Shown here: positions 1 to 64,000 of the stretch, in pieces
How positions within the stretch are numbered: position 1 is the first letter of the stretch
How the letters are laid out: each line of letters starts with the position of its first letter
Assembly: GCF_014696225.1 (NCBI RefSeq)
Contig: NZ_JACJPV010000014.1
Coordinates: 1 to 64,000 of the forward strand
Source: Anabaena sp. FACHB-1237
Lineage (GTDB): Bacteria > Cyanobacteriota > Cyanobacteriia > Cyanobacteriales > Nostocaceae
Length of the DNA stretch: 64,000 nucleotides
Direction of reading: 5' to 3'
Translations under genes and position numbers: made by a program
Notes under the pieces: model-generated
Database searches by the model: none
What the model was told of the DNA's origin: nothing
What the model saw: the letters and a program-made list of their open reading frames with translations, nothing else

Positions 1-334
1 ATAGGGATCTAAATGCCGCAATTAATTTATCGCGTCTGGCTAAGGCGTGTAAGTCTACTGAGGGATAACCGCTCCCATGCTCCCATTGAAGTAGAAAGTA
101 AAGTCTAGTTTTGTCTAGGTTTTATATAGCAGTCAATAAACAATAGATAAAACAATAGTTGACATTATTGATATTTTGTTGTTTGATGTGGATCTGTATT
201 AATTATTGGATGTTTCTCAACCATAGAGTTTTTAAATAGTTTTCAGTAGTTGAAGAAAATTCAAATTTGGATTCAAAACCTATCCACACCAAATTACGAT
301 AGAGTACGGAATATAAACTGCTGATAACTAAATA
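1..334. other. Intergenic stretch, no gene seen
   Basis: No open frame with coding character is visible on either strand. The DNA is AT-rich and holds a TTGACA near 158 without a convincing -10 box. It lies downstream of the leftward cysE gene, so it probably contains only the 3' trailer of that transcript and whatever borders the gene outside the window. Confidence 0.5.
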
Positions 335-1111
335 TTAAATTCCTGCACCATCTAAAAATTCTTGTATGGTTTTGTCTCTGATATTACAAGCGGGTGCTTG
401 ATAATATCCTTGATGTTTTAATTGTTCATCTAAGATATCCATAGCAGTGACTAAAACAGGAGTTTTACTATTTGACCGTATATCTTTAAGCTCTTGAAGT
501 TGCGCTTCTAAGGCTTCAATACGATCTACTAAAGTGCGGATGACTTGAGCTTCAGAGTCAGGTAAATTATTATGTTCTAGGGGAGCAACACGCACTCCAG
601 AACGGTGAATAATGCGGCCAGGAATACCAACTACTGTACAACTCGAAGGTACGTCTCGCAAAACTACTGAACCCGCACCAATGCGGACATTATCACCTAT
701 TTGAATGTTTCCTAAAACTTTTGCACCTGCGCCAACCACGACATTTTCCCCTAAAGTGGGGTGACGTTTACCACTTTCTTTACCAGTACCTCCAAGAGTG
801 ACACCTTGATAGATAAGCGCGTAGTCACCAACTATGGCGGTTTCACCAATAACTACACCCATACCATGATCAATAAATACACCTTTACCAATAACTGCGC
901 CGGGGTGAATTTCTATACCTGTGAAAAAGCGGGCGATATGAGAAATTAAGCGGGGTATGAAAGGAATACCAATTTTCCGCAATGAGTGAGCCAGTCTATG
1001 GAAGAGGAGAGCTTGTAAGCCAGGATAACAGAATAATACTTCTAACCAATTACGGGCGGCTGGATCACGTTCAAAAATGATGCGGAAGTCTGTTTTAAGT
1101 GTAGATAGCAT
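335..1111 (-). CDS. cysE: Serine O-acetyltransferase
   Basis: Transfers an acetyl group from acetyl-CoA to L-serine, the first step of cysteine synthesis in the cytoplasm. The 258-residue protein has the short helical N-terminal domain of the family followed by left-handed beta-helix hexapeptide repeats (about residues 65-165). The conserved [13 protein letters not shown] segment (His82) and GKRHP (His117) match the catalytic histidine regions, and the IPGRI turn near 165 is typical. The tail after residue 175 (about 80 residues) is longer than in the short CysE forms and contains a predicted coiled coil ([10 protein letters not shown]). The ATG at 1111 begins the usual [10 protein letters not shown]-terminus. 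It is transcribed away from its right-hand neighbours. Family assignment is firm; regulation by cysteine feedback is family knowledge, not visible here. Confidence 0.95.
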
Positions 1112-1278
1112 CGAGATAGTAACCTTGTTAGGTAAAACGAGTTACACTTTTAATTTTATCGCAAGTTGGTAAGAATAGGAGTCAGGAGTTCAAGGAGTCA
1201 GTAGGGGTAAAACAGTGCTAAACCCTTTCACGAGTCAGAATAAACAATTTTCTCGCTGCTCCTTGCTTGCTACTCACT

Positions 1279-1500
1279 TTGTTTTACAGTTAAAGTATTG
1301 TATTTGAGTACCTGTCAAATCAATTGTACCTACCCAGATCCGATAAGTGCCTTTTTTCCATTGGCGATCGCTTACACTAGGATCTGCAATTTTACCATTA
1401 TCATCACCACAGCCAATAGTTTCCTAATCTGGATGTTGCACAAATAATACAGTAACAGTATCTGCTTTGTGATGTGAGATCCTCGAATATTTTCTAATTT
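1279..1500 (-). pseudogene. Decayed C-terminal fragment of a PPC-like secreted domain
   Basis: Read on the minus strand, this gap encodes a protein-like stretch with the segments ADTVTVLFVQHPD, an in-frame stop, then ETIGCGDDNGK, KGTYRIWVGTID and a last Cys near QYFNC. The pattern (a D-T-V strand, a GCGDDNG turn, then GTYRIWVGT) resembles the beta-sandwich pre-peptidase C-terminal type domains common in cyanobacterial exported proteins. There is no start codon and the frame is interrupted by one TAG, so it is most likely a relic. Assignment to a family is by eye and weak; the existence of a coding relic is better supported. Confidence 0.45.
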
Positions 1501-1514
1501 GAGGATCGCTGTTT

Positions 1515-3212
1515 TTAATCATTAAAATGGAACAATAGGCCACCTTTGAGTATTTCTGGTGTGCTACTATAACTGCTTATGGTAAACGATCGCAAATTTT
1601 CAAATAGTGGTTTACCTAACACTTCTAAAAATTTGAGTATAGGTAATTCTTGTTCTAGTATATCTTGACTTTTTTGCCAATCAATATAAATATATCCTTG
1701 GTTAGAAGCAGGTAACATTTTCATACTTTTGATAAATTCCTGATTTTCTAGTAGGGTTTTTTTGTCTTTACTAGTAACTTGACTTGTGATTTTTTGCAGT
1801 GTTTTTAAGTCAGAAGTGAAAATTTCATAATTATCTATTGTGGTATGTAAACCTCTAATATTTGTATTTACATTAGTAGATTCATCTTGGTTATTTGTAG
1901 CAGTCAGTTCATCCCATACAGAAATTTTTTGTTGTCCTAAATTTAACGAATTTACATTTAAACCTAGATCATTAGCAATTTCATTTAACCTAGTAATTCC
2001 TAATGATAGCTGGGGATTTTTTTCTACTACAAATATCCAGGAATTTGGTAATAATGCGATCGCATATTCACCGGATATTGCTGGAAATATATCTTGATCA
2101 AAATTTACTTGCAATGCTGTTTGAATTTTTTGTAAAGATGGTAAAAAACTAGCAGTAATATTTTCCTTATCTCCATAAATACTAGTTATTAATTCCTGGG
2201 ATAATTGAGAGATATCGCTCTTACCTAAATTACTTAAATTGCTACTTTTAATCACTAATTTTGCTGTTTCAGGAATATATTTTAATATTGCTGATGATGA
2301 AGAATTAGCTAAAGATGCAGAAGTTATATTTACTTTCTTTGTATTTCTCACAAATGTACTTTCTGCTAATAAACTTTGATTATTTATTACTAAAGATAGT
2401 AATTCATGATCGTAATTTCCATGATATTCTAAACCTTGTAATTTGGCTAAATTTGGTAAGTTGAAAAAAGCGATCGCTAAAGCATTTTCAGGTAGCTCTT
2501 TAATAGACTTTTGATATGCTAAATAACTAGCTAAATTCAAATCCGATACCTGTAAATTATTAATAGCTTCTTTAATTACTCTTACATCATTAGCCAATAA
2601 CAGAAAATCATTAACCACAGCACCAGCTAAAGGTTTTTTAATCTTCACTGGTAGTGATGTTTCAGGAGTATCATAAATTACTTTTATTCCCTTATAATGA
2701 GCAATTTCTAAATTTGTTCCTGATAAAGCTCTTTGGGAAAATAGTAACTCCAAAAATTCCCGACTTCTATCTACTTTTGCAGTGGATATAGCCATTAAAT
2801 AACCTGGTTGTAAGCCATTTTCAGGATTACGATCTAAGTCTATATTGGTAATAGACAAGGTAATTTCATCATTTAACCAAGACTGAATATCTTGGAGATA
2901 GTCTATATTATTTTCTGGGAAAATTAATTTTTTAATTTGCGAAAATTCTGCGATTTTTGTTGATTTCTGAAAATCATCATAGTTTCCTAATAAAGATACT
3001 GTTGCTGGTGCTAATTTTGATATAAATATAGCTGCACTAGGTTGTGATTTATTAACCACTATATTAATTGAATTTTTGGGAAAAACGTAAAATCCAATAA
3101 TACTAATAACTAACACTACGATAATACATCCTAATAAACGAAAAACAAAATTTTCACTCTTCTCTTGGTTTTTGTTTTGACTTTTTAGCTGATTATTTGA
3201 TTGTTTTTTCAT
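1515..3212 (-). CDS. DUF3352 membrane-anchored protein
   Basis: A 565-residue protein of the cyanobacterial DUF3352 family, whose function is unknown. A polar, Lys/Gln-rich N-terminus (about 20 residues) is followed by one hydrophobic segment (FVFRLLGCIIVVLVISIIGFY, about residues 23-43), so the rest should face the periplasm as a type II anchored or uncleaved signal-anchor protein. The family hallmark region KLAPATVSLLGNYDDFQ follows the anchor, and the remainder has the repeated alpha/beta sections typical of the family, including ALAIAFFNLPNLAKLQ. The length is close to normal. It stands alone, transcribed leftward with its start about 290 bp from the rightward rhodanese gene. No catalytic motif is visible and I do not assign a role. 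Confidence 0.8.
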   Translation of the reverse strand: MKKQSNNQLKSQNKNQEKSENFVFRLLGCIIVVLVISIIGFYVFPKNSINIVVNKSQPSAAIFISKLAPATVSLLGNYDDFQKSTKIAEFSQIKKLIFPENNIDYLQDIQSWLNDEITLSITNIDLDRNPENGLQPGYLMAISTAKVDRSREFLELLFSQRALSGTNLEIAHYKGIKVIYDTPETSLPVKIKKPLAGAVVNDFLLLANDVRVIKEAINNLQVSDLNLASYLAYQKSIKELPENALAIAFFNLPNLAKLQGLEYHGNYDHELLSLVINNQSLLAESTFVRNTKKVNITSASLANSSSSAILKYIPETAKLVIKSSNLSNLGKSDISQLSQELITSIYGDKENITASFLPSLQKIQTALQVNFDQDIFPAISGEYAIALLPNSWIFVVEKNPQLSLGITRLNEIANDLGLNVNSLNLGQQKISVWDELTATNNQDESTNVNTNIRGLHTTIDNYEIFTSDLKTLQKITSQVTSKDKKTLLENQEFIKSMKMLPASNQGYIYIDWQKSQDILEQELPILKFLEVLGKPLFENLRSFTISSYSSTPEILKGGLLFHFND

Positions 3213-3507
3213 TTGACTTTTTTACTTCCACTTTATCATCTCAAATTATGATTTTTATTTTACTATTAATGTAAGCTATTTATAAAAGTAGCAACAGAAA
3301 ATAAATTTATCCCTATTATATACTAGGGTGTATTATGTGTAAATAGCAACTTATTATCAGCGATAATAAATACATTTATAAGTAATTAAATGTAGATAAC
3401 CGCAGATGATTTTGTACTTGATTAGATGAAAAAATGTTGCTACTTTAGGCAAACAATCCTATAATTTTGACAATATTTCCATTCTATTTACATTCACAAT
3501 AAAGTTG

Positions 3508-3855
3508 ATGACTTCTCAAACCTTCTCTCAAATTAGCGTCACCGAATTAGCTGAATACTTAAAAACAAATGATGGTACAATTCAACTGATAGATGTGCGT
3601 GAACCTCAAGAATTGGCACTATCACGTTTACCAGGTTTTGTCAATCTTCCCTTGAGTGAATTTTCTCAATGGAGTGAAAACATATTTACTCAGTTTGATA
3701 TGAATGCAGAAACGTTTGTTCTATGTCATCATGGAATGCGTTCTGCTCAAATGTGTCAATGGTTAGTAGATCAAGGATTTACCAAGGTAAAAAATATTAT
3801 AGGTGGAATATCAGAATATTCTATTAGAGTAGATCCGACAATTCCTCAGTATTAG
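3508..3855 (+). CDS. Single-domain rhodanese-like sulfurtransferase
   Basis: A 115-residue single rhodanese domain. The LIDVREPQELALS segment is the CH2A-type motif, and the active-site loop CHHGMRS carries the candidate catalytic Cys at residue 73 counted from the ATG at 3508. Such proteins carry sulfane sulfur as a persulfide in the cytoplasm, and the acceptor cannot be inferred. A TTG lies directly before the ATG (3505); the ATG is the more natural start. The six-residue loop beginning with Cys is the size associated with sulfur rather than arsenate or phosphate substrates. It has no operon partner: the next gene, hrcA, begins more than 400 bp downstream. Confidence 0.9.
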   Translation: MTSQTFSQISVTELAEYLKTNDGTIQLIDVREPQELALSRLPGFVNLPLSEFSQWSENIFTQFDMNAETFVLCHHGMRSAQMCQWLVDQGFTKVKNIIGGISEYSIRVDPTIPQY

Positions 3856-3858
3856 AGT

Positions 3859-4281
3859 TGTCAATTTTTAATCAATTCTTAATTGTTATGACTACTTATA
3901 ATTACTTTTCATTTTGTTAATTATATATGGCGATCGCTACGCTAGGCTATCAGCGATGTAACGGAATGAAAAGGTTATTTTGTAGTAAAACTTACAACAA
4001 ATTTTCTCATCAATGAGATAGAATCTTAGATAAGTTAGATAACATAGGAATTAACCCTATTTTATCATTCATTATTGGATAATTTTTCTTTAGCTGTGTG
4101 AGTATCAATAAGTACATAATATTTCCCCAGCTAGGAAGTTGTAAACGAACCTAAATGTAGTATAAATAATTTATAATCTGGGATTAATTAATAATTAACC
4201 TTTTTGTGGTGTAAACCACGAATTTTTAACAACCTTTAATAAACCTTTGAAAAAAATTTGTCGTCAGCACAAACATAACCT
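3859..4281. other. Leader region of hrcA, no gene seen
   Basis: About 420 bp without a coding frame. It contains a GCGATCGC site and the imperfect palindrome around 3930-3965 (GGCGATCGCTACGC with a downstream TATCAGCGAT), a repeat style common in cyanobacterial gaps. I looked for the CIRCE operator (TTAGCACTC-N9-GAGTGCTAA), the HrcA target, and did not find it, so hrcA does not look autoregulated through CIRCE. Confidence 0.5.
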
Positions 4282-5358
4282 ATGCAAGTCCAGTTAACTA
4301 ATCGCCAACAACATATACTTTGGGCAACTATACGTCATTACATTGCTACTGCTGAACCTGTAGGCTCTAAAGCTCTAATTGAAGAATTTGATTTAGGTAT
4401 TAGCTCTGCTACTATACGTAACGTGATGGGAATGTTAGAAAAATCGGGTTTATTGTATCAACCCCATACTTCTGCGGGTAGGATTCCCTCTGATTCAGGT
4501 TATCGTATTTATGTAGATCAATTAATTACGCCATCAGATATTTTAGCGAAAGAAGTAGAAGCGACATTACAACAGCGTTTACACTGGGAAGATTGGAGTT
4601 TGGAAGCATTGTTGCAAGGTGCAGCACAAATTCTAGCTACTTTAAGTGGTTGTATTACATTAATTACGATGCCACAACTAAATACAGCGAAATTGCGCCA
4701 TTTGCAATTAGTTCAAATGGAACCAGGCAAAATCATGTTAATTATGGTGACAGATAATTATGAGACATATTCTAAACTAATGGATGTATGTCTGATATCC
4801 TCAGAAGAGGAATTAGAAGCAGAGGTAATTGATCATCAATTACAGATAGTTTCTAACTTTTTGAATAGTCAATTAAAAGGACAAAGTTTATTAGAATTAG
4901 CGGCGATTGATTGGAGTAAAATAGATCAAGAATTTCAAATTTATGGAGAATTTTTAAAGAATTCTTTGGTAGAATTAACTCGTCGAGCGATCGCTCCCAC
5001 AACAACACAAATGATGGTACGTGGAGTCGGGGAAGTTTTAAGAAAACCGGAATTTTCCCAAGTTCAACAAGTACAAAATATCATGCAATTGCTAGAAGAA
5101 GAACAGGAACAATTATGGAGATTAATTTTTGCAAGTTCAGAAATAGAAGATAGCAGTAAACTAAAAGTTACAGTAAGAATTGGTGCAGAAAACCCTCTAG
5201 AACCTCTAAAAAGTTATAGTTTAATATCCTCTAATTATCGTCGGGGATCTATACCTGTGGGAAGTGTGGGAGTTTTGGGACCAACTAGGTTAGACTATGA
5301 AAATGCGATCGCTCTAGTTGCAGCAGCAGCAGATTATCTTTCAGAAGCGTTTAGTTAG
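4282..5358 (+). CDS. hrcA: Heat-inducible transcription repressor HrcA
   Basis: Represses class I heat-shock genes (groESL, sometimes dnaK) by binding CIRCE operators. The 358-residue protein begins with the winged-helix N-terminus [17 protein letters not shown], followed by the recognition region [18 protein letters not shown] and the [10 protein letters not shown] motif, all diagnostic of HrcA. The middle is the GAF-like domain and the end carries the conserved [15 protein letters not shown] motif near residues 325-340. Length is normal for the family. The ATG at 4282 gives the standard N-terminus. The next gene begins 44 bp downstream on the same strand and may be co-transcribed. grpE, a possible regulatory target, lies far away at 47 kb. 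Confidence 0.97.
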
Positions 5359-5402
5359 CTGTTATTAATTAGCTATTAGCACCCCATACCCTTTGAGAAT
5401 AT

Positions 5403-6053
5403 ATGTTAAGAAAAATTACATTTGGTGTATTATGGATAGGATTTATTTCCTATGCTTTTGTATTTGCACCTCCTGAAGATCCCCATACCTTCGAGTTAAT
5501 TAAAAACCTGTCCACTGGAAACTGGCAAAATATTAATCCCATCATTATTGCCTTATTTAATATTATGGGAATTTGGCCATTTATCTACAGTACAATAGTG
5601 TTTATTGATGGTAGAAATCAAAAAATTCCTGCTTGGCCATTTGCTACAGCGTCCTTTGCTTTAGGTGCATTTGCATTATTACCCTATTTAGCATTGAGAT
5701 CAGAAAATCGAGAATTTACAGGTCAAAAAAATCTGTTTTTAACAATACTTGATTCTCGCATTTTGGCTATTTTATTAACATTAACATCCCTAGGAACATT
5801 AAGTTTAGCATTTTCAGGAGACTGGAGTAATTTTTGGCAACAATGGCACAACAATAGATTTATTCATGTCATGACTTTAGATTTTATCATGTTGAGTCTC
5901 TTATTTCCTACATTAGTAACAGATGATCTGGCAAAAAGAGACTTTAAAAATAAAGAAATGACACAAAAAATCATTTCTCAATTGTCATTAATTCCCTTTG
6001 TTGGAGCTTTAATATATTTGTGTTTGCGTCCACAAATAACGTCCAGCAAATAA
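5403..6053 (+). CDS. Conserved multi-pass membrane protein of unknown function
   Basis: A 216-residue protein with about six hydrophobic segments (roughly residues 4-22, 45-66, 78-97, 118-139, 155-172 and 192-210). Polar features are the FAPPEDPHTF loop after the first segment and a short Asp/Lys-rich loop near 175-188. I recognise the general look of a protein conserved in cyanobacteria and plastid-bearing eukaryotes but cannot name a family with confidence. The gene follows hrcA by 44 bp and converges on the aldo/keto reductase gene with an 18-bp gap. No catalytic motif is seen. Confidence 0.75.
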   Translation: MLRKITFGVLWIGFISYAFVFAPPEDPHTFELIKNLSTGNWQNINPIIIALFNIMGIWPFIYSTIVFIDGRNQKIPAWPFATASFALGAFALLPYLALRSENREFTGQKNLFLTILDSRILAILLTLTSLGTLSLAFSGDWSNFWQQWHNNRFIHVMTLDFIMLSLLFPTLVTDDLAKRDFKNKEMTQKIISQLSLIPFVGALIYLCLRPQITSSK

Positions 6054-6071
6054 CATTACATTTACTTTAAC

Positions 6072-7016
6072 CTACTTTAACCAAGGACGGGTAATTTGTT
6101 CTAACTGCATTAACTCATCATCCGTCATTGTCCAACCTAAAGCGCCAACGTTTTGTTGAACCTGTGCAGCATTTTTTACTCCAGCAATGGGAATAACATT
6201 ACCTTGAGCAATTAACCAGTTTAAAGCAACTTGGGCAGGAGTGCGTTGATATCTTTCACCAATTGCTTGCAATAATGATAACACTGGAGAAATCTTTTGT
6301 AATCCATCTTGACTAAATCGCGGATCTATGCTCCTTGCTCCCGTAGGTTTGTCGGATGCGGTATATTTACCTGTTAATAATCCCTGAGCCAAAGGACTGT
6401 AGGCTAAAATTGTTACATTTAAATCACGGGCTTTTTGGAAAATACCATTACTTTCAATTTGTCTAGTAAGTAAAGAATAACGGACTTGGTTCACAGCTAA
6501 AGGTATTCCTCTAGCCTGTAATATCTGATATACTTCTTCCATTTGTGATGCCGAATAATTACTGACACCAATTGCACCTATGCGTCCTTTTTGGACTTCA
6601 TCAGCCAAAGTATTCATTAATGTTTCTTGACTAAGAAAAAACGCAAACGGCCAATGAACTTGATATAATTCAACTCTTTCAACTTGTAAACGTTGCAAAC
6701 TAGCTGTTAATGCTTCAGAAACAGAATTGCCATCCCAACGCCAAGGTAATGGTCCAAACTTAGTAGCAATTTGCACATTTTGGGATGTTTGTTTCATAAA
6801 CTTTCCTAAAAATTGTTCAGAAAGTCCTAACCCATAAACTTCCGCAGTGTCAAAAAAAGTTACTCCAGCATCTAAAGCCTTAGTAAAAGCTGCGTATAGT
6901 TCGTTTTCTCCGTAATTATCGCCATAATTCCAGAATAGTTTATCACCCCAAGCCCATGTTCCTAAACAAAGTTGGTTAACAGTAATGCCGTTTTTTCCCA
7001 GAGTAGTAGTTTGCAC
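6072..7016 (-). CDS. Aldo/keto reductase
   Basis: An NADPH-dependent oxidoreductase with the (beta/alpha)8 barrel of the AKR superfamily, 314 residues. The catalytic tetrad is visible: Asp and Tyr in FFDTAEVYGLG (about residues 55-65), Lys in IATKFGPLPW (about 84) and His in YQVHWPF (about 120). The C-terminal part carries the LAYSPLAQGLLTGKY motif and the usual cofactor-binding stretch IPIAGVKNAAQVQQN. The substrate cannot be told from sequence. The gene is transcribed toward the rightward membrane-protein gene, and its start faces mtnA across a 227-bp divergent promoter region. Confidence 0.93.
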   Translation of the reverse strand: MQTTTLGKNGITVNQLCLGTWAWGDKLFWNYGDNYGENELYAAFTKALDAGVTFFDTAEVYGLGLSEQFLGKFMKQTSQNVQIATKFGPLPWRWDGNSVSEALTASLQRLQVERVELYQVHWPFAFFLSQETLMNTLADEVQKGRIGAIGVSNYSASQMEEVYQILQARGIPLAVNQVRYSLLTRQIESNGIFQKARDLNVTILAYSPLAQGLLTGKYTASDKPTGARSIDPRFSQDGLQKISPVLSLLQAIGERYQRTPAQVALNWLIAQGNVIPIAGVKNAAQVQQNVGALGWTMTDDELMQLEQITRPWLK

Positions 7017-7243
7017 AGTGGTAAGATTTTAGTGTAATAGATAGTAGTTGAGCTTTAGCTTTAATAGTAGCGATTCGACCAGATTTATCTTGCTTTTGCG
7101 ATAAAGATAGTCCTTCCTCATCAAATATATTATAACAGGTTTTTTTGATGTTCAGATCCCAAGAAATCGGGTATATTTTAACTGATAAAACTTGTACCTG
7201 GTATACTACCTTTTAGTTTTTAAGAATCATCAAGTATAAACTT

Positions 7244-8305
7244 ATGAATCAAGTTATGAATCAAGTATATCCAGTTATTTGGCAGAATAATTCTGTATTA
7301 TTAATTGATCAAACTCGCTTACCTAATGAATATACATTAGTTGAGATTAATCGTAGTGAGGATATGGCAGAAGCAATTAAAAATATGATTGTTAGAGGTG
7401 CGCCAGCAATAGGTGTAGCAGCAGGATATGGAATTTATTTAGGTGCAAGAGAAATAGAGACAAGCGATCGCTCACAATTTCTGGTTAAACTAGAAGAAAC
7501 CGCTAAATTACTGCGTGCTACCCGTCCAACTGCGGTAAACTTATTTTGGGCAATTAGTAGAATGTTAAAAACTGCCTACGAGACAGTAGGGAAAGTATCA
7601 GAGATTCAACAAGCACTCTTAGCCACCGCCCAAGCCATACACGCCGAAGATATTAAAACCTGTAAAGCCATCGGAGATCACGGTTTAGCAGCATTACCAA
7701 GCAAACCAGATAAATTAATTATTCTTACCCATTGTAACGCCGGAGCTTTAGCAACCGCAGGATATGGTACAGCATTAGGGGTAGTGCGTTCCGCTTGGAG
7801 TGCTGGAAGATTAGCTAGAGTATATGCAGATGAAACTAGACCGCGTTTACAAGGGGCAAAACTGACAGCGTGGGAATGTGTCCAGGAACGAATACCAGTC
7901 ACTCTTATTACTGATAATATGGCTGCTCACTGTATGAAGCAGGGTTTGATAGATGCTGTAGTTGTAGGTGCAGATCGTATTGCAGCTAATGGTGATACAG
8001 CGAATAAGATTGGTACTTATAGTTTAGCTATAGTTGCTAAAGCCCATAATATTCCGTTTTTTGTGGCTGCACCTTTATCCACAGTTGATTTTGAACTCAC
8101 AGAAGGTAGTCAGATACCCATAGAAGAGCGTCATCCTGGCGAAATTTATCAAGTTGGTGATACTATTTTGACACCGCCGGGCGTGGAATTTTATAATCCG
8201 GCTTTTGATGTGACACCAGCAGCATTAATTACTGCTATTATTACTGAGAATGGGGCTTTTGCTCCCCAGGAGTTGTATAAGGCGAATGGAGGTAACAATA
8301 ACTAA
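7244..8305 (+). CDS. mtnA: S-methyl-5-thioribose-1-phosphate isomerase
   Basis: Converts 5-methylthioribose-1-phosphate to 5-methylthioribulose-1-phosphate in the methionine salvage pathway. The 353-residue protein shows the family motifs [15 protein letters not shown] (about 49-63), TRPTAVNL (93-100), the catalytic Cys164 in [11 protein letters not shown] and Asp244 in [12 protein letters not shown], and the [10 protein letters not shown] end. The sequence MNQVMNQV at the start comes from a duplicated 12-bp ATGAATCAAGTT unit, so either ATG 7244 or ATG 7256 could be used; the shorter start leaves an intact protein. No other methionine-salvage gene is adjacent. eIF2B-alpha-like relatives lack this Cys/Asp pair, so the call is secure. 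Confidence 0.95.
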
Positions 8306-8332
8306 CTACACCTCGCACAGACTAAAAATCTA

Positions 8333-8361
8333 GGTTGGGTAGAACTAAGTGAAACCCAACC
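8333..8361. terminator. Bidirectional hairpin between convergent genes
   Basis: Arms GGTTGGGT and ACCCAACC form an 8-bp stem with a 13-nt loop, between the ends of mtnA and the DUF4926 gene. There is no good T-run, so it may be a dispersed repeat that also serves as a terminator. A similar GGTTGGGT...ACCCAAC unit occurs at about 50008-50035. Confidence 0.45.
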
Positions 8362-8370
8362 CACAATTAG

Positions 8371-8622
8371 TTATACTGTAACCATTTCCTGTACTAAATT
8401 AGGTGGTGCTGGATCAAAATGTAAAACCATAATTTGTTCTGGACGCAACCCAACAGATTGATATGTTTGTCCATTACTATCACTAAATTCTACTTCAAAC
8501 GCAGCACCATCAGCTAATAATTCAACTATTGTACCAACTTGACCACGTAACAAGTTATATTCAGGTAAGTCAACTGTTAATGCTACTACGTCTAGTAGAT
8601 CGAGTGCAGTAATTTTACTCAT
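8371..8622 (-). CDS. DUF4926 domain protein
   Basis: An 83-residue protein with the DUF4926 pattern: a DVVALTVDLPEYNLLRGQVGTIVE strand-turn region around the RGQVGT core, then FEVEFSDSNGQTYQSVGLRPEQI. It resembles small KOW/SH3-like beta barrels. Function is unknown. In cyanobacteria DUF4926 genes often sit just downstream of DUF6883 genes, as here (22-bp gap), and the pair has a toxin-antitoxin-like arrangement, though that role is only speculation. Confidence 0.8.
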   Translation of the reverse strand: MSKITALDLLDVVALTVDLPEYNLLRGQVGTIVELLADGAAFEVEFSDSNGQTYQSVGLRPEQIMVLHFDPAPPNLVQEMVTV

Positions 8623-8644
8623 TTTCTATAATCTCCATGTATTT

Positions 8645-8878
8645 TTATACTAAAGGATAACAGGAAGTTAAGCTGGGAATTTCAGAACCAGATTTAATAA
8701 TCCAACCAGTGCGAATAGTTGCAGTTCTATTGTGCCATTCCAGAGTAAAGTCTAGTGTGTAGCGTTGTCCATATTCATCATACCTATTCAAACTAACTTC
8801 TTGAGTTTTTACTTTTTCTAAAATAATTTGGCGTAATTCCTCAGCATTTTCAGCAGTCATACCTAAAATGGATGAAAA
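8645..8878 (-). pseudogene. DUF6883 gene truncated at the transposon boundary
   Basis: An ATG at 8860 opens 71 codons, but homology to the DUF6883 family appears to continue upstream in frame: codons for FSSILG lie directly before MTAENAEELR, matching the ALGLTAENAEELR core of full-length relatives. The frame then meets a stop inside the transposon end, so the first 35-40 residues (normally a short strand and the KARVFASALG helix) are missing. The C-terminus (DEYGQRYTLDFTLEW, TSCYPLV) is intact. The missing piece is not on the other side of the element. The 71-codon remainder could still be translated, but I treat it as a broken gene. Confidence 0.6.
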
Positions 8879-8879
8879 T

Positions 8880-8928
8880 TGTCCATTAAATAATTATTGT
8901 CCATTTTAAAGAATTACTGTCCAATTTT
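8880..8928. repeat. tnsB-side transposon end with TnsB-site repeats
   Basis: Starts TGTCCATTAAATAATT and contains three spaced TGTCC units (8880, about 8898 and 8918) separated by AATTATT and TTTTAAAGAATTA spacers. It matches the reverse complement of 17484-17532 at 44 of 49 positions. The fourth base is C here but A at the other end, so the outermost hexamer is TGTCCA, not the TGTACA seen at the far end. Confidence 0.8.
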
Positions 8929-9072
8929 TATTCACCGCTAAAATCTTTACTCATGAATGGTTTTGGCGATTTTGCTTTTAATTATATCTTATCCTTATTT
9001 TTAAAGCAAATGATGTCACAAATATTGTAAAATATTAAATTAAATGATGACATAATTTTTAGAGGTGAGCTT

Positions 9073-10728
9073 ATGCCCAAAAAGCCTATAAATAAAGCCT
9101 TTCCAGGATTCGAGACTGAAGAGGAGGATGGGGCGGAAGACAAAAACCTGCTTGTTAATGAAGATTCTCCAGAGTATCTCAAAAAGGTGGAATTGATTGA
9201 TGCCATTCGTCAAGCACCTGACAAGGTAGCTCGTAAGAATGCGATCGCAGATGCAGCGAAAGCTCTGGGGAAAAGCACTAGAACTATTAAGCGCATGATC
9301 GAGAAAGTGGAACAGGTAGGAGTAGCCACTTTAGCTGTTGGACGTAAAGACAAAGGACAATATCGTATTTCTAAGGAGTGGCATGATTTTATTATTAGCC
9401 TTCATCAGTGGGGTAATAGAGAAGGTTCTCGGATCAATCACCATCAGATTTTTGGATATTTAAAAGCCTTGGCTTCACAAGGAGAGAAACTACGAGATAA
9501 GAAACATCATGAGAAATTTAAGGGATATTCTCAAGTAAGGGAAGACCTAATATTAGGTAAACACCCTTCTCATGTCACTGTTTATAAAGTGATCAACTCC
9601 TATTTAGAAGCTAAACATAAAAAAGTTCGTCATCCAGGTTCACCGATAGAAGGGCAAATTCTACAAACAACTGATGGTATTTTAGAAATCACCCACAGTA
9701 ACCAAATTTGGCAAATAGACCATATTAAATTAGATATTTTGTTAGTTGACGAAGAAGACCATACAGTAATTGGTCGTCCATACATCACCTTGGTTATGGA
9801 TAGTTATTCTGGTTGTGTCACAGGTTTTTATCTGGGTTTTGAAGCTGCTGGTTCTCATGAAGTCGGTTTAGCTCTGCGTCATGGAATTTTACCAAAGCAT
9901 TATGGACAAGAGTACGAACTTGAAAAAACATGGGAGATTTGTGGAATACCTGAATATATAATGACAGACCGTGCGAAGGAATTTAAGTCTGAACATTTAA
10001 GACAAATTTCCTTACAGTTAGGTTTTATACGGCGGTTACGTGCTTTCCCATCAGCAGGTGGTTTAATTGAGTCTATTTTTGACAAAATTAATAAAGAAAT
10101 TCTGTCTTTGTATGGTGGATACACTGGATCAAGTATTGAGGAACGTCCTCCTGAAGCTGAAAAAACTGCCTGTCTGACCCTGGATAAACTAGAGAAAATA
10201 TTGGTGAAATATTTTGTAGATCACTATCATTGTGATGATTATCCAAGAGTAAAAAATCAAAAACGTATTGAGCGATGGAAATCTAGTTTTTTACTGGAAG
10301 AACCTGAACTTATTGATGAGCGTGAACTAGATATTTGTTTAATGAAAGTTGCCATACGCAATGTGGAAAAATATGGTTCTGTTAATTTTCAAGGTTGGGT
10401 GTATGAAGGAGATTGTTTATTAGATTATGAAGGTAAGCAAGTTTCTTTAAGATATGATAAGCGAAATATTACCACAGTTTTGGCTTACTCTCACCCTATC
10501 AATGGCGAACCTGGAAAGTTTATTGGTATTATCCAAGCTAAAAATTGCAAACGAGAAAGGATGTCTCTAGCCGAGTTAAATTATACCAAGAAAATATTGC
10601 GTGAATCTGGTAAATACGTGGATAATTCATCTATTTTAAACGAGCGGTTATCTAGATTTGAGGATGTTGAACAAAATCGCAAGGAGAGACGTAGACAACG
10701 TGTCACAAACGAACTTAGCCCATGCTGA
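9073..10728 (+). CDS. tnsB: TnsB-family DDE transposase of a type V-K CAST
   Basis: The RNaseH-fold transposase that recognises the element ends and joins the 3' ends to target DNA. It has 551 residues. N-terminal helix-turn-helix DNA-binding regions lie around 40-90 and 100-190. The integrase core shows the catalytic triad Asp216 (WQIDHIKLDI), Asp299 (IMTDRAKEF) and Glu333 (GGLIESIF). A Mu-type C-terminal beta-barrel (about 425-490) and a basic tail (RKERRRQR) that recruits TnsC in relatives follow. The ATG at 9073 has a GAGGTGAG ribosome site. V-K TnsB proteins are usually a little longer, about 580 residues. All catalytic residues are present, so it may still work, but tnsC and tniQ behind it are broken. 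The end overlaps the tnsC remnant by 29 bp. Confidence 0.9.
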   Translation: MPKKPINKAFPGFETEEEDGAEDKNLLVNEDSPEYLKKVELIDAIRQAPDKVARKNAIADAAKALGKSTRTIKRMIEKVEQVGVATLAVGRKDKGQYRISKEWHDFIISLHQWGNREGSRINHHQIFGYLKALASQGEKLRDKKHHEKFKGYSQVREDLILGKHPSHVTVYKVINSYLEAKHKKVRHPGSPIEGQILQTTDGILEITHSNQIWQIDHIKLDILLVDEEDHTVIGRPYITLVMDSYSGCVTGFYLGFEAAGSHEVGLALRHGILPKHYGQEYELEKTWEICGIPEYIMTDRAKEFKSEHLRQISLQLGFIRRLRAFPSAGGLIESIFDKINKEILSLYGGYTGSSIEERPPEAEKTACLTLDKLEKILVKYFVDHYHCDDYPRVKNQKRIERWKSSFLLEEPELIDERELDICLMKVAIRNVEKYGSVNFQGWVYEGDCLLDYEGKQVSLRYDKRNITTVLAYSHPINGEPGKFIGIIQAKNCKRERMSLAELNYTKKILRESGKYVDNSSILNERLSRFEDVEQNRKERRRQRVTNELSPC

Positions 10729-10878
10729 TCTAGAATTTAAGCAGCAGTCTAATACCAGTTCCCAACTAGTTGAGGAGTTACGGCGATCGCCATCCCATTC
10801 AATAACATCGGCTGAAGTTGAACGGATTGGTACAGCTAACACTTACCTTCCCTTAGACCGCGATACGGAATTGTTTGA
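10700..10878 (+). pseudogene. tnsC: 5' remnant of tnsC
   Basis: From a GTG at 10700, overlapping the end of tnsB in the +1 frame as tnsC does in these operons, about 60 codons are open. They end with AEVERIGTANTYLPLDRDTELFD, which fits the N-terminal linker before the WLDGKR and Walker A region of V-K TnsC proteins. At about 10877 the similarity stops abruptly and the sequence continues as tniQ in another frame. TnsC is the AAA+ regulator that forms filaments on target DNA; the whole ATPase core is lost. The match is by recollection of the family and is moderate; position and frame support it. Confidence 0.6.
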
Positions 10879-11094
10879 CTGTTATGTGCTGCGTGTTATG
10901 CAGAACAGCCATATCATAGATTGGAGTGGCAGTTTCAATCCACTGTGGGGTGCGAGTGCCACAAGCTGCGTTTGCTTTCAGAGTGTCCCTTTTGCAAAGA
11001 GCGTTTTCCTATTCCTGCTTTGTGGGAACAGGGAGAATGCAACAAGTGTCATGCGCCTTTTAGAAGTATGAAAAAGCGACAAAAATCTTACTAA
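10879..11094 (+). pseudogene. tniQ: 3' remnant of tniQ
   Basis: Seventy-one codons ending in TAA at 11094 encode the zinc-binding C-terminus of TniQ: LLCAACYAEQPYHRLEWQF, CECHKLRLLSECPFCKERF, PALWEQGECNKCHAPF and the final MKKRQKSY. The Cys/His spacing and the PALWE block are typical of the short V-K TniQ. A TGA stands directly upstream in this frame, and the N-terminal half is absent. An overlapping frame (10658-11071) looks open for 137 codons but only spans the tnsC piece and then runs out of frame through this tniQ piece. Confidence 0.8.
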
Positions 11095-11350
11095 GTAATG
11101 CTTTAATTAGGTTTTTCTCGCTGTAAGGTATAATGAAGTGCGCTCGCATCTCTGGATGAAGGTAAATCTGTGATTCCTGTGTGGTTAGATATTATTTATC
11201 AGGAGTTACAAAAAAATTAAAAGCTCAAATAAACCGAATTAGTGCATTTACTTGTATATAATAACGATAAGCTATTTAAGTATTTCATATCAGCTTATCT
11301 ACCTGATTGAGAAAGATGAGAAGTAAAGTTAAAAAGGAGTCTTGTTAGTA
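11095..11350. other. Gap in CAST with a short coding relic
   Basis: Codons 11140-11220 on the plus strand read ALASLDEGKSVIPVWLDIIYQEL and stop at TAA. The composition is protein-like but there is no start, so it may be the tail of a lost cargo gene. A TATAAT at about 11129 could be a -10 box. An AGGAG at 11335-11339 serves the next gene. Confidence 0.35.
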
Positions 11351-12874
11351 ATGAGAATTAATAGCTTAGATGATCTAGATAGACTGGAATCTAAAATAGG
11401 TCAGCATCTCAGAAAATTTAAACTAGGGGATATTTTACACTCTTTACATTCTAAACGAGAACAAATAGAGCCTTTTATAATAGCAGAATTAGCTTTATTT
11501 GCTATTAGATATTGCTCGCCAAGCAAGAAGAATATACAACTAAAAAAGAATATACGATCTGAACAATTAACATATTTATGTAAATTAGTTGGGCAATATC
11601 TCAGCACAGATCCTATTGCTTTGGATCAAACCCTAAAGGATGAATTCATTGAGTCTAATCCTATATTTCTGCTTTTCAGAATTGCAAATAAACAATTTCC
11701 ATTTCGAGTTTACCCCTATAGCCAGTTTTCTAGACCAATATTAATATATTATGAAATTCCTGCTGCTTTAAATGTTAATCAAGAAATTCATAAATCTTTT
11801 GACATTATTCAGGAGTTTCAAAATCTTAATGGTGTATCTATTCCTGAGTTTACTAACTTTCTATTTGTACTACTGTCATATTTAAAAGTTTATTCGACTT
11901 TTTCTCTGGATGATATATTACGTCAGGCACGATCAAATGGAATTAATATACCTGACGATAAAGGTATATCTATTATCATGAGCCAATTGGCAGGAGATCA
12001 AAATAAGTTAATTAATCTTTATCGAAAACGGCAAACTAAAGACCGCCGATTTAAAATGTATGATTTAAGTCCTTTTTTTGAGTTGCCTGTAGTTTATCCT
12101 TGTACAAATAGAGGCTTTAACGATTTTGGTAATGATATTATAAGCTCGCCCATTCCTGATTTAATTGCCCAAAGAAACTCCATTGGGATATATTATCAGT
12201 TATTTAATAACTTTAAAACTAAATTTTCTACATACTTTGGTCATGTATTTGCAAAATATGTAGAGACAGTTTTGAAAAATTCTATCACTTCAGAAACGCT
12301 AATTGATATTGACCGTGAACTCGATGAATCTTATAAAGGAAAGAAACCAGATTATGCAATTATTGACGGCAGTTTAGTTATTCTTTTTGAATGTAAGGCA
12401 ATTAAATTCAGAAAAGATGCTAAGACTATGGCTACTGAAGAAGAAATTAATAAGACTCTAAATGATGTCATAGATGGAATACAACAGATAGATGAATTTA
12501 CAAAGAATTGTCAAGCTAACTTGCCAAATCTTCAAAAATTTGATAAATATAAAATTTTTAAGCCAGTATTAATAACTTTTGAAGATTTTTATCTAATTAA
12601 TGATTATTTTTTTCGAGATTATATAAATAAATTTTTGAAAGAAAAAGGAGTTAGTTGCTTTGATTGGCAAATACTTTCAATAGGTGAACTAGAAGAGTTA
12701 CAACCCCATCTATCACAAGGAATTCACTTATCTCAAGTTCTACAAGATTTAGAACAAAAAACATTTAATGATGTACTAGAAGACTTGACTGCAAAAACTC
12801 AAAAAACATATAAAGACTCTTTTCTCTATCCTAAGCAGGAAGAACTATATCAACGTCTTGGTATTCCCGACTAA
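11351..12874 (+). CDS. Uncharacterised cargo protein with a PD-(D/E)XK-like nuclease motif
   Basis: A protein of 507 residues from the ATG at 11351 (AGGAG 11 nt upstream; a TTG at 11342 is less likely). The N-terminal 300 residues are helical and unrecognised. Near residues 335-350 the segment KKPDYAIIDG...VILFECKAIKF has the D-(strand)-E-C-K order of the PD-(D/E)XK nuclease fold, preceded by a helix with GHVFAKYVE. A helical C-terminus follows. This layout, a large helical region plus an ECK nuclease core, is common in anti-phage or restriction proteins, which fits its place among CAST cargo. It is AT-rich like its surroundings. The function is inference; no named defence family is recognised. 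Confidence 0.7.
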   Translation: MRINSLDDLDRLESKIGQHLRKFKLGDILHSLHSKREQIEPFIIAELALFAIRYCSPSKKNIQLKKNIRSEQLTYLCKLVGQYLSTDPIALDQTLKDEFIESNPIFLLFRIANKQFPFRVYPYSQFSRPILIYYEIPAALNVNQEIHKSFDIIQEFQNLNGVSIPEFTNFLFVLLSYLKVYSTFSLDDILRQARSNGINIPDDKGISIIMSQLAGDQNKLINLYRKRQTKDRRFKMYDLSPFFELPVVYPCTNRGFNDFGNDIISSPIPDLIAQRNSIGIYYQLFNNFKTKFSTYFGHVFAKYVETVLKNSITSETLIDIDRELDESYKGKKPDYAIIDGSLVILFECKAIKFRKDAKTMATEEEINKTLNDVIDGIQQIDEFTKNCQANLPNLQKFDKYKIFKPVLITFEDFYLINDYFFRDYINKFLKEKGVSCFDWQILSIGELEELQPHLSQGIHLSQVLQDLEQKTFNDVLEDLTAKTQKTYKDSFLYPKQEELYQRLGIPD

Positions 12875-12946
12875 CAGGAGTAACACCGACAAACGACAAC
12901 AAAATTCTTTTAACATCCATTTTTTAGAAAAAAATCGAAACCTAGT

Positions 12947-14119
12947 ATGAACCCCGAAGACTTTCAAAATACTCCTACAGGTAGATTAGTACAAATAGAA
13001 GAAGGTAAAAATCCTTGTTATGCTTTTGTTCCTAATCCCCTACCACCAATAATTGAACTGGATATAGAAATTTGGCGTACTCTTTCAGATGCAGACCGCG
13101 CTTTAGGTGAACTTGCCGGATTAGGACGTACCATGCCAAATCCTACTTTACTTATACGTCCATTTATTCGTCGTGAAGCTGTTCTTTCTTCACGAATTGA
13201 AGGAACGCAAACAAATATAACTAATCTTTATGCTTATGAAACAGGACAACTCTCACTTCCTGGTGTTGTCCCTCCAGCACCCGAAGGAGATGCACAAGAA
13301 GTATTAAATTATGTGCGTACACTAGAGTACGGATTAGATAGACTTAGTAGCTTACCAATTTGTTTACGTTTTATATGCGAACTTCATGAACGCTTAGTAG
13401 ATGGTGTGCGCGGCAAAAATGCGGCTCCCGGAGAATTTCGTCGTTATCAAAATTACATTGGTCAATCAGGATCTATTATCAACGATGCTCGATTTATTCC
13501 TCCTCCTGTACCCGAAATGCACCAATGCCTAAATGAACTAGAAAAATATTTACATGATAATTGTAATTATCCACCATTGATTCGAATAGGTTTAATTCAT
13601 TATCAGTTTGAGAGCATTCATCCATTTATGGATGGTAATGGACGGATCGGAAGATTACTAATTTCACTACTTTTATTGAACTGGAATTTATTGCCATTAC
13701 CCTTACTTTATCTCAGTGCTTACTTTGAGAGACATAGACAAAAATATTACGACTTTATGTTAGGCATCAGTAAGCATGGTAATTGGCGTGAGTGGCTGAT
13801 ATTTTTTCTACAAGGTGTCACAGAACAGTCAAAAGATGCGGTTATTCGGTCAAAAAAGTTACAAGATTTACAAATTCAATGGAGAAACGAATTAACTCAA
13901 GCCCGTGCCACTGCCTTATTGTTACGTCTTGCAGACAGCTTGTTTGAGTCACCTATTATTACTATTCCCCAAGCTCAGGAAATTCTGGAAGTTACATATC
14001 GATCCGCACAACAAAATGTTGAAAAACTTGTTAACGCTGGTATCTTGTTGCAGGTAAGTGAAGGTTCTTACGGTAAGGTATTTATTGCGCCACAAGTCTT
14101 ACAAGTCATAGAGGAGTAA
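12947..14119 (+). CDS. Fic-family AMPylation protein with built-in inhibition helix
   Basis: A 390-residue class II Fic protein. The active-site loop HPFMDGNGRIGRLL (around 223-236) has the catalytic His and all the conserved residues, so adenylyl transfer is expected. The inhibitory helix motif (S/T)xxxE(G/N) is present as SRIEGT near residue 86 within LSSRIEGTQTN, so the enzyme is autoinhibited until released. An N-terminal Fic-associated domain precedes the core, and a C-terminal winged helix (about 325-385, IPQAQEILEVTYRSAQQNVEKL) suggests DNA binding or autoregulation. It lies 72 bp after the nuclease-like gene on the same strand inside the CAST, so the two may form one cargo module. Confidence 0.9.
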   Translation: MNPEDFQNTPTGRLVQIEEGKNPCYAFVPNPLPPIIELDIEIWRTLSDADRALGELAGLGRTMPNPTLLIRPFIRREAVLSSRIEGTQTNITNLYAYETGQLSLPGVVPPAPEGDAQEVLNYVRTLEYGLDRLSSLPICLRFICELHERLVDGVRGKNAAPGEFRRYQNYIGQSGSIINDARFIPPPVPEMHQCLNELEKYLHDNCNYPPLIRIGLIHYQFESIHPFMDGNGRIGRLLISLLLLNWNLLPLPLLYLSAYFERHRQKYYDFMLGISKHGNWREWLIFFLQGVTEQSKDAVIRSKKLQDLQIQWRNELTQARATALLLRLADSLFESPIITIPQAQEILEVTYRSAQQNVEKLVNAGILLQVSEGSYGKVFIAPQVLQVIEE

Positions 14120-14469
14120 ATATACTTAAATTATACTTTTTGCTTTAAAAATATAATTTTATCAAATAGAATTGTACTTGAATATCAATTCATGGAAAAC
14201 CTTACGGTGGTTACTTTTTACTAGAAAATAGCAAGCGATTATCTACAATAAGCTACGCTAACGTTCTCAATATCCTAAATTTTCTTCTGATGTTATATCA
14301 TTATATCATCTCCCCAAACGTAGTAAAACACCGATGACACCAGGCATCAACCCACAACGCTGGAACTTTAAACCTACGCCCCGCAATTAGGACACTCAGA
14401 CAGCAAACTTAAATATTATGTGTTGTGCGATCGCGCCTATTCATCTAAAAATATCAACAGCAATCGAAC
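14120..14469. other. Gap in CAST cargo between convergent genes
   Basis: About 350 bp between the fic gene (plus) and the hsdR-peptidase fusion (minus). A short plus-strand open stretch ending at about 14387 reads TPGINPQRWNFKPTPRN after an ATG at 14334. It has no ribosome site and looks like a relic. A GCGATCGC site occurs near 14428. Nothing else is recognised. Confidence 0.35.
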
Positions 14470-14904
14470 TCAATAACTACTCAAGGGAGAACGGTTCAAC
14501 TCATCCTTATATAATTTCCAATTGGGCATAAATTTATTCATCAAAGCCTCAAAGCGATCGCCATGATTCCTTTCTAGGAGGTGTACAATCTCATGTACCA
14601 CTACATACTCTAAACATTGCTGATCCTTCTTCGCTAATTCGAGATTTAGCCAGATGCGTTTGGCTTCTATATTGCAAGTACCCCATTTGGTTTTCATCAG
14701 TTTTACCCCCCATTCGTTGACGGTAACGCCTATGTTCTTTTCCCACTTAGCGATCAATCGGGGAATTTCCTGTTTTAGCTGCTGTCTATACCAAGACATC
14801 AGTCGGTGTTGCCAATTTCCCAAATAGCGGTAATTTAGCTGGTGCTGGAATAACTGCACCACACGGTTTTGGGTTTGACGTTCTTTTGCACCGACTTGAC
14901 TCAT
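14470..14904 (-). pseudogene. Deletion fusion: HsdR N-terminus joined to YgjP-type metallopeptidase C-terminus
   Basis: An open frame of 144 codons. Residues 1-32 (VGAKERQTQNRVVQLFQ, then YRYLGNW) are the N-terminus of type I restriction HsdR subunits. From about residue 33 it changes to a YgjP/DUF45 metallopeptidase: LMSWYRQQLKQEIP, KLMKTKWGTCN, and the zinc site HEIVHLLERNHGDRF with HExxH and the further His. In many bacteria this peptidase gene follows hsdR in the operon. A deletion of most of hsdR plus the peptidase's N-terminus, in frame, explains the structure. The fusion might be translated and could keep the zinc site, but it has no HsdR motor or nuclease. Confidence 0.75.
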
Positions 14905-15201
14905 TATATTACCCTCATTGTCAGAATCACCGATTAATACGGATTAATGGATTACACGGATGGAATGGTGTAAATGGTGGAGTGGATGGGTTAGGGATCG
15001 GGTTTTGGGCTGTGTAGGTTTTTTGATGTGATCTTTTACCTGTAGGTATCAGGCTAAGATTTATCCTATGTATTACGTTTATTTATACATAAAAATCCAA
15101 GTAATAACATTTTACATATTTATTTCTGTGTAATCCTTTAATCTGTCTAATCTGTGATTCTGACGTTGATTAAGAATTGTTAACTAATCTCGTTTTTCCG
15201 G

Positions 15202-15429
15202 TTAATCAATAATTTCCTCATATTGATTGGTGTCGTCTGCTTGAGATTGTTTTATCTCTGCTAATACATCTGTTAAAGTTTTTTCATCTAGCCATTGATG
15301 ACGTTCTTTGGTATAGTCTCCCTTGCCGGGATGGAAATATTGAATAAATCGAATGGTATCGGCAACTCCCAGAGAGTTAATTAGGGCATCGTAGCCTTGT
15401 TTGATAATTTCATTTTGAGTTTTCATCAT
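15202..15429 (-). CDS. Small protein downstream of a PIN gene
   Basis: A 75-residue protein (start MMKTQNEIIKQGYDALINSLG) with a helical, acidic C-terminus (QSQADDTNQYEEIID). It begins inside the last 20 bp of the PIN-domain gene, so the two are translationally coupled. The set could be a toxin-antitoxin module. The order toxin first and partner second is less common, and I do not recognise an antitoxin DNA-binding fold. The LINSLGVADTIRFIQYF core recurs in small proteins near restriction operons and PIN genes by general experience. Function unknown. Confidence 0.6.
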   Translation of the reverse strand: MMKTQNEIIKQGYDALINSLGVADTIRFIQYFHPGKGDYTKERHQWLDEKTLTDVLAEIKQSQADDTNQYEEIID

Positions 15430-15895
15430 TATTTTCCTCTGCTTGTGTTACTTCTGCCAGCCATTGCACAGGGTTGTTAATTTTGATATTAATTAATTGA
15501 GAATTTGTTTTTGCTTTTTTAATGAGTCTGTCGTCTGTAGTGAGAAATACATCTGCTTGACTTCTTTCTGCACTGGCGATGTGAGTAGCATCATAACTGG
15601 AGAATCCTAATTTTTGGAGTTGGGTAGCTCTGTTTTCAATAAAAGGGCTACTAATAACTTTAATTTTAGCAATGGAGAGTAATTTTTTAACATTTTCTAG
15701 TCTTTCTAAGTCGGGGGTTTGGTTTGATTCGGCGATTAAAGCACTGCTGTTAATTAGTTTCCAAGTCCCTGATTGACACTGACTCAGAATTGTTATTACT
15801 GCCTGTGCTTCTAGGTAAATACGTGGTTGGGTTGGATCGTCAAATGGACGGTTTAAACAACAAACATCAAGATATATTTTATACTGATTTGTCAT
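15410..15895 (-). CDS. PIN-domain protein (probable VapC-like ribonuclease)
   Basis: A 161-residue PIN-fold protein. Acidic residues expected for the metal site are visible: Asp10 in IYLDVCCLNRPFDD, Glu53 in ALIAESNQT, Asp104 in GFSSYDATHIASAE, and DVFLTTDDRLIKKA near 115-128. PIN proteins cleave RNA and commonly act as toxins. The YLDVCCLNRPFDDP opening is a distinct cyanobacterial subgroup often found without a classical antitoxin. It is placed between hsdS and the hsdR remnant and overlaps the following small gene by 20 bp, so it was part of the restriction operon carried by the transposon. Confidence 0.85.
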   Translation of the reverse strand: MTNQYKIYLDVCCLNRPFDDPTQPRIYLEAQAVITILSQCQSGTWKLINSSALIAESNQTPDLERLENVKKLLSIAKIKVISSPFIENRATQLQKLGFSSYDATHIASAERSQADVFLTTDDRLIKKAKTNSQLINIKINNPVQWLAEVTQAEENNDENSK

Positions 15896-15903
15896 AGGGT
15901 TTA

Positions 15904-16578
15904 TTAATCTAAATTATATTTTAGGCGAGTTTTTCCAGTAAGAAGTTCTTGCATCATCCCCTGTTTTATGGCTTTGTATTTATCGCGCTTTTTTTCTAAG
16001 GCTTCAATTTCTGCCTCTATGTCACTGAGAACTTGGGCGATCGCTTTTTGTTCTGTAAGAGGAGGACAAGGTATTTTGAACTGACTAATTCCCTTTACTG
16101 TTAATTGAGGTTGTGCGCTTCCAAATACAATTCTGTCAATCTGATTTTGTACAATATCTGATTTTAAAATGCCATATAGATAAGAAGTATCTAAATATTT
16201 AGATTCATTTCTTAAAATGACCATTCCTGAATTTATGCGAACATGATTAAAACCAACCGAATCATCAAAAAATGCAATATTGCCTACAGTTCCTCTTGTC
16301 GTTAAAACCACATCATTTCTAATTAGCTTACCATTTCCTAAAAGCCTATCTTTTTCTTGTGTAATAAACATACATTCCAAAAATTTAAACCCTTCTTTTG
16401 TTACATTTTTAGCACTTAAAAATAAGCAGTACCCATTCTCAAAAAGTTCATTATTACTTGGGTAATTAGCTCCTCTATCTCCATTTATTACTTTACCTAT
16501 TTCTTCAAAATTTTTTACCTCCCAATCATCAGGAATAATCCCCACCTCAGTCTGTTTATAGCCTTCTTGTATTTTCAT
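15904..16578 (-). CDS. hsdS: Half-length type I restriction specificity subunit (HsdS)
   Basis: A 224-residue protein with a complete HsdS N-terminus (YKQTEVGIIPDDWEV), one target-recognition domain and the central/C-terminal coiled coil EQKAIAQVLSDIEAEIEALEKKRDKYKAIKQGMM. Normal HsdS has two recognition domains and about 400 residues, so this copy has one. Half-size subunits can dimerise and read palindromic sites in some systems, so it need not be dead. The ATG at 16578 is favoured over a GTG at 16590 because hsdM ends at 16584. The partners HsdM and HsdR are broken, so restriction by this locus is not expected. Confidence 0.85.
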   Translation of the reverse strand: MKIQEGYKQTEVGIIPDDWEVKNFEEIGKVINGDRGANYPSNNELFENGYCLFLSAKNVTKEGFKFLECMFITQEKDRLLGNGKLIRNDVVLTTRGTVGNIAFFDDSVGFNHVRINSGMVILRNESKYLDTSYLYGILKSDIVQNQIDRIVFGSAQPQLTVKGISQFKIPCPPLTEQKAIAQVLSDIEAEIEALEKKRDKYKAIKQGMMQELLTGKTRLKYNLD

Positions 16579-16583
16579 GCTTA

Positions 16584-16730
16584 TTACCACACTATCCCCA
16601 TTTTCTGAAGATGTCCTTCAACCTTAGCCGTCAACTTATCCACCCTACTTGTCAACTCTGGTAAAGGTGTATCATACCGTTGTTCTGCTAACTCCTTAAT
16701 TCTTTGCGTCAACCGTTGCGAAATCCGATC
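16584..16730 (-). pseudogene. hsdM: C-terminal remnant of HsdM methyltransferase
   Basis: The last 48 codons of a type I modification subunit are readable (DRISQRLTQRIKELAEQRY, TPLPELTSRVDKLTAK, EGHLQKMGIVW, stop at 16584). They sit 5 bp ahead of hsdS, as in intact operons. Upstream the frame is closed by a TAG at 16731 and nothing of the methyltransferase core remains. In another frame 16735-16790 reads KIRDIDNPRTTKIQDFD, which may be another scrap. The loss continues into the tracrRNA region, so one deletion may have removed hsdM, cas12k and the tracrRNA 5' part. Confidence 0.65.
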
Positions 16731-16788
16731 CTATCGAAGTCCTGAATTTTGGTTGTACGAGGATTATCAATATCTCTTATTTTACTAC

Positions 16789-16855
16789 AAAAGTAAGGGA
16801 ACGGGTATACCGTCATGGTGGCTACTGAACTACCACCCCCTAATTTTTATTTTTG
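16789..16855 (+). ncRNA. 3' remnant of the CAST tracrRNA
   Basis: The segment AAGTAAGGGAACGGG, then GGTATACCGTCATGG and GTGGCTACTGAACTACC, followed by CCCCCTAATTTTTATTTT, has the order and sequence feel of the 3' part of V-K tracrRNAs, including the GTGGCTACTGAA block just before the anti-repeat. The first 150 or so nucleotides expected upstream are missing: the region directly left of it is restriction-operon debris. A functional guide scaffold is therefore unlikely. Identification rests on memory of published V-K tracrRNAs and on position before the repeat. Confidence 0.6.
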
Positions 16856-17040
16856 GCAAATCAAAGTGGGGTCAAAAACCTTGGGGATCTGCCAAATCTT
16901 TTAAAACCTTATCCTAACTGACTTTCAAGATTTTGAAGGCGATTCTAATATCGCTTTTTGGTGCTGGAAAACAAGTTTTGAAGTACATCTGCCAAAATTG
17001 CCTGTAGAAACCAGTAGAGATAAGCATTTTGATGGGAGCG

Positions 17041-17152
17041 GTTTCAACCGTCCTATCTATAGGTGGTGGGTTGAAAGAAAATAAAAGGCTTGTGTCTTTT
17101 TATGGTAGGATAACTGATTAGGGTGGTTATGAAAGGAGTGCTGCGATCGCAC
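17041..17152 (+). CRISPR. Minimal V-K array: one 37-nt repeat, a spacer, a half-repeat and a homing spacer
   Basis: The full repeat spans 17041-17077, starting GTTTCAACCGTCC and ending GGTGGGTTGAAAG, the terminal sequences shared by V-K CAST repeats. A 42-nt spacer (17078-17119) follows, then a degenerate 3' half-repeat at 17120-17135 (AGGGTGGTTATGAAAG), then the homing spacer from 17136. In V-K elements a delocalised, degraded repeat-spacer unit after the main array guides insertion to the home tRNA. Only one normal repeat remains, so the array has shrunk. Confidence 0.8.
17136..17152 (+). other. Homing spacer matching the adjacent tRNA-Ala gene
   Basis: Seventeen bases, GAGTGCTGCGATCGCAC, are identical to the tRNA-Ala(CGC) gene on the minus strand at 17570-17586. 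On that strand the protospacer is preceded by GTA (17589-17587), which fits the GTN-type PAM reported for Cas12k. The match covers the 3' side of the D arm and the anticodon arm. Identity stops after 17 nt, which fits the short complementarity known for homing spacers. Note that GCGATCGC inside it is also the genome's commonest 8-mer, but the other 9 matched bases and the position make chance unlikely. Confidence 0.85.
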
Positions 17153-17483
17153 GACAAAATAGTGGTTTTTCCTGGTAAACCAGCTTTGCTGTAGTGAAAG
17201 CTGCACCGGAAAGATGAGGATTTTCTAGTGAAATTCTGGATAAACGACTTTAGGGATATGCCTAAAATCTCATGTAAAATTTTTAGGTAATGCGAGTTTG
17301 CTTAATGATCTTAATAATTTTTAACCAAATGATCTTACCATTGGTGCATGGTTTGAAGTTAAATTTTACTTGTCTGGTTTTGTCTAGTGTAAATTGTCCA
17401 TCTTTTTTTGGACAAAAATTCTTTAAAACTGGCTCAATAGCTGAAATCCCTGAAAATGCTTAGCTTGTGTCACTTGTCTCTGG

Positions 17484-17532
17484 AAAATTGGACAATAATT
17501 CTTTAAAAGTGACAACAATTATTTAATGTACA
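17484..17532. repeat. CRISPR-side transposon end with TnsB-site repeats
   Basis: Read inward from 17532 it begins TGTACATTAAATAATTG and repeats TGTC units (17532, about 17514 and 17494), mirroring the other end. A further pair of sites, GGACAAAAATTCTTTAAAA at 17410-17428 and TTGTCC near 17394, extends the array inward. TGTACA at the tip is the terminal hexamer of well-studied V-K elements. It lies 54 bp from the PAM-proximal edge of the tRNA protospacer, near the 60-66 bp spacing known for Cas12k-guided insertion. Confidence 0.8.
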
Positions 17533-17534
17533 AA

Positions 17535-17607
17535 TGGAGAATAGGAGACTCGAACCCCTGACCTCTGCGGTGCGATCGCAGCACTCTACCAACTGAGCTA
17601 ATTCCCC
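17535..17607 (-). tRNA. tRNA-Ala (anticodon CGC)
   Basis: A complete cloverleaf of 73 nt. Acceptor GGGGAAT pairs with ATTCTCC (one G-U). The D stem is GCTC/GAGT with AGTTGGTA loop. The anticodon stem CTGCG/CGCAG encloses ATCGCAC with anticodon CGC. The T arm is AGGGG TTCGAGT CTCCT, and the discriminator is A. CCA is not encoded. The 3' end lies 2 bp from the CAST tip, and the anticodon arm is the target of the CAST homing spacer. The gene itself appears intact after insertion. Confidence 0.95.
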
Positions 17608-17639
17608 AAACCAACTACATTATATTTTAACATTATATT

Positions 17640-18368
17640 CTAACATTGTGGTACGGTGGATGATACATTTTTCTGTAAATAAACTTCTTGTATTCGTTCC
17701 AATTCCAAATCATTTAAGTAATCCACAGTCCAATTAGCTTGACGTTGTAAAATATGGAAGGGATAAGTATTAGCTACCCCGACAACTTGCATTCTAGCGC
17801 GTTTAGCTGCTGTCATACCCACAGGAGTATCTTCTATCGCTAAACACTGATTAGGTTGTAAATTTAAGTCGGGATATAATTGGTTTAATCTCTGTACTGA
17901 TAGTTTATAACCATCCGGTTCTGGTTTACTTGTGGTAATATCATCACCAGAAACAATCACAGGAAAATACTCTATCAGATTAGCACGTTGTAACACTAAT
18001 TCTATTTCTTTTCTCAAAGCACCACTAACTAAACCTAATTTCAGATCACGGGAATGAATTTGAAAGATTATATCTTCAATTCCTGGATATAACGGTAATT
18101 TATCCAGTTTTTCTAATTCCAAAATATAGGCTTGAGCTTTGCGATTAAGCAACTGCATTAAATATGCTTCTGTTAAAATCCTACCACGATTAGCAAATAA
18201 TTCTTGAAAACAAGCGCGATCGCTCCTCCCTAAAGAAGATTGACGTTCTTGTACTCGCTGAGGTTGAAGATTTTCCTGAATCAGAATTTCATCTATCAAC
18301 CGCAGATGAATAGCTTCATCTTTAATAATCACACCATTAAAATCAAATAGAACAGCCTTTAAACTCAT
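17640..18368 (-). CDS. HAD-superfamily hydrolase, beta-phosphoglucomutase-like
   Basis: A 242-residue HAD protein with a C1 helical cap (about 15-85). Motif I is VLFDFNGVI with nucleophile Asp9, motif II is the Ser in LVSGALRKE (about residue 119), motif III Lys is in TTSKPEPDGY (about 152), and motif IV AIEDTPVGMTAAKRA carries the metal acidic residues. The second Asp of the usual DxD is Asn11, so the general acid/base residue of phosphatases and mutases is altered. Substrate is unknown. The gene is 32 bp from the tRNA-Ala gene and reads in the same direction. Confidence 0.88.
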   Translation of the reverse strand: MSLKAVLFDFNGVIIKDEAIHLRLIDEILIQENLQPQRVQERQSSLGRSDRACFQELFANRGRILTEAYLMQLLNRKAQAYILELEKLDKLPLYPGIEDIIFQIHSRDLKLGLVSGALRKEIELVLQRANLIEYFPVIVSGDDITTSKPEPDGYKLSVQRLNQLYPDLNLQPNQCLAIEDTPVGMTAAKRARMQVVGVANTYPFHILQRQANWTVDYLNDLELERIQEVYLQKNVSSTVPQC

Positions 18369-18497
18369 GATAATCCCAAACTATCCTCAGATAATAGCAT
18401 TTTACCTTAGTTGTCAATTTGTGAGATCCAGATTGTCAGAACTTAGTAATTACCACAGCAATAAAGTGTATTAAATAAATATCTTGTAAGGAATAAT

Positions 18498-18525
18498 GTA
18501 GAGACATTTGATCAAATGTCTCTAC
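18498..18525. repeat. Perfect 28-bp palindrome
   Basis: The half-site GTAGAGACATTTGA is followed directly by its reverse complement. Palindromes built on GTAGAGAC...GTCTCTAC are a common dispersed unit in cyanobacterial gaps; related cores (GAGACATT, CGTCTCTAC) occur near 36379 and 47981. It may act as a hairpin between the HAD gene start and ycf3. Confidence 0.6.
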
Positions 18526-18628
18526 AAGACTTTGAAGTGCTGTATAATCTTATCAGTTCTTTTTTGCCTTAGCTCCCCAAACTAAGTTATGCTAATCTCA
18601 CATAAACAAAATCATCATAGGAGCTATT

Positions 18629-19150
18629 ATGCCAAGAACCCAGAAGAATGATAACTTTATTGACAAGTCTTTTACTGTGATGGCAGATATTATCCTCAAA
18701 ATTCTGCCAACTAATAAAAAGGCCAAGGAAGCATTTGTCTATTACCGTGATGGAATGTCGGCACAAGCTGAAGGTGAATATGCAGAGGCTTTAGATTATT
18801 ATGAAGAGGCTTTAACAATTGAAGAAGACTTGAACGATAGAGGTTATATCCTCTACAATATGGGTTTAATCTATGCTAGTAATGGTGATCATAATAAGGC
18901 TTTAGAATTTTATCATCAAGCTATTGAGTTAAATCCTAATTTACCGCAAGCACTCAACAATATAGCGGTAATATATCACTTCCAAGGGGAAAAAGCCAAG
19001 GAAGCAGGAGATCATGATGGTGGAGAAGCACTATTTGACCAAGCGGCAGACTATTGGATCAGAGCGATTCGCATGGCCCCCAATAACTATATTGAAGCTC
19101 AAAACTGGTTAAAAACTACAGGGCGATCGCAAATAGATGTATTCTTTTAA
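18629..19150 (+). CDS. ycf3: Photosystem I assembly protein Ycf3
   Basis: A thylakoid-associated chaperone for photosystem I subunit assembly. The 173-residue sequence has the canonical N-terminus [20 protein letters not shown] and three TPR units (about residues 35-68, 72-105 and 120-153): [41 protein letters not shown], and the longer third with [20 protein letters not shown]. Length and motif match plastid and cyanobacterial Ycf3. The ATG at 18629 follows a GGAG ribosome site 7 nt upstream. It stands alone upstream of gatC by about 107 bp. Confidence 0.97.
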
Positions 19151-19257
19151 GAAGTTATCAGCTTTTACCATAAGAGAATAGTAGGGGTTTAGCACTGCTA
19201 AACTCTGAAATTCCCCACTTCACACTCCAATTACCAATTACCAATTACCATCAAACT

Positions 19258-19548
19258 ATGATTGATACTGAATTAGTCCGTAAAGTTGCCAATCTCGCAC
19301 GGTTAGAATTAACACCAGATGAAGAAAGTACATTCACTACACAACTGGGTGATATTCTTGATTATGTCGAACAACTAAACAAACTTGATGTTACTAATGT
19401 TGAACCTACCACCAGAGCTATTGATGTAATTAATATCACCAGACCAGATCAGCTGCAACCCTACACCGAACGAGATGCTATTTTAGAATGTGCCCCCGCA
19501 CAAGAAGGAGATTTCTTTAAAGTGCCTAAAATCCTTAATGCTGATTAA
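19258..19548 (+). CDS. gatC: Aspartyl/glutamyl-tRNA amidotransferase subunit C
   Basis: The small subunit of GatCAB, which converts Glu-tRNA(Gln) (and Asp-tRNA(Asn) where needed) to the amide form. The 96-residue protein has all the usual blocks: VRKVANLARLELT, the FTTQLGDILDYVEQLNKLD helix, VEPTTRAI and the C-terminal EGDFFKVPKIL. Start at ATG 19258 gives the standard length. gatA and gatB are not nearby, which is usual in cyanobacteria. The gene is followed by about 600 bp without genes. Confidence 0.96.
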   Translation: MIDTELVRKVANLARLELTPDEESTFTTQLGDILDYVEQLNKLDVTNVEPTTRAIDVINITRPDQLQPYTERDAILECAPAQEGDFFKVPKILNAD

Positions 19549-20149
19549 TACTCGGTCTATAGGGAAAAAGGGAGTATGATTTTATATAACCTCCCTTCTA
19601 TATCAAAGTAAAGTAATTTAATAAGTATAAGTATAGCCATTTCAATTATTGACTCTAATTAATTGCCTAAACTATTTCACTAAGCTAATAAACCCACTGT
19701 GATAACATTCTTGATGTTTATCCGTAAAATCATCACAAAAGTGGCTACAGCATTTAGTTTTCAGCGATCGCTAATAAAGAAATAAATATATATCATAATC
19801 ATAATTATAGCCCATGTCAGCAACGGCGAAATTATTTAGCTTGTCAGCGATCGCTCTTTTAAAAATCGTACCCTAGTTCGGCAATGCCAAAACCCCTTGA
19901 ACTCCTGAAACGATAGCGCAGCATGACCCACCTAAATAGTGTTGATGTTTATTTTAACTAGTGTTAAGCTGTTGTGCCTTTAACTTGAATAATTAATACA
20001 AGCAAGATGCTTGTGCTACTGTAACTTCAGGTTTTTTAATTATACAGTGAGTGCTGCACATTAGCTTATCCGACATAATTCCCCTACAACTTGAGATTTT
20101 CGGTTAATAATTAATTATCAATTATTTTACACCAATCACCAATCACCAA
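19549..20149. other. Repeat-bearing gap between gatC and queC
   Basis: About 600 bp without a gene. It holds two GCGATCGC sites, an inverted copy of the 104-bp MITE (19965-20067), and a short palindrome TAATTAATTATCAATTA near 20106. No promoter for a missed gene is evident. Confidence 0.5.
19965..20067 (-). repeat. 104-bp MITE-like element, copy 1
   Basis: Opposite orientation to the copies at 22621 and 42588. Its ends TAAGCTGTTGTGC and GCACATTAGCTTA are imperfect inverted repeats (11 of 13). Inside is the hairpin ACAAGCA-AGA-TGCTTGT and the blocks GTAACTTCAGGTTTTTTA and CAGTGAGTGCTGC. TA flanks both ends, consistent with an IS630/mariner-type TA target duplication, although TA might instead be part of the ends. 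Confidence 0.8.
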
Positions 20150-20824
20150 TTATTCATATTTAATAGGATCAGTCAATCCTAACTCATTAAAAGCCGCCAA
20201 TCTTAATAAACAAGAATCACAAACACCACAAGCATGATTACCTCCAGCATAACATGACCAGGTTAAATGCCAAGGCACTCCCAAGACATTACCAAGCCTA
20301 ACAATTTCAGTCTTTTTCAAATTGATTAAAGGCGCAACAATAGCAATAGATTTTCCTTCCCTACCCTGTTTAGTTCCTAAACGAAACACATTTTGCATAG
20401 CATTAATATAATCAGGACGACAATCAGGATATCCTGAGTAATCTAAAGCATTAACACCTATATATACTCTTTCAGCACCAATAGCCTCCGCATAACCCAA
20501 AGCAAAACTTAAAAAAATTGTATTTCTTGCTGGAACATAAGTAATGGGAATATTGTCGGCCATCTCTGTAATAGAACGTTGTACAGGTAAAACCATATTA
20601 TTATCTGTTAAAGCCGAACCACCCCACAAACGTAAATCAAAACTCACTACCTGATGTTCTACCACACCAACAGCCTTACCTACAGATAAAGCAGATTCTA
20701 ATTCTCGACGATGACGTTGTTGATAATCAAAGGAAATAGCATAACATTCATAACCATCCGCTTTAGCTTGATAAAGTACAGTAGAAGAATCTAAACCACC
20801 TGATAATAAAATAACAGCTTTCAT
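20150..20824 (-). CDS. queC: 7-cyano-7-deazaguanine (preQ0) synthase
   Basis: Makes preQ0 from 7-carboxy-7-deazaguanine with ATP and ammonia, for queuosine in tRNA. The 224-residue protein begins with the ATP pyrophosphatase loop LLSGGLDSST (residues 6-15), has FDYQQRHRRELE near 33, YVPARNTIFLSFALGYAE (96-113), and the zinc site in SCYAGGNHACGVCDSCLLR (about 190-208). Length is normal. It is isolated; no other que genes are adjacent. Its start faces about 550 bp of gene-free DNA. Confidence 0.97.
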   Translation of the reverse strand: MKAVILLSGGLDSSTVLYQAKADGYECYAISFDYQQRHRRELESALSVGKAVGVVEHQVVSFDLRLWGGSALTDNNMVLPVQRSITEMADNIPITYVPARNTIFLSFALGYAEAIGAERVYIGVNALDYSGYPDCRPDYINAMQNVFRLGTKQGREGKSIAIVAPLINLKKTEIVRLGNVLGVPWHLTWSCYAGGNHACGVCDSCLLRLAAFNELGLTDPIKYE

Positions 20825-21363
20825 AATAGATAATTGGATATTTACACAAGATTATATTTAAACAAAATCATATAAGTTTTCCGTGGGGAGTGGGGGGTGT
20901 AAATTCTTGCTTCTGACTCCCGACACAAAAAAATTTACCCAGACAACCATTATCTCATCTAAAAAACCAGATCCAGAAAAATATTACAAAGTTTTAATCA
21001 ATTATGCCCAAAACATGAAATGATTAACAAAATGCAACAATCAATAATTTGAGCAATTTAAACCATGCCCCATATATCCAAAATCCAACATGATACTTAG
21101 AAATTCACCATTTTAGTCATTTTACTTACAGTAAAAAAATTCACTTACATAGACAAATAAATAATGTCCCCATAATGTCCTCAATCACGCATTACCTATT
21201 ACCCATGACTTATTTCCTAACTTTATTGGTGGGAACTCCAGCAACAAACAGAAATTCTTCATAAACATAATCATTATGTTACCATCAGGATGGTGTAAGA
21301 CAAATAAAAACTGGCATTTATACTTAAATGCCAATGACCATAGCGTGTCTAAATTTGGTGGTT
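20825..21363. other. Gene-free region between divergent genes
   Basis: Over 500 bp, AT-rich. A minus-strand frame of 83 codons (21185-21436) overlaps the neighbouring gene start and lacks family likeness, so it is not called. The region should contain the promoters of queC (left) and the oxidoreductase (right); no consensus pair is convincing. Confidence 0.45.
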
Positions 21364-21369
21364 GAGGAG
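21364..21369 (+). promoter_or_regulatory. Ribosome binding site deciding the GTG start
   Basis: GAGGAG lies 9 nt upstream of GTG 21379. The alternative ATG at 21397 would be 27 nt away and the ATG at 21328 lies upstream of the site. The site therefore favours GTG. Confidence 0.6.
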
Positions 21370-21378
21370 AAAATAATA

Positions 21379-22467
21379 GTGCAAAATAGCATATACATGC
21401 CCGAAACAAATCTGTACACACAGCGTAGCCAAACACAACACATACGCGTAGGCGTAATTGGGGTTGGTAACATGGGGCAACATCATACTCGTGTGTTAAG
21501 TTCGATGAAAGACGTAGAACTAGTAGGAGTTTCAGACATTAACATTGAACGTGGTTTAGAAACAGCTAGTAACTATAAAGTTAGGTTTTTTGAAGACTAC
21601 TGTGACCTATTACCCCATGTAGATGCAGTATGTATAGCAGTACCCACAAGGTTACATTATGCAGTAGGCATGAATTGTCTATTGGCAGGTGTTCATGTAT
21701 TAATTGAAAAACCCATAGCTGCAAGTATATCTGAAGCAGAATCTTTAGTGAATGCAGCGGCCGAATCCCAATGTATATTACAAGTGGGACATATAGAACG
21801 CTTCAACCCTGCATTCAAAGAATTGAGTCAAGTTCTGAAAACAGAACAAATATTAGCTTTAGAATCCCAACGGATGAGTCCCTATTCCGCTAGAGCAAAT
21901 GATGTATCTGTAGTCTTAGACTTAATGATACATGATATTGACCTAATGTTAGAAGTAGCAGGTTCGCCAGTAGTCAAACTCACTGCTAATGGTACTCGTT
22001 CTCTAGACTCAGGATATTTAGACTACGTAACCGCCACACTAGGCTTTGCTAATGGCATTGTTGCCACATTAACCGCTAGTAAAGTCACCCATCGCAAGAT
22101 TCGGCGTTTAGCAGCGCATTGTAAAAATTCTTTTACTGAAGCTGACTTTCTTAGAAACGAAATTTTAGTACATCGGCAAACAGCCATTAACCCACTAGTA
22201 GATCATCAAAAAGCACTGTATAGACAAGATGGTATTATCGAAAAAGTGTTTACGACAAATATTCAACCCCTCAGTGCAGAACTAGAGCATTTTGTCAACT
22301 GTGTACGTGGTGGCAATAAGCCATCAGTAGGTGGTGAACAAGCACTTAAAGCTCTGAGACTAGCCAGTTTAATTGAACAGATGGCTGTAGAAGAAAGGGT
22401 ATGGAATCCGTTAGAGTGGAATTCAGAAAGATTAGAATCTTTCACATCCACAGTACAGAACTGCTGA
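21379..22467 (+). CDS. Gfo/Idh/MocA-family oxidoreductase
   Basis: An NAD(P)-dependent dehydrogenase of the glucose-fructose/inositol dehydrogenase family, 362 residues from the GTG. The Rossmann core is VGVIGVGNMGQHH followed by VGVSDIN, and VHVLIEKPIAASISEAE carries the EKP motif whose Lys is catalytic. The C-terminal alpha/beta domain has VLDLMIHDIDLMLE with the HDID residues. Sugar specificity cannot be deduced. Members with this GHIERFNP segment are often placed near surface-polysaccharide or UDP-sugar genes, but no such neighbours occur here. A short ATG start at 21397 is also possible and changes nothing in the domain. Confidence 0.9.
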   Translation: MQNSIYMPETNLYTQRSQTQHIRVGVIGVGNMGQHHTRVLSSMKDVELVGVSDINIERGLETASNYKVRFFEDYCDLLPHVDAVCIAVPTRLHYAVGMNCLLAGVHVLIEKPIAASISEAESLVNAAAESQCILQVGHIERFNPAFKELSQVLKTEQILALESQRMSPYSARANDVSVVLDLMIHDIDLMLEVAGSPVVKLTANGTRSLDSGYLDYVTATLGFANGIVATLTASKVTHRKIRRLAAHCKNSFTEADFLRNEILVHRQTAINPLVDHQKALYRQDGIIEKVFTTNIQPLSAELEHFVNCVRGGNKPSVGGEQALKALRLASLIEQMAVEERVWNPLEWNSERLESFTSTVQNC

Positions 22468-23108
22468 TAATTACACAATAGGGGTTTAGTAGTGCTGATA
22501 AGTGTCAACTTAATCTACAGATACTTCCCTAAGGTCAGTATAAGTGGTTTATTTGTTTGGCTGATACGCCCGCCTAAAAATGATAGAGCAGCGCGGCGTA
22601 AGCCATATTTCACAGGCTAATAAGCTAATGTGCAGCACTCACTGTATAATTAAAAAACCTGAAGTTACATTAGCACAAGCATCTTGCTTGTATTAATTAT
22701 TCAAGTTAAAAGCACAACAGCTTATCTTGCATCTGACTAGAAAACAGGGCGATTACAAATCGCCTCTACACAGGCAAAACCTGCGTAAACAGGTTAAATA
22801 TCCTTAATGTTTCATTAGTCCACCCAGGTAGTCACTGAGCCTGTCGAAGTGTGGACTTTGCCTGTATAGTAGCGAATTATATTCGCCAAAAACTTTTAAA
22901 ACAACCTCTCAGGATTTGGATAATTCTTAGTCATCTTTAGATGAATTTTGCTATTAGACTATTAAATACAGGAATTCATTCCCATTCAGGCTATGGGCTT
23001 TACGTTAATTTGACACCAAATGATCACTGCTAAACCTAATTTATCTAGGAATAAATCTAGGAATAATAATTTTCACTTTGCACACTACAATATCATAGGA
23101 TTTACTAA
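22468..23108. other. Repeat-rich gap
   Basis: Besides MITE copy 2, this 640-bp gap holds GGCGATTACAAATCGCC (hairpin near 22748), a GTCCAC...GTGGAC pair flanking 22818-22858, a TAGGGGTTTAGTAGTGCTGA unit near 22481 and the segment ATCTTTAGATGAATTTTGC (about 22934), which recurs inverted near 29000. No gene is seen. Confidence 0.5.
22621..22724 (+). repeat. 104-bp MITE-like element, copy 2
   Basis: Ends TAAGCTAATGTGC and GCACAACAGCTTA. Internal hairpin ACAAGCA-TCT-TGCTTGT at about 22674-22690. Nearly identical to copy 3 at 42588-42691 and to the reverse complement of copy 1, with TA at both borders. Confidence 0.85.
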
Positions 23109-23723
23109 ATGCTGGAATGGATTACCAATACAATTAACTCAATGGGCTATGTGGGAATAGCATTACTAATGTTCTTAGAAAACCTATTTCCTCCCATTCC
23201 TTCAGAATTAATTATGCCCCTAGCCGGATTTACAGCTAGAGCGACACCGGAAAAACTAAATATCATTGGTGTATTTTTCGCTGGTTTAGTAGGGTCTGTA
23301 CTAGGTGCATTAGTGTGGTATTATCCCGGTCAAATACTAGGGGAAAAACGCTTAAAATCTTTAGCAGATAAATATGGTAAATGGTTGACAATATCTAGTA
23401 AAGATATTAGCAAAGCTAAACAATGGTTTGAAAAACAAGGCGGAAAAGCCGTATTTATTGGTCGACTTGTTCCTGGTATTCGCACCTTAATTTCTGTACC
23501 TGCGGGTATTGCCAATATGCCCCTATTGCCATTTTTAGGCTATACTACTATAGGTAGCGCCGCTTGGGTAGGCTTACTTACATATTCAGGATATTTATTA
23601 GGCAGTCAATATGAAATAGTAGATAAATATTTAGCTCCCGTGTCCAAGATAGTTTTAGTAGTCGTTGTGGTAGGATTTATTTTTTGGATTCTCAAACGCA
23701 AACGCAAAAAACCCATAGCATAA
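23109..23723 (+). CDS. DedA-family membrane protein
   Basis: A 204-residue inner-membrane protein of the DedA/VTT superfamily, linked in bacteria to membrane lipid scrambling and proton-motive-force maintenance. The diagnostic region is FLENLFPPIPSELIMPLAGF (about 21-40) with the E..PP.P pattern. The second half has GGKAVFIGRLVPGIRTLISVPAG (about 115-137) with the conserved Arg and Pro-Gly. Four to five hydrophobic segments and a Lys/Arg-rich cytoplasmic C-terminus (KRKRKKPIA) agree. The ATG at 23109 is standard. No operon partner is evident. Confidence 0.93.
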   Translation: MLEWITNTINSMGYVGIALLMFLENLFPPIPSELIMPLAGFTARATPEKLNIIGVFFAGLVGSVLGALVWYYPGQILGEKRLKSLADKYGKWLTISSKDISKAKQWFEKQGGKAVFIGRLVPGIRTLISVPAGIANMPLLPFLGYTTIGSAAWVGLLTYSGYLLGSQYEIVDKYLAPVSKIVLVVVVVGFIFWILKRKRKKPIA

Positions 23724-23828
23724 AAAACTTTTCCCGTATTTCTAGTTACACTGAACCAAACCTATAATTTTTTTTAGCTCACCTTTTTGTAAGATGAGCA
23801 TGGAAACTTTTTAAAGTTAGGAGCTTTC

Positions 23829-24986
23829 ATGACAGATCAACCATCCGCCGCTAGTCCTATTAACGCAGCAGCTATTCCTATGAATCGTCCTGCATCTGCT
23901 ACAGCAATTAATACAGTTAAACCAAGCAATCTTAGCACTGTTACTCTTGGTGGTAAAACTATTCTCAGTATTGATTTAGGTAGAACTTCCACAAAAACCT
24001 GTATTAGTCGTGATGCAAATAATGTAGTGTTCATCCCTGCTAACGTCAAGCAAATGCCCATTGAGCAAATTCGCGGTGGAGTATTTGAAGCTAAGGCTAC
24101 AGATGTGATTAAAGATTTGTGGTTAGAGCACCAAAATAGTGGTTATGCTGTAGGTCAATTAGCCGCAGATTTTGGTGCTAATTTGGGAGTTGGTCAATCT
24201 AAAGTAGAGGATGCTCTAGTAAAAGTATTAGCTGCCGCAGGTTATTTTCAACTCAAAGATGAAATTTATGTGGTTATTGGCCTACCCTTCCTTTCCTTAG
24301 AACAGTTTGAAAAGGAAAAGTTACAGCTTGTTACTTTGATTACTGGAAATCATCGGATGAGCTTTCGCGGAGAACCCATCAGCTTAAATGTTGCCAAAGT
24401 TTGGGTAATGCCAGAAGGCTATGGCAGTTTGCTATGGACAGAAACTCAACCTAATAAGGCAGTAACAGTACCGGACTTTACCAAAATTGCTGTGGGTATT
24501 ATTGATATCGGCCATCAAACCATTGATATGATTATGGCTGATAACTTCCGCTTTGCTAGAGGTGCTTCTAAAAGTGAAGACTTTGGTATGAGTGAGTTTT
24601 ATACCAGAGTAGCTAATGAAATTAATGGTGCTGATAGTCAGTCTTTAGCATTAATTGAAGCTGTAAATAAGCCTAAAGGAGAAAGATTCTATCGTCCTAA
24701 AGGTGAGAGTAAACCTACTAATTTAGATGATTTTCTGCCCAATTTGACAGAAATGTTTTCCCGAGAAATTTGTTCCCGTGTCTTGGCCTGGTTGCCAGAG
24801 CGGGTAACTGATGTGATTATTACTGGTGGTGGAGGAGAATTTTTCTGGGAAGATGTGCAACGTCTTCTTAAAGATGCTCACATTAATGCTTATTTAGCTG
24901 CACCTTCTCGTCAAGCTAATGCTTTAGGTCAATATATTTATGGAGAAGCACAATTATCTGCTGCTGTTCGCGCTGCTAATTCATAG
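23829..24986 (+). CDS. Actin-like ATPase of the ParM/StbA family
   Basis: A 385-residue actin-fold protein. After about 45 low-complexity Ala/Pro/Thr residues come phosphate-1 ILSIDLGRTSTKT (about 46-58), phosphate-2 VGIIDIGHQTIDMI (about 221-234) and the adenosine motif VIITGGGGEFFW (about 330-341). ParM-type filaments push plasmid copies apart. In cyanobacteria, chromosomal relatives exist with no assigned role. A small coiled-coil gene begins 15 bp downstream and forms a two-gene operon, mirroring the parM-parR order. The AGGAG at 23819 supports the ATG. Plasmid origin, or a cytoskeletal role in the filament, are both possible. Confidence 0.85.
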   Translation: MTDQPSAASPINAAAIPMNRPASATAINTVKPSNLSTVTLGGKTILSIDLGRTSTKTCISRDANNVVFIPANVKQMPIEQIRGGVFEAKATDVIKDLWLEHQNSGYAVGQLAADFGANLGVGQSKVEDALVKVLAAAGYFQLKDEIYVVIGLPFLSLEQFEKEKLQLVTLITGNHRMSFRGEPISLNVAKVWVMPEGYGSLLWTETQPNKAVTVPDFTKIAVGIIDIGHQTIDMIMADNFRFARGASKSEDFGMSEFYTRVANEINGADSQSLALIEAVNKPKGERFYRPKGESKPTNLDDFLPNLTEMFSREICSRVLAWLPERVTDVIITGGGGEFFWEDVQRLLKDAHINAYLAAPSRQANALGQYIYGEAQLSAAVRAANS

Positions 24987-25001
24987 CTAGGCATAAAACT
25001 A

Positions 25002-25475
25002 ATGTTACAATGGTCAAAAAAAGTAGTTAAATCCGTAACATTTGATACTGAAATTGCTGATGAGAGCTTGTTAGCGCAGGTAGAAAACTATTTGGAATCA
25101 CAACCAGATAAAACATTTAGCCATCTTTGTAAGGAGGCTTTGTGGAAACTTTTATGTGTACCAGAGTCTACCCTGCCTCCTGTAAATACAGCAAGTCGCT
25201 CCCATTTAGAACAGCAAGTTGCTGATCTTCAGCGTCAAATGACGAGTCTGGAAGCGCGTTATTTTGCTAAGGAGTCTAATCGTATAGACTTGATGGAAAG
25301 TCAAATGTTGCAGTTGACGCAACAGGTAGCTATATTAACTATGTTGCTCAATCAACAACCTCCCACTAGCTATACTCCTACAACTGTATCTCAACCCTCT
25401 CCCGTATCTGAAGCATTACCCCAAGAGGAAGATCCTGATATTCTCAGGATTGGTAAGTTACTTGATGATTTTTAA
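25002..25475 (+). CDS. Coiled-coil partner protein of the actin-like gene (ParR-like position)
   Basis: A 157-residue protein. The N-terminus (MLQWSKKVVKSVTFDTEIA) leads to a region resembling a ribbon-helix-helix pattern (LEVENYL-type helix then KTFSHLCKEALWKLL, about 25-50). A coiled coil follows (HLEQQVADLQRQMTSLEARYF, about 66-86, and MESQMLQLTQQVAILTMLL). The end is a Pro-rich linker and an acidic tail EEDPDILRIGKLLDDF. ParR proteins also combine ribbon-helix-helix DNA binding with a C-terminal tail that meets ParM, so a filament adaptor is a reasonable guess, based on position and architecture only. Confidence 0.7.
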   Translation: MLQWSKKVVKSVTFDTEIADESLLAQVENYLESQPDKTFSHLCKEALWKLLCVPESTLPPVNTASRSHLEQQVADLQRQMTSLEARYFAKESNRIDLMESQMLQLTQQVAILTMLLNQQPPTSYTPTTVSQPSPVSEALPQEEDPDILRIGKLLDDF

Positions 25476-25497
25476 GTTCATAATGGTTTAATAGATG

Positions 25498-25532
25498 CAG
25501 ATCCCCGATTTTTTACAGAGTTTGGGGATCTG
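25498..25532. terminator. Bidirectional terminator hairpin
   Basis: Arms CAGATCCCC and GGGGATCTG form a 9-bp stem around a T-rich loop, 22 bp beyond the end of the coiled-coil gene and about 50 bp from the end of opcA. It fits termination for both convergent transcripts. There is only a weak T-run on either side. Confidence 0.55.
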
Positions 25533-25585
25533 TATTTATGGATATTGATTGCAGGCAATATGCCTGTGATCCACAATTATCTGTA

Positions 25586-26959
25586 TCAATGAGCTAATTT
25601 GATACTATTGGTAATCACAGCTAAACTTTCTTCAAATAAAGCCTCCCTTCCCCAACGTTGCACTTGTTGACTTAATAGCACTTCTGCTTTTTGTTCTGAA
25701 AGTGAACTCACTTGTTGATATAAACCTGCTGCTTGTGCGCCGCCATGAGTTTCCATCCGCATACAGCCACCTGCTTCTGAACAAATCACAGTACCACAGT
25801 TGGCGTTAAGATTAGTAGAACTGAGACGTAAAGCGATTAAATCACCCACAATTTCGCCCACATCTGCCACAGGAACACCTACTAATTCAGCTTCTATAGG
25901 ATGTTGATCTTGAGTGACAAATCTAATTCTGATAAAATCATAATCGCCATTTTCCCGACTGTAGGCCACTGGTTGCCATTGTAAACGACTAGCTAACCAA
26001 CCTAAATACAATAAAGCTTGGGCTGAATTACCCTTTTCATGATCAATTGTCACTCGATCAATATCTTTTAGTGCGTTTCGACGATTAGGAGCATCATAAG
26101 ATTCGGCTGTTAATTCTTGCCATGCGGCTAAACGTCGCCAGTTCAGATCAGCTAGAGGTACACCACTCTCTACTAAGTCTTGCAATACTAATAAATCATC
26201 TTCTGGAGTATTAAAATTGCAAGAATCTACAATAACATTATTGCAAACAGACGCTAACCGTTTAAATAAAGGATTATCCGAGTCAGGAGTAGCTTTCCAC
26301 CAGAGGAATTTAGGTAAACCTCCGATTAATAACGCCGGAATCATACCACCAATACGTTCCAAAGCTGTAGTAGTACCAGTGAGAGTGATATATTCACAGC
26401 AGACTAGGGTACTAGAAGACTGCTTTTGAATGGGACAATAGGCAGACACCTGGGCTTTTACCCCTTCATCTTCACCAGCAATGGGACATAAAGCGATAAT
26501 ACGGCAGGGGTTACGCAGGGCAATTTCATCAGCGATGGTGGGACTAGTAGCACTGAAAGTATAACCCATAGCAGATCCATGTTTATCGCCATGAGGTCCA
26601 CTATGTTGCATTTGAAAATATTCGGAACGTAAAGCGGTGATCGTTTCCTCCGTAGGACTACCAGTTTCCGGGAGATGGTGTTTTTTCTGTAATTCCCGTA
26701 GAGCAGCTTGGGTTTGGGGTCCTAAAATACCATCAATCGGACCATTATAAAAACCAGTGGCAGTTAATAAATACTGGGTTTCTTCGGGTTCATAAACTAC
26801 TAAAGTAAAAGTGGTGGCACGGGTAGCAGCAGGTAGGCCACCTTCGCCGCCTTCAATACCGTAACTTTGCCAGACTTGGTTAAGTTCTCGTTCAATGTCT
26901 GTGAGAGAGACATCTTTGGGATCTTGGAGGGAAAAAACTGTAGGTGCTTGGGAAACCAT
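25586..26959 (-). CDS. opcA: Glucose-6-phosphate dehydrogenase assembly/activator protein OpcA
   Basis: OpcA activates and assembles Zwf and links it to thioredoxin-dependent redox control in cyanobacteria. The 457-residue protein has an N-terminal part with a peptidoglycan-binding-like helical repeat (LLTATGFYNGPIDGILGPQTQAALRELQ, about 58-86) inserted before the OpcA domain. The OpcA domain proper runs from about 145 to 445, with PALLIGGLPKFLWWKATP near 208-225 and a conserved Cys-containing GTVICSEAGGCMRMETHGG near 388-406. It starts about 127 bp downstream of zwf on the same strand and is probably co-transcribed. A palindrome sits in the gap between them. Confidence 0.95.
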   Translation of the reverse strand: MVSQAPTVFSLQDPKDVSLTDIERELNQVWQSYGIEGGEGGLPAATRATTFTLVVYEPEETQYLLTATGFYNGPIDGILGPQTQAALRELQKKHHLPETGSPTEETITALRSEYFQMQHSGPHGDKHGSAMGYTFSATSPTIADEIALRNPCRIIALCPIAGEDEGVKAQVSAYCPIQKQSSSTLVCCEYITLTGTTTALERIGGMIPALLIGGLPKFLWWKATPDSDNPLFKRLASVCNNVIVDSCNFNTPEDDLLVLQDLVESGVPLADLNWRRLAAWQELTAESYDAPNRRNALKDIDRVTIDHEKGNSAQALLYLGWLASRLQWQPVAYSRENGDYDFIRIRFVTQDQHPIEAELVGVPVADVGEIVGDLIALRLSSTNLNANCGTVICSEAGGCMRMETHGGAQAAGLYQQVSSLSEQKAEVLLSQQVQRWGREALFEESLAVITNSIKLAH

Positions 26960-27013
26960 AGTGATTTGTGGGGAAAATAGAGTATGTAAAGAAGTCGGGA
27001 GATCGAGGAGTCA

Positions 27014-27041
27014 GTAGGGGCGAACGGCCGTTCGCCCGTAC
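27014..27041. repeat. GTAGGGGCGAACG palindrome between zwf and opcA
   Basis: A near-perfect 28-bp palindrome centred on CGGCCG with arms GTAGGGGCGAACG and CGTTCGCCCGTAC. A sister copy lies at about 37992-38017. It could shape mRNA processing between the two genes. It is a dispersed cyanobacterial unit. Confidence 0.65.
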
Positions 27042-27086
27042 AGGAGTCAGAATAAAGAATTTTCGCACTCCACACTCCGCACTTAC

Positions 27087-28616
27087 CTAGAGTCTGCGCC
27101 AACTGCGGCCATCTTGGTTAAGTAATAATTCTGCTTCTGTGGGTTCCCATGTTCCCGCTTCATACTGGGGAACTATGGCCGGATCTGCGGGCATATCCCA
27201 TACTGATAATGCTGGTGTAACGACTTGCCATGCTGCTTCTACTTCGTCACCTCTGGTAAACAGGGTTTGATCACCCATCATACAATCTAAGAATAGGCGA
27301 TCGTAAGCATCAGAAGTCGCTTCTATGCCAAATGAACCATAAGTAAAATCCATATCTACAGAACGAGTACGGAAGTCACCACCAGGCATTTTTACGTCAA
27401 ACCTTAAAGAAATACCCTCATTCGGTTGTATCCGCATAGCTAAAACGTTGGCATTTCTTTGTAATGCAGCTGAAGGAAACATTCTCGAAGGTACTTCTCT
27501 AAAGTGAATAGCGATCTCACTCACTTTTTTCGGCATCCGTTTTCCAGTTCGCAGGTAAAAAGGTACACCTTGCCAACGCCAATTATCCACGATAAACTTC
27601 ATGGCCACAAAAGTTGGTGTGGTGGAGTTGGGGTTTACCCCTGGTTCATGGCGATATCCTGGCACTGGTTGACCTTTCATCCAACCGGCACTATATTGGC
27701 CACGAATGGCAGAATTATTGAGATTATTCACATCTGCTAAACGAGTGGCTTGTAAAACCTTCACCTTTTCTGTGCGGATACTATCGGCATCCATTGAATT
27801 TGGGGCTTCCATAGCGGTTAAGCAATAAAGCTGCATGAGGTGATTTTGCAGCATATCCCGCAAAGCCCCAGCAGTTTCATAGTATCCTGCTCGATCTTCT
27901 ACCCCAACGGTTTCTGCTACGGTAATTTGTACATGATCCACAAATTGCCGATTCCATAATGGTTCAAAAATGGCATTGGCAAAGCGGAACACTAATAAAT
28001 TTTGTACTGTTTCTTTACCTAAGTAGTGATCGATCCGATAAACTTGGTTTTCTTTACATACCTTTTGTACTACTTGGTTCAGACTTTGGGCTGAGGACAG
28101 ATCCCGGCCAAAGGGTTTTTCTATGACTAGGCGATGTTTGTAAGGATCATCTAACATCCCCGCTGATCCTAATTGTTTAATGGCTTCGGGGAAGAAGTTA
28201 GGGGCTACGGAAAGATAGAACATTCTATTTCCTCGTGTTCCCCGTTGCGAATCTAATTCTGCTAGGAAGTTCTTGAGTTTTTGATAACTTTGGAGGTTGT
28301 CAATATCACCGGAACAATAGTATAAACCTCTGGAAAAATCTTCCCACAGTTCTCCTAAAGGTACTTTAGCATGGGCTTCTTTCATGCCTTTTTCCATTTG
28401 TTCACGGAAATACTCATGACTCCAATCTCGACGCGCAACCCCCACAATGGTAGTTTCTGGAGGAATGCGTCTTTCTCGACGTAATTTGAATAATGCGGGT
28501 ACTAATTTCCGCCAAGTTAAATCGCCTGAAGCACCAAAAATAACAATTATTTGGGGCTCTGGCATCCCTTGTTGTTGCAAACCAAGACGCAGGGGATTTT
28601 CTAACAAATTGATCAT
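27087..28616 (-). CDS. zwf: Glucose-6-phosphate 1-dehydrogenase
   Basis: Oxidises glucose-6-phosphate to the 6-phosphoglucono-lactone with NADP+, the entry to the oxidative pentose phosphate pathway and the main NADPH source in the dark and in heterocysts. The 509-residue protein has the nucleotide motif [16 protein letters not shown] (about 22-37), the substrate motif [15 protein letters not shown] (about 193-207) with catalytic His nearby, and [15 protein letters not shown] near 400. Length is standard. It is upstream of opcA. In Nostoc the order fbp-tal-zwf-opcA is known; here fbp is upstream but tal is absent. Confidence 0.97.
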
Positions 28617-29166
28617 AGGACTTTAGCTTTTAGATTTAGAGTTAGTTTTACTTTAGCAGTGGTAGATTTTGTGGTTATGGTAGTAATCACTGTGAACTAA
28701 CTAGCGACTCAATTCCAGGTAATTTGTATTATTCCTGATATTATTACTGAGTCTCAAAACTGATTGATTTGTCTGAGAACTATTACCTATTACCTCATAG
28801 ACAATACCTTAATTTCAGTTTATAAACAGTATTAAGTGATAGCTGATGACTGATGGTAGGGGTTTGGCAGTGCTGATGGTATCTATATGGTCAATTTCAT
28901 ATTGACCCTATAAGTCATGATAGTATCGGTTTAGCAGTGTCCATAAGTGTCAAATTAACCTAACACCCATAGCCGGACTGGCAATAAATTACTGTGTCTA
29001 ATAGCAAAATTCATCTAAAGATGACTAAATAAGCAGAAGATTTTTAAATTGTTTACTTTAGCTATTAGCCCCAGGGCGTGCGTAAGCCATAGTTCATTTC
29101 TGGGCGGGTATGCAAGACAACAAATAAGCGATCTGTAACTTAAAAAATTGACACCCATGAGCGTTG
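28617..29166. other. Gap between fbp and zwf where tal is often found
   Basis: About 550 bp with no transaldolase gene or relic. It holds small repeats: GTAGGGGTTTGGCAGTGCTGA near 28857, TCGGTTTAGCAGTGTCCATAA near 28925, an inverted copy of ATCTTTAGATGAATTTTGC near 29003, and CCCAGGGCGTGCG with CTGGGCGGG near 29070-29107. The repeats suggest past insertion here. The zwf promoter should be inside. Confidence 0.55.
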
Positions 29167-30225
29167 CTAAACCTCTACAGCTTTAACAAAAGATTTAACT
29201 TTTTCTACATTTTCTGGACTACCAATTATTAATGGTGTGCGTTGATGTAGTTTTGTGGGAACTACTTCTAAAATATCTATTTCTCCTGTACTGGCACTGC
29301 CTCCGGCTTGTTCTATTAAAAATGCCAATGGTGCTGTTTCATACAATAACCTTAATTTACCTTGGGGTTTTTCTATGGTTCCTGGGTAAAGAAATACACC
29401 ACCTTGTACTAAAATTCTGTGGATATCACTGACCATTGCTCCACTGTAACGCGCACTATAGCCCTTTGTACTGTGAACGTAACGAATATATTCTCTATAT
29501 GGTTCTGACCATTGCCAAAAGTTACCTTCATTGACGCTATATACTCCACCGTGATTGGGTATTTTAACGTTTTCTTGTGTGAGAATAAACTCACCTAAAC
29601 TGGGATCAAGGGTGAAGAAGTGTACCCCTTTCCCAATGGTGTAAACTAGCATTGTACTAGGTCCATACAATATGTATCCGGCTGCTAGTTGTTTACGTCC
29701 ATTTTGGAGGAGGTCTTTAGCTTCTCCATCTAAGTCTGTTCCTTCCTGTTGTCTAATGGAAAATATTGATCCTAAACTGAGGTTTATATCTGTGTTAGAT
29801 GAACCATCTATGGGGTCATATAAGAGGGTATAACGTCCAATGGGACAATTTTCAGGGATGTAGTACGGTTGTTCCATTTCTTCCGATGCTAACCGACATA
29901 CTAGGCCACTTTGCTTAAATACGGAAATAAATACTTCGTTGGCGTAAATGTCCATTTTTTTGACTGATTCGCCTTGTACGTTTACTTCTCCTGTAAATCC
30001 TAGCACGTCTTCCATTAAACCAGCACGGCTAAAGCGACGGGAGATGAGTTTACCTGCTAAAGCGATCCGGCTCATTAATGCACTTAAATCCTGTGCATTT
30101 GGTCCAAAACTTTGAAGTTGTTGCAGTACATGACGAGAGAGGGTGGTACAATCCCGATCTAGGGTTTTATCTAGGTGTTGATCTGGGTGTTTATTGGTGG
30201 TGGAATTTTGTGGTGTTTCTGTCAT
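29167..30225 (-). CDS. fbp: Fructose-1,6-bisphosphatase class I
   Basis: Hydrolyses fructose-1,6-bisphosphate in gluconeogenesis and the oxidative pentose cycle. The 352-residue protein has the class I metal motifs: [12 protein letters not shown] (about 116), [19 protein letters not shown] (about 134-152) with the D-P-I-D-G core, and [18 protein letters not shown] (about 263-280), then the [20 protein letters not shown] end. It is an isolated single-function form; the bifunctional FBPase/SBPase (class II) is a different family. A probable start is ATG 30225. Same strand as zwf and opcA. Confidence 0.96.
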
Positions 30226-30325
30226 TGCTATCCTTTGTTTGTGGTGATAGTTTCCCGTTTCTATCTTAAAAAGCTATTGTGATAAGTTAAATATGATTTT
30301 ATATAAACTAAAGAATCAGAAATAA

Positions 30326-31195
30326 TCAGATCCCCGAATTCTTTAAGAAGTCCGTGATACTGCTAGTTAATTCTAGCATCTGTTGTGGTTGTTCACTTGT
30401 TAAAAAACTATGTTCTATCAATATCTGATATAAATTAACTTGTGTCTCTAATAAACAAGCATGACCACTATTTGGTAAGATAAATTTTTGAGTATTAGGT
30501 AATATTTGATTAAGCCTTTCTACTTCACTAAGCGAAGGTGATAAGCGATCGCTCTCACTACCAATTAATAATACTGGTTGCTCTATTTTCTTTAATTCTA
30601 CTTCACTAATCTTAAAATCTCTTAACATACATAATCTATGATTAATGATTTCTGGAGGTAATAAACGCATTGCATTTAATAAATTTTGGCGATCGCTTGC
30701 TTCTATTTTTTCCAAATTCGCTAACAACGGTAATAATCCCAAAGCCCCCACATCAAATAAAAACGATGGTACAAATTGACAAGCATCTGTCAATAAACTA
30801 AACCAAGGTAATAAAGAAAAGACTGATGCAGGGTTAACTAAAATAATACGTTTAAATAAATTTTGTGATTTACAAGCTATTTTCAGTCCTAAACAACCAC
30901 CAAAAGATTCACCACATAAATACACAGGACGAAAACTACTTTTTTCTAACTCTGCATGAATCAAATTTAAAACATCTGTGGTTAAATCATCCCATCCACT
31001 GTTATTATTAGTAGGAATTACTAAACAACGAATATCAAAAAACTTACTTAAATCTGGTATTTGTCTTGTGAATAATTTACCACTACCATCCATTCCTGGT
31101 AAATAAATCAACAAAGGATATTGTAAATTTACTGTTTGGGGTGTGAAAAAATAGGGTTGATCTGCAAATTTTGACATTGGTTTAACATTCACCAA
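30326..31195 (-). CDS. Alpha/beta-hydrolase fold protein
   Basis: A 289-residue hydrolase. The oxyanion/start strand is LLIYLPGMDGSGKLFTRQ (about 28-45), the nucleophile elbow is CGESFGGCLGLK with Ser near 96, the acid Asp is in IGSESDRLSPS (about 222), and the His in LPNSGHACLLET (about 247). The triad is therefore complete. A short helical cap (about 130-200) covers the site. Similar cyanobacterial and plant proteins include esterases and phytyl-ester-type acyltransferases, but substrate cannot be read from the sequence. It is on the fbp strand, 100 bp upstream, and might share its transcript. Confidence 0.85.
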   Translation of the reverse strand: MVNVKPMSKFADQPYFFTPQTVNLQYPLLIYLPGMDGSGKLFTRQIPDLSKFFDIRCLVIPTNNNSGWDDLTTDVLNLIHAELEKSSFRPVYLCGESFGGCLGLKIACKSQNLFKRIILVNPASVFSLLPWFSLLTDACQFVPSFLFDVGALGLLPLLANLEKIEASDRQNLLNAMRLLPPEIINHRLCMLRDFKISEVELKKIEQPVLLIGSESDRLSPSLSEVERLNQILPNTQKFILPNSGHACLLETQVNLYQILIEHSFLTSEQPQQMLELTSSITDFLKNSGI

Positions 31196-31707
31196 ATTTA
31201 TTTTTATTTGACAATAAATAGCTTAGTTTGTCAAGATACCCGATTTCTCTAAAAAATCGGGTATCTATTAAATAAGTATAAAAATTTACTGACTAAGTAA
31301 CACCATACTGTATCTGTGTTATCAGCATTGCACTTAACTTTTTTGCTTAAACTGGTTAAATTTTGTTTTACTATGTCAAGACTGAATAAATTTAATCCCC
31401 ATGAGAGTTACTTCCTACTTCTATTATTCCTGATCCTCTGGCTCTTTTGAATTTTAATCTCATGAGATTTACATAAATTACATAAATTACATAAATTAAA
31501 TTATGCTGATATTTAACCTAGAGGTTGTAATATATTACTACATCTATAGTATTATACATACTACAAAATGTCAATAAAATAATACAATATTTTCTACACA
31601 AAAAGATCCTTGACTTCTTAAAGAAGTCGGTGATCTGAGTAGAGTCACGATGAATATGAACGATGTATAATCTTTCCATAACCGTAAATACTTTCGATGA
31701 TACCACT
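31196..31707. other. Divergent promoter region with hairpins and a short tandem repeat
   Basis: It contains a hairpin with arms AGATACCCGATTT and AAATCGGGTATCT (31234-31266), another with arms GACTTCTT and AAGAAGTC (31612-31628), and three direct copies of ACATAAATT at about 31469-31499. No gene is seen. The hairpins belong to a dispersed family listed in the findings. Confidence 0.6.
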
Positions 31708-34092
31708 ATGTCAACTTTATTACCTCAATGCCAGCAATTACAAGCACAAGTGGAAAAAATTTTTCAACTGCTACATCAAGAACCTAGTTTGCGATCGCAA
31801 GATATCACAGCAGTTAAAATATCATTAGATAAAGCTATTTCTCCTCGGTTTGAAATTGTATTTGCTGGTGCTTTTAGCGCGGGAAAATCAATGTTAATTA
31901 ACGCTTTATTAGAGAGAGAATTGTTATATAGTGCAGAAGGACACGCCACAGGAACAGAATGTAAAATTGAATATGCAGCATTAAATCAAGAAAAAGTAGT
32001 TTTAACCTTTTTGAGTAAGTTAGAAATTCAAGAACAAGTGGTTTTTTTATGTCAACAATTAGGATTTAATTCTGTTAATAATATTCATGAAAAAGATGTA
32101 ATTGATTTACTAAATAAAGGTTGTCAAGTAATTATTCAACAAGAAGGAGGAGAAAGTAAATCAGAACGTGCTAAACAAGCAAAAGCATTAACTTTGTTAT
32201 TAGAAGGATATATGGACAATCAAGATAGAATTAATAGCATGAATAATGCTACTTATTCTATGGAGCAATTTGATTTTAATAACCTTAAAGAAGCTGCTAG
32301 TTACGCCAGAAGAGGTAGTAATAGTGCGGTTTTAAAAAGAATAGAATATTATTGTTATCATCCACTTTTAGAAGATGGTAATATCATCATTGATACACCA
32401 GGAATTGATGCACCAGTGGACAAAGATGCACAATTAACTTATGCAAAAATTCAACATCCAGATACATCCGCAGTAGTTTGTGTTCTTAAACCAGCATCTG
32501 CAGGAGATATGACAAAAGAAGAAACTGAACTATTAGAAACTATGCGGGAAAATACCGGAATTAGGGATAGGGTATTTTATATTTTCAATAGGATAGATGA
32601 AACTTGGTACAATAACCAACTTAGACAAAGATTAGAAGACTTAATTAATGGGCAATTTCGAGATAGCAAGAGAGTGCATAAAACCAGTGGTTTACTAGGA
32701 TTTTATGGTAGTCAATTGAAACACACTAGTATAGCAGATAGATTTGGTTTAGATTCAATTTTTGCTGCAAGTGTTAAAGGTTTAGATGGTAGAGAAGAAA
32801 CCCCACAATTTGTCAATGAATTTAACCGTTATTGTGCTAATTCTGGAAAATTGTCTCCTAGTCAATTTAGAATTTCTGTGAATAGTTATGAAACTCCCAA
32901 TGAAAACTATGTGAGAATTTTAGCTGAACAGGGAACACAATTAATTAAGCAATTAATTCAAGATAGTGGTATTGAAGAGTTTAGAAATGCCATTACTAAA
33001 TATCTGACAGAAGAAAAACGTCCCCAGTTATTTAAGAACCTTGCGGATGATTTAGAAGATATTTGTATTAAACTAAAAAAATACTATCAAAATATACAAA
33101 TAGACTTGGATAGTCAACCGCGAGAAATCGAAAGTATGAAAGAATATGAGTTGCAAAAATTAAATCAGCAACTTCAACAAGTGGGGAGAGATTTTAGTGA
33201 TCATATTAATGATGAAATCAACAAATTAATTAACAATAATTGCGAAGATTTTGAAAATGATTTTCGTCAATTACAGTCGAGAATGATTCGCAGATTAGAT
33301 GAATTACTGGATACATTTTCCGTTCCTGATGCTTATCGTCGGGCAACTTTAAGTCATCCTAGAAATGCTACTGCACCATTATTAGCCATTTTGGTGGAGG
33401 CTTTTTATTATCTATCAAATCAATTGGAAGATATTTTAACGGAATCTTGTGAACAGGTAATTTGTAATCTATTTAATAAGATTATGGATAAGATGAGAAA
33501 AGCAGAATTTTATCGGCAATTGTGTCGTTTATTAGGCAATGATGGCGGAATTGAAGCAGAAATTAGACTGATAGAAAAGGTAATTTCTCAAGCGTTAGTT
33601 AGTGCTGCTAGAGTAGAATGTGATAGGTTTGTGAGAGAAAGTCCTAGATTTTATAATGAAGGAACATTTTCTATTTATCAATTTAGACAAGTCTTAGAAC
33701 AAACTTCTCAAGGTTACGATGCAGAAAGTGTGATTGATGCTGAACCTGCAATTAGACAATTGTTAAAGTTAGATTTTGAACCGAAAGTCTCCTATACTAT
33801 TCGTCAATCTTTTCGACAAACTATCAACCAAACTATCAAAACCCAGTTATTACCAATGGGGAAAAAATTAGCAGATGATATATTACAACAATATCCTCAT
33901 GCTAAGGCTTATTTAGAAAATACCTTGCAACAGGAAGTGGAAGAAAAGATTGCGAATAATCAAAGGTTGTTAACTCAAGTTCGGGGCAAAATGCAAGAAT
34001 ATAATATGGCGGTTTTGGGGATTAATAGTTGTTTACAAGGGATGCAGTTATATGAACATTTACTACCAGTAATTGAGATGGAAGACCTATAA
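31708..34092 (+). CDS. Dynamin-like large GTPase
   Basis: A 794-residue GTPase from ATG 31708 (a frame start at 31663 is unlikely). The P-loop is FAGAFSAGKSMLINALL (about 41-57), the switch region has ATGTECKIEY, G3 is IIDTPGIDAP (about 230-239) and G4 is FNRIDE (about 290). Long helical stretches follow (about 400-560 and 590-790), with a hydrophobic patch ATAPLLAILVEAFYYL near 553-568 that could touch membrane. Bacterial dynamin-like proteins remodel or protect membranes, and some act in phage defence. The downstream KGK and HNH genes are on the same strand within 90 bp and 35 bp. Function inferred only at family level. Confidence 0.85.
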   Translation: MSTLLPQCQQLQAQVEKIFQLLHQEPSLRSQDITAVKISLDKAISPRFEIVFAGAFSAGKSMLINALLERELLYSAEGHATGTECKIEYAALNQEKVVLTFLSKLEIQEQVVFLCQQLGFNSVNNIHEKDVIDLLNKGCQVIIQQEGGESKSERAKQAKALTLLLEGYMDNQDRINSMNNATYSMEQFDFNNLKEAASYARRGSNSAVLKRIEYYCYHPLLEDGNIIIDTPGIDAPVDKDAQLTYAKIQHPDTSAVVCVLKPASAGDMTKEETELLETMRENTGIRDRVFYIFNRIDETWYNNQLRQRLEDLINGQFRDSKRVHKTSGLLGFYGSQLKHTSIADRFGLDSIFAASVKGLDGREETPQFVNEFNRYCANSGKLSPSQFRISVNSYETPNENYVRILAEQGTQLIKQLIQDSGIEEFRNAITKYLTEEKRPQLFKNLADDLEDICIKLKKYYQNIQIDLDSQPREIESMKEYELQKLNQQLQQVGRDFSDHINDEINKLINNNCEDFENDFRQLQSRMIRRLDELLDTFSVPDAYRRATLSHPRNATAPLLAILVEAFYYLSNQLEDILTESCEQVICNLFNKIMDKMRKAEFYRQLCRLLGNDGGIEAEIRLIEKVISQALVSAARVECDRFVRESPRFYNEGTFSIYQFRQVLEQTSQGYDAESVIDAEPAIRQLLKLDFEPKVSYTIRQSFRQTINQTIKTQLLPMGKKLADDILQQYPHAKAYLENTLQQEVEEKIANNQRLLTQVRGKMQEYNMAVLGINSCLQGMQLYEHLLPVIEMEDL

Positions 34093-34106
34093 TAGTGTTT
34101 TAGACT

Positions 34107-34129
34107 ACCGACTTTTTCAAGAAGTCGGT
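34107..34129. repeat. Hairpin of the ACCGACTT family
   Basis: Arms ACCGACTTTTT and GAAGTCGGT enclose a short loop just downstream of the dynamin-like gene. It could terminate or attenuate transcription before the KGK gene. Related hairpins are at 31612, 52871 and 63538. Confidence 0.6.
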
Positions 34130-34181
34130 AATCTTGGGATAATTTTAATGTTTCATACAAATAGACAAAGGAAGAAATAAA

Positions 34182-34535
34182 ATGGAAGATAATTTTAAAA
34201 TTTTAAATTGTGATCAAGGTGACATCGTAATTGATTTTAACGGTTATATTGTAAAAGTTAGTCAATTGGATTTAGCTTTATCAAGAGTTATTTTAGATAA
34301 TGGTAGTTTAAACAAATTAAATGAACAACTAAAATCTATAAACAGTCGTAATCTACCATCCATTAAAGATAGTTCTAATTGGTTGGATAAAGGTGTTGAC
34401 TGTCAGATTTTACAACCTAGTAAAAATTGGCAATCAGGAAAGTTAAGAATGAAAGTTATTATAGAATTTTCTCCTGATGAACCAGAATCACCACTGGATG
34501 ATTTACGAAGAATGATCAACGAAACCACATCATAA
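34182..34535 (+). CDS. KGK-domain protein
   Basis: A 117-residue member of the cyanobacterial KGK family. The N-terminus FKILNCDQGDIVIDF... and the C-terminal signature WLDKGVDCQILQPSKNWQSGKLRMKVIIEFSPDEP are typical, where a Gly-Lys pair with Arg in the middle gives the family its name. The C-terminus SPLDDLRRMINE is usual. The family has no known function, and copies are common in Nostocales genomes. It lies between the dynamin-like and HNH genes on the same strand and could be co-transcribed with either. Confidence 0.85.
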   Translation: MEDNFKILNCDQGDIVIDFNGYIVKVSQLDLALSRVILDNGSLNKLNEQLKSINSRNLPSIKDSSNWLDKGVDCQILQPSKNWQSGKLRMKVIIEFSPDEPESPLDDLRRMINETTS

Positions 34536-34569
34536 ACTCGATTTTCTCTCTGTGACTTGAAATAAAATC

Positions 34570-34815
34570 ATGAATAAAACTCCTCGTATTCCCATACCAT
34601 CAGAAGTGAGAAGTTACGTTTTCCAAAGAGATAAATTTCAATGTCAAAGCTGTGGTAAAAATTCCCAAGAAGTTAATCTCAGTATTGATCATATTATCCC
34701 TTTATCTCGTGGTGGAAAAAACCATATTAGTAATTTACAAACTTTGTGTTTAACTTGTAATCAACGGAAAACAAATAAGATTGATCGTCGTTTTCGTCGA
34801 AATTTTCACATTTAA
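34570..34815 (+). CDS. Small HNH endonuclease-like protein
   Basis: An 81-residue protein made almost only of an HNH module. Zinc-ligand pairs CQSCG (about 22-26) and CLTCN (about 60-64) flank the catalytic SIDHIIPLSRGGKNHISNLQTL, with the conserved D-H, N and H positions. VRSYVFQRDKFQCQ is the usual lead-in. Free-standing HNH proteins of this size are widespread and not tied to one process. It begins 34 bp after the KGK gene. Basic C-terminus (RRFRRNF) fits nucleic-acid binding. Confidence 0.88.
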   Translation: MNKTPRIPIPSEVRSYVFQRDKFQCQSCGKNSQEVNLSIDHIIPLSRGGKNHISNLQTLCLTCNQRKTNKIDRRFRRNFHI

Positions 34816-34862
34816 GAACCTAACGTTCCTCTCCTATCAGGAGAGGATTAGCCAGAGGTAAA

Positions 34863-36311
34863 TTAACCTAATATCAAACCTGTACGTGCAGGAATTGCTA
34901 AATGTAAATGTTTCTGATCATCCCATTTAACTGCACCCTTTCCAAACAATAATTTATCTGGTTGATTTTGTAATTTACTACCATCAATATCTGCTGTTGC
35001 TGCTTCTTCTCCCACGTTAATGGCAATAATTAATTCTTGATTTTCCCAAGTTCTTGTAAGTACATAAACTGATGCTTCTGCATGAATTGTTTGATAGTTT
35101 CCTACTCTCAAGGCTATGTATTTATGACGTAATGCGATCAATTGTTTATGGGTTTGATAAATGTCTTGATTCCATGCACTTTCTACAGGAAATACTCGCC
35201 GACAATCTGGATCTATTTCTCCTGGTAATCCCACCTCATCCCCATAGTAAATGCTGGGAGCCCCAGGAAATGTTAATAGTAGTAACGTACATAATTCTAC
35301 ACTTTTTTGATCGCCATCAGCTATGGTGATAATTCTAGTGGTATCATGGCTGCCAAGAAGGTTTAATTGTGTTAGTTGAATTTGCCAATCGTATAGTTTG
35401 AGTAGCTTGTCAATTTTATCCGCATAGCCAACTGCGTTAATTGTTGGATAGGGGAAATAATTGCGGGATTGTACATGCTTTAAAACTGTGCGATCGCCCA
35501 CTGCAAAAGCAATTGCAGCTTCATTAAATAGGTAATTCATGACTCCATCGAATTGGGTTCCATCTAGCCATTGACTCGCATCGTCCCAAATTTCTCCTAC
35601 TATATAGGCATCAGGATTAACTGCTTTAACTCGCTGTCTAAATTGTTGCCAAAATCCCGGAGTCTTAATATCAGATGGTACATCTAATCGCCAACCATCA
35701 ATGCCGAATTTTAACCAATATTCGGCGATTTGCATAATATATTCTTGCACATCTGGATGATCATGATTAAATACTGGTAATGATCTGACTCCTGCCCAAG
35801 CATCATAATTTGCTGGTAATGTATCATCATAAGGAGAAAGTGGCCATCCAATAATTCTAAACCAATTTAACCAAGGTGAATTAGGACCGTTTTCTAATAC
35901 ATCATTAAAGTAGAAAAACCCTCGACTCGAATGATTAAATACTCCATCTAATACCACTTTTAAATTTTTTTCGTGGGCAGCATCTAAAAATGCTCTAAAG
36001 GCATCATTTCCTCCTAAAATGGGATCAATTTGATAATAATCATGGGTATGATAACGATGATTACTAGCAGACTGAAAAATAGGTGTAAAGTAAATTGCTG
36101 TAATTCCTAAATCTTGCAAATAATCTAGCTTTTCTAGTATTCCCCAAAAATCTCCTCCTTTATAACCTTGATGTGTTGGTGGTGCTTCCCAATCTTCTAA
36201 ATTCGCATTATTGATGTAACTCTGACGAGAACGTTCACTTCTGGCAAACCTATCAGGAAATATTTGATAAAAAACGGCGTGTTTAACCCAATCTGGTGTT
36301 TGAATTGTCAT
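34863..36311 (-). CDS. GH13 alpha-amylase / cyclomaltodextrinase-like enzyme
   Basis: Acts on alpha-1,4 glucans such as maltodextrins from glycogen. The 482-residue protein has the barrel motifs VLDGVFNHSSR (about 120-130), GIDGWRLDVPSD with nucleophile Asp210, IVGEIWDD with acid/base Glu240 and LLGSHDTTR with Asp323. The N-terminal carbohydrate-binding domain found in neopullulanases (usually 580 residues or more) is missing, so it is the short type. No signal peptide is seen, so it should be cytoplasmic. It converges on the HNH gene with a 47-bp gap. Confidence 0.92.
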   Translation of the reverse strand: MTIQTPDWVKHAVFYQIFPDRFARSERSRQSYINNANLEDWEAPPTHQGYKGGDFWGILEKLDYLQDLGITAIYFTPIFQSASNHRYHTHDYYQIDPILGGNDAFRAFLDAAHEKNLKVVLDGVFNHSSRGFFYFNDVLENGPNSPWLNWFRIIGWPLSPYDDTLPANYDAWAGVRSLPVFNHDHPDVQEYIMQIAEYWLKFGIDGWRLDVPSDIKTPGFWQQFRQRVKAVNPDAYIVGEIWDDASQWLDGTQFDGVMNYLFNEAAIAFAVGDRTVLKHVQSRNYFPYPTINAVGYADKIDKLLKLYDWQIQLTQLNLLGSHDTTRIITIADGDQKSVELCTLLLLTFPGAPSIYYGDEVGLPGEIDPDCRRVFPVESAWNQDIYQTHKQLIALRHKYIALRVGNYQTIHAEASVYVLTRTWENQELIIAINVGEEAATADIDGSKLQNQPDKLLFGKGAVKWDDQKHLHLAIPARTGLILG

Positions 36312-36832
36312 ACATTTTTACTCTATTCTTATTAGACATCTGGTGAAAATTAAATGTGCGTTGTTTAAAACCCTTCTAGAGACATTTTATATCAGGTCTC
36401 TACATTAATTCACACCAGATATCTATTGATCATATTACTAAATTGTGTCACTTGCTACTATTACTTAGGATTTTGCATTAAATTTTAGTATTTCTAAATA
36501 TTTATTTCCGATGAAATTGAGATTAAATTTAGTTATATTAGTTACAAAAATATCATAATTGTGATCAAATCTATACATTTATTAACTATTGTTAAGAAAA
36601 ACTTATCATTAGCAATCAGCTTTCAGTGATCAGAAATCAGCTTTCAGCAGTCAGTAATCAATCTGTTAACCGTTAACCGTTAACTGTTAACAGTTAAGTG
36701 CTATATATTTTGTCCTAATTGTCTGTTAAGAAATACTTATTAAAAAATGTTGTCATAACTTCATTTAACTGCTAATGTATGTAAATACGACAGCACTGGT
36801 AACTGCTCAAATTAAAGAGAGGTTATAAAATA
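36312..36832. other. Gap with nested palindromes
   Basis: Two near-palindromic AGAGACATTTTATAT / GGTCTCTAC elements occur around 36370-36400. Near 36606-36660 the units ATCAGCTTTCAG and CAGTGATCAG recur. A run of GTTAACCGTTAACCGTTAAC-like units with HpaI sites lies at about 36664-36697. No long gene is seen. The stretch precedes a tiny ORF at 36833. Confidence 0.5.
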
Positions 36833-36910
36833 ATGAGCTTTATCCATTCTGCCCATAGTCTTACTAATGATGAAAAACCTATCTATCCACAGCTGAAAAC
36901 TGATTACTGA
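36833..36910 (+). CDS. Possible 25-residue small protein
   Basis: ATG 36833 is preceded by AAAGAGAGG at about 36814-36822, a strong Shine-Dalgarno with suitable spacing. The 25-residue product starts MSFIHSAHSLTNDEKP and ends LKTDY. It ends 88 bp before the SDR gene on the same strand and may be a leader peptide. There is no homologue I recognise, and such frames arise by chance, so the call rests mainly on the ribosome site. Confidence 0.3.
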   Translation: MSFIHSAHSLTNDEKPIYPQLKTDY

Positions 36911-36998
36911 TACCCGACCAAATTACAATCATGAATTGTCTTATCTGTTAATAGCAACAAAGAAAAACAGAAGACAGAGAATTTAGAGGTAAAAAGCG

Positions 36999-37793
36999 AT
37001 GAATATTCAAGGAAAAGTTGCTTTAATTACTGGTGCTTCTCGTGGAATTGGGCGGGCGATCGCCTTAGAATTAGCTAAACAAGGAATGCAAAGATTAATA
37101 TTAATAGCACGCGATCGTCAAAAATTAACCGAGGTTTCTCAAGAAATTGCGGCCTTGGGAGTAGAAACCACAATTATGGTTTTAGACCTGACTGATACAG
37201 TAAATGTCAACATAGCCATAGCCCAACTCTGGCGTAATTATGGACCAATTCATTTACTAGTAAATTGTGCTGGAGTTGCCCATCAAAATAGTTTTTTACA
37301 ATCAAAAATTCCCCAATTACAAGAGGAATTATCTGTTAATTTGTTGGGAATGTACACTCTGACAAATTTGATAGCCCGTCGTATGGCTAGTCAAAAACAA
37401 GGGATCATTGTTAATGTTTCCAGTCTCATGGGAAAAGTGGCTGCCCCTACCATGGCCACCTATTCCGCGACAAAATTCGCCATTGTCGGTTTTACTCAAG
37501 CATTGCGTCAAGAACTGGCAGAACATAATATCCGTGTTATTGCTTTGCTACCTTCCCTTACAGATACGGACATGACAAAAAACCTCAAATTATTTCATGG
37601 CGTTATTGCTATGAATCCTGAACAAGTCGCCCAGGCACTAGTGAGAGGAATACAAAATAACGTACCAGAGATTTTAGTAGGATGGCAGTCTCACTTAGCC
37701 GTATGGTGTCAACGTCTTGCTCCTTGGTTAATGGAAATGATCTTACACATTGCTAGACCAAAAAAATCAATTCCTCATACTGCTTCCGTGTAA
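36999..37793 (+). CDS. Short-chain dehydrogenase/reductase
   Basis: A 264-residue classical SDR. The cofactor motif is TGASRGIGRA (residues 11-20), NAG-type LVNCAGVAHQ is at about 88-97, the catalytic Ser is in NVSSLMG (141-142), and YSATK places Tyr155 and Lys159. The sequence lacks the RGSGR pentapeptide that marks HetN of heterocyst patterning, so I do not call it HetN. The enzyme may reduce a 3-oxoacyl or polyketide carbonyl; substrate unknown. GAGGT at 36986 is a good ribosome site. Confidence 0.9.
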   Translation: MNIQGKVALITGASRGIGRAIALELAKQGMQRLILIARDRQKLTEVSQEIAALGVETTIMVLDLTDTVNVNIAIAQLWRNYGPIHLLVNCAGVAHQNSFLQSKIPQLQEELSVNLLGMYTLTNLIARRMASQKQGIIVNVSSLMGKVAAPTMATYSATKFAIVGFTQALRQELAEHNIRVIALLPSLTDTDMTKNLKLFHGVIAMNPEQVAQALVRGIQNNVPEILVGWQSHLAVWCQRLAPWLMEMILHIARPKKSIPHTASV

Positions 37794-37892
37794 GCATTAG
37801 TTAATAAGGATGTTTTTATTGGTTTGGCTTCCACGCCCGCCCAGAACTAATAGCTAAAGTTTACTTTAGTAAACTAAGGATTTAAACAATTA

Positions 37893-38017
37893 CACCAGTT
37901 TCCGTTATTATGAGATACAGATGTTAACGATAAAACCCTTGTAACAACAGGAATTCATTCCCAGTCGGGCTTCTTGATCTCCTGACTGCTATAGGGGCGA
38001 ACAGCCGTTCGCCCCTA
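37893..38017. repeat. Partial dispersed repeat and GGGGCGAAC palindrome
   Basis: About 37898-37950 reads TTTCCGTTATTATGAGATAC, then GATAAAACCC, a diverged partial copy of the repeats at 48944 and 49805. At 37992-38017 a palindrome with arms TAGGGGCGAACAG and TTCGCCCCTA sits 10 bp from the end of flv1 and may help end its transcript. Confidence 0.6.
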
Positions 38018-38026
38018 CAGCAGTCC

Positions 38027-39832
38027 TTAATAATGCGTCCCTGTTTTGCGATAGTTAATAGCTGTGATAGCATCGGGTTGTAATAACTTACCATTTTCTA
38101 CAATGGCATATATTACCCAATGATCACCACATTCCATTCGTTCATGTACAGTACATTCTAAATATGCCAGTGCGTCAGTAAGAATTATACAACCATTATC
38201 CGCTTCGGCTGTAGAGAAGTTAGCAAAGCGATTTTCTCCCGGAGCGAAGTTTTTGCGGAAATGCTTCATATACTCGGTGTGAATGCCCTCTGGAAGCACA
38301 TTCAGCGCGAATTTACCGCCGGGGTAGAGTAAAGATTCTATGGCTCGATCTTTAGCGATCGCCATCGTAATTCCTGGGGGGTTGAACGTCGCTTGAGACA
38401 CCCAACCTCCCATCATTCCCGTAGAAAAATCTCCCTGTTTAGCAGTAATAACACACACAGAACCAATAATGCGGCCTACCGCTTGTTCCATTGGTGTAGC
38501 TGCTTGTTGAGGTACTCGCACTTTTCTAGCCTTCTTCAATGCTTGAGCAAAATCTGTACCCACTTCCTCACAGTATTTCAGCGCAACTCCATCAGGCTTA
38601 AACTTAACCTTTAAAGTCTCAAACCCAAAACGATAACCAGCATCTCTTAATTTACCTTCTACCAAATCTAACGCTTCACCACTCCAACCATAAGAACCAA
38701 ATACTCCCACAGGTTTACTATTATTGCCACTTGCTAAGACAATTCCTAACGCGGTATGAATAGGTGTGGGTGCGTGACCCCCTATAGTTGGTGTACCTAT
38801 GATAAAACCATCGCAATTTTCTAACGTTTCACGAATTTCTTCAGGAGGTGCAAATTCACAATTAATAGATTTAACCGCTACTCCACCCTTTGTTAATCCT
38901 AAAGATATTGCTTGTGCTAATGTAGCAGTATTACCATAGGCAGAAGCATACAATAAAGCGACAGATATTTCTCTGGACTTTTGAGCGTGACTCCATTCAG
39001 CGTAGGACTTAGTTAAATCTAGTAAACTATGACGTACTACTGGACCATGACCTACTGCATACATTCTCACATGAAAATCAGAGATTTTTTCTAAAGCAGT
39101 TTCTACATGGGTAGCATGGGAAGCCATTAAACAATTAAAGTAATAACGTTGATCCTCTTTGAAAGTTTCCCAATTTTCATCAAAGGCTTCATCACCACAA
39201 ATATGAGCACCAAATAATTTATCTGTGTAAAGAATTTGGGTTTTTTCATCATAAGTGCAAAGTGCTTCTGGCCAGCGAGGACTAGGAGTAGGAAAGAACT
39301 TTAAAATATGACCTTTTCCTAAGTCTAAAGTTTCCTTACCTCGCATAGTGAAAATTCTAATATCTTGGTTAGGAAAAGCTGCTTTTAAATTATTTGCACA
39401 GGGAAGAGAACAAACAAAAGTAATTTGGGGAGCAATTCCTAATAAGGCTTTTAATGTAGGAACACGATTAGGATTAAAATGTCCTAAAATGACATAATCT
39501 AACTGAGAAATAGGAATTGTTTGTTGTAAAGTTGGGAGATAAATTTCCGTAAAAGTTTCTGGTGGGGGATCGGTAATAGCAATTTTTTCCCCTGCTATTA
39601 AATAACTATTAGAAGTAGTTCCTCTGCAAAGTGCATATTCTATTTCAAACCGTAAACGCGACCAACTACGGGATCTTAAAACTTTAGTATTTGTAGCAAT
39701 GGGGACTACTTGTACATCTCTTGGTTTGGAATTTATCATAGAATTGGAGGATGTTTGGGGTGCAGAGAAAACTTGAGAAAACCAATTTTTAGCTGATGTT
39801 ACAGCGTGAGAAAATGAATCTGGAATTGGCAT
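38027..39832 (-). CDS. flv1: Diflavin flavoprotein Flv1 (non-canonical diiron site)
   Basis: A flavodiiron protein that works with Flv3 to reduce O2 to water with NADPH-derived electrons after photosystem I. It has 601 residues: a beta-lactamase-like domain (about 45-285), a flavodoxin domain (about 290-440, IGTPTIGGHAPTP) and a C-terminal flavin-reductase domain (about 450-600). The normal H-x-E-x-D-H iron ligands are replaced by GHFNPNRVP, as in cyanobacterial Flv1, so its own iron site is non-canonical and it needs Flv3. A 35-residue N-terminal extension precedes the domain. The gene follows flv3 by 240 bp on the same strand. Confidence 0.93.
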   Translation of the reverse strand: MPIPDSFSHAVTSAKNWFSQVFSAPQTSSNSMINSKPRDVQVVPIATNTKVLRSRSWSRLRFEIEYALCRGTTSNSYLIAGEKIAITDPPPETFTEIYLPTLQQTIPISQLDYVILGHFNPNRVPTLKALLGIAPQITFVCSLPCANNLKAAFPNQDIRIFTMRGKETLDLGKGHILKFFPTPSPRWPEALCTYDEKTQILYTDKLFGAHICGDEAFDENWETFKEDQRYYFNCLMASHATHVETALEKISDFHVRMYAVGHGPVVRHSLLDLTKSYAEWSHAQKSREISVALLYASAYGNTATLAQAISLGLTKGGVAVKSINCEFAPPEEIRETLENCDGFIIGTPTIGGHAPTPIHTALGIVLASGNNSKPVGVFGSYGWSGEALDLVEGKLRDAGYRFGFETLKVKFKPDGVALKYCEEVGTDFAQALKKARKVRVPQQAATPMEQAVGRIIGSVCVITAKQGDFSTGMMGGWVSQATFNPPGITMAIAKDRAIESLLYPGGKFALNVLPEGIHTEYMKHFRKNFAPGENRFANFSTAEADNGCIILTDALAYLECTVHERMECGDHWVIYAIVENGKLLQPDAITAINYRKTGTHY

Positions 39833-40072
39833 GATAATTAATTATTAACTCTTGAAAAGAATTTAGTAATTTGAGGAGTCAGGAGATCAAGGAGTTAGGA
39901 GTTGTAAGAAAGAATTAAAATAGTTTCACATCTGAGAAATAGGTTTTTGATAGTATTAGCTTTATTTAGAAAACCCTAATTAGGACTTTCTAAAAAATAA
40001 GTGCAGCAAACAAGAAACAGGGAGAAAACTCTTGATTCTGACTTCTTTATCTCCTGACTCCTCGATCTCCTG

Positions 40073-41791
40073 TTAATAGTAATTCCCTACTTTGCGATGA
40101 CGCACTGCTGTAAGTCCATCTGGGTTGGATACCTTGCCATCTTCAACAACGCAGTATAAGATCCAATGATCGCTACATTCCATAGTTTTCACTACTTCAC
40201 ACTCTATGTAGGCTAACGCATCTGTAAGGATAGGTGAGCCGTTTTTGGCAATTTGGGTTCTCACTCCTGTAAACCTATCTGTACCGGGTAATAAACGCTT
40301 GAGGAAATGCTTTTTCAGGTCTTGATAGTTACTTTCTTCTAAAACATTCAAAACAAACCTGTCCCCTAATTGCAACAAACTATCTATCCCTCTATCTTTA
40401 GCTATAGCAATAGTAAAACCTAATGGCTGTAAACTAGCTTGTACTACCCAAGAAGCGATCATTGCTCCATTAGTTTCACCTTTTTTAGCTGTAACTATAT
40501 ATAAACCATTGCTAAGTCTACCTAATGCTTTCTCCATGTTTACATCAAGAGACTTAATTTGCTTAATATTCCGTTCTCTAATCAACAACTGTCCTAAATC
40601 ATGACCTGCATCTTCACATAATTTATAAGTATTTGCCGTGGGAGTTTCCTTAATACGAATTGCTGTAAATGCTTCCTTTATGCCTAAATCTATAAATTTA
40701 CGTCTTAGGGTATCAATAGGTTCATCATCACCACCATAGCATTCAAATAAACCTACCACTTGTTTATTTTTAGCCACTGCTAATAAAGAACTAATGGCAG
40801 CTTGTGCTGTGGATGCACTGGTAGGAGACATACCTACAATTAAACCTGTGGCACGGCCTGCTAATTCTTGGATTTCTTGAATGTCTGCTGTATTCAAATC
40901 TAATACTTCTACACCCACACCAGCTTTTTGCAGCCCGTCCCCAATAGCATGAGCTAGATGATCACTAAAACCATAACCAAAAACATAGAATAATCCTACC
41001 GTAGTTTCTGATTTTGCCTGTTTTTGACTCCAATTATGATAACAATCTTTTAATACTTCTAAATGATGATAAAGTAAAGGACCATGACCATTAGCTATGA
41101 TTTTAATATTTCCTAATTCGTTCATTTTTTTCATAGCATTTAATAATGAACGAGCATTTGGTCCCATTAAACAATCATAATAGAAACGAAAATCTGTCTC
41201 AATTGCTTCTAAATTTTCATCGAAAGTACGATCATCACAAAAGTGCATTCCGAAAGCATCACAAGTATAAATTACTTCTGTTTTTTTGTCGTAACTAAAT
41301 ATAGTATCAGGCCAATGTAAATTAGGCGCACTGACAAATTCAATTTCGTGACCTTTACCAATATTTATGCGATCGCCACTTTTGACAATTCGTTTAGAAA
41401 AAGGTTCATGAACTAATCCTTCTAAAAACTGTAATGCTACTTTAGAAGCTAATACAGTGGCTCTAGGAGCTAATCTTAACACATCTTCCACTAAACCACT
41501 ATGATCAGGTTCGGTATGACTAACAATGATATAATCAATAGATTTGAGATTAATTAAACCCTTGAGGGTATCTAAATAAAGTTGACGAAATTTCTGATGA
41601 GAAGTATCAATTAAAACTGTTTGTTCTCCTCTAATTAAATAAGAATTATAGGTTGTACCATTTTGCAAACCAAATTCAATATCAAAGCGATCGCGGTCCC
41701 AGTCCAGACAACGAATTGCTGTGGTATTAGGGGCAATTTCTACAGTTTGTATAGTTAACCGATGCTCGATATTTCCTGCGATCGTTACCAT
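40073..41791 (-). CDS. flv3: Diflavin flavoprotein Flv3 (canonical diiron site)
   Basis: The canonical partner of Flv1. It has 572 residues and the same three domains. The iron ligands are conserved as IVSHTEPDHSG with His92, Glu94, Asp96 and His97, and HGPLLYHH further on. The N-terminal TIQTVEIAPNTTAIRCLDWDRDRFDIE is typical of Flv3. Flv1/Flv3 hetero-oligomers protect photosystem I. In Anabaena 7120 the pair flv1B/flv3B is adjacent and heterocyst-specific, whereas flv1A and flv3A are vegetative. The adjacency here resembles the heterocyst pair, but paralog type cannot be proved without comparison. Confidence 0.93.
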   Translation of the reverse strand: MVTIAGNIEHRLTIQTVEIAPNTTAIRCLDWDRDRFDIEFGLQNGTTYNSYLIRGEQTVLIDTSHQKFRQLYLDTLKGLINLKSIDYIIVSHTEPDHSGLVEDVLRLAPRATVLASKVALQFLEGLVHEPFSKRIVKSGDRINIGKGHEIEFVSAPNLHWPDTIFSYDKKTEVIYTCDAFGMHFCDDRTFDENLEAIETDFRFYYDCLMGPNARSLLNAMKKMNELGNIKIIANGHGPLLYHHLEVLKDCYHNWSQKQAKSETTVGLFYVFGYGFSDHLAHAIGDGLQKAGVGVEVLDLNTADIQEIQELAGRATGLIVGMSPTSASTAQAAISSLLAVAKNKQVVGLFECYGGDDEPIDTLRRKFIDLGIKEAFTAIRIKETPTANTYKLCEDAGHDLGQLLIRERNIKQIKSLDVNMEKALGRLSNGLYIVTAKKGETNGAMIASWVVQASLQPLGFTIAIAKDRGIDSLLQLGDRFVLNVLEESNYQDLKKHFLKRLLPGTDRFTGVRTQIAKNGSPILTDALAYIECEVVKTMECSDHWILYCVVEDGKVSNPDGLTAVRHRKVGNYY

Positions 41792-42076
41792 TATTATACT
41801 TTCCTAGTCTCAAAATTAATAGTCGTTTATTCTGCTCCCATTTTCTCGATAAATCTTTAATAAAGCTGTAATTAATAATAGATTTATGAAACTAATATTT
41901 GTTGCTAATGATGCTATCTGCTATCAGTGGTCAACTATTAGCCAGATTGATATTAGTTACTTATTACCCAGGGAATAAATTCCTTATCTAAAAAGTCGGT
42001 TTTAAGGGACTGATTTTATCACTACTTACTCCAGACTAATTGTAGGGGTTTAATATGTTAAACCCTTACTCACTCC

Positions 42077-42228
42077 TAATTATTAAAAAAATATAAAGAA
42101 TATTTATTCACAACTTATTGATCATATTCTCAAGATTCTTGACAATATTCTCAATAATTCCTACGAGTTTTCAAGGGTTTCAGGCTCTTGACATTTAGCC
42201 CCTCTTTTTGTATGATTTTTATAGTGTA
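42077..42228 (+). repeat. Duplicated 152-bp unit, copy A
   Basis: Matches 42312-42463 over its whole length, with strongest identity from about 42127 onward (ATATTCTCAAGATTCTTGAC, then TACGAGTTTTCAAGGGTTTC). The offset is 235 bp. Each unit ends with a near-consensus promoter. The part at about 42105-42125 is the least similar. Confidence 0.85.
42188..42216 (+). promoter_or_regulatory. Near-consensus sigma-70 promoter in copy A
   Basis: TTGACA at 42188-42193, 17-bp spacer, TATGAT at 42211-42216. A transcript would start about 42224 and run right into the gap and copy B. Confidence 0.6.
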
Positions 42229-42311
42229 AAATTTGAGCTTTACTATAACAATAATCTAAACAACATCGTATTCATAAATACCATCACAATACTGAATTAA
42301 GTATTTATCCA

Positions 42312-42463
42312 TAATTATTAAAAAAACATAAAGAAATTTATTGAGAAAAAGTCGGGTATATTCTCAAGATTCTTGACAATATTCTCAATAATCCCTACGA
42401 GTTTTCAAGGGTTTCAGACTCTTGACATTTAACCCCTCTTTTTGTATGATTTTTATAGTGTAC
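42312..42463 (+). repeat. Duplicated 152-bp unit, copy B
   Basis: Second copy of the unit; differs from copy A by scattered substitutions and a changed patch at about 42342-42358 that includes AAAGTCGGGTA. The strong promoter part is the best conserved. Confidence 0.85.
42422..42450 (+). promoter_or_regulatory. Near-consensus sigma-70 promoter in copy B
   Basis: TTGACA at 42422-42427, 17-bp spacer, TATGAT at 42445-42450. Spacing and boxes are identical to copy A. No gene follows on the plus strand for over 4 kb, so any product would be a non-coding RNA. Confidence 0.6.
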
Positions 42464-42587
42464 AATGTGGAAGATATTATAATTTATTTTAACTATTTGT
42501 TGTAGGTAGTTATAAATACTTTGAAAATACTGAAGAAATAGTTTTTAAAAACTATTTACAAACTATTAAACAACTATTAAAAAATAG

Positions 42588-42691
42588 TAAGCTAATGTGC
42601 AGCACTCACTGTATAAATAAAAAACCTGAAGTTACAGTAGCACAAGCATCTTGCTTGTATTAATTATTCAAGTTAAAGGCACAACAGCTTA
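42588..42691 (+). repeat. 104-bp MITE-like element, copy 3
   Basis: TAAGCTAATGTGC and GCACAACAGCTTA ends; internal ACAAGCA-TCT-TGCTTGT hairpin. It differs from copy 2 at only a few positions. It stands about 80 bp from the end of the MBL gene. Confidence 0.85.
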
Positions 42692-42768
42692 ATATGGCTG
42701 GAAATTAGCGATAGACCAAAATAGTAAATATAGTAAATAAAAAGATATTTTGTAATTAATGATAGTAA

Positions 42769-43581
42769 TTAATAACTAACAACTGAAGGTTGATAACTAA
42801 CCACAGATTCCAAAGCAGAAAATTCAAAAATCTGGCCACGTTTCACAAACCCTAAAAAGCCATCTTTTTCAGCGTCAGGTAAAACTGTAGGTTGATAACC
42901 ATAGAGCCACATTTTGTTTTTCAAAGAGTTAGGTAATTTAGTTAACTGTTTATAACTAGCATGAACTGGACTAGGATAAAGGGAGGTTTCGCAGTCATGA
43001 AAAATGAGGTCTGCTTCTTCATAAAACCGTCTATTTTGATGTAGCACTAACTGGGTATCCGTCGTGAGAAATATTTTCACACCTTCCACTTCAAAAAATA
43101 AACCATAGGATGGCATAAGATAATAACCACTATCAACATGAGTCACTGTCACTAATTGAAATTCTATTCCTTGCCAGAAAAAAGAACCTTCGTATTTAAG
43201 TTTTTCCATAGCGAAAAAGCTCTCCAATTCAGCAATTTCTCCACTGATAAATCTTAACCCCCCTGATAAGGTTCTATCCCATAAATCACTGGCAATATCT
43301 TTACTGGTATATAATCTTGGTCTTTGACAACGAGGGTCAAAAAATGTACTAAGGGCAATATATTCTAATCCACCCACATGATCAGCATGAAGATGACTAA
43401 TATAAATATCTGTAATATCCAGATGGGAAAAACCCGCTTGATGTAGTGAAAACCTAATATCTGTACCGCAGTCAACCAGGAGTTTTTGGTTTTGTTCATT
43501 GACTATGAGAATATTGGACTGAAAGTTGTCAGTACCTACAGTAAACGCCGAACCAGAACCTAGGAAGATTAATTTTGTCAT
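42769..43581 (-). CDS. MBL-fold metallohydrolase (RNase Z-like group)
   Basis: A 270-residue zinc-dependent hydrolase. The key motif is ISHLHADHVGGLEY with His63, His65, Asp67 and His68; Asp41 in VDCGTD, His in VTHVDSGYY and the FHDC motif (about 195-198) complete a dinuclear site. It has the general shape of RNase Z and related beta-lactamase-fold phosphodiesterases but lacks the clear RNase Z exosite, so the substrate is not assigned. The last residues VVSYQPSVVSY contain a tandem SYQPSVVSY-type repeat that comes from a duplicated DNA stretch, so the extreme C-terminus is recent. Confidence 0.85.
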   Translation of the reverse strand: MTKLIFLGSGSAFTVGTDNFQSNILIVNEQNQKLLVDCGTDIRFSLHQAGFSHLDITDIYISHLHADHVGGLEYIALSTFFDPRCQRPRLYTSKDIASDLWDRTLSGGLRFISGEIAELESFFAMEKLKYEGSFFWQGIEFQLVTVTHVDSGYYLMPSYGLFFEVEGVKIFLTTDTQLVLHQNRRFYEEADLIFHDCETSLYPSPVHASYKQLTKLPNSLKNKMWLYGYQPTVLPDAEKDGFLGFVKRGQIFEFSALESVVSYQPSVVSY

Positions 43582-43641
43582 CTTTAATACTTGTTAATTG
43601 TTAATGTAGTAGCTATGATCTCTTAGCTATCAAATTTAGCT

Positions 43642-45870
43642 TTAGTGGGTTGTTTTTGCTAATTCTATGAGGGTATTAAACTTGCTAGTGACGGCAGGTG
43701 GTTTGAGTGTAAAATAAATGTAGAATTTACCACTGTCTGATTTTTTCTCCAACACCTTGGCATAAATATCTTCATTTTCTCCTGGTTGTGTGGTTGCTAA
43801 AAGGTTAATTTTTAGATTGGTTAATCCTGGAGGTGGAGACTGTTCTGGATAATTATCTATAATTACCTCAGCTTCATGCAGTGATAGTTTAATTACACTG
43901 GCTTTATGCGCTTTATTGCTAATATCTTTACCATCTAAACTGGCATATTGGAAAGCAATTGGTTCAGGAAGAGTATATAATTCTTCTTCTTCTTGTGATA
44001 AGAACAGGTTATATTCTCCGGCAAGACCACCCACTTCATAAATTGTAATTGGTTCTTTAACTCCTTTGGGTGTAACTTGACGTTCACTGTTAATTTTCAC
44101 TATTGATTCTACTTGTTTAAATGTAGATTCAGAAATAAATATTTGTCCGCCAATGGTGTAAGATTCTATGCGATAGGTCAGATTGACTTGACTTCCGACT
44201 ATACCATATTTGGTACGTTTTTCTGAACCAATATTTCCTACTACTACAGCACCAGTATTGATGCCAATTCCCATTTCTAAGGGTAGTAAACCCCATTCTT
44301 TCATTTGGGCATTGACTTTCACCATGGCCATTTGCATTTCTATACCACAGGCTACTGCTCTGACAGCATCATCTTCTCTGGTTGTGGGTGCGCCAAAAAG
44401 TACGAGAATACCATCACCCATAAATTCGTCTATTGTTCCTTGATATTTCGTGATCACATCGGCCATGTTTTCTAGGTAAAAGTTAAGTATTTTTACAACT
44501 TCTTCTGGTTGAAGTCTTTCTGACGTGGCTGTGAAACCACGTAAGTCCGAGGTAAAAATAGTAATTTCTTTCCGTTCTCCTCCTAATTTTAGTCCTTCTG
44601 GGTTTTCTAAGATGTTAGAAACTACGGCATCTGTAAGGTAGCGTCCGAAAATTTTTCTAATATCACCTGCACTGCGAGCAATGTAAGCTGTAATGGTGAG
44701 CATAGAACCACTTGTAGCTATAAATGCTGGCACTATGGGCAACCACCAACCATACAGGAAGGCGATATAGGTGCTGCCGATGAGTATAATAAATGCTAGT
44801 AGAAAGGTACTGGTTTTTTTCACGGAAAATTCTTCTGATCTTAATAACCAGCTTAATGTAGCTCCTATAGCACTCCATAATAAGATCCATAAATATTCTT
44901 GTGGCTCTGTCCAACTTTTAAATAAGGGACGATCTTCCATGGCCGCGCTAATAATTTGACTGGCTAGATTAGCATGGATTTCTACTCCATTCATTGGCGA
45001 TGGTGAACCAATTAAACTACTACTATAGGGTGTAAAGAAGGAATCTTTGAAACTATCTCCAGCATATCCAATTAAGATTACGCGATCGCGTCCCCAATCT
45101 TGAGGTTTTTTATTTTGGAGAATATCTGTCATGGTGACTGTTTCAAAATAGTTACTACCCCCACGATAATTAATTAATATTTGATAGCCACTGTTGTTGG
45201 TTCTAATATAACCACCATCGTTTTCTTCTAAAGGCGAAAATTTGGCTTTCCCTATTTGCCATTTCTCATTAGCACTAATCTTTTCTTTATCCAAATACAG
45301 TAAGGCCAAATGTAGGGCGAAACTGTATACTGTTTCATTGTTTTTGACATCTTTTAAATAGAAAAACCCTCTTCTAACTTTATTATCTGCATCTAATATT
45401 AAATCATTTGATCCTACTTGATTTTTAGCTTTTAATATTGGTGGTGGCGCAACTACATTCCCTAAGTCATCTTTGACTACTTTTTGAATCCCTACTAAAT
45501 AGGGTGTGCTGTTAAATACCTTTGCTAGTTCTTTTGATCCTGGTTCTACTGGCAAATCACGATATACATCTAAACCAATCGCTCTTGGTTGTCTAGCTTT
45601 AAGCTTATTAATCAGTTCTGCTAGTTTAGCATCGTTCACACTAGATTGCTCTAATGTTTGCAAGTCAGATTCAGTAATACCTACAATTACTACTCTATTA
45701 TCCTTTCCTGCAGGCGATCGCCAACGCATATATTGATCAAAAGCTCCCCACTCCCATGCCTGCAATAACCCAATAAAGCGGAGCAGGATCACTAGACCTG
45801 CGATCGCAGGTGTAGCCATCCATACGCCCCGCCATTGCCAAAACCAATTTTTCCACTCTTGGGATTTCAT
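43642..45870 (-). CDS. CHASE2-domain class III nucleotide cyclase
   Basis: A 742-residue membrane-bound signalling enzyme. A first hydrophobic segment (about 18-36) leads to an extracytoplasmic CHASE2 sensor (to about 315, with DRVILIGYAGDSFKDSFF), followed by three membrane segments (about 325-395) and a cyclase domain (about 425-610). Metal-binding Asp residues are seen in IFTSDLRGF and EFMGDGILVLFG. The substrate-specifying positions differ from adenylate cyclases: the usual Lys is Glu in DEFMGD, and the usual Asp is Ser in GIVGSQVN. The Asn-Arg pair in VNLTYRIE is kept. A C-terminal beta-rich tail may be PilZ-like. It may make cAMP or cGMP. DUF928 lies directly upstream in the same operon (31-bp gap). 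Confidence 0.9.
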   Translation of the reverse strand: MKSQEWKNWFWQWRGVWMATPAIAGLVILLRFIGLLQAWEWGAFDQYMRWRSPAGKDNRVVIVGITESDLQTLEQSSVNDAKLAELINKLKARQPRAIGLDVYRDLPVEPGSKELAKVFNSTPYLVGIQKVVKDDLGNVVAPPPILKAKNQVGSNDLILDADNKVRRGFFYLKDVKNNETVYSFALHLALLYLDKEKISANEKWQIGKAKFSPLEENDGGYIRTNNSGYQILINYRGGSNYFETVTMTDILQNKKPQDWGRDRVILIGYAGDSFKDSFFTPYSSSLIGSPSPMNGVEIHANLASQIISAAMEDRPLFKSWTEPQEYLWILLWSAIGATLSWLLRSEEFSVKKTSTFLLAFIILIGSTYIAFLYGWWLPIVPAFIATSGSMLTITAYIARSAGDIRKIFGRYLTDAVVSNILENPEGLKLGGERKEITIFTSDLRGFTATSERLQPEEVVKILNFYLENMADVITKYQGTIDEFMGDGILVLFGAPTTREDDAVRAVACGIEMQMAMVKVNAQMKEWGLLPLEMGIGINTGAVVVGNIGSEKRTKYGIVGSQVNLTYRIESYTIGGQIFISESTFKQVESIVKINSERQVTPKGVKEPITIYEVGGLAGEYNLFLSQEEEELYTLPEPIAFQYASLDGKDISNKAHKASVIKLSLHEAEVIIDNYPEQSPPPGLTNLKINLLATTQPGENEDIYAKVLEKKSDSGKFYIYFTLKPPAVTSKFNTLIELAKTTH

Positions 45871-45901
45871 ACTTTTATATCATCTGAGAATTAATTTACA
45901 A

Positions 45902-46699
45902 TTAAGGTTTTGGTTTGCTCAAATTTGGTTTATTTGGTGTTGTTTGACTCAAATTTGGTTTATTTGGTGTTGTTTCACTCAAATTTGGTGCATCTGCTAG
46001 TTCTTTCAATCCTACTGATGATAATAATTCTCTCCATTCATTAGGTTTTTCTTTCCGTATTTCCATCATAGCCTCTAAAGTGTTATACCAGTAATTATTT
46101 TGGGCATAGATTTCTGCTTGTTTATACAAGTCCTTATTTTGCAGTAATTTTTGTTCAGATGGTTTTAAGGCTACCCTATTGATCATCCCTTTTACAGACT
46201 CATTGCTATTGGAATCTTCGGGATTACAAACTATCGTAAAATACCATGTGTAGCTCTTGCCTACTTTTAACGGTACTTTTTCTGGTACTGATGCCTTCAT
46301 AATTCCTGATGTACCAGTCATCTTTAATTCTTGTTTATATATTTCCTCTCCCTCTTCGTCCATTACGAGAAACTCCGCAGTTTTCGCTGTACTTTTAGGA
46401 ACGTATACAAACAAGCTAGTTCCATCCTTAGCGGTATTACCTGTATTCTTTCTATTGGGCATCAAAGCTGTTAAAGATGGCTTACCTGGGTCTAATTTTA
46501 TACAAGAAGTACCTCTTCGTCCTCCGCCGATGGTTTTGTCAGGTGCGCCCCTATCTTCTGCTTGGGGAAATTTGAGGCTTATTTGCATTGGCGATGACTG
46601 TGCTAATAATTGCGCCGGAAATGCTGATAAAATTACTAAGCTGGGAACAAGTACAAGGGGCAACTTACCCAGGGGTTGAATATATTTTTGTAACTTCAT
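45902..46699 (-). CDS. DUF928 secreted protein
   Basis: A 265-residue exported protein with a signal peptide (LPLVLVPSLVILSAFPAQLLAQS, about 14-35, cleavage after AQLLAQ or similar). The family core runs from GAPDKTIGGGRRGTSC through LTALMPNRKNTG, LFVYVPKSTAKTAEF and YTWYFTIVCNP. The Gly-rich GGGRRG segment and the two Cys residues are typical. The C-terminus has tandem repeats LSETTPNKPN, LSQTTPNKPN, LSKPKP, which vary easily. DUF928 genes often precede CHASE2 proteins in cyanobacteria, and here the cyclase begins 31 bp downstream. It could be the periplasmic ligand or partner of CHASE2 (inference). Confidence 0.88.
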   Translation of the reverse strand: MKLQKYIQPLGKLPLVLVPSLVILSAFPAQLLAQSSPMQISLKFPQAEDRGAPDKTIGGGRRGTSCIKLDPGKPSLTALMPNRKNTGNTAKDGTSLFVYVPKSTAKTAEFLVMDEEGEEIYKQELKMTGTSGIMKASVPEKVPLKVGKSYTWYFTIVCNPEDSNSNESVKGMINRVALKPSEQKLLQNKDLYKQAEIYAQNNYWYNTLEAMMEIRKEKPNEWRELLSSVGLKELADAPNLSETTPNKPNLSQTTPNKPNLSKPKP

Positions 46700-47020
46700 G
46701 GCACTGTCTCTTAATTTTTACTTTCTTGACCTATTGTATCAGGGTTCTTGATTTTTTGACCACTTTACTGAAAAATTAGTTATGTAACGTTTCTTAACTT
46801 TCTGTCCTAACCATCCAAACTGGTATCATATCTCGCAAATAATCCGTTTACGGAAATTAATTTATACTGATAATTCGGGAAAATATGAAAACTAATGTAT
46901 TTATTAGAACTATCTAGTAAAAAAGTATCGGATATGGATAAGTAGATAGTGATAAATGAAAATAAACAGGTAAACTATATTAGCCAAGAATTGGGTTAGC
47001 CAACAAAGGTGATGTAAATA
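46700..47020. other. Divergent promoter region between DUF928 and grpE
   Basis: About 320 bp. A GGTTCTTGATTTTTTGACC stretch and AAAGGTG near 47005 (ribosome site of grpE) are the only clear points. No CIRCE element was found for grpE. Confidence 0.5.
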
Positions 47021-47683
47021 ATGAATAGTGAGTCCACGTCTGAAATTAAACTTAATCATCCTGAAAGTGAGGTTACTCAGCAAACAGTGACCACATCTCA
47101 AGAACAGGAAAATTCTACGCTGACAGAAGACAGTGGCGATACTGCGGTACAGTCAGAAGAAGTTAATGTTGCTGTATTAGCACAATTAGCCCAGGAAATT
47201 GAATCTCTCAAGATGCAATTAGAAGATCGTAATACTCAATATATGCGTATTGCAGCAGATTTTGAAAATTATCGCAAACGCACTTCTAGAGAAAAAGAAG
47301 AATTAGACATACAGGTAAAACGCAATACAATTATCGAATTGCTGCCTGTAGTGGATAATTTTGAAAGAGCTAGAGCGCATCTGAAACCCCAAAAGGAAGG
47401 TGAAATGGCAATTCACAAAAGTTATCAAGGAGTTTATAAACAATTAGTAGATTCCTTGAAACGTTTAGGGGTATCACCAATGCGTCCAGAAGGTCAAGTG
47501 TTTGACCCTAATTTGCATGAAGCGGTGATGAGAGAACCAACCAATGAACATCCAGAAGGAACGGTTTTAGAAGAATTAGTCAGAGGTTATTATTTTGGCG
47601 ATCGCGTATTACGTCATGCGATGGTCAAAGTAGCAGCACCTCCAGAAGATGTATCTTCAAACTCAGATCCACAAGAAGAATAA
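47021..47683 (+). CDS. grpE: Nucleotide exchange factor GrpE
   Basis: Releases ADP from DnaK during protein folding. The 220-residue protein has a disordered acidic N-terminus (about 1-55), a long coiled coil ([19 protein letters not shown]), the conserved [17 protein letters not shown] and the C-terminal beta-wing with [14 protein letters not shown]...[16 protein letters not shown]. Length is normal. In cyanobacteria grpE commonly heads grpE-dnaK-dnaJ, but here no dnaK or dnaJ follows; the next gene is DUF1818. The start at 47021 has AAAGGTG upstream. Confidence 0.97.
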
Positions 47684-48122
47684 AAATCACGATTCATAGT
47701 TAATCAATTACTGATTAATTATTACTGGACATCTCCAAAAATCAGGTCAGAAGCCTTATCTACTGTCAGATAATTTTAATTATTGTAGGTGTCTACTGAT
47801 CACAACCAGGTTCGGCTATTATGGCCTACCTGGAATAATTAACTTATTTCCGCTACCACATAGCTAACTAAGATGATGAAATTGATCCTGCTGCTGAAAG
47901 TTTACAAGAACATCCTTTAGCAGGCGATCGCCAAGTCACTATACATTTGGTGTTAATTAATGTAAAAACGTTCTATATCACGTCTCTACAAAGGTTTTAC
48001 AAAACGCTTATGTAATTTTCACCACAGGTATATTAGTCAACTTGATTGCCTTCAACGTAATATACTTATAGAACTATTAATAAATATTTTTTCTTATCAA
48101 AAAATTCACTAAACAAAAACCA
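47684..48122. other. Gap after grpE with a coding relic
   Basis: Around 47866-47960 a plus-strand stretch reads DDEIDPAAESLQEHPLAGDRQVTIHL before a stop; it has no start and looks like the tail of a deleted gene. A GGCGATCGCC site is included in it. A short inverted TAGGTGT and a TACCTGGAATAA occur nearby. dnaK or dnaJ relics were looked for and not recognised. Confidence 0.4.
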
Positions 48123-48488
48123 ATGGAACAATTAGTTAAAAGCGGTACTGGTTGGCGAGTAGGCTGGAATCCAAATGCTCAAGTATTTAAAGGATTAATT
48201 GGCACGGAAGATTGGGCAATAGAATTAACAGAAGCAGAATTAAACGATTTTATTCGGTTATTACAACAGCTTGTAAATAGTATAAAGCATTTATCTACAG
48301 AATTAATGGATGAAGAGAAAATTGCTTGTGAAGCGGAAAGTGACTTATTGTGGATGGAAGTGGAAGGTTATTCTCATGCCTACAGTTTGCGATTTATTCT
48401 GCTTACAGGGCGTGGTGTGGAAGGTGAATGGCTTCCTGAGTCAGTTCCTCAATTATGGCAAGCATTATCTACGTTAACAGTTTTCTGA
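48123..48488 (+). CDS. DUF1818 protein
   Basis: A 121-residue member of the cyanobacterial and plastid DUF1818 family. Diagnostic parts are the VKSGTGWRVGWNP N-terminus, FKGLIGTEDWAIELTEAELNDF, the ISCEAESDLLWMEVEG-like acidic strand and the C-terminal GRGVEGEWLPESVPQLWQAL. It is likely an alpha-beta single domain, cytoplasmic. Function is unknown. It lies alone upstream of tRNA-Pro by 150 bp. Confidence 0.85.
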   Translation: MEQLVKSGTGWRVGWNPNAQVFKGLIGTEDWAIELTEAELNDFIRLLQQLVNSIKHLSTELMDEEKIACEAESDLLWMEVEGYSHAYSLRFILLTGRGVEGEWLPESVPQLWQALSTLTVF

Positions 48489-48637
48489 AACATTTTGGGG
48501 ATTTTTTGATAAACCTCTTGACAATTGATTAAACTTATGATAACTTTAGAAAAGTGACTTGATCAGATTTACGTTAGATACTTTGGCAAAATCCCCAAAC
48601 CAAAGGTTAAGTATAACCTAAATTAAGATTGAGTGAG

Positions 48638-48711
48638 CGGGGCGTAGCGCAGCTTGGTAGCGCGCCACTTTGGGGTAGTGGAGGTCGTGGGTTCGAATCC
48701 CGCCGCTCCGA
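48638..48711 (+). tRNA. tRNA-Pro (anticodon GGG)
   Basis: A 74-nt cloverleaf. Acceptor CGGGGCG pairs with CGCTCCG (one G-U). The D stem is GCGC/GCGC. The anticodon stem CCACT/AGTGG holds loop TTGGGGT with anticodon GGG. The T arm is GTGGG TTCGAAT CCCGC, and the discriminator is A. CCA is not encoded. GCGTAGCGCAG is the usual bacterial tRNA-Pro start. No downstream transposon end is seen next to it. Confidence 0.95.
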
Positions 48712-48792
48712 TTTATTTCAAACCCTGACTGTGTTTAGTTTTTACGGTTTATGTTAGACATTTTTGGTATTAGGTTTAAATAGTAGGAATAT

Positions 48793-48844
48793 GTGCAAGC
48801 ATCTTGCTTGCATCTATTATCCAAATTAAAAGCACAACAGCTTA
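48793..48844 (+). repeat. 104-bp MITE fragment (3' half), copy 4
   Basis: Keeps the GCAAGCATCTTGCTTGC hairpin (variant of the family hairpin) and the end AAAAGCACAACAGCTTA, but the 5' half is missing. It lies between tRNA-Pro and the larger repeat cluster. Confidence 0.7.
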
Positions 48845-48926
48845 TTCCCGAATTATTAATAAAATTAGTGTTGCTGAAACAGCATTCGGCAATATAGGAG
48901 TAATATTTGATTCATGGAAAGATAGG

Positions 48927-49096
48927 TAGGGTGCGTCAGATACAGCAATTCCCGTTATTATGAGGTACAGATGTTAATGATAAAACCCTTGTAACACAGG
49001 CATCTTGCTGTGTTCACAGTGTACCTCATATAGATGGAATGTGCTGTATTATAAATCTGTTGATTGATGGAATTTATGGAGTCTGACGCACCCTAC
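48927..49096. mobile_element. 170-bp MITE-like element with nested repeat
   Basis: Bordered by perfect 15-bp inverted repeats GTAGGGTGCGTCAGA and its complement. The inside (48944-49050) is a copy of the ~107-bp repeat that recurs inverted at 49805-49958. The compact 66-bp sister element at 53980-54045 has the same tips. Non-autonomous, with no coding sequence. Confidence 0.75.
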
Positions 49097-49146
49097 AATA
49101 CTAATTCAGCAAGTCCCAAAATTTTAATACGAGTCCTATATCATGA

Positions 49147-49734
49147 TTAAAAAATGCTAAGAACGTAAATCAAAGTAAAGAGAATAATCCAAATAATATC
49201 CACAAAATGCCAGTAAATTTCTGCCATTTCCACGCCAATGTGTTTACTAGCAGAATAATGTCCTGGTTTAAAAGAACGCCATAGAACACCTAAAATTAAT
49301 AACAAGCCTACAAATACATGAAGTCCATGAAATCCTGTCATTAAATAAAAGCAATTAGCAAAAATATTAGTAGTTAATCCATAACCTAAATTGATATATT
49401 CGTAAATTTGTCCAGCTAAAAATGTTGCTCCCATTATAGCAGTAATAATATACCAAAAACGCATCCAACCTATACTATTTCTTTTAATTGCCATATCACC
49501 AAAATGAATGACAAAACTACTAGAAACTAGAATAATACTGTTAATTGTGGGTACATATAATTCTACTTCTGTACCTTGAGGTGGCCAGACAGATGTAGTA
49601 CCTTTAAAAAATAAATACGTAGCAAAAAATCCCCCAAACATTAAAGATTCAGACGCGAGAAATGTTAATAATCCCCACACTCGTAAATCTGGATGTTCAC
49701 TATGATCATTTTGATGTGGTGTAATGGCAGTCAT
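49147..49734 (-). CDS. ctaE: Cytochrome c oxidase subunit III
   Basis: Membrane subunit III of the aa3-type terminal oxidase. The start at ATG 49734 gives 195 residues; a longer frame to 49896 enters a dispersed repeat and is not real. Five membrane segments include HPDLRVWGLLTFLASESLMFGGFFATY, HFGDMAIKRNS, the conserved FYLMTGFHGLHVFVGL and AEIYWHFVDIIWIILFTLIY, with the His and Glu residues typical of subunit III. It closes the ctaC-ctaD-ctaE operon with a gap of about 315 bp to ctaD, which contains a repeat. Confidence 0.93.
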   Translation of the reverse strand: MTAITPHQNDHSEHPDLRVWGLLTFLASESLMFGGFFATYLFFKGTTSVWPPQGTEVELYVPTINSIILVSSSFVIHFGDMAIKRNSIGWMRFWYIITAIMGATFLAGQIYEYINLGYGLTTNIFANCFYLMTGFHGLHVFVGLLLILGVLWRSFKPGHYSASKHIGVEMAEIYWHFVDIIWIILFTLIYVLSIF

Positions 49735-49804
49735 GGTATTTTTCCTATTAGTTAATAAAGAGATACAATCAATACATCTTAGGTGATGTTGGGTTGTCCT
49801 GTTG

Positions 49805-49958
49805 ATACAGCACATTCCATCTATATGAGGTACACTATGAACACAGCAAGATGCCTGTGTTACAAGATATACAGGAGGTACACTGTGAACAGGCAAGATG
49901 CCTGTGTTACAGGGGTTTTATCATTAACATCTGTACCTCATAATAACGGAAACTGCTG
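49805..49958 (-). repeat. Inverted dispersed repeat with internal tandem duplication
   Basis: Reverse complement of the 48944-49050 repeat (CCGTTATTATGAGGTAC, then GATAAAACCC and ATGGAATGTGCTGTAT at the far end), but with an extra tandem copy of an about 50-bp part containing ACACAGGCATCTTGC and GTGTACCTC. The pair brackets the ctaE gene. Confidence 0.75.
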
Positions 49959-50048
49959 TAAATGTTGGGTTTCGCTGTCGCTTAACCCAACCTTGTATCT
50001 TAAAGGAGGTTGGGTAGAACGAAGTGAAACCCAACAATCATTTTCCAA

Positions 50049-51689
50049 TCATTGTAGTTTAGTGACTCCTGATGATTTATGACCATAATCATAAGGTCCA
50101 TGAGTAACCACAGGTAAAACGTGCCAATTTTCAATAATTGGTGGAGAAGATGTAGTCCATTCTAATGTTAACGCGTCCCAAGGATTATCTCCTGCTGATG
50201 CACCTTTTTTCCAACTATTAATCATGTTGAAAATAAAGGGAATTACCGAAATTGCCAGAAAAAACGCACCAATGGTACAAATTTGATTAAGATGGGAAAA
50301 TTGCGGATCATACATAGCAACTCGGCGAGGCATTCCTTTTAAACCCAATTCGTGCATGGGTAAAAATGTCAAATTTGTACCAATAAATGTAAGGACAAAA
50401 TGTACTCTTCCCCAGGTTTCATTCATCATTTTTCCTGTAATTTTAGGATACCAATGATAGATACCTGCATAAATACCAAAAACTGATCCACCAAATAAAA
50501 CATAGTGGAAATGTCCTACTACATAATAGGTATCGTGAACGTGAACATCAAAGGGTGCTGTTCCCATAGTTACGCCACTTAAACCCCCCATAACGAACAT
50601 TGATAATAAACCAATGGCAAATAACATTGCTGTAGTAAAACGGATTTTTCCACCCCATAAAGTCGCTACCCAACCGAATATTTTTACCCCCGTAGGTACA
50701 GCAACAATTAAAGTGGAAATAGTGAAAAACATCCGCATCCATCCAGGTGTACCACTGGTAAACATATGGTGTACCCAAACGAATAAACCAACCACACAAA
50801 TAGCAACAGTGGAATAGGCGATCGCTTTATAACCAAAAATTGGTTTTCGTGCATGAACAGGAATTACTTCCGACATAATGCCAAAAATTGGCAGGATCAT
50901 TAAATAAACTGCGGGATGGGAATAAAACCAAAATAAATGTTGGTAAATAACCACATTACCACCCGCATCTGGTTTAAAGAAAGACGTACCAAAATTAATA
51001 TCAAATAATAGCAAAACTAACCCAGCAGCTAATACTGGTGTGGATAACAAAGCCAGAATAGAAGTTGCTAAAATTGCCCAACAAAATAGGGGAACTTGAT
51101 CCCATTTCATACTAGGAACTTTCATCATTAAAATAGTAATGACGAAATTAATAGAACCTAAAATTGAAGAAGTACCCACTAAAACAATTGCTAAAATCCA
51201 CAAACTTTGGGCATAATTAGCAGTCACTAAACTTAAAGGAGGATAAGCAGTCCAACCAGATTGAGAACCACCAAAGATAAAACTTAATAATAGTAACAAT
51301 CCTGCGGGTGGATTTAACCAGAAAGCTATAGCATTTAACTTAGGAAATGCCATATCTCTAGCCCCCACCATCAGGGGCACTAAATAATTACCAAATCCAC
51401 CAATTGCACTAGGAACAATCCATAAGAAAATCATGATTGTACCATGATTTGTCATGAAAGCATTATACAAATTGGGGTCAAGAAAATCGGACTCTGGAGT
51501 TGCTAATTCAGTGCGAATAGCCACAGCCATTAAACCACCAATCAGGTAAAAAACAAAGGCTGTAACTAAATATTGAATACCAATCACTTTATGATCAGTA
51601 TTAAATGTGAAATAGTCTCGTAATTTCCACGCGGGAGGATGAACATTATTAATTAATAATGTTGGTGCTTGATGTTGATTGGATATCAT
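50049..51689 (-). CDS. ctaD: Cytochrome c oxidase subunit I
   Basis: The catalytic heme-copper subunit: reduces O2 to water and pumps protons. 546 residues with 12 membrane segments. Motifs include FLDPNLYNAFMTNHGTIM (His heme a ligand), WFYSHPAVYLMILP with the Tyr-His cross-link pair, WVHHMFTSG (CuB histidines) and VHDTYYVVGHFHYVLFGG with the heme ligands. It lies 7 bp after ctaC on the same strand. In heterocystous species more than one cox operon exists; which one this is cannot be decided here. Confidence 0.97.
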   Translation of the reverse strand: MISNQHQAPTLLINNVHPPAWKLRDYFTFNTDHKVIGIQYLVTAFVFYLIGGLMAVAIRTELATPESDFLDPNLYNAFMTNHGTIMIFLWIVPSAIGGFGNYLVPLMVGARDMAFPKLNAIAFWLNPPAGLLLLLSFIFGGSQSGWTAYPPLSLVTANYAQSLWILAIVLVGTSSILGSINFVITILMMKVPSMKWDQVPLFCWAILATSILALLSTPVLAAGLVLLLFDINFGTSFFKPDAGGNVVIYQHLFWFYSHPAVYLMILPIFGIMSEVIPVHARKPIFGYKAIAYSTVAICVVGLFVWVHHMFTSGTPGWMRMFFTISTLIVAVPTGVKIFGWVATLWGGKIRFTTAMLFAIGLLSMFVMGGLSGVTMGTAPFDVHVHDTYYVVGHFHYVLFGGSVFGIYAGIYHWYPKITGKMMNETWGRVHFVLTFIGTNLTFLPMHELGLKGMPRRVAMYDPQFSHLNQICTIGAFFLAISVIPFIFNMINSWKKGASAGDNPWDALTLEWTTSSPPIIENWHVLPVVTHGPYDYGHKSSGVTKLQ

Positions 51690-51696
51690 AATAAAT

Positions 51697-52629
51697 TCAC
51701 TGATGACTCATAGCTAATGAGTGAATTGTGGCTGCTTTTACGCCTAATTCTTGTTCGTATGGTGCAAGAAATTGTTCAGAATTAACTGCTACTAAATGAT
51801 TAACTTCTGGTTGGGTAGCTAGTTGATTTTCTGCTATCCAATTTTGATAATCTTTGGGTTCATGAACTATGACTTCTGTTCTCATAGAACCGTGATAACC
51901 ACCACATAATTCCGCACAAACTACAGGATAAGTTCCTGGTTTAGTAGCTACAAATCTTAATTGTGTAGGAACACCAGGAATAGCATCTTGCTTGAGTCGA
52001 AATTGGGGAACCCAAAAAGAATGAATCACATCATTTGCTGATAAATTTAACTGTACATCCGCACCCACAGGAATGTGTAATTCTCCTGTGGAAATTCCCG
52101 TATCAGGATAGTTAAAAATCCAAGCAAACTGCATTCCTTGAACATCTACAATAATGTCAGCAGGTTTATTTTTAGTTTGGGGATTTTCGCCAAAACCAAT
52201 ATTAGCTTCATTGCTATGATCACTGACATTCATCGCCATTTGTGTCATAGAATGACTATGACTGCTAACACCAAAACCGCCCATTTCGTTAAAAATGTTC
52301 ACACTATAAATGCCTAAACCAATAACAATAATAGTGGGAATTGCAGTCCAAAAAATTTCTAAACCAATGTTACCTTCAATGGGTACACCGTCGCTATTAT
52401 CTCCTTTTTTACGACGATACAAAATTAAGAAAATAACTATCGTTCCTTCTACGATGAGAAATAAAGCGATCGCTATTGTTAACATCACATTAAAAAAATC
52501 ATCTACCAAAGGTGCTTGTAGAGATGCTGCTTCTGGCAATAAATGATGATTTTGCCCTACCGAGATACTAATAGCTGCTACTATCAAACCAGCTAAAAGT
52601 GTCCACAGCGAAATAGGAATTTTTTCCAT
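51697..52629 (-). CDS. ctaC: Cytochrome c oxidase subunit II
   Basis: Electron-entry subunit with the CuA site. 310 residues. Two N-terminal membrane segments (about 10-26 and 46-71) precede the periplasmic cupredoxin domain. CuA ligands are visible: His203 in NDVIHSFWVP, and Cys238, Cys242, His246 and Met249 in CAELCGGYHGSM. The aromatic GMQFAWIFNYP patch for electron entry is present. An unusual His/Ser-rich loop (SSHSHSMTQ) separates the membrane and copper domains. It is the first gene of the operon. Confidence 0.97.
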   Translation of the reverse strand: MEKIPISLWTLLAGLIVAAISISVGQNHHLLPEAASLQAPLVDDFFNVMLTIAIALFLIVEGTIVIFLILYRRKKGDNSDGVPIEGNIGLEIFWTAIPTIIVIGLGIYSVNIFNEMGGFGVSSHSHSMTQMAMNVSDHSNEANIGFGENPQTKNKPADIIVDVQGMQFAWIFNYPDTGISTGELHIPVGADVQLNLSANDVIHSFWVPQFRLKQDAIPGVPTQLRFVATKPGTYPVVCAELCGGYHGSMRTEVIVHEPKDYQNWIAENQLATQPEVNHLVAVNSEQFLAPYEQELGVKAATIHSLAMSHQ

Positions 52630-53023
52630 GAATACTACCTGCTGTGTAAATTGTAATTACGATCATTGAGTATTCAGCTATCAGCATTTAGTTAACATTA
52701 GCGATAGCCAAAATCAGATTAAACATGATCATCACTTCTGTGTATTCTGCAAGTTTTTCAACCTACAGGACATTTTTGTGCTATTAATTGGTACTATTAA
52801 ATTTCTAACTTATATTTGTGCAAAAATAGCAGAAACTTCCATATTTTTTCATATCTATAATTTCAGATCACCGACTTCTTCAAGAAGTCGGGAATCTGGT
52901 ACAATAATTACAATTTTTCATTTATATTTATGGTAAGTAAAACAGTTATTCAATTATGTTAAATTTATATAGAAATGCAGTTTCCCCTCTAAATTAGCTA
53001 ATAATACTTAACATTCACCCACA
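52630..53023. other. Leader region of the cox operon
   Basis: About 390 bp. It includes the hairpin at 52871-52891 and AT-rich stretches. A GTAAATTGTAATTAC near 52645 looks like an NtcA site (GTA-N8-TAC) but has 9 bases between the half-sites, so it is not called. Confidence 0.4.
52871..52891. repeat. Hairpin of the CGACTTCTT family
   Basis: Arms CGACTTCTT and AAGAAGTCG around one C. Related hairpins are at 31612, 34107 and 63538; all lie close to gene ends or leader regions. Confidence 0.6.
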
Positions 53024-53317
53024 TTATTTATCTAATGTGGAATGGGTATAACAATTTTTAGGACAAATACGAGAACAGGCTTCACAACCAATACAATTTT
53101 CTGGATGTGCAACTACCATTACCTTACGTTCAATTTCCTCATCATCTTCATCTTCCACAAATTCGCCTTCTTCATTTAAAGCCATCAAACCTAAAACATT
53201 GTAGCCACATACTTTAATGCATCTGCCACAACCGATACATTTATCCTTATCTATTTCTTGGGCAAATTTAGGAGTCCAACTACCACCACCAAAAGTCAAT
53301 CCGGTTAATGCTGCCAT
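53024..53317 (-). CDS. fdxB: nif-specific ferredoxin III, two [4Fe-4S] clusters
   Basis: A 97-residue protein of the FdxB type. It has the family opening [15 protein letters not shown] and two cluster motifs: [11 protein letters not shown] (Cys27, 30, 33 and 37) and [12 protein letters not shown] (Cys75, 78, 81 and 85), separated by an acidic insert ([10 protein letters not shown]) that is typical. FdxB is found with nif genes and serves nitrogenase or its assembly. Next to the patB/cnfR gene, transcribed away from it, it places this organism among nitrogen fixers. The nif structural genes are not in the window. Confidence 0.93.
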
Positions 53318-54345
53318 AATTATTCCTCAGCAATTTTCGCTACATATTAGTGAATTATTCCATCTTTATCCTAGCCTAATATTGATAATTTTCCATCAAA
53401 AAACTTAACATTTTTATCAAATTTTGATGACGTGATAAATAATATTATCTATTTTTCTGTGCCTAAAATAATTAGATGATATTCATTATTAATAAATATT
53501 TCTCAAGTAAAATCTTCCAAACCTGATTTAATCTGATTTTTAAAATATATTAACAATTATTATTCTCAATAAAACCTAGACTAATTAATTACATTCTTCT
53601 AAATTATTAGGAATTAACAGCAACTAGCAACCCCAACTATTGCCATTATCAACCCTCTAATTGCCAATATTTTGCAAATCTTACTAAGATTTACCATAAA
53701 GTCAGATTAATTGTATTTTCAATTACAAAACTTATTCAAAAATTAGAAATGTGCAAAGATAACATTGATGAAAATAGAAACAGCTAAAAATAGACATTAT
53801 TGTCTATAAAAGTCAGATAAATCACACATAAATATTAAGAAATATTAGAATTTTAAAAAAAAAGATTGGCAAGCTCATTTTGAACAATCTTATTCAAATC
53901 TTTATGAAAATTATAGTTAATGAAGCAGTAATGAAGCCGGGGGTTTTTCAGTAATAACGTAAGTTGCCAGTTATATAAAGTAGGGTGCGTCAGAATCTTA
54001 AAATTGGTAATTTTAACCTAAGTTATTCCGTCTGACGCACCCTACAGACTACAAAATATCCGAAAATTAATAACTAGCAACTTGGGTTAATAACTTAGCT
54101 TCATTAAAACTAAAAAAACAACCTACAAAATATCAAAGTGGGTCTTATCTGTATGTAAAAAACAGTTACCAGTCACCATCACAAGAGAAAAAAAATCTTA
54201 CCTCTCCACCATTCTCTTATCTGATTACTGATAGCTGAAAGCTGATTGTTATAGAGGGAATTTGGTAGCAAGTTATGAATCAACAGGACAAGAACAGGGG
54301 CAACTTGAACCAAACATCTCAACAATTAGAGTAGGAAAAATTCCT
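53318..54345. other. 1-kb divergent region between fdxB and patB/cnfR
   Basis: AT-rich, gene-free. It contains the MITE-like element at 53980-54045, the duplicated AAAAAAGTCCTAG-free patches common in this genome, and AGCTGAAAGCTGATT near 54233. An extended frame of patB to a TTG at 54262 overlaps the right edge and is not preferred. A long leader of this size is unusual for a regulator. Confidence 0.5.
53980..54045. mobile_element. 66-bp MITE-like element
   Basis: Perfect 15-bp terminal inverted repeats GTAGGGTGCGTCAGA, 36-bp AT-rich centre. Same tips as the 170-bp element at 48927-49096, in the opposite half of the cox-fdxB-patB region. No coding capacity. Confidence 0.75.
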
Positions 54346-55929
54346 ATGACCTATATAATTCCTAACAACAGTTGCGTGGGATGTGACAACTGCCGCCCCC
54401 TATGTCCTACGGGTGCAATTAAAATAGAAAATGATGAATATTGGATTGATCCTACTCTTTGTAAAAATTGTGAAGGTTACTATCAACAACCACAATGTGT
54501 AATTGTATGTCCTACAAATGCCCCCATACCTTCACAAGCAAAAAAAGGCAGATGCAAAATTGAACCACGAGATGCTACCAGTCCAGACTTATTTTCTAAT
54601 AGCAAAAATAACCCTTTTGCATCAGCAATTGTTATCTGGGAGGCTTGCAACTTATTAGCACAAAGATCATCTTTACCTTGGCAAACAAATGAATTAGGAA
54701 ATCTACAATATCGTCGTGTAGTAAACCAAGGTCGAGGAGTTATTACCTTTCAAATACAAGATAAACTTCATGTTTGTCAACACGCTACTAACCTACAAGT
54801 AATTGAAAATTTAGATATTCGTGCTGCTTGCATAAATCTAATCTTCGCAGCCCATATTACCAATTTAGAACAACCTTGGGAGGAAGAATTTACCATTGAT
54901 GAACGACAAATTGAACAATATCTAGGTTTAGAAAAACGTAAGGACTTGAGTAAAAATGCCAAATTAGGGTTAATTAAAAACCTAGTTTATCAGGCTTGCT
55001 CCTTGATACTTTCTATTGACTGGCCATCACAAGGTCGTGTTCCCAGCTTTGCCATTCAAAATAGTCGTTTGTGGCATTTAATGGATATTCAACACCATTT
55101 TCAAGAAGATGATCAAGGTTGTAAATATCTGATTGGTTTAACATTTAAAATCAAAGCAGGAATGTGGACACAGCATTTTTTCAATAGACAAGGATGTAAA
55201 GAAAGAACTGCATTTTATCAATATGGTAGTCTCCCAAAATCCTTATTAACTACAGTAATGAGTTTATGGCAACAACATGAAGGTTCTGTAAGATTAATGT
55301 TATGGTTATTATTTAAAACCAAGATGGGTAGAGAACAAAGAATTACAGTTCCTACTTTATTGCGTGTTGCGTATGGAGAAGAAAAAGTCATCCAAGCTAA
55401 CCGTCATCGAGAAGATCGGAAACGTCTATTAAAAACTTATGAAAATGATTTAGAGGTATTGAATCATTATGGAATTAAATCAAATTTTGATCCCATTACC
55501 TACCCTCCACAAATTCAACCCCTATGGGCAAAATTAGCAGATATTCCTGAAGATCCCGATGAAGCATTAGAATTTTGGATCAATGATGGTGGAGGAGAAA
55601 ATCGTTTAACAGATGCAGGACCGCGCGGTAAATGGAATTTACTATTAAATGCGCGAATTTTATCTTTTGAATTACCTCCAGATTGGGAAAATCGTACAGA
55701 AGCATCAAAACAACAACGTCGTATTTCTAAAACTAAAACGAATCATCAACAAAGTGGCAATTTATTAGGGGAACAAATCATGCAAGCCAGAAAAAAAATG
55801 AATCTTTCGCAACGTGATCTTGCTAGGTTGATCGGCAAAAGTCAAAGTTGGATTAGAGATGTAGAAAATGGTCGTTTAAAGGCTAAATTAGATGATCAAA
55901 TGCTATTGAGACAATTATTAGATATTTAA
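54346..55929 (+). CDS. patB: PatB/CnfR-type ferredoxin-HTH regulator of nif genes
   Basis: CnfR activates nif genes at low oxygen and PatB is its heterocyst counterpart. From ATG 54346 the protein has 527 residues, near the usual size. N-terminal cluster motifs are Cys10, 13, 16 and 20 (CVGCDNCRPLC) and Cys39, 42, 51 and 55 (CKNC...CVIVC), so two [4Fe-4S] clusters may sense oxygen or redox state. A long middle domain leads to a Cro-type helix-turn-helix at about 475-520 (MNLSQRDLARLIGKSQSWIRDVENGR). The neighbour fdxB is divergent across about 1 kb, as reported for nif-associated cnfR loci. Confidence 0.93.
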   Translation: MTYIIPNNSCVGCDNCRPLCPTGAIKIENDEYWIDPTLCKNCEGYYQQPQCVIVCPTNAPIPSQAKKGRCKIEPRDATSPDLFSNSKNNPFASAIVIWEACNLLAQRSSLPWQTNELGNLQYRRVVNQGRGVITFQIQDKLHVCQHATNLQVIENLDIRAACINLIFAAHITNLEQPWEEEFTIDERQIEQYLGLEKRKDLSKNAKLGLIKNLVYQACSLILSIDWPSQGRVPSFAIQNSRLWHLMDIQHHFQEDDQGCKYLIGLTFKIKAGMWTQHFFNRQGCKERTAFYQYGSLPKSLLTTVMSLWQQHEGSVRLMLWLLFKTKMGREQRITVPTLLRVAYGEEKVIQANRHREDRKRLLKTYENDLEVLNHYGIKSNFDPITYPPQIQPLWAKLADIPEDPDEALEFWINDGGGENRLTDAGPRGKWNLLLNARILSFELPPDWENRTEASKQQRRISKTKTNHQQSGNLLGEQIMQARKKMNLSQRDLARLIGKSQSWIRDVENGRLKAKLDDQMLLRQLLDI

Positions 55930-55976
55930 TCCTAATTAGGAGTTACGCACGATGTTAGGAAAACCCTGATTATTGT

Positions 55977-56004
55977 GTAGGGGTAATTCATGAATTACCC
56001 CTAC
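55977..56004. repeat. Perfect 28-bp palindrome
   Basis: Half-site GTAGGGGTAATTCA followed by its exact complement. It lies between patB and the convergent sucrase/ferredoxin gene and may be a bidirectional terminator. It is flanked by TTACGCA units (55943 and 56026), so it may be part of a larger repeat with the AGGACTTACGCAA family. Confidence 0.65.
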
Positions 56005-56055
56005 TTTAGTGATGTTTTGCGTAAGTTTTGCGTAATGTAATGGTAGGTTGCGTTT

Positions 56056-57048
56056 TCAAACCAAGCTACTTGTAGTTACTACTTTATGCGAAATTAACCA
56101 CAAATTCGCTACAGTATATTTAACAAAAACCACTTCTCTTTCTGCATTACAGGAACTTTTAAGACTTTTAGTTTTTAAATTATCCTTAATCAATTTCGCT
56201 TGATAAGTATATAAATCTTCCCCCGGTTTACCAAAACTTAATTCACTTAAAATCGTATTATTATCTAAACTTTGTTCTAAAATTTTGCCCTTTAATTGAT
56301 AATTAAACCAATCCCATCCTAACTGTAACATTAACTCTCTTTCTAACACCTGTAAAGAATTTGGTAATATCCCGCAACCTCTATATACCTTCAGTAATTC
56401 CTCTATATTTCCTTGATGAGTTAAAATCGCCATGAAACTATTTTGATCTAATCTTCCATAATATCTTCCCTGGGGTAAATCTATCATTGTTGGGGCAAAT
56501 CTATGACCACCAAAATGGCTTGATCTCCACATTCTCACATTTTCTAATTGTAAATCATCTATACTTTTTTGACCATGAAAATAAAAGGGATTACCATATC
56601 TAGCACAACATTGATCATGACTACCATGAGTACAGATTAAAATATCTCTAGTGATGTGATTTTCTACTTCATAATTACTAGTAATACCTGCTAACCATTT
56701 GTTGATCACTCCCGCTACTAATTCTATATTTGGTAGTTTAAACTCCTGCTTTTTGTAACCACTACTTAAACCTTCCTGCTGCTGATAAATTAACAAAGTA
56801 GTTTCCTTAACCCGATGAGTTTCGTCATTCGCTATTAATAAAAACCTCATCGGTAATTTTTTCTTTTCTACTTCTGTAACTAACACTTTTAAATTATCCG
56901 GTACCCATTTAGAATTAAATGCTTCATACCCCCAAGGAGTTGGACATTCTACTAAAATATACGTTTCATATTTGGTAGCAGTACCAATCATATCCTCTTC
57001 TAATTCTCTGGAATTGTTAGCACAGAAAAATTTATTCATTGCATTCAT
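56056..57048 (-). CDS. Sucrase/ferredoxin-like (Apd1-type) protein
   Basis: A 330-residue protein of the sucrase/ferredoxin-like family. It has a thioredoxin-like fold with the CTHGSHDQCCARYG block (Cys and His ligands for a [2Fe-2S] cluster or metal) and the following WRSSHFGGHRFAPTMIDLP. The first CANNSREL segment and VECPTPWGYEAF are typical. It is named for a weak likeness to plant sucrase and to yeast Apd1, but no sucrase activity is shown. It converges on patB; the role in nitrogen-fixing cells is not clear. Confidence 0.88.
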   Translation of the reverse strand: MNAMNKFFCANNSRELEEDMIGTATKYETYILVECPTPWGYEAFNSKWVPDNLKVLVTEVEKKKLPMRFLLIANDETHRVKETTLLIYQQQEGLSSGYKKQEFKLPNIELVAGVINKWLAGITSNYEVENHITRDILICTHGSHDQCCARYGNPFYFHGQKSIDDLQLENVRMWRSSHFGGHRFAPTMIDLPQGRYYGRLDQNSFMAILTHQGNIEELLKVYRGCGILPNSLQVLERELMLQLGWDWFNYQLKGKILEQSLDNNTILSELSFGKPGEDLYTYQAKLIKDNLKTKSLKSSCNAEREVVFVKYTVANLWLISHKVVTTSSLV

Positions 57049-57948
57049 TTACAGTTACTCAAGTATAATTCTTAGGGATTTTTATGGGTTTTTATACTAC
57101 AATCATACAAAATCATTGTTGTATTGTCATTAACAATTTATGATTCTGTCATAAAAGTAATAAAGTTATACAATTATCTATTTTAATTAAATTTAATCAA
57201 TTATAAATAGGTAAATGTATCTACTTGTTTAAATTCAGATTTTTTTACAGTTTTTCCGGTCAATAAATTATCCTTAAAAAAAATTTCAGCTTTGATTAAG
57301 GTTAAATTTATTCTATTTACTAATTGCAAAAAATTCTCAATAATTTGAGAAAAAATAAAAAGAGTAAAGATATATAAACTTTATTCTTCTCATTTTCAGG
57401 ACTTACGCAACCGGCACATTGGTAGGGTGTGGTTCGACAAGCTCACCAACCAGCACCCTACAACAGATTTTTTAGTGTGACACTTGGGTAAGTCCTAATT
57501 TTATCAGTATGTTATCAGTAATTAGTAATTAGTGGTCAGTTTCTTTGATTTTAATCTGATAGCTGACGGCTGATAGCTGAATGCTAATAGCTTAGTGCCA
57601 TATATTGTAATCTTAATAATTGCTTTACAAAAATTAATTTTAGCAATTTTACGATTGAATTTCCTGATGTAACCAATTATATTACATCTAATTGAGTAAA
57701 AATATGGTCAATTAAGAAAATTTGCCATAAATAAATAGTAGATAGTCACTTATGAAACGACAATAAAAATTTATTGACCTAATAATATGATATAGCTAGT
57801 ATTGCATTCCTAAATAATGATTCAGAAATTACATTTATCTTGAATTTTGAGAATGAAACAATTTTCATGAATTTGATTAAATGTATTTTCTTAATTATTG
57901 AGGATAGCAATAGTCACTTATTACCTATTCTACCTATTTTTAAAATAT
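57049..57948. other. 900-bp gap before the ROK gene
   Basis: AT-rich. It holds a MITE-like element (57398-57496) and the unit AGCTGACGGCTGATAGCTGAA near 57556. No coding frame is seen on either strand. The ROK ribosome site is weak. Confidence 0.5.
57398..57496. repeat. 99-bp AGGACTTACGCAA element
   Basis: Ends AGGACTTACGCAACC and CTTGGGTAAGTCCT are inverted repeats (about 12 of 14). The middle contains GGTAGGGTG...CACCCTAC arms. A half copy is at 60927-60956. Confidence 0.7.
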
Positions 57949-58917
57949 ATGACATTAATTTTAGCTTTGGATTTTGGTGGTACAAAATTAGCAGCATCCA
58001 CAGTGGAAGCAGATGGTAAAGAATGGCTGAAACATGAAAGCGAGCTTTCTCCTGATCCGGGAGATGCTTTGACAGACTTAGAAATTATGCGATGGCTCAT
58101 CGAAAAAGTGTTAGATGATAAAAAACCGGATGCTATTGGAGTAAGTTTTGGCGGACCTGTAGATGCTACCACAGGACTAGTAAGACTATCTCATCATGTT
58201 CCTGGATGGGAAAATGTTCCTCTCAAACAAATATTAGAAGAAAATTATTATGCACCAGTGAGTATAGATAATGATGCAAATGTAGCAGCAATAGGAGAAT
58301 ATCGTTTTGGTGCGGGTAGAGGATACGACACATTTTTATATATAACAATTAGTACAGGAGTTGGTGGAGGTTGGATAATTAATGGTAAACCTTGGCGGGG
58401 AGCATTAGGACTTGCAGGAGAAATAGGTCACACAGTGGTAGATCCTAGAGGACCAATATGTTTATGTGGGAAAAGGGGATGTGTAGAAAGGTTTGCATCT
58501 GGACCATATATGGCGCAAAATGCCAGAGAATTGCTAGAAAAAGAACCACGTAATTCTGGAAATAAAGTCCGAGGGGACATACTCAAATATCTCGTGAACA
58601 ATGATTTAAACCTGATTACAGGTAAAATAGTCAGTGATGCAGCTGGATATGGCGACGAATTAGCCCAACAGGTATTATATCAGGGAGCGTGGGCTTTAGG
58701 TGTAGGAATCGGTAATGCAGCCAATTTAATGAACCCACAACGCTTTGTTTTAGGTGGAGGTGTGACTAAAGCAGGTGATAATTTTTGGGCTATAGTGCGG
58801 AAAGTGGCCAGAGAAACTGCATTACCAGAGGTTAATTTTGAAGTAGTGCGGGCATTATTAGGTGATGATGCACCATTATGGGGGGCTGTAGCTTTAGGAT
58901 TAGATGTTTTAAGATAA
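57949..58917 (+). CDS. ROK-family sugar kinase (glucokinase-like)
   Basis: A 322-residue ROK protein from ATG 57949 (the frame runs back to 57898 but lacks a good start there). The ATP motif is LALDFGGTKLAAS (residues 5-17). The sugar/zinc motif is GEIGHTVVDPRGPICLCGKRGCVERFASG (about 145-173) with the Cys-x-Cys-Gly-x4-Cys zinc loop (CLCGKRGC). IDNDANVAAIGEYRFGAG (catalytic Asp near 100) is present. It likely phosphorylates glucose or a related sugar; exact substrate is not determinable. No partners nearby. Confidence 0.9.
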   Translation: MTLILALDFGGTKLAASTVEADGKEWLKHESELSPDPGDALTDLEIMRWLIEKVLDDKKPDAIGVSFGGPVDATTGLVRLSHHVPGWENVPLKQILEENYYAPVSIDNDANVAAIGEYRFGAGRGYDTFLYITISTGVGGGWIINGKPWRGALGLAGEIGHTVVDPRGPICLCGKRGCVERFASGPYMAQNARELLEKEPRNSGNKVRGDILKYLVNNDLNLITGKIVSDAAGYGDELAQQVLYQGAWALGVGIGNAANLMNPQRFVLGGGVTKAGDNFWAIVRKVARETALPEVNFEVVRALLGDDAPLWGAVALGLDVLR

Positions 58918-59206
58918 GTATGAAACTGTAGAATTATGAAACTGTACAAAATTTTCGGCTTTGTGTGAAACAAAGTACAATTCATAGCGTAATTATGCAA
59001 TACCAGAAAAGCGATCGCTCATAAAAAACCAGCCAGTTCTACTGTTGGTCTGTTCTATCAGAACTTTACGGCTCATAGTTGTAATTTCATCAGAAAAACT
59101 AACTTCTTAAATTTAATTAACTTTAGACTATTTGTAACCTAGTAGTTGATTAGAACGAAATTTCCGGTATAATAAGTAGTTATGTGTCATAGAAATGAGA
59201 TTGGCA

Positions 59207-59358
59207 ATGAATAAACAGCAGAGAATTTCAAAAGCCATAAAAGATGTCATATCTGAAAAGAAATTAATGTATTAGGTAAGGATTACAAAGAAAGAATTTA
59301 TCGAGAATTTTTAGGAATTGAACCTCCTCAAGATTTTGAAGAAGGATTTTTAAAATAA
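59207..59358 (+). pseudogene. Frameshifted small gene before the DNA methylase
   Basis: From ATG 59207 the frame reads MNKQQRISKAIKDVISEK and ends early at a TAG. In the next frame the reading continues as INVLGKDYKERIYREFLGIE, PPQDFEEGFLK and a TAA at 59358. A single missing A in a run of A residues near 59244 would restore one frame of about 50 codons. It ends 24 bp before the methyltransferase, so it may be a controller or small subunit relic of a restriction system. Function not recognised; a base-calling error is also possible. Confidence 0.45.
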
Positions 59359-59382
59359 TTGATTGACAATAAGAGACATAAA

Positions 59383-60879
59383 ATGCAGAATATACGATTT
59401 ACTTTTATTGACCTTTTTGCTGGAATTGGTGGGTTTAAAATGGCATTAAGCAATAATGGTGGTCATTGTTTAGGCTTTAGTGAAATCGGACAGGATGCCA
59501 TAAATACATATTGTGATAACTTTGAAATTGAACCTAGTTATAACTTAGGAGATATTACCAAAATCAAAGAATTACCATCCCATGATTTATTAACTGCTGG
59601 AGTTCCTTGTCAAAGCTGGTCAATTGCAGGTAAAAATCTCGGTTTTGACGATGATAGAGGACAATTATGGAACGATACAATTTATTTACTTCAACAATCT
59701 CAACCAAAAGCATTTATTTTTGAAAATGTCAAAGGATTAGTTGATACTCGCAATCAAAAAGCCTTAGCATATATCTTAGAAAGAATTACGCAAGCAGGAT
59801 ATTATGCCAAATATTTTATCATTAACTCCTTTGATTATGGTGTACCACAAAATAGGATTCGTGTATATATAATTGGATTTCGGGAAAAAGAGTATTTACA
59901 AAAATTCAGATTACCGAAACCAACAGATAAAAAACTCAAACTTGGGGATATATTAGGTATTTCATCGCAGCAAAAAATAGATAATCAGATGATTCAAAGA
60001 GACATATTTGGTAATATTATTGCATCTAAAAACATGAGTCTTTCCAGTACCAACGGATTCAACGATTACTTTTTATTTAACGACTTGAGAAATGGTCATA
60101 CCACAATACACTCATGGGATATTATTCAAACTACTCAACGACAGAAAGATATTTGTTTATTATTACTGAAAAACAGACGGAAAAGTAATTATGGTGCATT
60201 AGATGGAAACCCATTATCATTAAAACATTTTCAAAACCTAGACTCATCAATTACACAGGCAGAAATTGGTGAACTGGTACAATTAGAAATTTTCAAACCA
60301 GAAGAATATCGTTTTATTATCAAACAGTATGATATTCAGGACTTGACAAAAGATGAAGCAACACTACTGTCATTTAGCAATAATGGAGAACTAATAGTTG
60401 ACAGTTTAAAAATTCAAAAACTGTTGAAATTACAAAAAATATCAATTCAAAAAACAATTGAGTCTCTCAAACAAAAGGATATTATTGAATGTACCGAAAT
60501 TCGCTATGATTTTAAAAATACGAAAATGAGTACAGGAATATTTGGTGTTAGTCGTATCTTTTTACCAACTTCTGATATTTTCCCAACTTTAGTGGCCAGC
60601 GATACTAATGACTTTATCACTTTAAAAACAATTTCAGCCATGAATCATCATGAATTTAAAAGCAAATTCATTAAAGAAGTTTATGAGTCAAGAGAATTTA
60701 GAAAAATCACTAAAAGGGAGGCTTGTTTAATTCAGGGATTTCCTGAAGATTTTAAATTACCAGAGTCAAGAGTAAAATGGATGAAACTAATTGGAAACAG
60801 TGTTTCAGTTCCCGTAATTGATAAATTGTGTAAAGCCATTATTGAGACTGGTGTATTTGAAAACCTAAAATTACAGTAG
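59383..60879 (+). CDS. DNA (cytosine-5) methyltransferase, solitary
   Basis: A 498-residue C5-methyltransferase. Motif I is FTFIDLFAGIGGFKMAL (SAM), motif IV is LLTAGVPCQSWSIAG with catalytic Cys76, motif VI is FIFENVKGL, motif VIII is GVPQNRIRVYIIGF, and motifs IX-X are in SRIFLPTSDIFPTL and VKWMKLIGNSVSVPV. The region between VIII and IX (about 190-390) is long and contains the target-recognition part plus a winged-helix-like stretch. No endonuclease gene is adjacent, only a frameshifted small frame upstream. The last five codons (NLKLQ) and stop come from a MITE. ATG 59383 is favoured over TTG 59359. Confidence 0.93.
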   Translation: MQNIRFTFIDLFAGIGGFKMALSNNGGHCLGFSEIGQDAINTYCDNFEIEPSYNLGDITKIKELPSHDLLTAGVPCQSWSIAGKNLGFDDDRGQLWNDTIYLLQQSQPKAFIFENVKGLVDTRNQKALAYILERITQAGYYAKYFIINSFDYGVPQNRIRVYIIGFREKEYLQKFRLPKPTDKKLKLGDILGISSQQKIDNQMIQRDIFGNIIASKNMSLSSTNGFNDYFLFNDLRNGHTTIHSWDIIQTTQRQKDICLLLLKNRRKSNYGALDGNPLSLKHFQNLDSSITQAEIGELVQLEIFKPEEYRFIIKQYDIQDLTKDEATLLSFSNNGELIVDSLKIQKLLKLQKISIQKTIESLKQKDIIECTEIRYDFKNTKMSTGIFGVSRIFLPTSDIFPTLVASDTNDFITLKTISAMNHHEFKSKFIKEVYESREFRKITKREACLIQGFPEDFKLPESRVKWMKLIGNSVSVPVIDKLCKAIIETGVFENLKLQ

Positions 60880-60926
60880 TGCAAGCATCTTGCTTGCATT
60901 CATTATGTAAATTAACAACATAACAA
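60863..60926 (+). repeat. 104-bp MITE fragment, copy 5, forming the methylase 3' end
   Basis: The sequence AACCTAAAATTACAGTAGTGC corresponds to the family block AAACCTGAAGTTACAGTAGC, followed by GCAAGCATCTTGCTTGC and a decayed end. It supplies the last codons and stop of the DNA methyltransferase. A half copy of the AGGACTTACGCAA element follows directly (60927-60956). Confidence 0.7.
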
Positions 60927-60956
60927 CCCTACCAATGTGCCAGTTGCGTAAGTCCT
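60927..60956 (-). repeat. Half copy of the AGGACTTACGCAA element
   Basis: Reverse complement matches 57398-57427 at 29 of 30 positions. The other half is missing. It abuts MITE copy 5, so repeats have inserted next to each other. Confidence 0.7.
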
Positions 60957-61008
60957 GATAAAAATAGGGAAATATCAAAATAGGGGTGATAGTCATAATT
61001 ATTATGAA

Positions 61009-62721
61009 TTAAACCATACCTCCAACATCTTCACGCCATAATTGATTCAATCTATTTGCTGGCATAGTTAAATACAAAATATCTCCAGAACTGAGAATAG
61101 TTTCTAAAACATCCCAACCCTGTAAAGTTTCGTGATTTATTTCCACATATAAAGGTACAAAATCACCATACATAGCCACATCTTTCACACAATGACCACA
61201 AAAAGGATGTATAGGAGTAATCACAGTGGCAAAAGCCACCCACAAAGTATTAGCAATAATACCATTACCAATCACTTTACCACCTAAAGCAGCAGCAGCA
61301 AAAGCAGGCGCGGCTAATTCTGCTGGACTAAAAACAGCTTCAAAATCAAAAATTTGTTGTGCCATACCGGCAAAATCTGGATCTGTATAATTCACTATGA
61401 CTGGAATATTTGGCCTTAATGCTTTTGCTTTCAAAGCAACTTCTAAATTAGTCGCATCATTATTACTAACTGCTAACACTGCATTAGCAGTATTAATATT
61501 ACTAGATAACAGAGTAGTGCGAAAACTAGCATCAGCAATAACTACAGGAATGCCCATATTTCTTGCAGTATTTACAAATCTATTATTACTATCTGTTTCA
61601 ATCACTACTACTTCATGGCCACTAATATGAAGTTGTTGCACAATCTTAATACCCAAACCACTTAAACCACAAACAATATAATGATTTCTTTGGGGTATTC
61701 TCGCTTCATCCCAAAATTGTTTAAGACGAGTTCCTAACACAAAATCTGTAAACATCGCATACCAAACACCAAATACCACTGCTCCTACTAACATCATTAC
61801 CACAGTAAATAATTTAATACTATCAGGAGCAAATTCTATAACTTTATCATTTCCTCCTGCACCGGTAATCATCCCCACAGCAAAATACAAAGCATCCACA
61901 AACGAGATGTTTAATTTAGTAGTTGCATAGGTAAATGTTGCTAATAATATTATTACCAATAAAGCAATGGCCATCCCTACCACTGATTGCGCGTGTTTTT
62001 GAAATTGGCGAATATTTGTAATCACCTTCAGGAATTTTCTGACTAGGGATTTACGCGGTTGTTTAATCTGAGGTTGTGTACCGACAATTAAGCGATCGCC
62101 AACTTTTAATTCCTGCCCCAATAACACACCAGATACTAAATTCATTTTTCCCTTCATTGGTAAATAATAAATTAGCATTCTTGTAGGATCTTCCCACAAA
62201 TCACTTAATTTTTTACCCTGCCAAATATGATTTTCATCAATATATTCCTCCTGAATTGGCCAAGTTTGTTGGAGTAATTGAATTTGGCCAATAGCTTTAT
62301 TTCCTAATGCTGCAAATGTAAATACAGGTGCTGCTAAACCTACCACACTCATACTTAAATGATCTGGCAAGGTTTGATCTAAACGTTCACCTAAATTGGT
62401 ATTATAAAAACGATTAATAATTCTAATTTCTGGGTTTAATATTCTCGCTTGCATCATAATTGATAAATTTACCGCATCATCTCCAGTAGTAATTACTAAA
62501 GTTTGTGCATCTCTAATTCCTGCTGTTTCTAAAGTGGAAACTGCGTGTAATTCACCAATAATAATTATGTCTTTTGTTTTTTCACTTCTATTTTCACTTA
62601 TTTTTTCAATAGCTATAGGTTTGCGATTAATACCTACCACCTCAGCCCCATGTTGTTTTAATAAGCGAAAAATTTTATATCCAGTACGGCCTAAGCCACA
62701 GATAATAATTTTAGGTTTCAT
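61009..62721 (-). CDS. K+ channel / TrkA-type NAD-binding membrane protein
   Basis: A 570-residue protein with an unusual order: an N-terminal TrkA_N (RCK) Rossmann domain (IIICGLGRTGYKIFRLLKQ, residues 3-21), a TrkA_C-like domain (about 145-210), two membrane segments (about 245-268 and 308-328) around a pore-like loop (FAVGMITGAGGNDKVIEF), then a second Rossmann domain (HYIVCGLSGLGIKIVQQL, about 344). The pore lacks the TVGYG filter sequence, so potassium selectivity is not shown. Residues 335-570 carry the second NAD-binding domain and a C-terminal regulatory part. It is a putative ion-conducting or redox-sensing channel. Confidence 0.8.
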   Translation of the reverse strand: MKPKIIICGLGRTGYKIFRLLKQHGAEVVGINRKPIAIEKISENRSEKTKDIIIIGELHAVSTLETAGIRDAQTLVITTGDDAVNLSIMMQARILNPEIRIINRFYNTNLGERLDQTLPDHLSMSVVGLAAPVFTFAALGNKAIGQIQLLQQTWPIQEEYIDENHIWQGKKLSDLWEDPTRMLIYYLPMKGKMNLVSGVLLGQELKVGDRLIVGTQPQIKQPRKSLVRKFLKVITNIRQFQKHAQSVVGMAIALLVIILLATFTYATTKLNISFVDALYFAVGMITGAGGNDKVIEFAPDSIKLFTVVMMLVGAVVFGVWYAMFTDFVLGTRLKQFWDEARIPQRNHYIVCGLSGLGIKIVQQLHISGHEVVVIETDSNNRFVNTARNMGIPVVIADASFRTTLLSSNINTANAVLAVSNNDATNLEVALKAKALRPNIPVIVNYTDPDFAGMAQQIFDFEAVFSPAELAAPAFAAAALGGKVIGNGIIANTLWVAFATVITPIHPFCGHCVKDVAMYGDFVPLYVEINHETLQGWDVLETILSSGDILYLTMPANRLNQLWREDVGGMV

Positions 62722-63537
62722 GAATCAGTAATTAGCTATCAGTAATCATTAGTCAGTAATTAGCGGTTAATCAATATCAAAATATTGATACTGCTTACGG
62801 AATTAATTATCATTGTTTAGATTCTATTAAGTTGTATTTTTCTTGTCTCTTTCTTGATACTGTTAAATTAATTATTAACTAATAAATGATAAATCAATGA
62901 TAAATAATCCCTTCATTATTAGTAATTTGTAATTATCAATTATTTACCAATTACTCATTTCCATTCTCTATTCTTTCTGATTACTACAAATCTTACTGTA
63001 GCTGAACACACCATCATCTCTAAATCCAAAATATTTTAATCTAGCTATTTAATAGCTATACTTCAACTGTCTTATAATTAATTAACCCGTTTTAAATATA
63101 AACAACCAATCTTTATCTTAATAGTACAAAATTACCAAAAATTGCCTCAATTAATAAGTTATAATTATTAATATTAGTTAATACTTTTAAAATTTCTAAC
63201 ATCTAAAAATTTGTCTTTACATTTTTTTAACACTTAATTGAGAATTATTTCTATTTATCAACGATCTTGCAATACTTTCAGCGATTTGGTAGAATTTCTA
63301 ATGAAGCTCAAAGTGGGGTTTTATTTGCATTTTTCAAATTGGTAAAATAGATCATTGTTAAACCCTTGATATACAATACTTCCAGAAAACTACATCCAAA
63401 AAAAATACAAGACTTAACGAAATTTACCGCTATTTATCGCTCTTTTTCAGCCAATTTTGTCAAAGTTCCATAACACACTTTTTAACCCCTTTTTAGGGGA
63501 ATTGACAAAATAGACAATCTATAATAATGGAAATTAC

Positions 63538-63568
63538 GATACCGGAATTCTTCAAGAATTCCGGTATC
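63538..63568. repeat. Perfect 15-bp-stem hairpin
   Basis: Arms GATACCGGAATTCTT and AAGAATTCCGGTATC around a single C. Longest of the AAGAAGTC/AAGAATTC hairpin family in the window. It stands in the gap with no gene end within 100 bp. Confidence 0.7.
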
Positions 63569-63690
63569 TGTTTTGGTGCGCTTAAAATGAGCGGGAAAAG
63601 TTTTTTCATCCCTTGACATTATCGAAAAAACCTGTTACACTGATTTTGATGAGGAAGAACTATCCACAACGCATAAGCTAGATTAATCGC

Positions 63691-63719
63691 AAAAAATAAA
63701 GACGCTCCATAGAACGTCT
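63691..63719 (-). terminator. Rho-independent terminator of the right-end gene
   Basis: On the minus strand AGACGTTC-TATG-GAGCGTCT forms an 8-bp stem (one G-U) followed by TTTATTTTTT. It is 40 bp beyond the stop codon at 63759 and gives a textbook end for the partial gene. Confidence 0.75.
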
Positions 63720-63758
63720 CTAAATTATTGAAATTTGGTTAGATGTTGAATAGACAAA

Positions 63759-64000
63759 TTAAGCATCTTCAGAGCGTTCAATTTTTTGTCCAGGGGAAGA
63801 CTCATAAAGAGCATCTAACTGTTGTCTAGCATCATCAACATTAATAGAACGCATAACCAACAAAGGTTCTTTAATCACATTACCCGCATTATCTAACAAT
63901 TCAGGATGAGGTACTGATTGTCGTTTTGCGGGATAATAACCAAAACTACCTTTATTTCCTAGTCCTGACTGTACTGGGTAATTGCGTTCTCTGTCAAAAC
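63759..64000 (-). CDS. 3' part of an unrecognised gene (runs off the window)
   Basis: Eighty codons are visible. They read FDRERNYPVQSGLGNKG, YYPAKRQSVPHPELLDN, KEPLLVMRSINVDDARQQL and end KIERSEDA before TAA. The composition is protein-like and the terminator downstream supports a real gene. I do not recognise the family. The start is outside the window. Confidence 0.7.
   Translation of the reverse strand, partial: FDRERNYPVQSGLGNKGSFGYYPAKRQSVPHPELLDNAGNVIKEPLLVMRSINVDDARQQLDALYESSPGQKIERSEDA

Follow-up and report, generated by a model that had tools for sequence, protein, structure and literature searches.

An anchor spacer matching the flanking tRNA-Ala(CGC) gene in a type V-K CAST remnant of Anabaena sp. 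FACHB-1237

Features of the element and its flanks

The window analysed here is a stretch of 64,000 nucleotides from Anabaena sp. FACHB-1237 (contig NZ_JACJPV010000014.1, positions 1 to 64,000). An element spanning positions 8880 to 17532 of the window carries a tnsB gene near one end and, near the other, a CRISPR repeat and a spacer that is identical to part of the adjacent tRNA-Ala(CGC) gene. We named the ends following PMC9938897, with the CRISPR/tRNA side as the left end and the tnsB side as the right end. L181 and L182 are intact sister elements to which the window was aligned. The features of the locus are as follows.

8645 to 8879, minus strand: truncated DUF6883 gene, joined to the tnsB-side end (Pfam PF21814, 1.1e-13)
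8880 to 8929, plus strand: right (tnsB-side) end, tip TGTCCA and then TGTCC repeats (90% identity to the inverted other end)
9073 to 10728, plus strand: tnsB of a type V-K CAST, without approximately the last 90 codons (PADLOC TnsB_0_V-K, 7.3e-132; PDB V-K TnsB, 6.3e-104)
10700 to 10879, plus strand: tnsC remnant, approximately residues 5-61 (tblastn 2.9e-15 against L181 TnsC)
10882 to 11091, plus strand: tniQ remnant, last 70 residues (tblastn 1.2e-40, 91% identity to L181 TniQ residues 102-171)
11342 to 12874, plus strand: cargo, distant GapS1-like protein (NF047931, 3.6e-18, below its cut-off)
12947 to 14119, plus strand: cargo, Fic protein of the SoFic type (PF02661; PADLOC SoFic, 6.9e-116)
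14470 to 16731, minus strand: cargo, what is left of a type I restriction-modification island (reading frames named in the text)
16746 to 16900, plus strand: 3' part of the tracrRNA region (85% identity to L181 17366-17517)
17041 to 17077, plus strand: the one full-length CRISPR repeat left, 37 nt, GTTTCAACC...GGGTTGAAAG (type shared with the repeats of the L182 array)
17120 to 17135, plus strand: truncated, delocalised repeat R*, AGGGTGGTTATGAAAG (1-base insertion relative to the lineage form AGGGTGGTTTGAAAG)
17136 to 17152, plus strand: anchor (homing) spacer GAGTGCTGCGATCGCAC, 17 nt (exact protospacer match; the only such pair in the genome)
17380 to 17532, plus strand: left (CRISPR-side) end, with end repeats at 17408-17431 and 17488-17511 and the tip TGTACA at 17527-17532 (aligned to sister elements)
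17534 to 17608, minus strand: tRNA-Ala(CGC), the home site (ARAGORN and Rfam RF00005)
17570 to 17586, minus strand: protospacer in the anticodon arm of tRNA-Ala(CGC) (identical to the 17-nt spacer)
17587 to 17589, minus strand: PAM GTA, 5' of the protospacer on its own strand (17589-17587)

In cyanobacterial type V-K CASTs, R* is approximately 12 nt long, the anchor spacer is usually 17 nt, the protospacer usually lies in a tRNA gene and the PAM is GTN (PMC9938897). The crRNA that addresses the att site is truncated, located apart from the array and mostly tRNA-directed (PMC11406308). The window shares with known type V-K CASTs (ShCAST, AcCAST and AnCAST) a V-K TnsB, the ends, a tracrRNA remnant and a CRISPR repeat, as well as a truncated repeat followed by a 17-nt spacer that matches the adjacent tRNA, a GTN PAM and a tRNA gene that faces the element (PMC9938897, PMC11406308). 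Its ends are of the TGTACA type with short inner repeats, as in L181, and the TGTCCA tip of the right end is also found in the intact sister elements L181 and L185. Type I-F3 CASTs likewise possess a categorised guide for a chromosomal att site (PMC11406308), but they are Cascade-based and use non-tRNA att sites (guaC, yciA, ffs and rsmJ).

Losses within the element were mapped against the intact sisters L181 and L182, whose TnsB proteins are 78-82% identical to that of the window. Homology of the window TnsB, which is of the V-K type, to L181 TnsB stops at residue 549 of 638, and the C-terminal tail is missing. Only remnants of tnsC and tniQ are present, mutually out of frame. Homology to L181 resumes at position 16746, where the hsdM-like tail of the cargo abuts, and upstream of this point we found no homology. 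Since position 16746 corresponds to 396 bp past the L181 cas12k stop, cas12k and the tracrRNA core have been deleted. A search for cas12k gave no NF038191 match on the contig of the window (C6), and the tracrRNA, of which only the 3' part from 16746 persists without its core, gave no Rfam match. The intact lineage-B elements L181, L182, L183 and L186 keep cas12k, unlike the window, and two of them, L181 and L182, also showed CRISPR arrays. All four have the same R* type and the same tRNA-Ala(CGC) target as the window, with insertion 54-55 bp from the PAM.

Having lost the 3' end of tnsB, the greater part of tnsC and tniQ, the whole of cas12k and the core of the tracrRNA to deletions, the element is no longer able to move by itself. 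Judged from its gene content, the copy is a decayed V-K CAST remnant, an ordinary fossil and not an intact member of the group. Compared with type V-K CASTs, the window copy is without cas12k, functional tnsC and tniQ, the tracrRNA core and a target-site duplication, and its far end lies at another locus; for these reasons the original prediction of a complete, self-consistent record of RNA-guided homing was not borne out.

Amid the CAST remnants, the cargo between 11342 and 16731 encodes a Fic protein of the SoFic type, a distant GapS1-like antiphage protein and a protein with a PIN domain, and it includes degraded type I restriction genes. The remains of the type I island comprise a YgjP-like metallopeptidase reading frame, the PIN-domain protein with its partner, a short hsdS and the probable C-terminal tail of hsdM. 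In L186, homologues of window positions 14464-14801, 15818-16053 and 16584-16731 are located upstream of its cas12k.

The anchor spacer, its target and competing explanations

The spacer on the plus strand is identical to the minus strand of tRNA-Ala(CGC) at all 17 positions, R* lies directly 5' of it and ends at 17135, and the transposon end TGTACA lies 54 bp from the PAM edge. The original prediction had all coordinates of this match right. GTA precedes the protospacer when read on the protospacer strand, as had been claimed, and the PAM is GTN in 56 of 56 comparable loci. The proposal that the half-repeat is the delocalised V-K repeat agrees with the layout of R* and anchor spacer described in PMC9938897. 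The distance of 54 bp was also correct, but its description as close to 60-66 bp required correction. Natural V-K elements have a PAM-to-left-end distance of 46-82 nt (PMC9938897), and since 13 copies with the R* type of the window were measured at tRNA-Ala(CGC) and 10 of them show exactly this spacing, 54 bp is the usual value of the lineage.

We next compared 59 stretches downstream of Cas12k genes from the same family, in which spacers after GAAAG or GAAGG were tested against the adjacent inverted DNA. Of these, 56 had a spacer that matched the neighbouring DNA next to a GTN PAM, with 46 matches inside tRNA genes of 12 anticodons and the others in other DNA. Three stretches contained no match, one of which is cut by the contig end. 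Given these 56 adjacent matches and the range of tRNA genes among them, our comparison indicates that the anchor spacer follows the gene or tRNA that flanks it, which supports the predicted role as a tRNA-directed homing spacer of a V-K CAST.

Our data favor, with a probability of roughly 0.93, the explanation that 17120-17152 is the truncated repeat and 17-nt anchor spacer of a type V-K CAST that homed to tRNA-Ala(CGC) and later decayed. While the element was active, a crRNA from the R*-spacer unit would have led Cas12k to the anticodon arm of tRNA-Ala(CGC) beside the GTA PAM. TniQ, TnsC and TnsB would then have carried out the insertion at the 3' edge of the tRNA gene, 54 bp downstream, and thereby joined the CRISPR-side end to the tRNA, and the deletions in tnsB, tnsC, tniQ, cas12k and the tracrRNA core would have come later. 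We infer this past use of the guide from the match and its setting. The 1-base insertion in R* relative to its lineage counts against this explanation. The element is of a known kind, and the locus leaves the general picture of V-K CASTs unchanged; it contributes a clear relic of guide-directed homing to tRNA-Ala(CGC), a frequent home site that two separate Cas12k lineages have reached with differing guide rules.

Since both ends and the R*-spacer unit are kept, the element might instead be a non-autonomous passenger that is still mobilised in trans by another CAST, with a foreign Cas12k using its guide. The same genome does contain a candidate helper on contig C24 (positions 1-16000), where a nearly complete Cas12k belongs to an element that sits at tRNA-Leu(CAA) and has an exactly matching anchor spacer of its own. 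However, an apparent frameshift splits this Cas12k, which falls in the other Cas12k lineage (lineage A) and is accompanied by a different R* type, and a second copy of the ends of the window element was not found in the genome. We therefore consider mobilisation in trans very unlikely.

The identity between spacer and tRNA could also be due to chance or be driven by HIP1, as both sites hold the cyanobacterial octamer GCGATCGC and the remainder could be luck. This octamer is frequent, with 35 sites in the window, but the spacer/protospacer pair is the only pair of HIP1 sites whose identity reaches 17 bp, the next-longest identities being 15 and then 14 bp. The 17-mer occurs at exactly two sites in the 4.65-Mb genome, namely the spacer and the protospacer, and the reversed control of the 17-mer gave no match across the whole genome. 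With up to 3 mismatches allowed, still only these two sites were found in the window, where shuffles expect 0.02. Together, the two genomic matches, the empty reversed control and the unique 17-bp HIP1 pair answer the concern, raised with the original prediction, that the common octamer would place the same 17 bp at many other sites. Furthermore, the PAM, register, orientation and spacing are all correct, and the fact that 31 further family genomes carry R* with the same guide already refutes chance or HIP1 as the source of the match, which leaves this explanation with a negligible probability.

Many integrative elements bear tRNA pieces at their ends, and a recombination scar, in which an integrase-type element copied a tRNA fragment that never served as a guide, is comparably improbable. 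The matching stretch has the opposite orientation to the tRNA gene, sits 380 bp into the element immediately behind a CRISPR half repeat and stops after 17 nt, like its counterparts in other V-K CASTs. In addition, no integrase-type protein was recognised among the element reading frames scanned and no direct-repeat att sites were seen at both ends.

Two junctions at different places

At the far side (window 8860-8900), the tnsB-side end is fused exactly to the interrupted DUF6883 gene. Homology to the left flank of the window ends at 8879/8880 in five related genomes, and in L108 and L109 the DUF6883 gene continues uninterrupted past this point. In genome G196, 47 kb separate the DUF6883 locus from tRNA-Ala(CGC) and the two are in opposite orientation; in G046 the distance is 1.2 Mb, and in G005 they are on separate contigs. 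A 5-bp target-site duplication is absent from the window, with AAAAT before 8880 and AATGG after 17532; in the intact sister L181, both flanks read TATGG. The two junctions of the window element are precise transposase-type joins, but to different places. Because relatives do not have the DUF6883 gene next to this tRNA, and because the exact tnsB-side join comes without a target-site duplication, these comparisons indicate that the two element ends stem from two joining events, and a single clean homing event is thus insufficient to account for the whole element.

A comparison with related strains that have an empty site had been proposed as a check. G196, G046 and G197 contain the tRNA without the guide, and its 3' edge AATGGAGAATAGGAG is intact at the expected junction. 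Therefore, the near junction is as expected while the far junction is not.

V-K elements are without TnsA, and intramolecular replicative transposition, which fits a TnsA-less element, leaves one old and one new junction and no duplication. The far end may have come from such an event or from recombination between two copies, and this is the least certain part of our reconstruction. A search of the same genome with the missing half of the DUF6883 gene, aimed at the reciprocal product, recovered only a piece from approximately 600 bp further on, on contig C34, with no CAST end adjoining; deletion, inversion and recombination between copies fit alike. The locus also shows the aftermath of homing, with cas12k, tnsC and tniQ lost and a one-sided junction lacking a target-site duplication, which is the kind of product expected of a TnsA-less element that transposes replicatively within a chromosome.

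tRNA-Ala(CGC) in related genomes and the guides that address it

In a pattern search over 210 genomes of the family, we found R* together with this guide in 32, including the one studied here, and it occurred in 19 of 391 genomes drawn from the order, a set that overlaps the 210 family genomes. These counts indicate that tRNA-Ala(CGC) is a common, recurrent V-K home site. The suggestion that this target be added to the known home sites is consistent with its recurrence, and no paper naming it was found in a search that was made without the home-site list of Saito et al. 2021 (Cell).

Copies at tRNA-Ala(CGC) fall into two R* types, A and B, and the window belongs to type B (AGGGTGGTTTGAAAG). 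We compared type-A copies (L136-L174, e.g., L137, L138, L140, L162 and L166) with type-B copies (L142-L163). All 13 measured type-B copies, including that of the window, match the flanking tRNA at guide positions 14 and 15, whereas 23 of 24 measured type-A copies are mismatched to their own target at one or both of these positions, with A, T or G at position 15 and A or T at position 14. Since position 15 is the third anticodon base, which is fixed in tRNA-Ala(CGC), the guide is what changed. Types A and B are separated with full support in the Cas12k tree, in which the type-A copies at tRNA-Ala(CGC) occupy at least three places with differing letters at position 15.

The type-A mismatches break the HIP1 palindrome GCGATCGC. 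Self-duplex predictions gave -18.0 kcal/mol for the unmutated guide, the strongest of those compared, and -9.5 to -14.0 kcal/mol for mutated guides, a difference that is only suggestive as a reason for the mismatches. It is conceivable, though we consider it doubtful, that the tRNA-Ala(CGC) target forces the 10-nt palindrome UGCGAUCGCA, containing the HIP1 core, into the guide, and that the Cas12k lineage of the window keeps this palindrome while in the other lineage changes at positions 14 and 15 broke it repeatedly and convergently, at the cost of a mismatch to the target. If so, V-K homing guides would be selected against self-pairing (or against HIP1) in one lineage and not in the other. 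A general tolerance of lineage A for mismatches at position 15 was rejected as the sole explanation, since spacers at other tRNAs mostly match there. An internal hairpin behind the mismatches is a weak candidate because GAGCGC-type guides fold poorly even without a mismatch.

Other loci show related arrangements. Cas12k fragments are present on contigs C48, C56, C63 and C69 of the genome studied here, with tRNA genes near those on C48, C56 and C63. In genome G003 (C1:3972000-4011400, L184 and L185), three tRNA-Ala(CGC) anchor spacers at 3973912, 3993384 and 4006433 include both R* types, which resembles a stack of CAST insertions at a single home site. Finally, some lineage-B elements (L202, L203 and L207) carry GAGCRCTKCAATGGCAT guides. 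These correspond to the equivalent position in the anticodon arm of a tRNA whose loop contains GGC, which suggests that lineage B keeps one tRNA position while switching tRNA.

Follow-up and report, generated by a model that had tools for sequence, protein, structure and literature searches.

A tandem pair of promoter-bearing units beside flv3 in Anabaena sp. FACHB-1237 belongs to a dispersed intergenic element that shares half-sites with furA promoters

Introduction

What do two identical consensus promoters do in DNA that holds no gene? This question is raised by a short stretch beside flv3 in the first 64,000 nucleotides of contig NZ_JACJPV010000014.1 of Anabaena sp. FACHB-1237 (hereafter the window). 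A first-pass annotation of the window had described a duplicated unit of 152 bp, with copies 235 bp apart, each ending in the promoter TTGACA-17-TATGAT and facing right into gene-free DNA. Tandem non-coding RNAs were proposed, with the NsiR1 array of heterocystous cyanobacteria as a possible parallel. Here we analyze the pair, its relatives in other genomes and the explanations that may account for them.

Results

A tandem pair of direct copies with twin promoters

Direct copies at 42086-42248 and 42320-42482 are 83% identical (135/163 nt; 89% over 150 in a BLAST alignment of copy 1 with copy 2). Their start-to-start distance of 234 bp agrees within 1-2 bases with the annotated offset. The similarity stops near 42248 and 42482, about 25-35 nt past the -10 box. 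TTGACA-17-TATGAT is exact in each copy and has no further exact match on the + strand of the 64 kb, the strand that was scanned. The twin promoters are also the sole 11/12 sites among 18 promoter-like sites between 41000 and 44000. Two 8-mers of the type ATTCTCAA/TTGAGAAT within 170 bp were present in both copies, and none of 6326 overlapping background windows from the same sequence had them. The features are as follows.

42086-42253, + strand: element copy 1 (nhmmer 42085-42253, 83.1 bits; model R1 62.3 bits)
42126-42157, + strand: copy 1 half-sites B (42126-42133), C (42139-42146) and D (42147-42157, ATTCTCAATAA)
42188-42216, + strand: copy 1 promoter TTGACA-17-TATGAT, predicted start near 42223
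42224-42232, + strand: second conserved box of copy 1, GTGTAAAAT (family form GTGTATAAT)
42254-42319, no strand: non-conserved spacer between the copies, into which promoter 1 would fire
42320-42485, + strand: element copy 2, in tandem, 234 bp downstream (nhmmer 94.0 bits; R1 68.6 bits)
42337-42391, + strand: copy 2 half-sites A (42337-42347, TTTATTGAGAA), B (42360-42367), C (42373-42380) and D (42381-42391)
42422-42450, + strand: copy 2 promoter TTGACA-17-TATGAT, predicted start near 42457
42458-42466, + strand: second conserved box of copy 2, GTGTACAAT

Half-site A of copy 1 is degenerate (about 42103-42114). Both window copies are without a recognisable 5' box, and their profile matches begin at model position 28-29.

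To the right of the pair, no + strand gene precedes the convergent gene for a metallo-beta-lactamase-fold protein (42769-43581, - strand), confirming that the promoters face gene-free DNA. The best Pfam match of this protein is Anti-Pycsar Apyc1 (73 bits, cut-off 50), and it is also RNase Z-like. A separate repeat lies directly right of copy 2 (42585-42707); it is 95% identical to G000:C42:575-697, and parts of it occur in several relatives. Between 41000 and 44000, the one terminator-like site is the stem of this repeat, ACAAGCATCTTGCTTGT.

To the left lie flv3 (40073-41791, - strand) and then flv1 (38027-39832, - strand). The set to which this flv pair belongs was present in 23 of 24 genomes searched, and a second flv pair of the same genome is on contig C7. 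We take the window pair to be Flv1B/Flv3B, a gene pair linked to heterocysts in Anabaena. The exception is genome G036, whose single flv3/flv1 pair (65% and 39% relative to Flv3 of the window) is not the one that the other 23 genomes have. Heterocysts may have been lost in this genome.

From its position upstream of flv3B, the tandem pair could be read as a control region of that gene. Yet it begins 295 bp from the flv3 start, its promoters point away from flv3, and elsewhere the element adjoins unrelated genes. Moreover, no copy was present at any of 80 named flv3-type loci or at any of 22 flv3B loci fetched from other genomes, which makes the site in the window specific to its lineage as far as this sample goes. 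Control of flv3B is therefore very improbable. The right flank of the pair matches elsewhere in relatives, and the loci of the left neighbour are without the unit.

The pair is part of a dispersed family

The first-pass annotation had recommended a search for copies elsewhere. BLAST of the same genome with copy 1 returned copy 2 and partial matches on contigs C25 (two, 200 bp apart), C42 and C67 (E 8e-6 to 4e-3). A profile was built from an alignment of 29 copies and, later, a sequence-only model (R1) from 36 copies; R1 detected seven full-type places in this genome, two each on C6 and C25 and one each on C42, C67 and C13. The pair thus represents a dispersed intergenic element, about 190-200 bp long, that is present here in tandem. 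These further copies rule out a unique pair of twin sRNAs.

A search of 217 family genomes with the two copies gave matches in 75 at E<=0.01 (three candidates scored per genome). R1 matched 74/217 at E<=1e-3, with a best E<1e-10 in 34/217, spread over 10 genera. Strong-match genomes usually carry several copies each; at most 15 candidates were scored per genome in this family-wide count, so that copy numbers such as 13-15 are lower bounds. Five copies were counted in G004. Single R1 matches near 1e-4 in other genomes may be chance. In a phylum-wide sample of 386 genomes, 33 matched R1 at E<=0.001 and, among the matches listed, all those below 1e-10 fall in the same family, the best outside it being 1.4e-9 (G317). 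G317, of the same order and another family, has seven weak R1 matches; those listed cover part of the model, and they perhaps represent a distant sister repeat.

Named genomes of the set include Dolichospermum planctonicum NIES-80 (G050) and Sphaerospermopsis aphanizomenoides (G197) (identical flv3 loci). A longer second subfamily in the genus of D. planctonicum (L177-L181, L184, L185 and L190) mostly has ATTCTCAT in place of ATTCTCAA; its members have about 190-330 bp in common at 83-90% and have apparently spread more recently. The literature searched yielded no earlier description of the element, which we have filed as a new dispersed promoter/operator repeat.

Conservation is block-wise

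The element consists, in order, of a 5' box (ATAAGTTTTTTAAAT in most copies), four TTATTGAGAAT-type half-sites, ACGA, a -35 box and -10-like boxes. The half-sites, with arrows right, left, right and left, span the region from about 120 to about 65 bp ahead of the predicted start. Conservation was measured in 36 representatives, one per 80%-identity cluster (pairwise <=80%, mean 0.63). Majority fractions were highest for half-sites B (0.98) and D (0.96), ACGA (0.93), the -35 box (0.91), the 5' box (0.90) and half-sites C (0.88) and A (0.81). The second box (0.77), the -10 box (0.76) and an A-rich tract (0.76) were less conserved, and the remaining 99 columns averaged 0.62. As the blocks were named after inspection of the profile, these figures are a description and not an independent test. 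Four base pairs were predicted at the RNA level, with no compensatory change or covariation.

The half-sites recur in furA promoters

For Anabaena, a FurA consensus of AAATAAATTCTCAATAAAT has been reported, with FurA acting both as repressor and as activator (PMC4005646). The core of this consensus is identical to the half-site TTATTGAGAAT. A test for Fur-type operators gave 11/11 in the core of both copies and four half-sites with at least 9/11 each. In background windows of 170 bp, three half-sites occurred in 2/1266 and four in 0/1266, while both units have four. The 19-mer consensus is unspecific by itself (31 places in the window with >=14/19), and we therefore compared the furA promoters of four genomes. 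In 4/4 genomes, representing four genera and including the present one, ATTCTCAATAA is found at -84, ATTCTCAATTA at -36 and TTGTTGAGAAA at -18 from the start codon, at identical positions. One of these, ATTCTCAATAA, is half-site D of copy 1. In the literature cited, which includes PMC4734099, FurA bound its own promoter in gel shifts. FurA-regulated promoters differ from the element, which is dispersed as a block, carries its four half-sites upstream of -35 and lacks its own gene.

These matches make a Fur-type regulator the leading candidate for the half-sites. The spacing of the half-sites is unlike that of the classical Fur box, and they lie upstream of the -35 box, not over it. They sit about 65-120 bp ahead of the predicted start, a distance at which simple blocking and activation or cooperative spreading are equally likely. 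Fur genes were present in 4/4 genomes searched and, to our knowledge, FurA is general in cyanobacteria; co-occurrence of the element with Fur is therefore no test. The unusual spacing, together with the confinement of the element to part of one family while Fur is general, would fit the same architecture serving a non-Fur repressor or activator that recognises TTATTGAGAAT. Such a regulator is quite unlikely, given that half-sites very similar to these occur at constant positions in four furA promoters and that they fit the published FurA consensus.

The downstream DNA points to no common gene or RNA

The DNA downstream of the copies is not conserved. To the right of 82 unique copies, the nearest ORF was sense in 35 cases and antisense in 44, and 3 copies had none (copies >35 bits, orthologues included; ORFs >=80 aa from our own ORF caller), and a downstream regulon was rejected on this count. 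Intergenic regions of all orientations host copies, with (-,-) neighbours in 23 cases versus (+,+) in 6, an excess from which we draw no conclusion because orthologous sites are counted several times. Terminator-like hairpins were not enriched downstream: intrinsic terminators, as a terminator-ended intergenic sRNA would have, followed 7/65 copies, compared to a mean of 4.2 and a maximum of 8 in shuffles (copies >50 bits with 250 bp downstream). The mixed orientation of neighbours and the lack of terminator excess indicate that the copies share no gene and no sRNA end downstream. No Rfam family reached the cut-off in the pair region (cmscan).

These results bear on the proposed tandem non-coding RNAs. 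NsiR1-type arrays are expressed specifically in heterocysts and under HetR. Like the NsiR1 array of Nostoc/Anabaena, the window pair consists of tandem, direct, intergenic copies, each with its own promoter and no reading frame, and a second tandem pair occurs in the same genome. In NsiR1, as described in the passages cited, the RNA itself is repeated (about 60 nt, 12 copies), with the DIF1 motif TCCGGA at -35 and a position upstream of hetF (PMC9045159, PMC6133370). In contrast, the window pair repeats a control region, its transcribed part being neither repeated nor conserved beyond about 25-40 nt, and its family is dispersed. TCCGGA is absent from 42086-42620 at <=1 mismatch, and the neighbours are flv3 and the metallo-beta-lactamase-fold gene instead of hetF. 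Thus, the pair is not an NsiR1-type array, from which it departs in motif, position and repeated part. Given also the missing terminator enrichment, conserved structure and Rfam match, a tandem sRNA-gene array working like NsiR1 is improbable, and less likely than a mobile control cassette. What survives of the proposal is transcription as such: with a promoter block conserved in relatives and no sense reading frame, orphan (non-coding) transcription is plausible.

IsaR1 of Synechocystis offers a different comparison, being a single sRNA gene. The element, too, is predicted to give a Fur-controlled non-coding transcript; cmscan against Rfam gave no similarity, although IsaR1 is possibly not in Rfam. 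A FurA-binding site at IsaR1 is described in the cited passage (PMC12282138).

Copies are discrete blocks, with some sites occupied across genera

Unlinked copies of the same genome share the element alone, as seen in the pairs L187/L186 (G045; 92% over 273 bp), L168/L175 (G054; 90% over 198 bp) and L100/L137 (G046; 82% over 206 bp). Within-genome identity of copies is mostly 68-92%. Certain sites are occupied in more than one genus: the chlI site in two genera, a site at a Na/H-exchanger gene in g43, g50, g51 and g54, a dxs-adjacent site in g15 and g18, and a site adjoining a methionine-aminopeptidase-type (M24) gene in g4 and g50 (Pfam names). In the midpoint-rooted tree of copies, with support values left aside, grouping is largely by site at chlI and the exchanger. 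Occupancy is patchy, with the element at 7 of 28 chlI loci. About 90 bp adjoining chlI are common to most genomes, and the DNA beyond differs in the element-free ones, a pattern that fits gain and loss alike (the G036 start was not located and G195 has N upstream). Downstream of the chlI copy, L094:1394-1450 (minus strand) holds a repeat with AATCAGGATAACCAGGATTT that is frequent in these genomes and on Dolichospermum/Anabaena plasmids.

At a further site, in the genus of D. planctonicum (L126, L134, L107, L175 and L183), the element and an SLH/GHL10 gene are constant and the genes to the right vary by strain. Several of the variable genes start with MNNH or MNNR, and the site may hold changing cargo behind a promoter that stays the same.

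Tandem pairs recur, on C25 of the same genome, on G055:C28 (307 bp apart) and in G096 (353 bp apart). No terminal inverted repeats were recognised by eye at the ends of 25 of the 38 full-length copies. Target-site duplications were not clearly above control, with best counts of 4 (4 nt), 3 (5 nt) and 2 (6 and 7 nt) versus shuffled maxima of 4, 3, 2 and 1 (38 full-length copies >80 bits, orthologous copies included). The element was absent from 72,556 plasmid and 50,697 phage records. No phage record matched and plasmid matches were confined to an unrelated tail of the query (196-251), and a phage or plasmid source was rejected. A viral contig with an exact 22-mer was taken as chance, the match lying inside a gene and scoring 8 bits.

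The MITEs and dispersed repeats of bloom-forming cyanobacteria are comparable in being short (about 200 bp), multi-copy and intergenic, with sharp limits; 147 MITEs are listed for Anabaena sp. 90 in the passage cited (PMC3542288). Membership in this class fails on the ends, which have no recognised terminal inverted repeats or clear target duplications, though the element is dispersed and discrete. It differs further in that conservation tracks the promoter and operator blocks and some sites are kept across genera.

A selfish dispersed repeat would explain the promoter and half-sites as serving their own spread, or as binding the copying machinery, with no role for the host. The discrete copies at unlinked sites of one genome, the patchy occupancy with no tie to gene function or orientation, and the recurring tandem pairs agree with this. 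Arguing against it are the features of the ends just named, the occupation of the same sites across genera, the absence from plasmid and phage records save for the unrelated tail repeat, and a within-genome identity below the near-identity of an active element. We regard a purely selfish repeat as rather unlikely, though it is the most serious of the alternatives.

Discussion

The reading that best accounts for the duplication, the family and its dispersal, the block-wise conservation and the half-sites shared with furA promoters is that of a dispersed Fur-type operator and promoter cassette that fires orphan transcripts. We hold it tentatively, with a probability of about 0.4, as it is here that we infer Fur binding, transcription, the direction of regulation and benefit to the cell. 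Under the cassette reading, each unit would be a self-contained transcription switch with a sigma-70-type promoter. The half-sites would be bound by cooperating dimers of a Fur-family regulator (most probably FurA), which would set promoter activity by iron and redox state. The RNA would begin at the end of the conserved block and run into unrelated DNA as an orphan or antisense transcript; in the window it would head toward the 3' end of the convergent gene. The unit presumably spreads within genomes as a discrete block, with long retention at some sites thereafter; in the window it was duplicated in tandem.

A more far-reaching version is doubtful. In it, several to more than 10 sites per genome in bloom-forming heterocystous cyanobacteria would receive orphan or antisense transcription that responds to iron and redox state, through the dispersal of a Fur-controlled promoter cassette. 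The copies would make up a transposable regulatory network, which selection would maintain at some of the sites across genera.

In Nodularia, the cited passage gives 764 predicted non-coding RNAs (PMC3610870). Many orphan start sites between genes are seen in transcriptome maps of heterocystous cyanobacteria, and some of these could be accounted for by a dispersed promoter family. A shared Fur-type operator, if true, would unite such orphan starts as one regulon.
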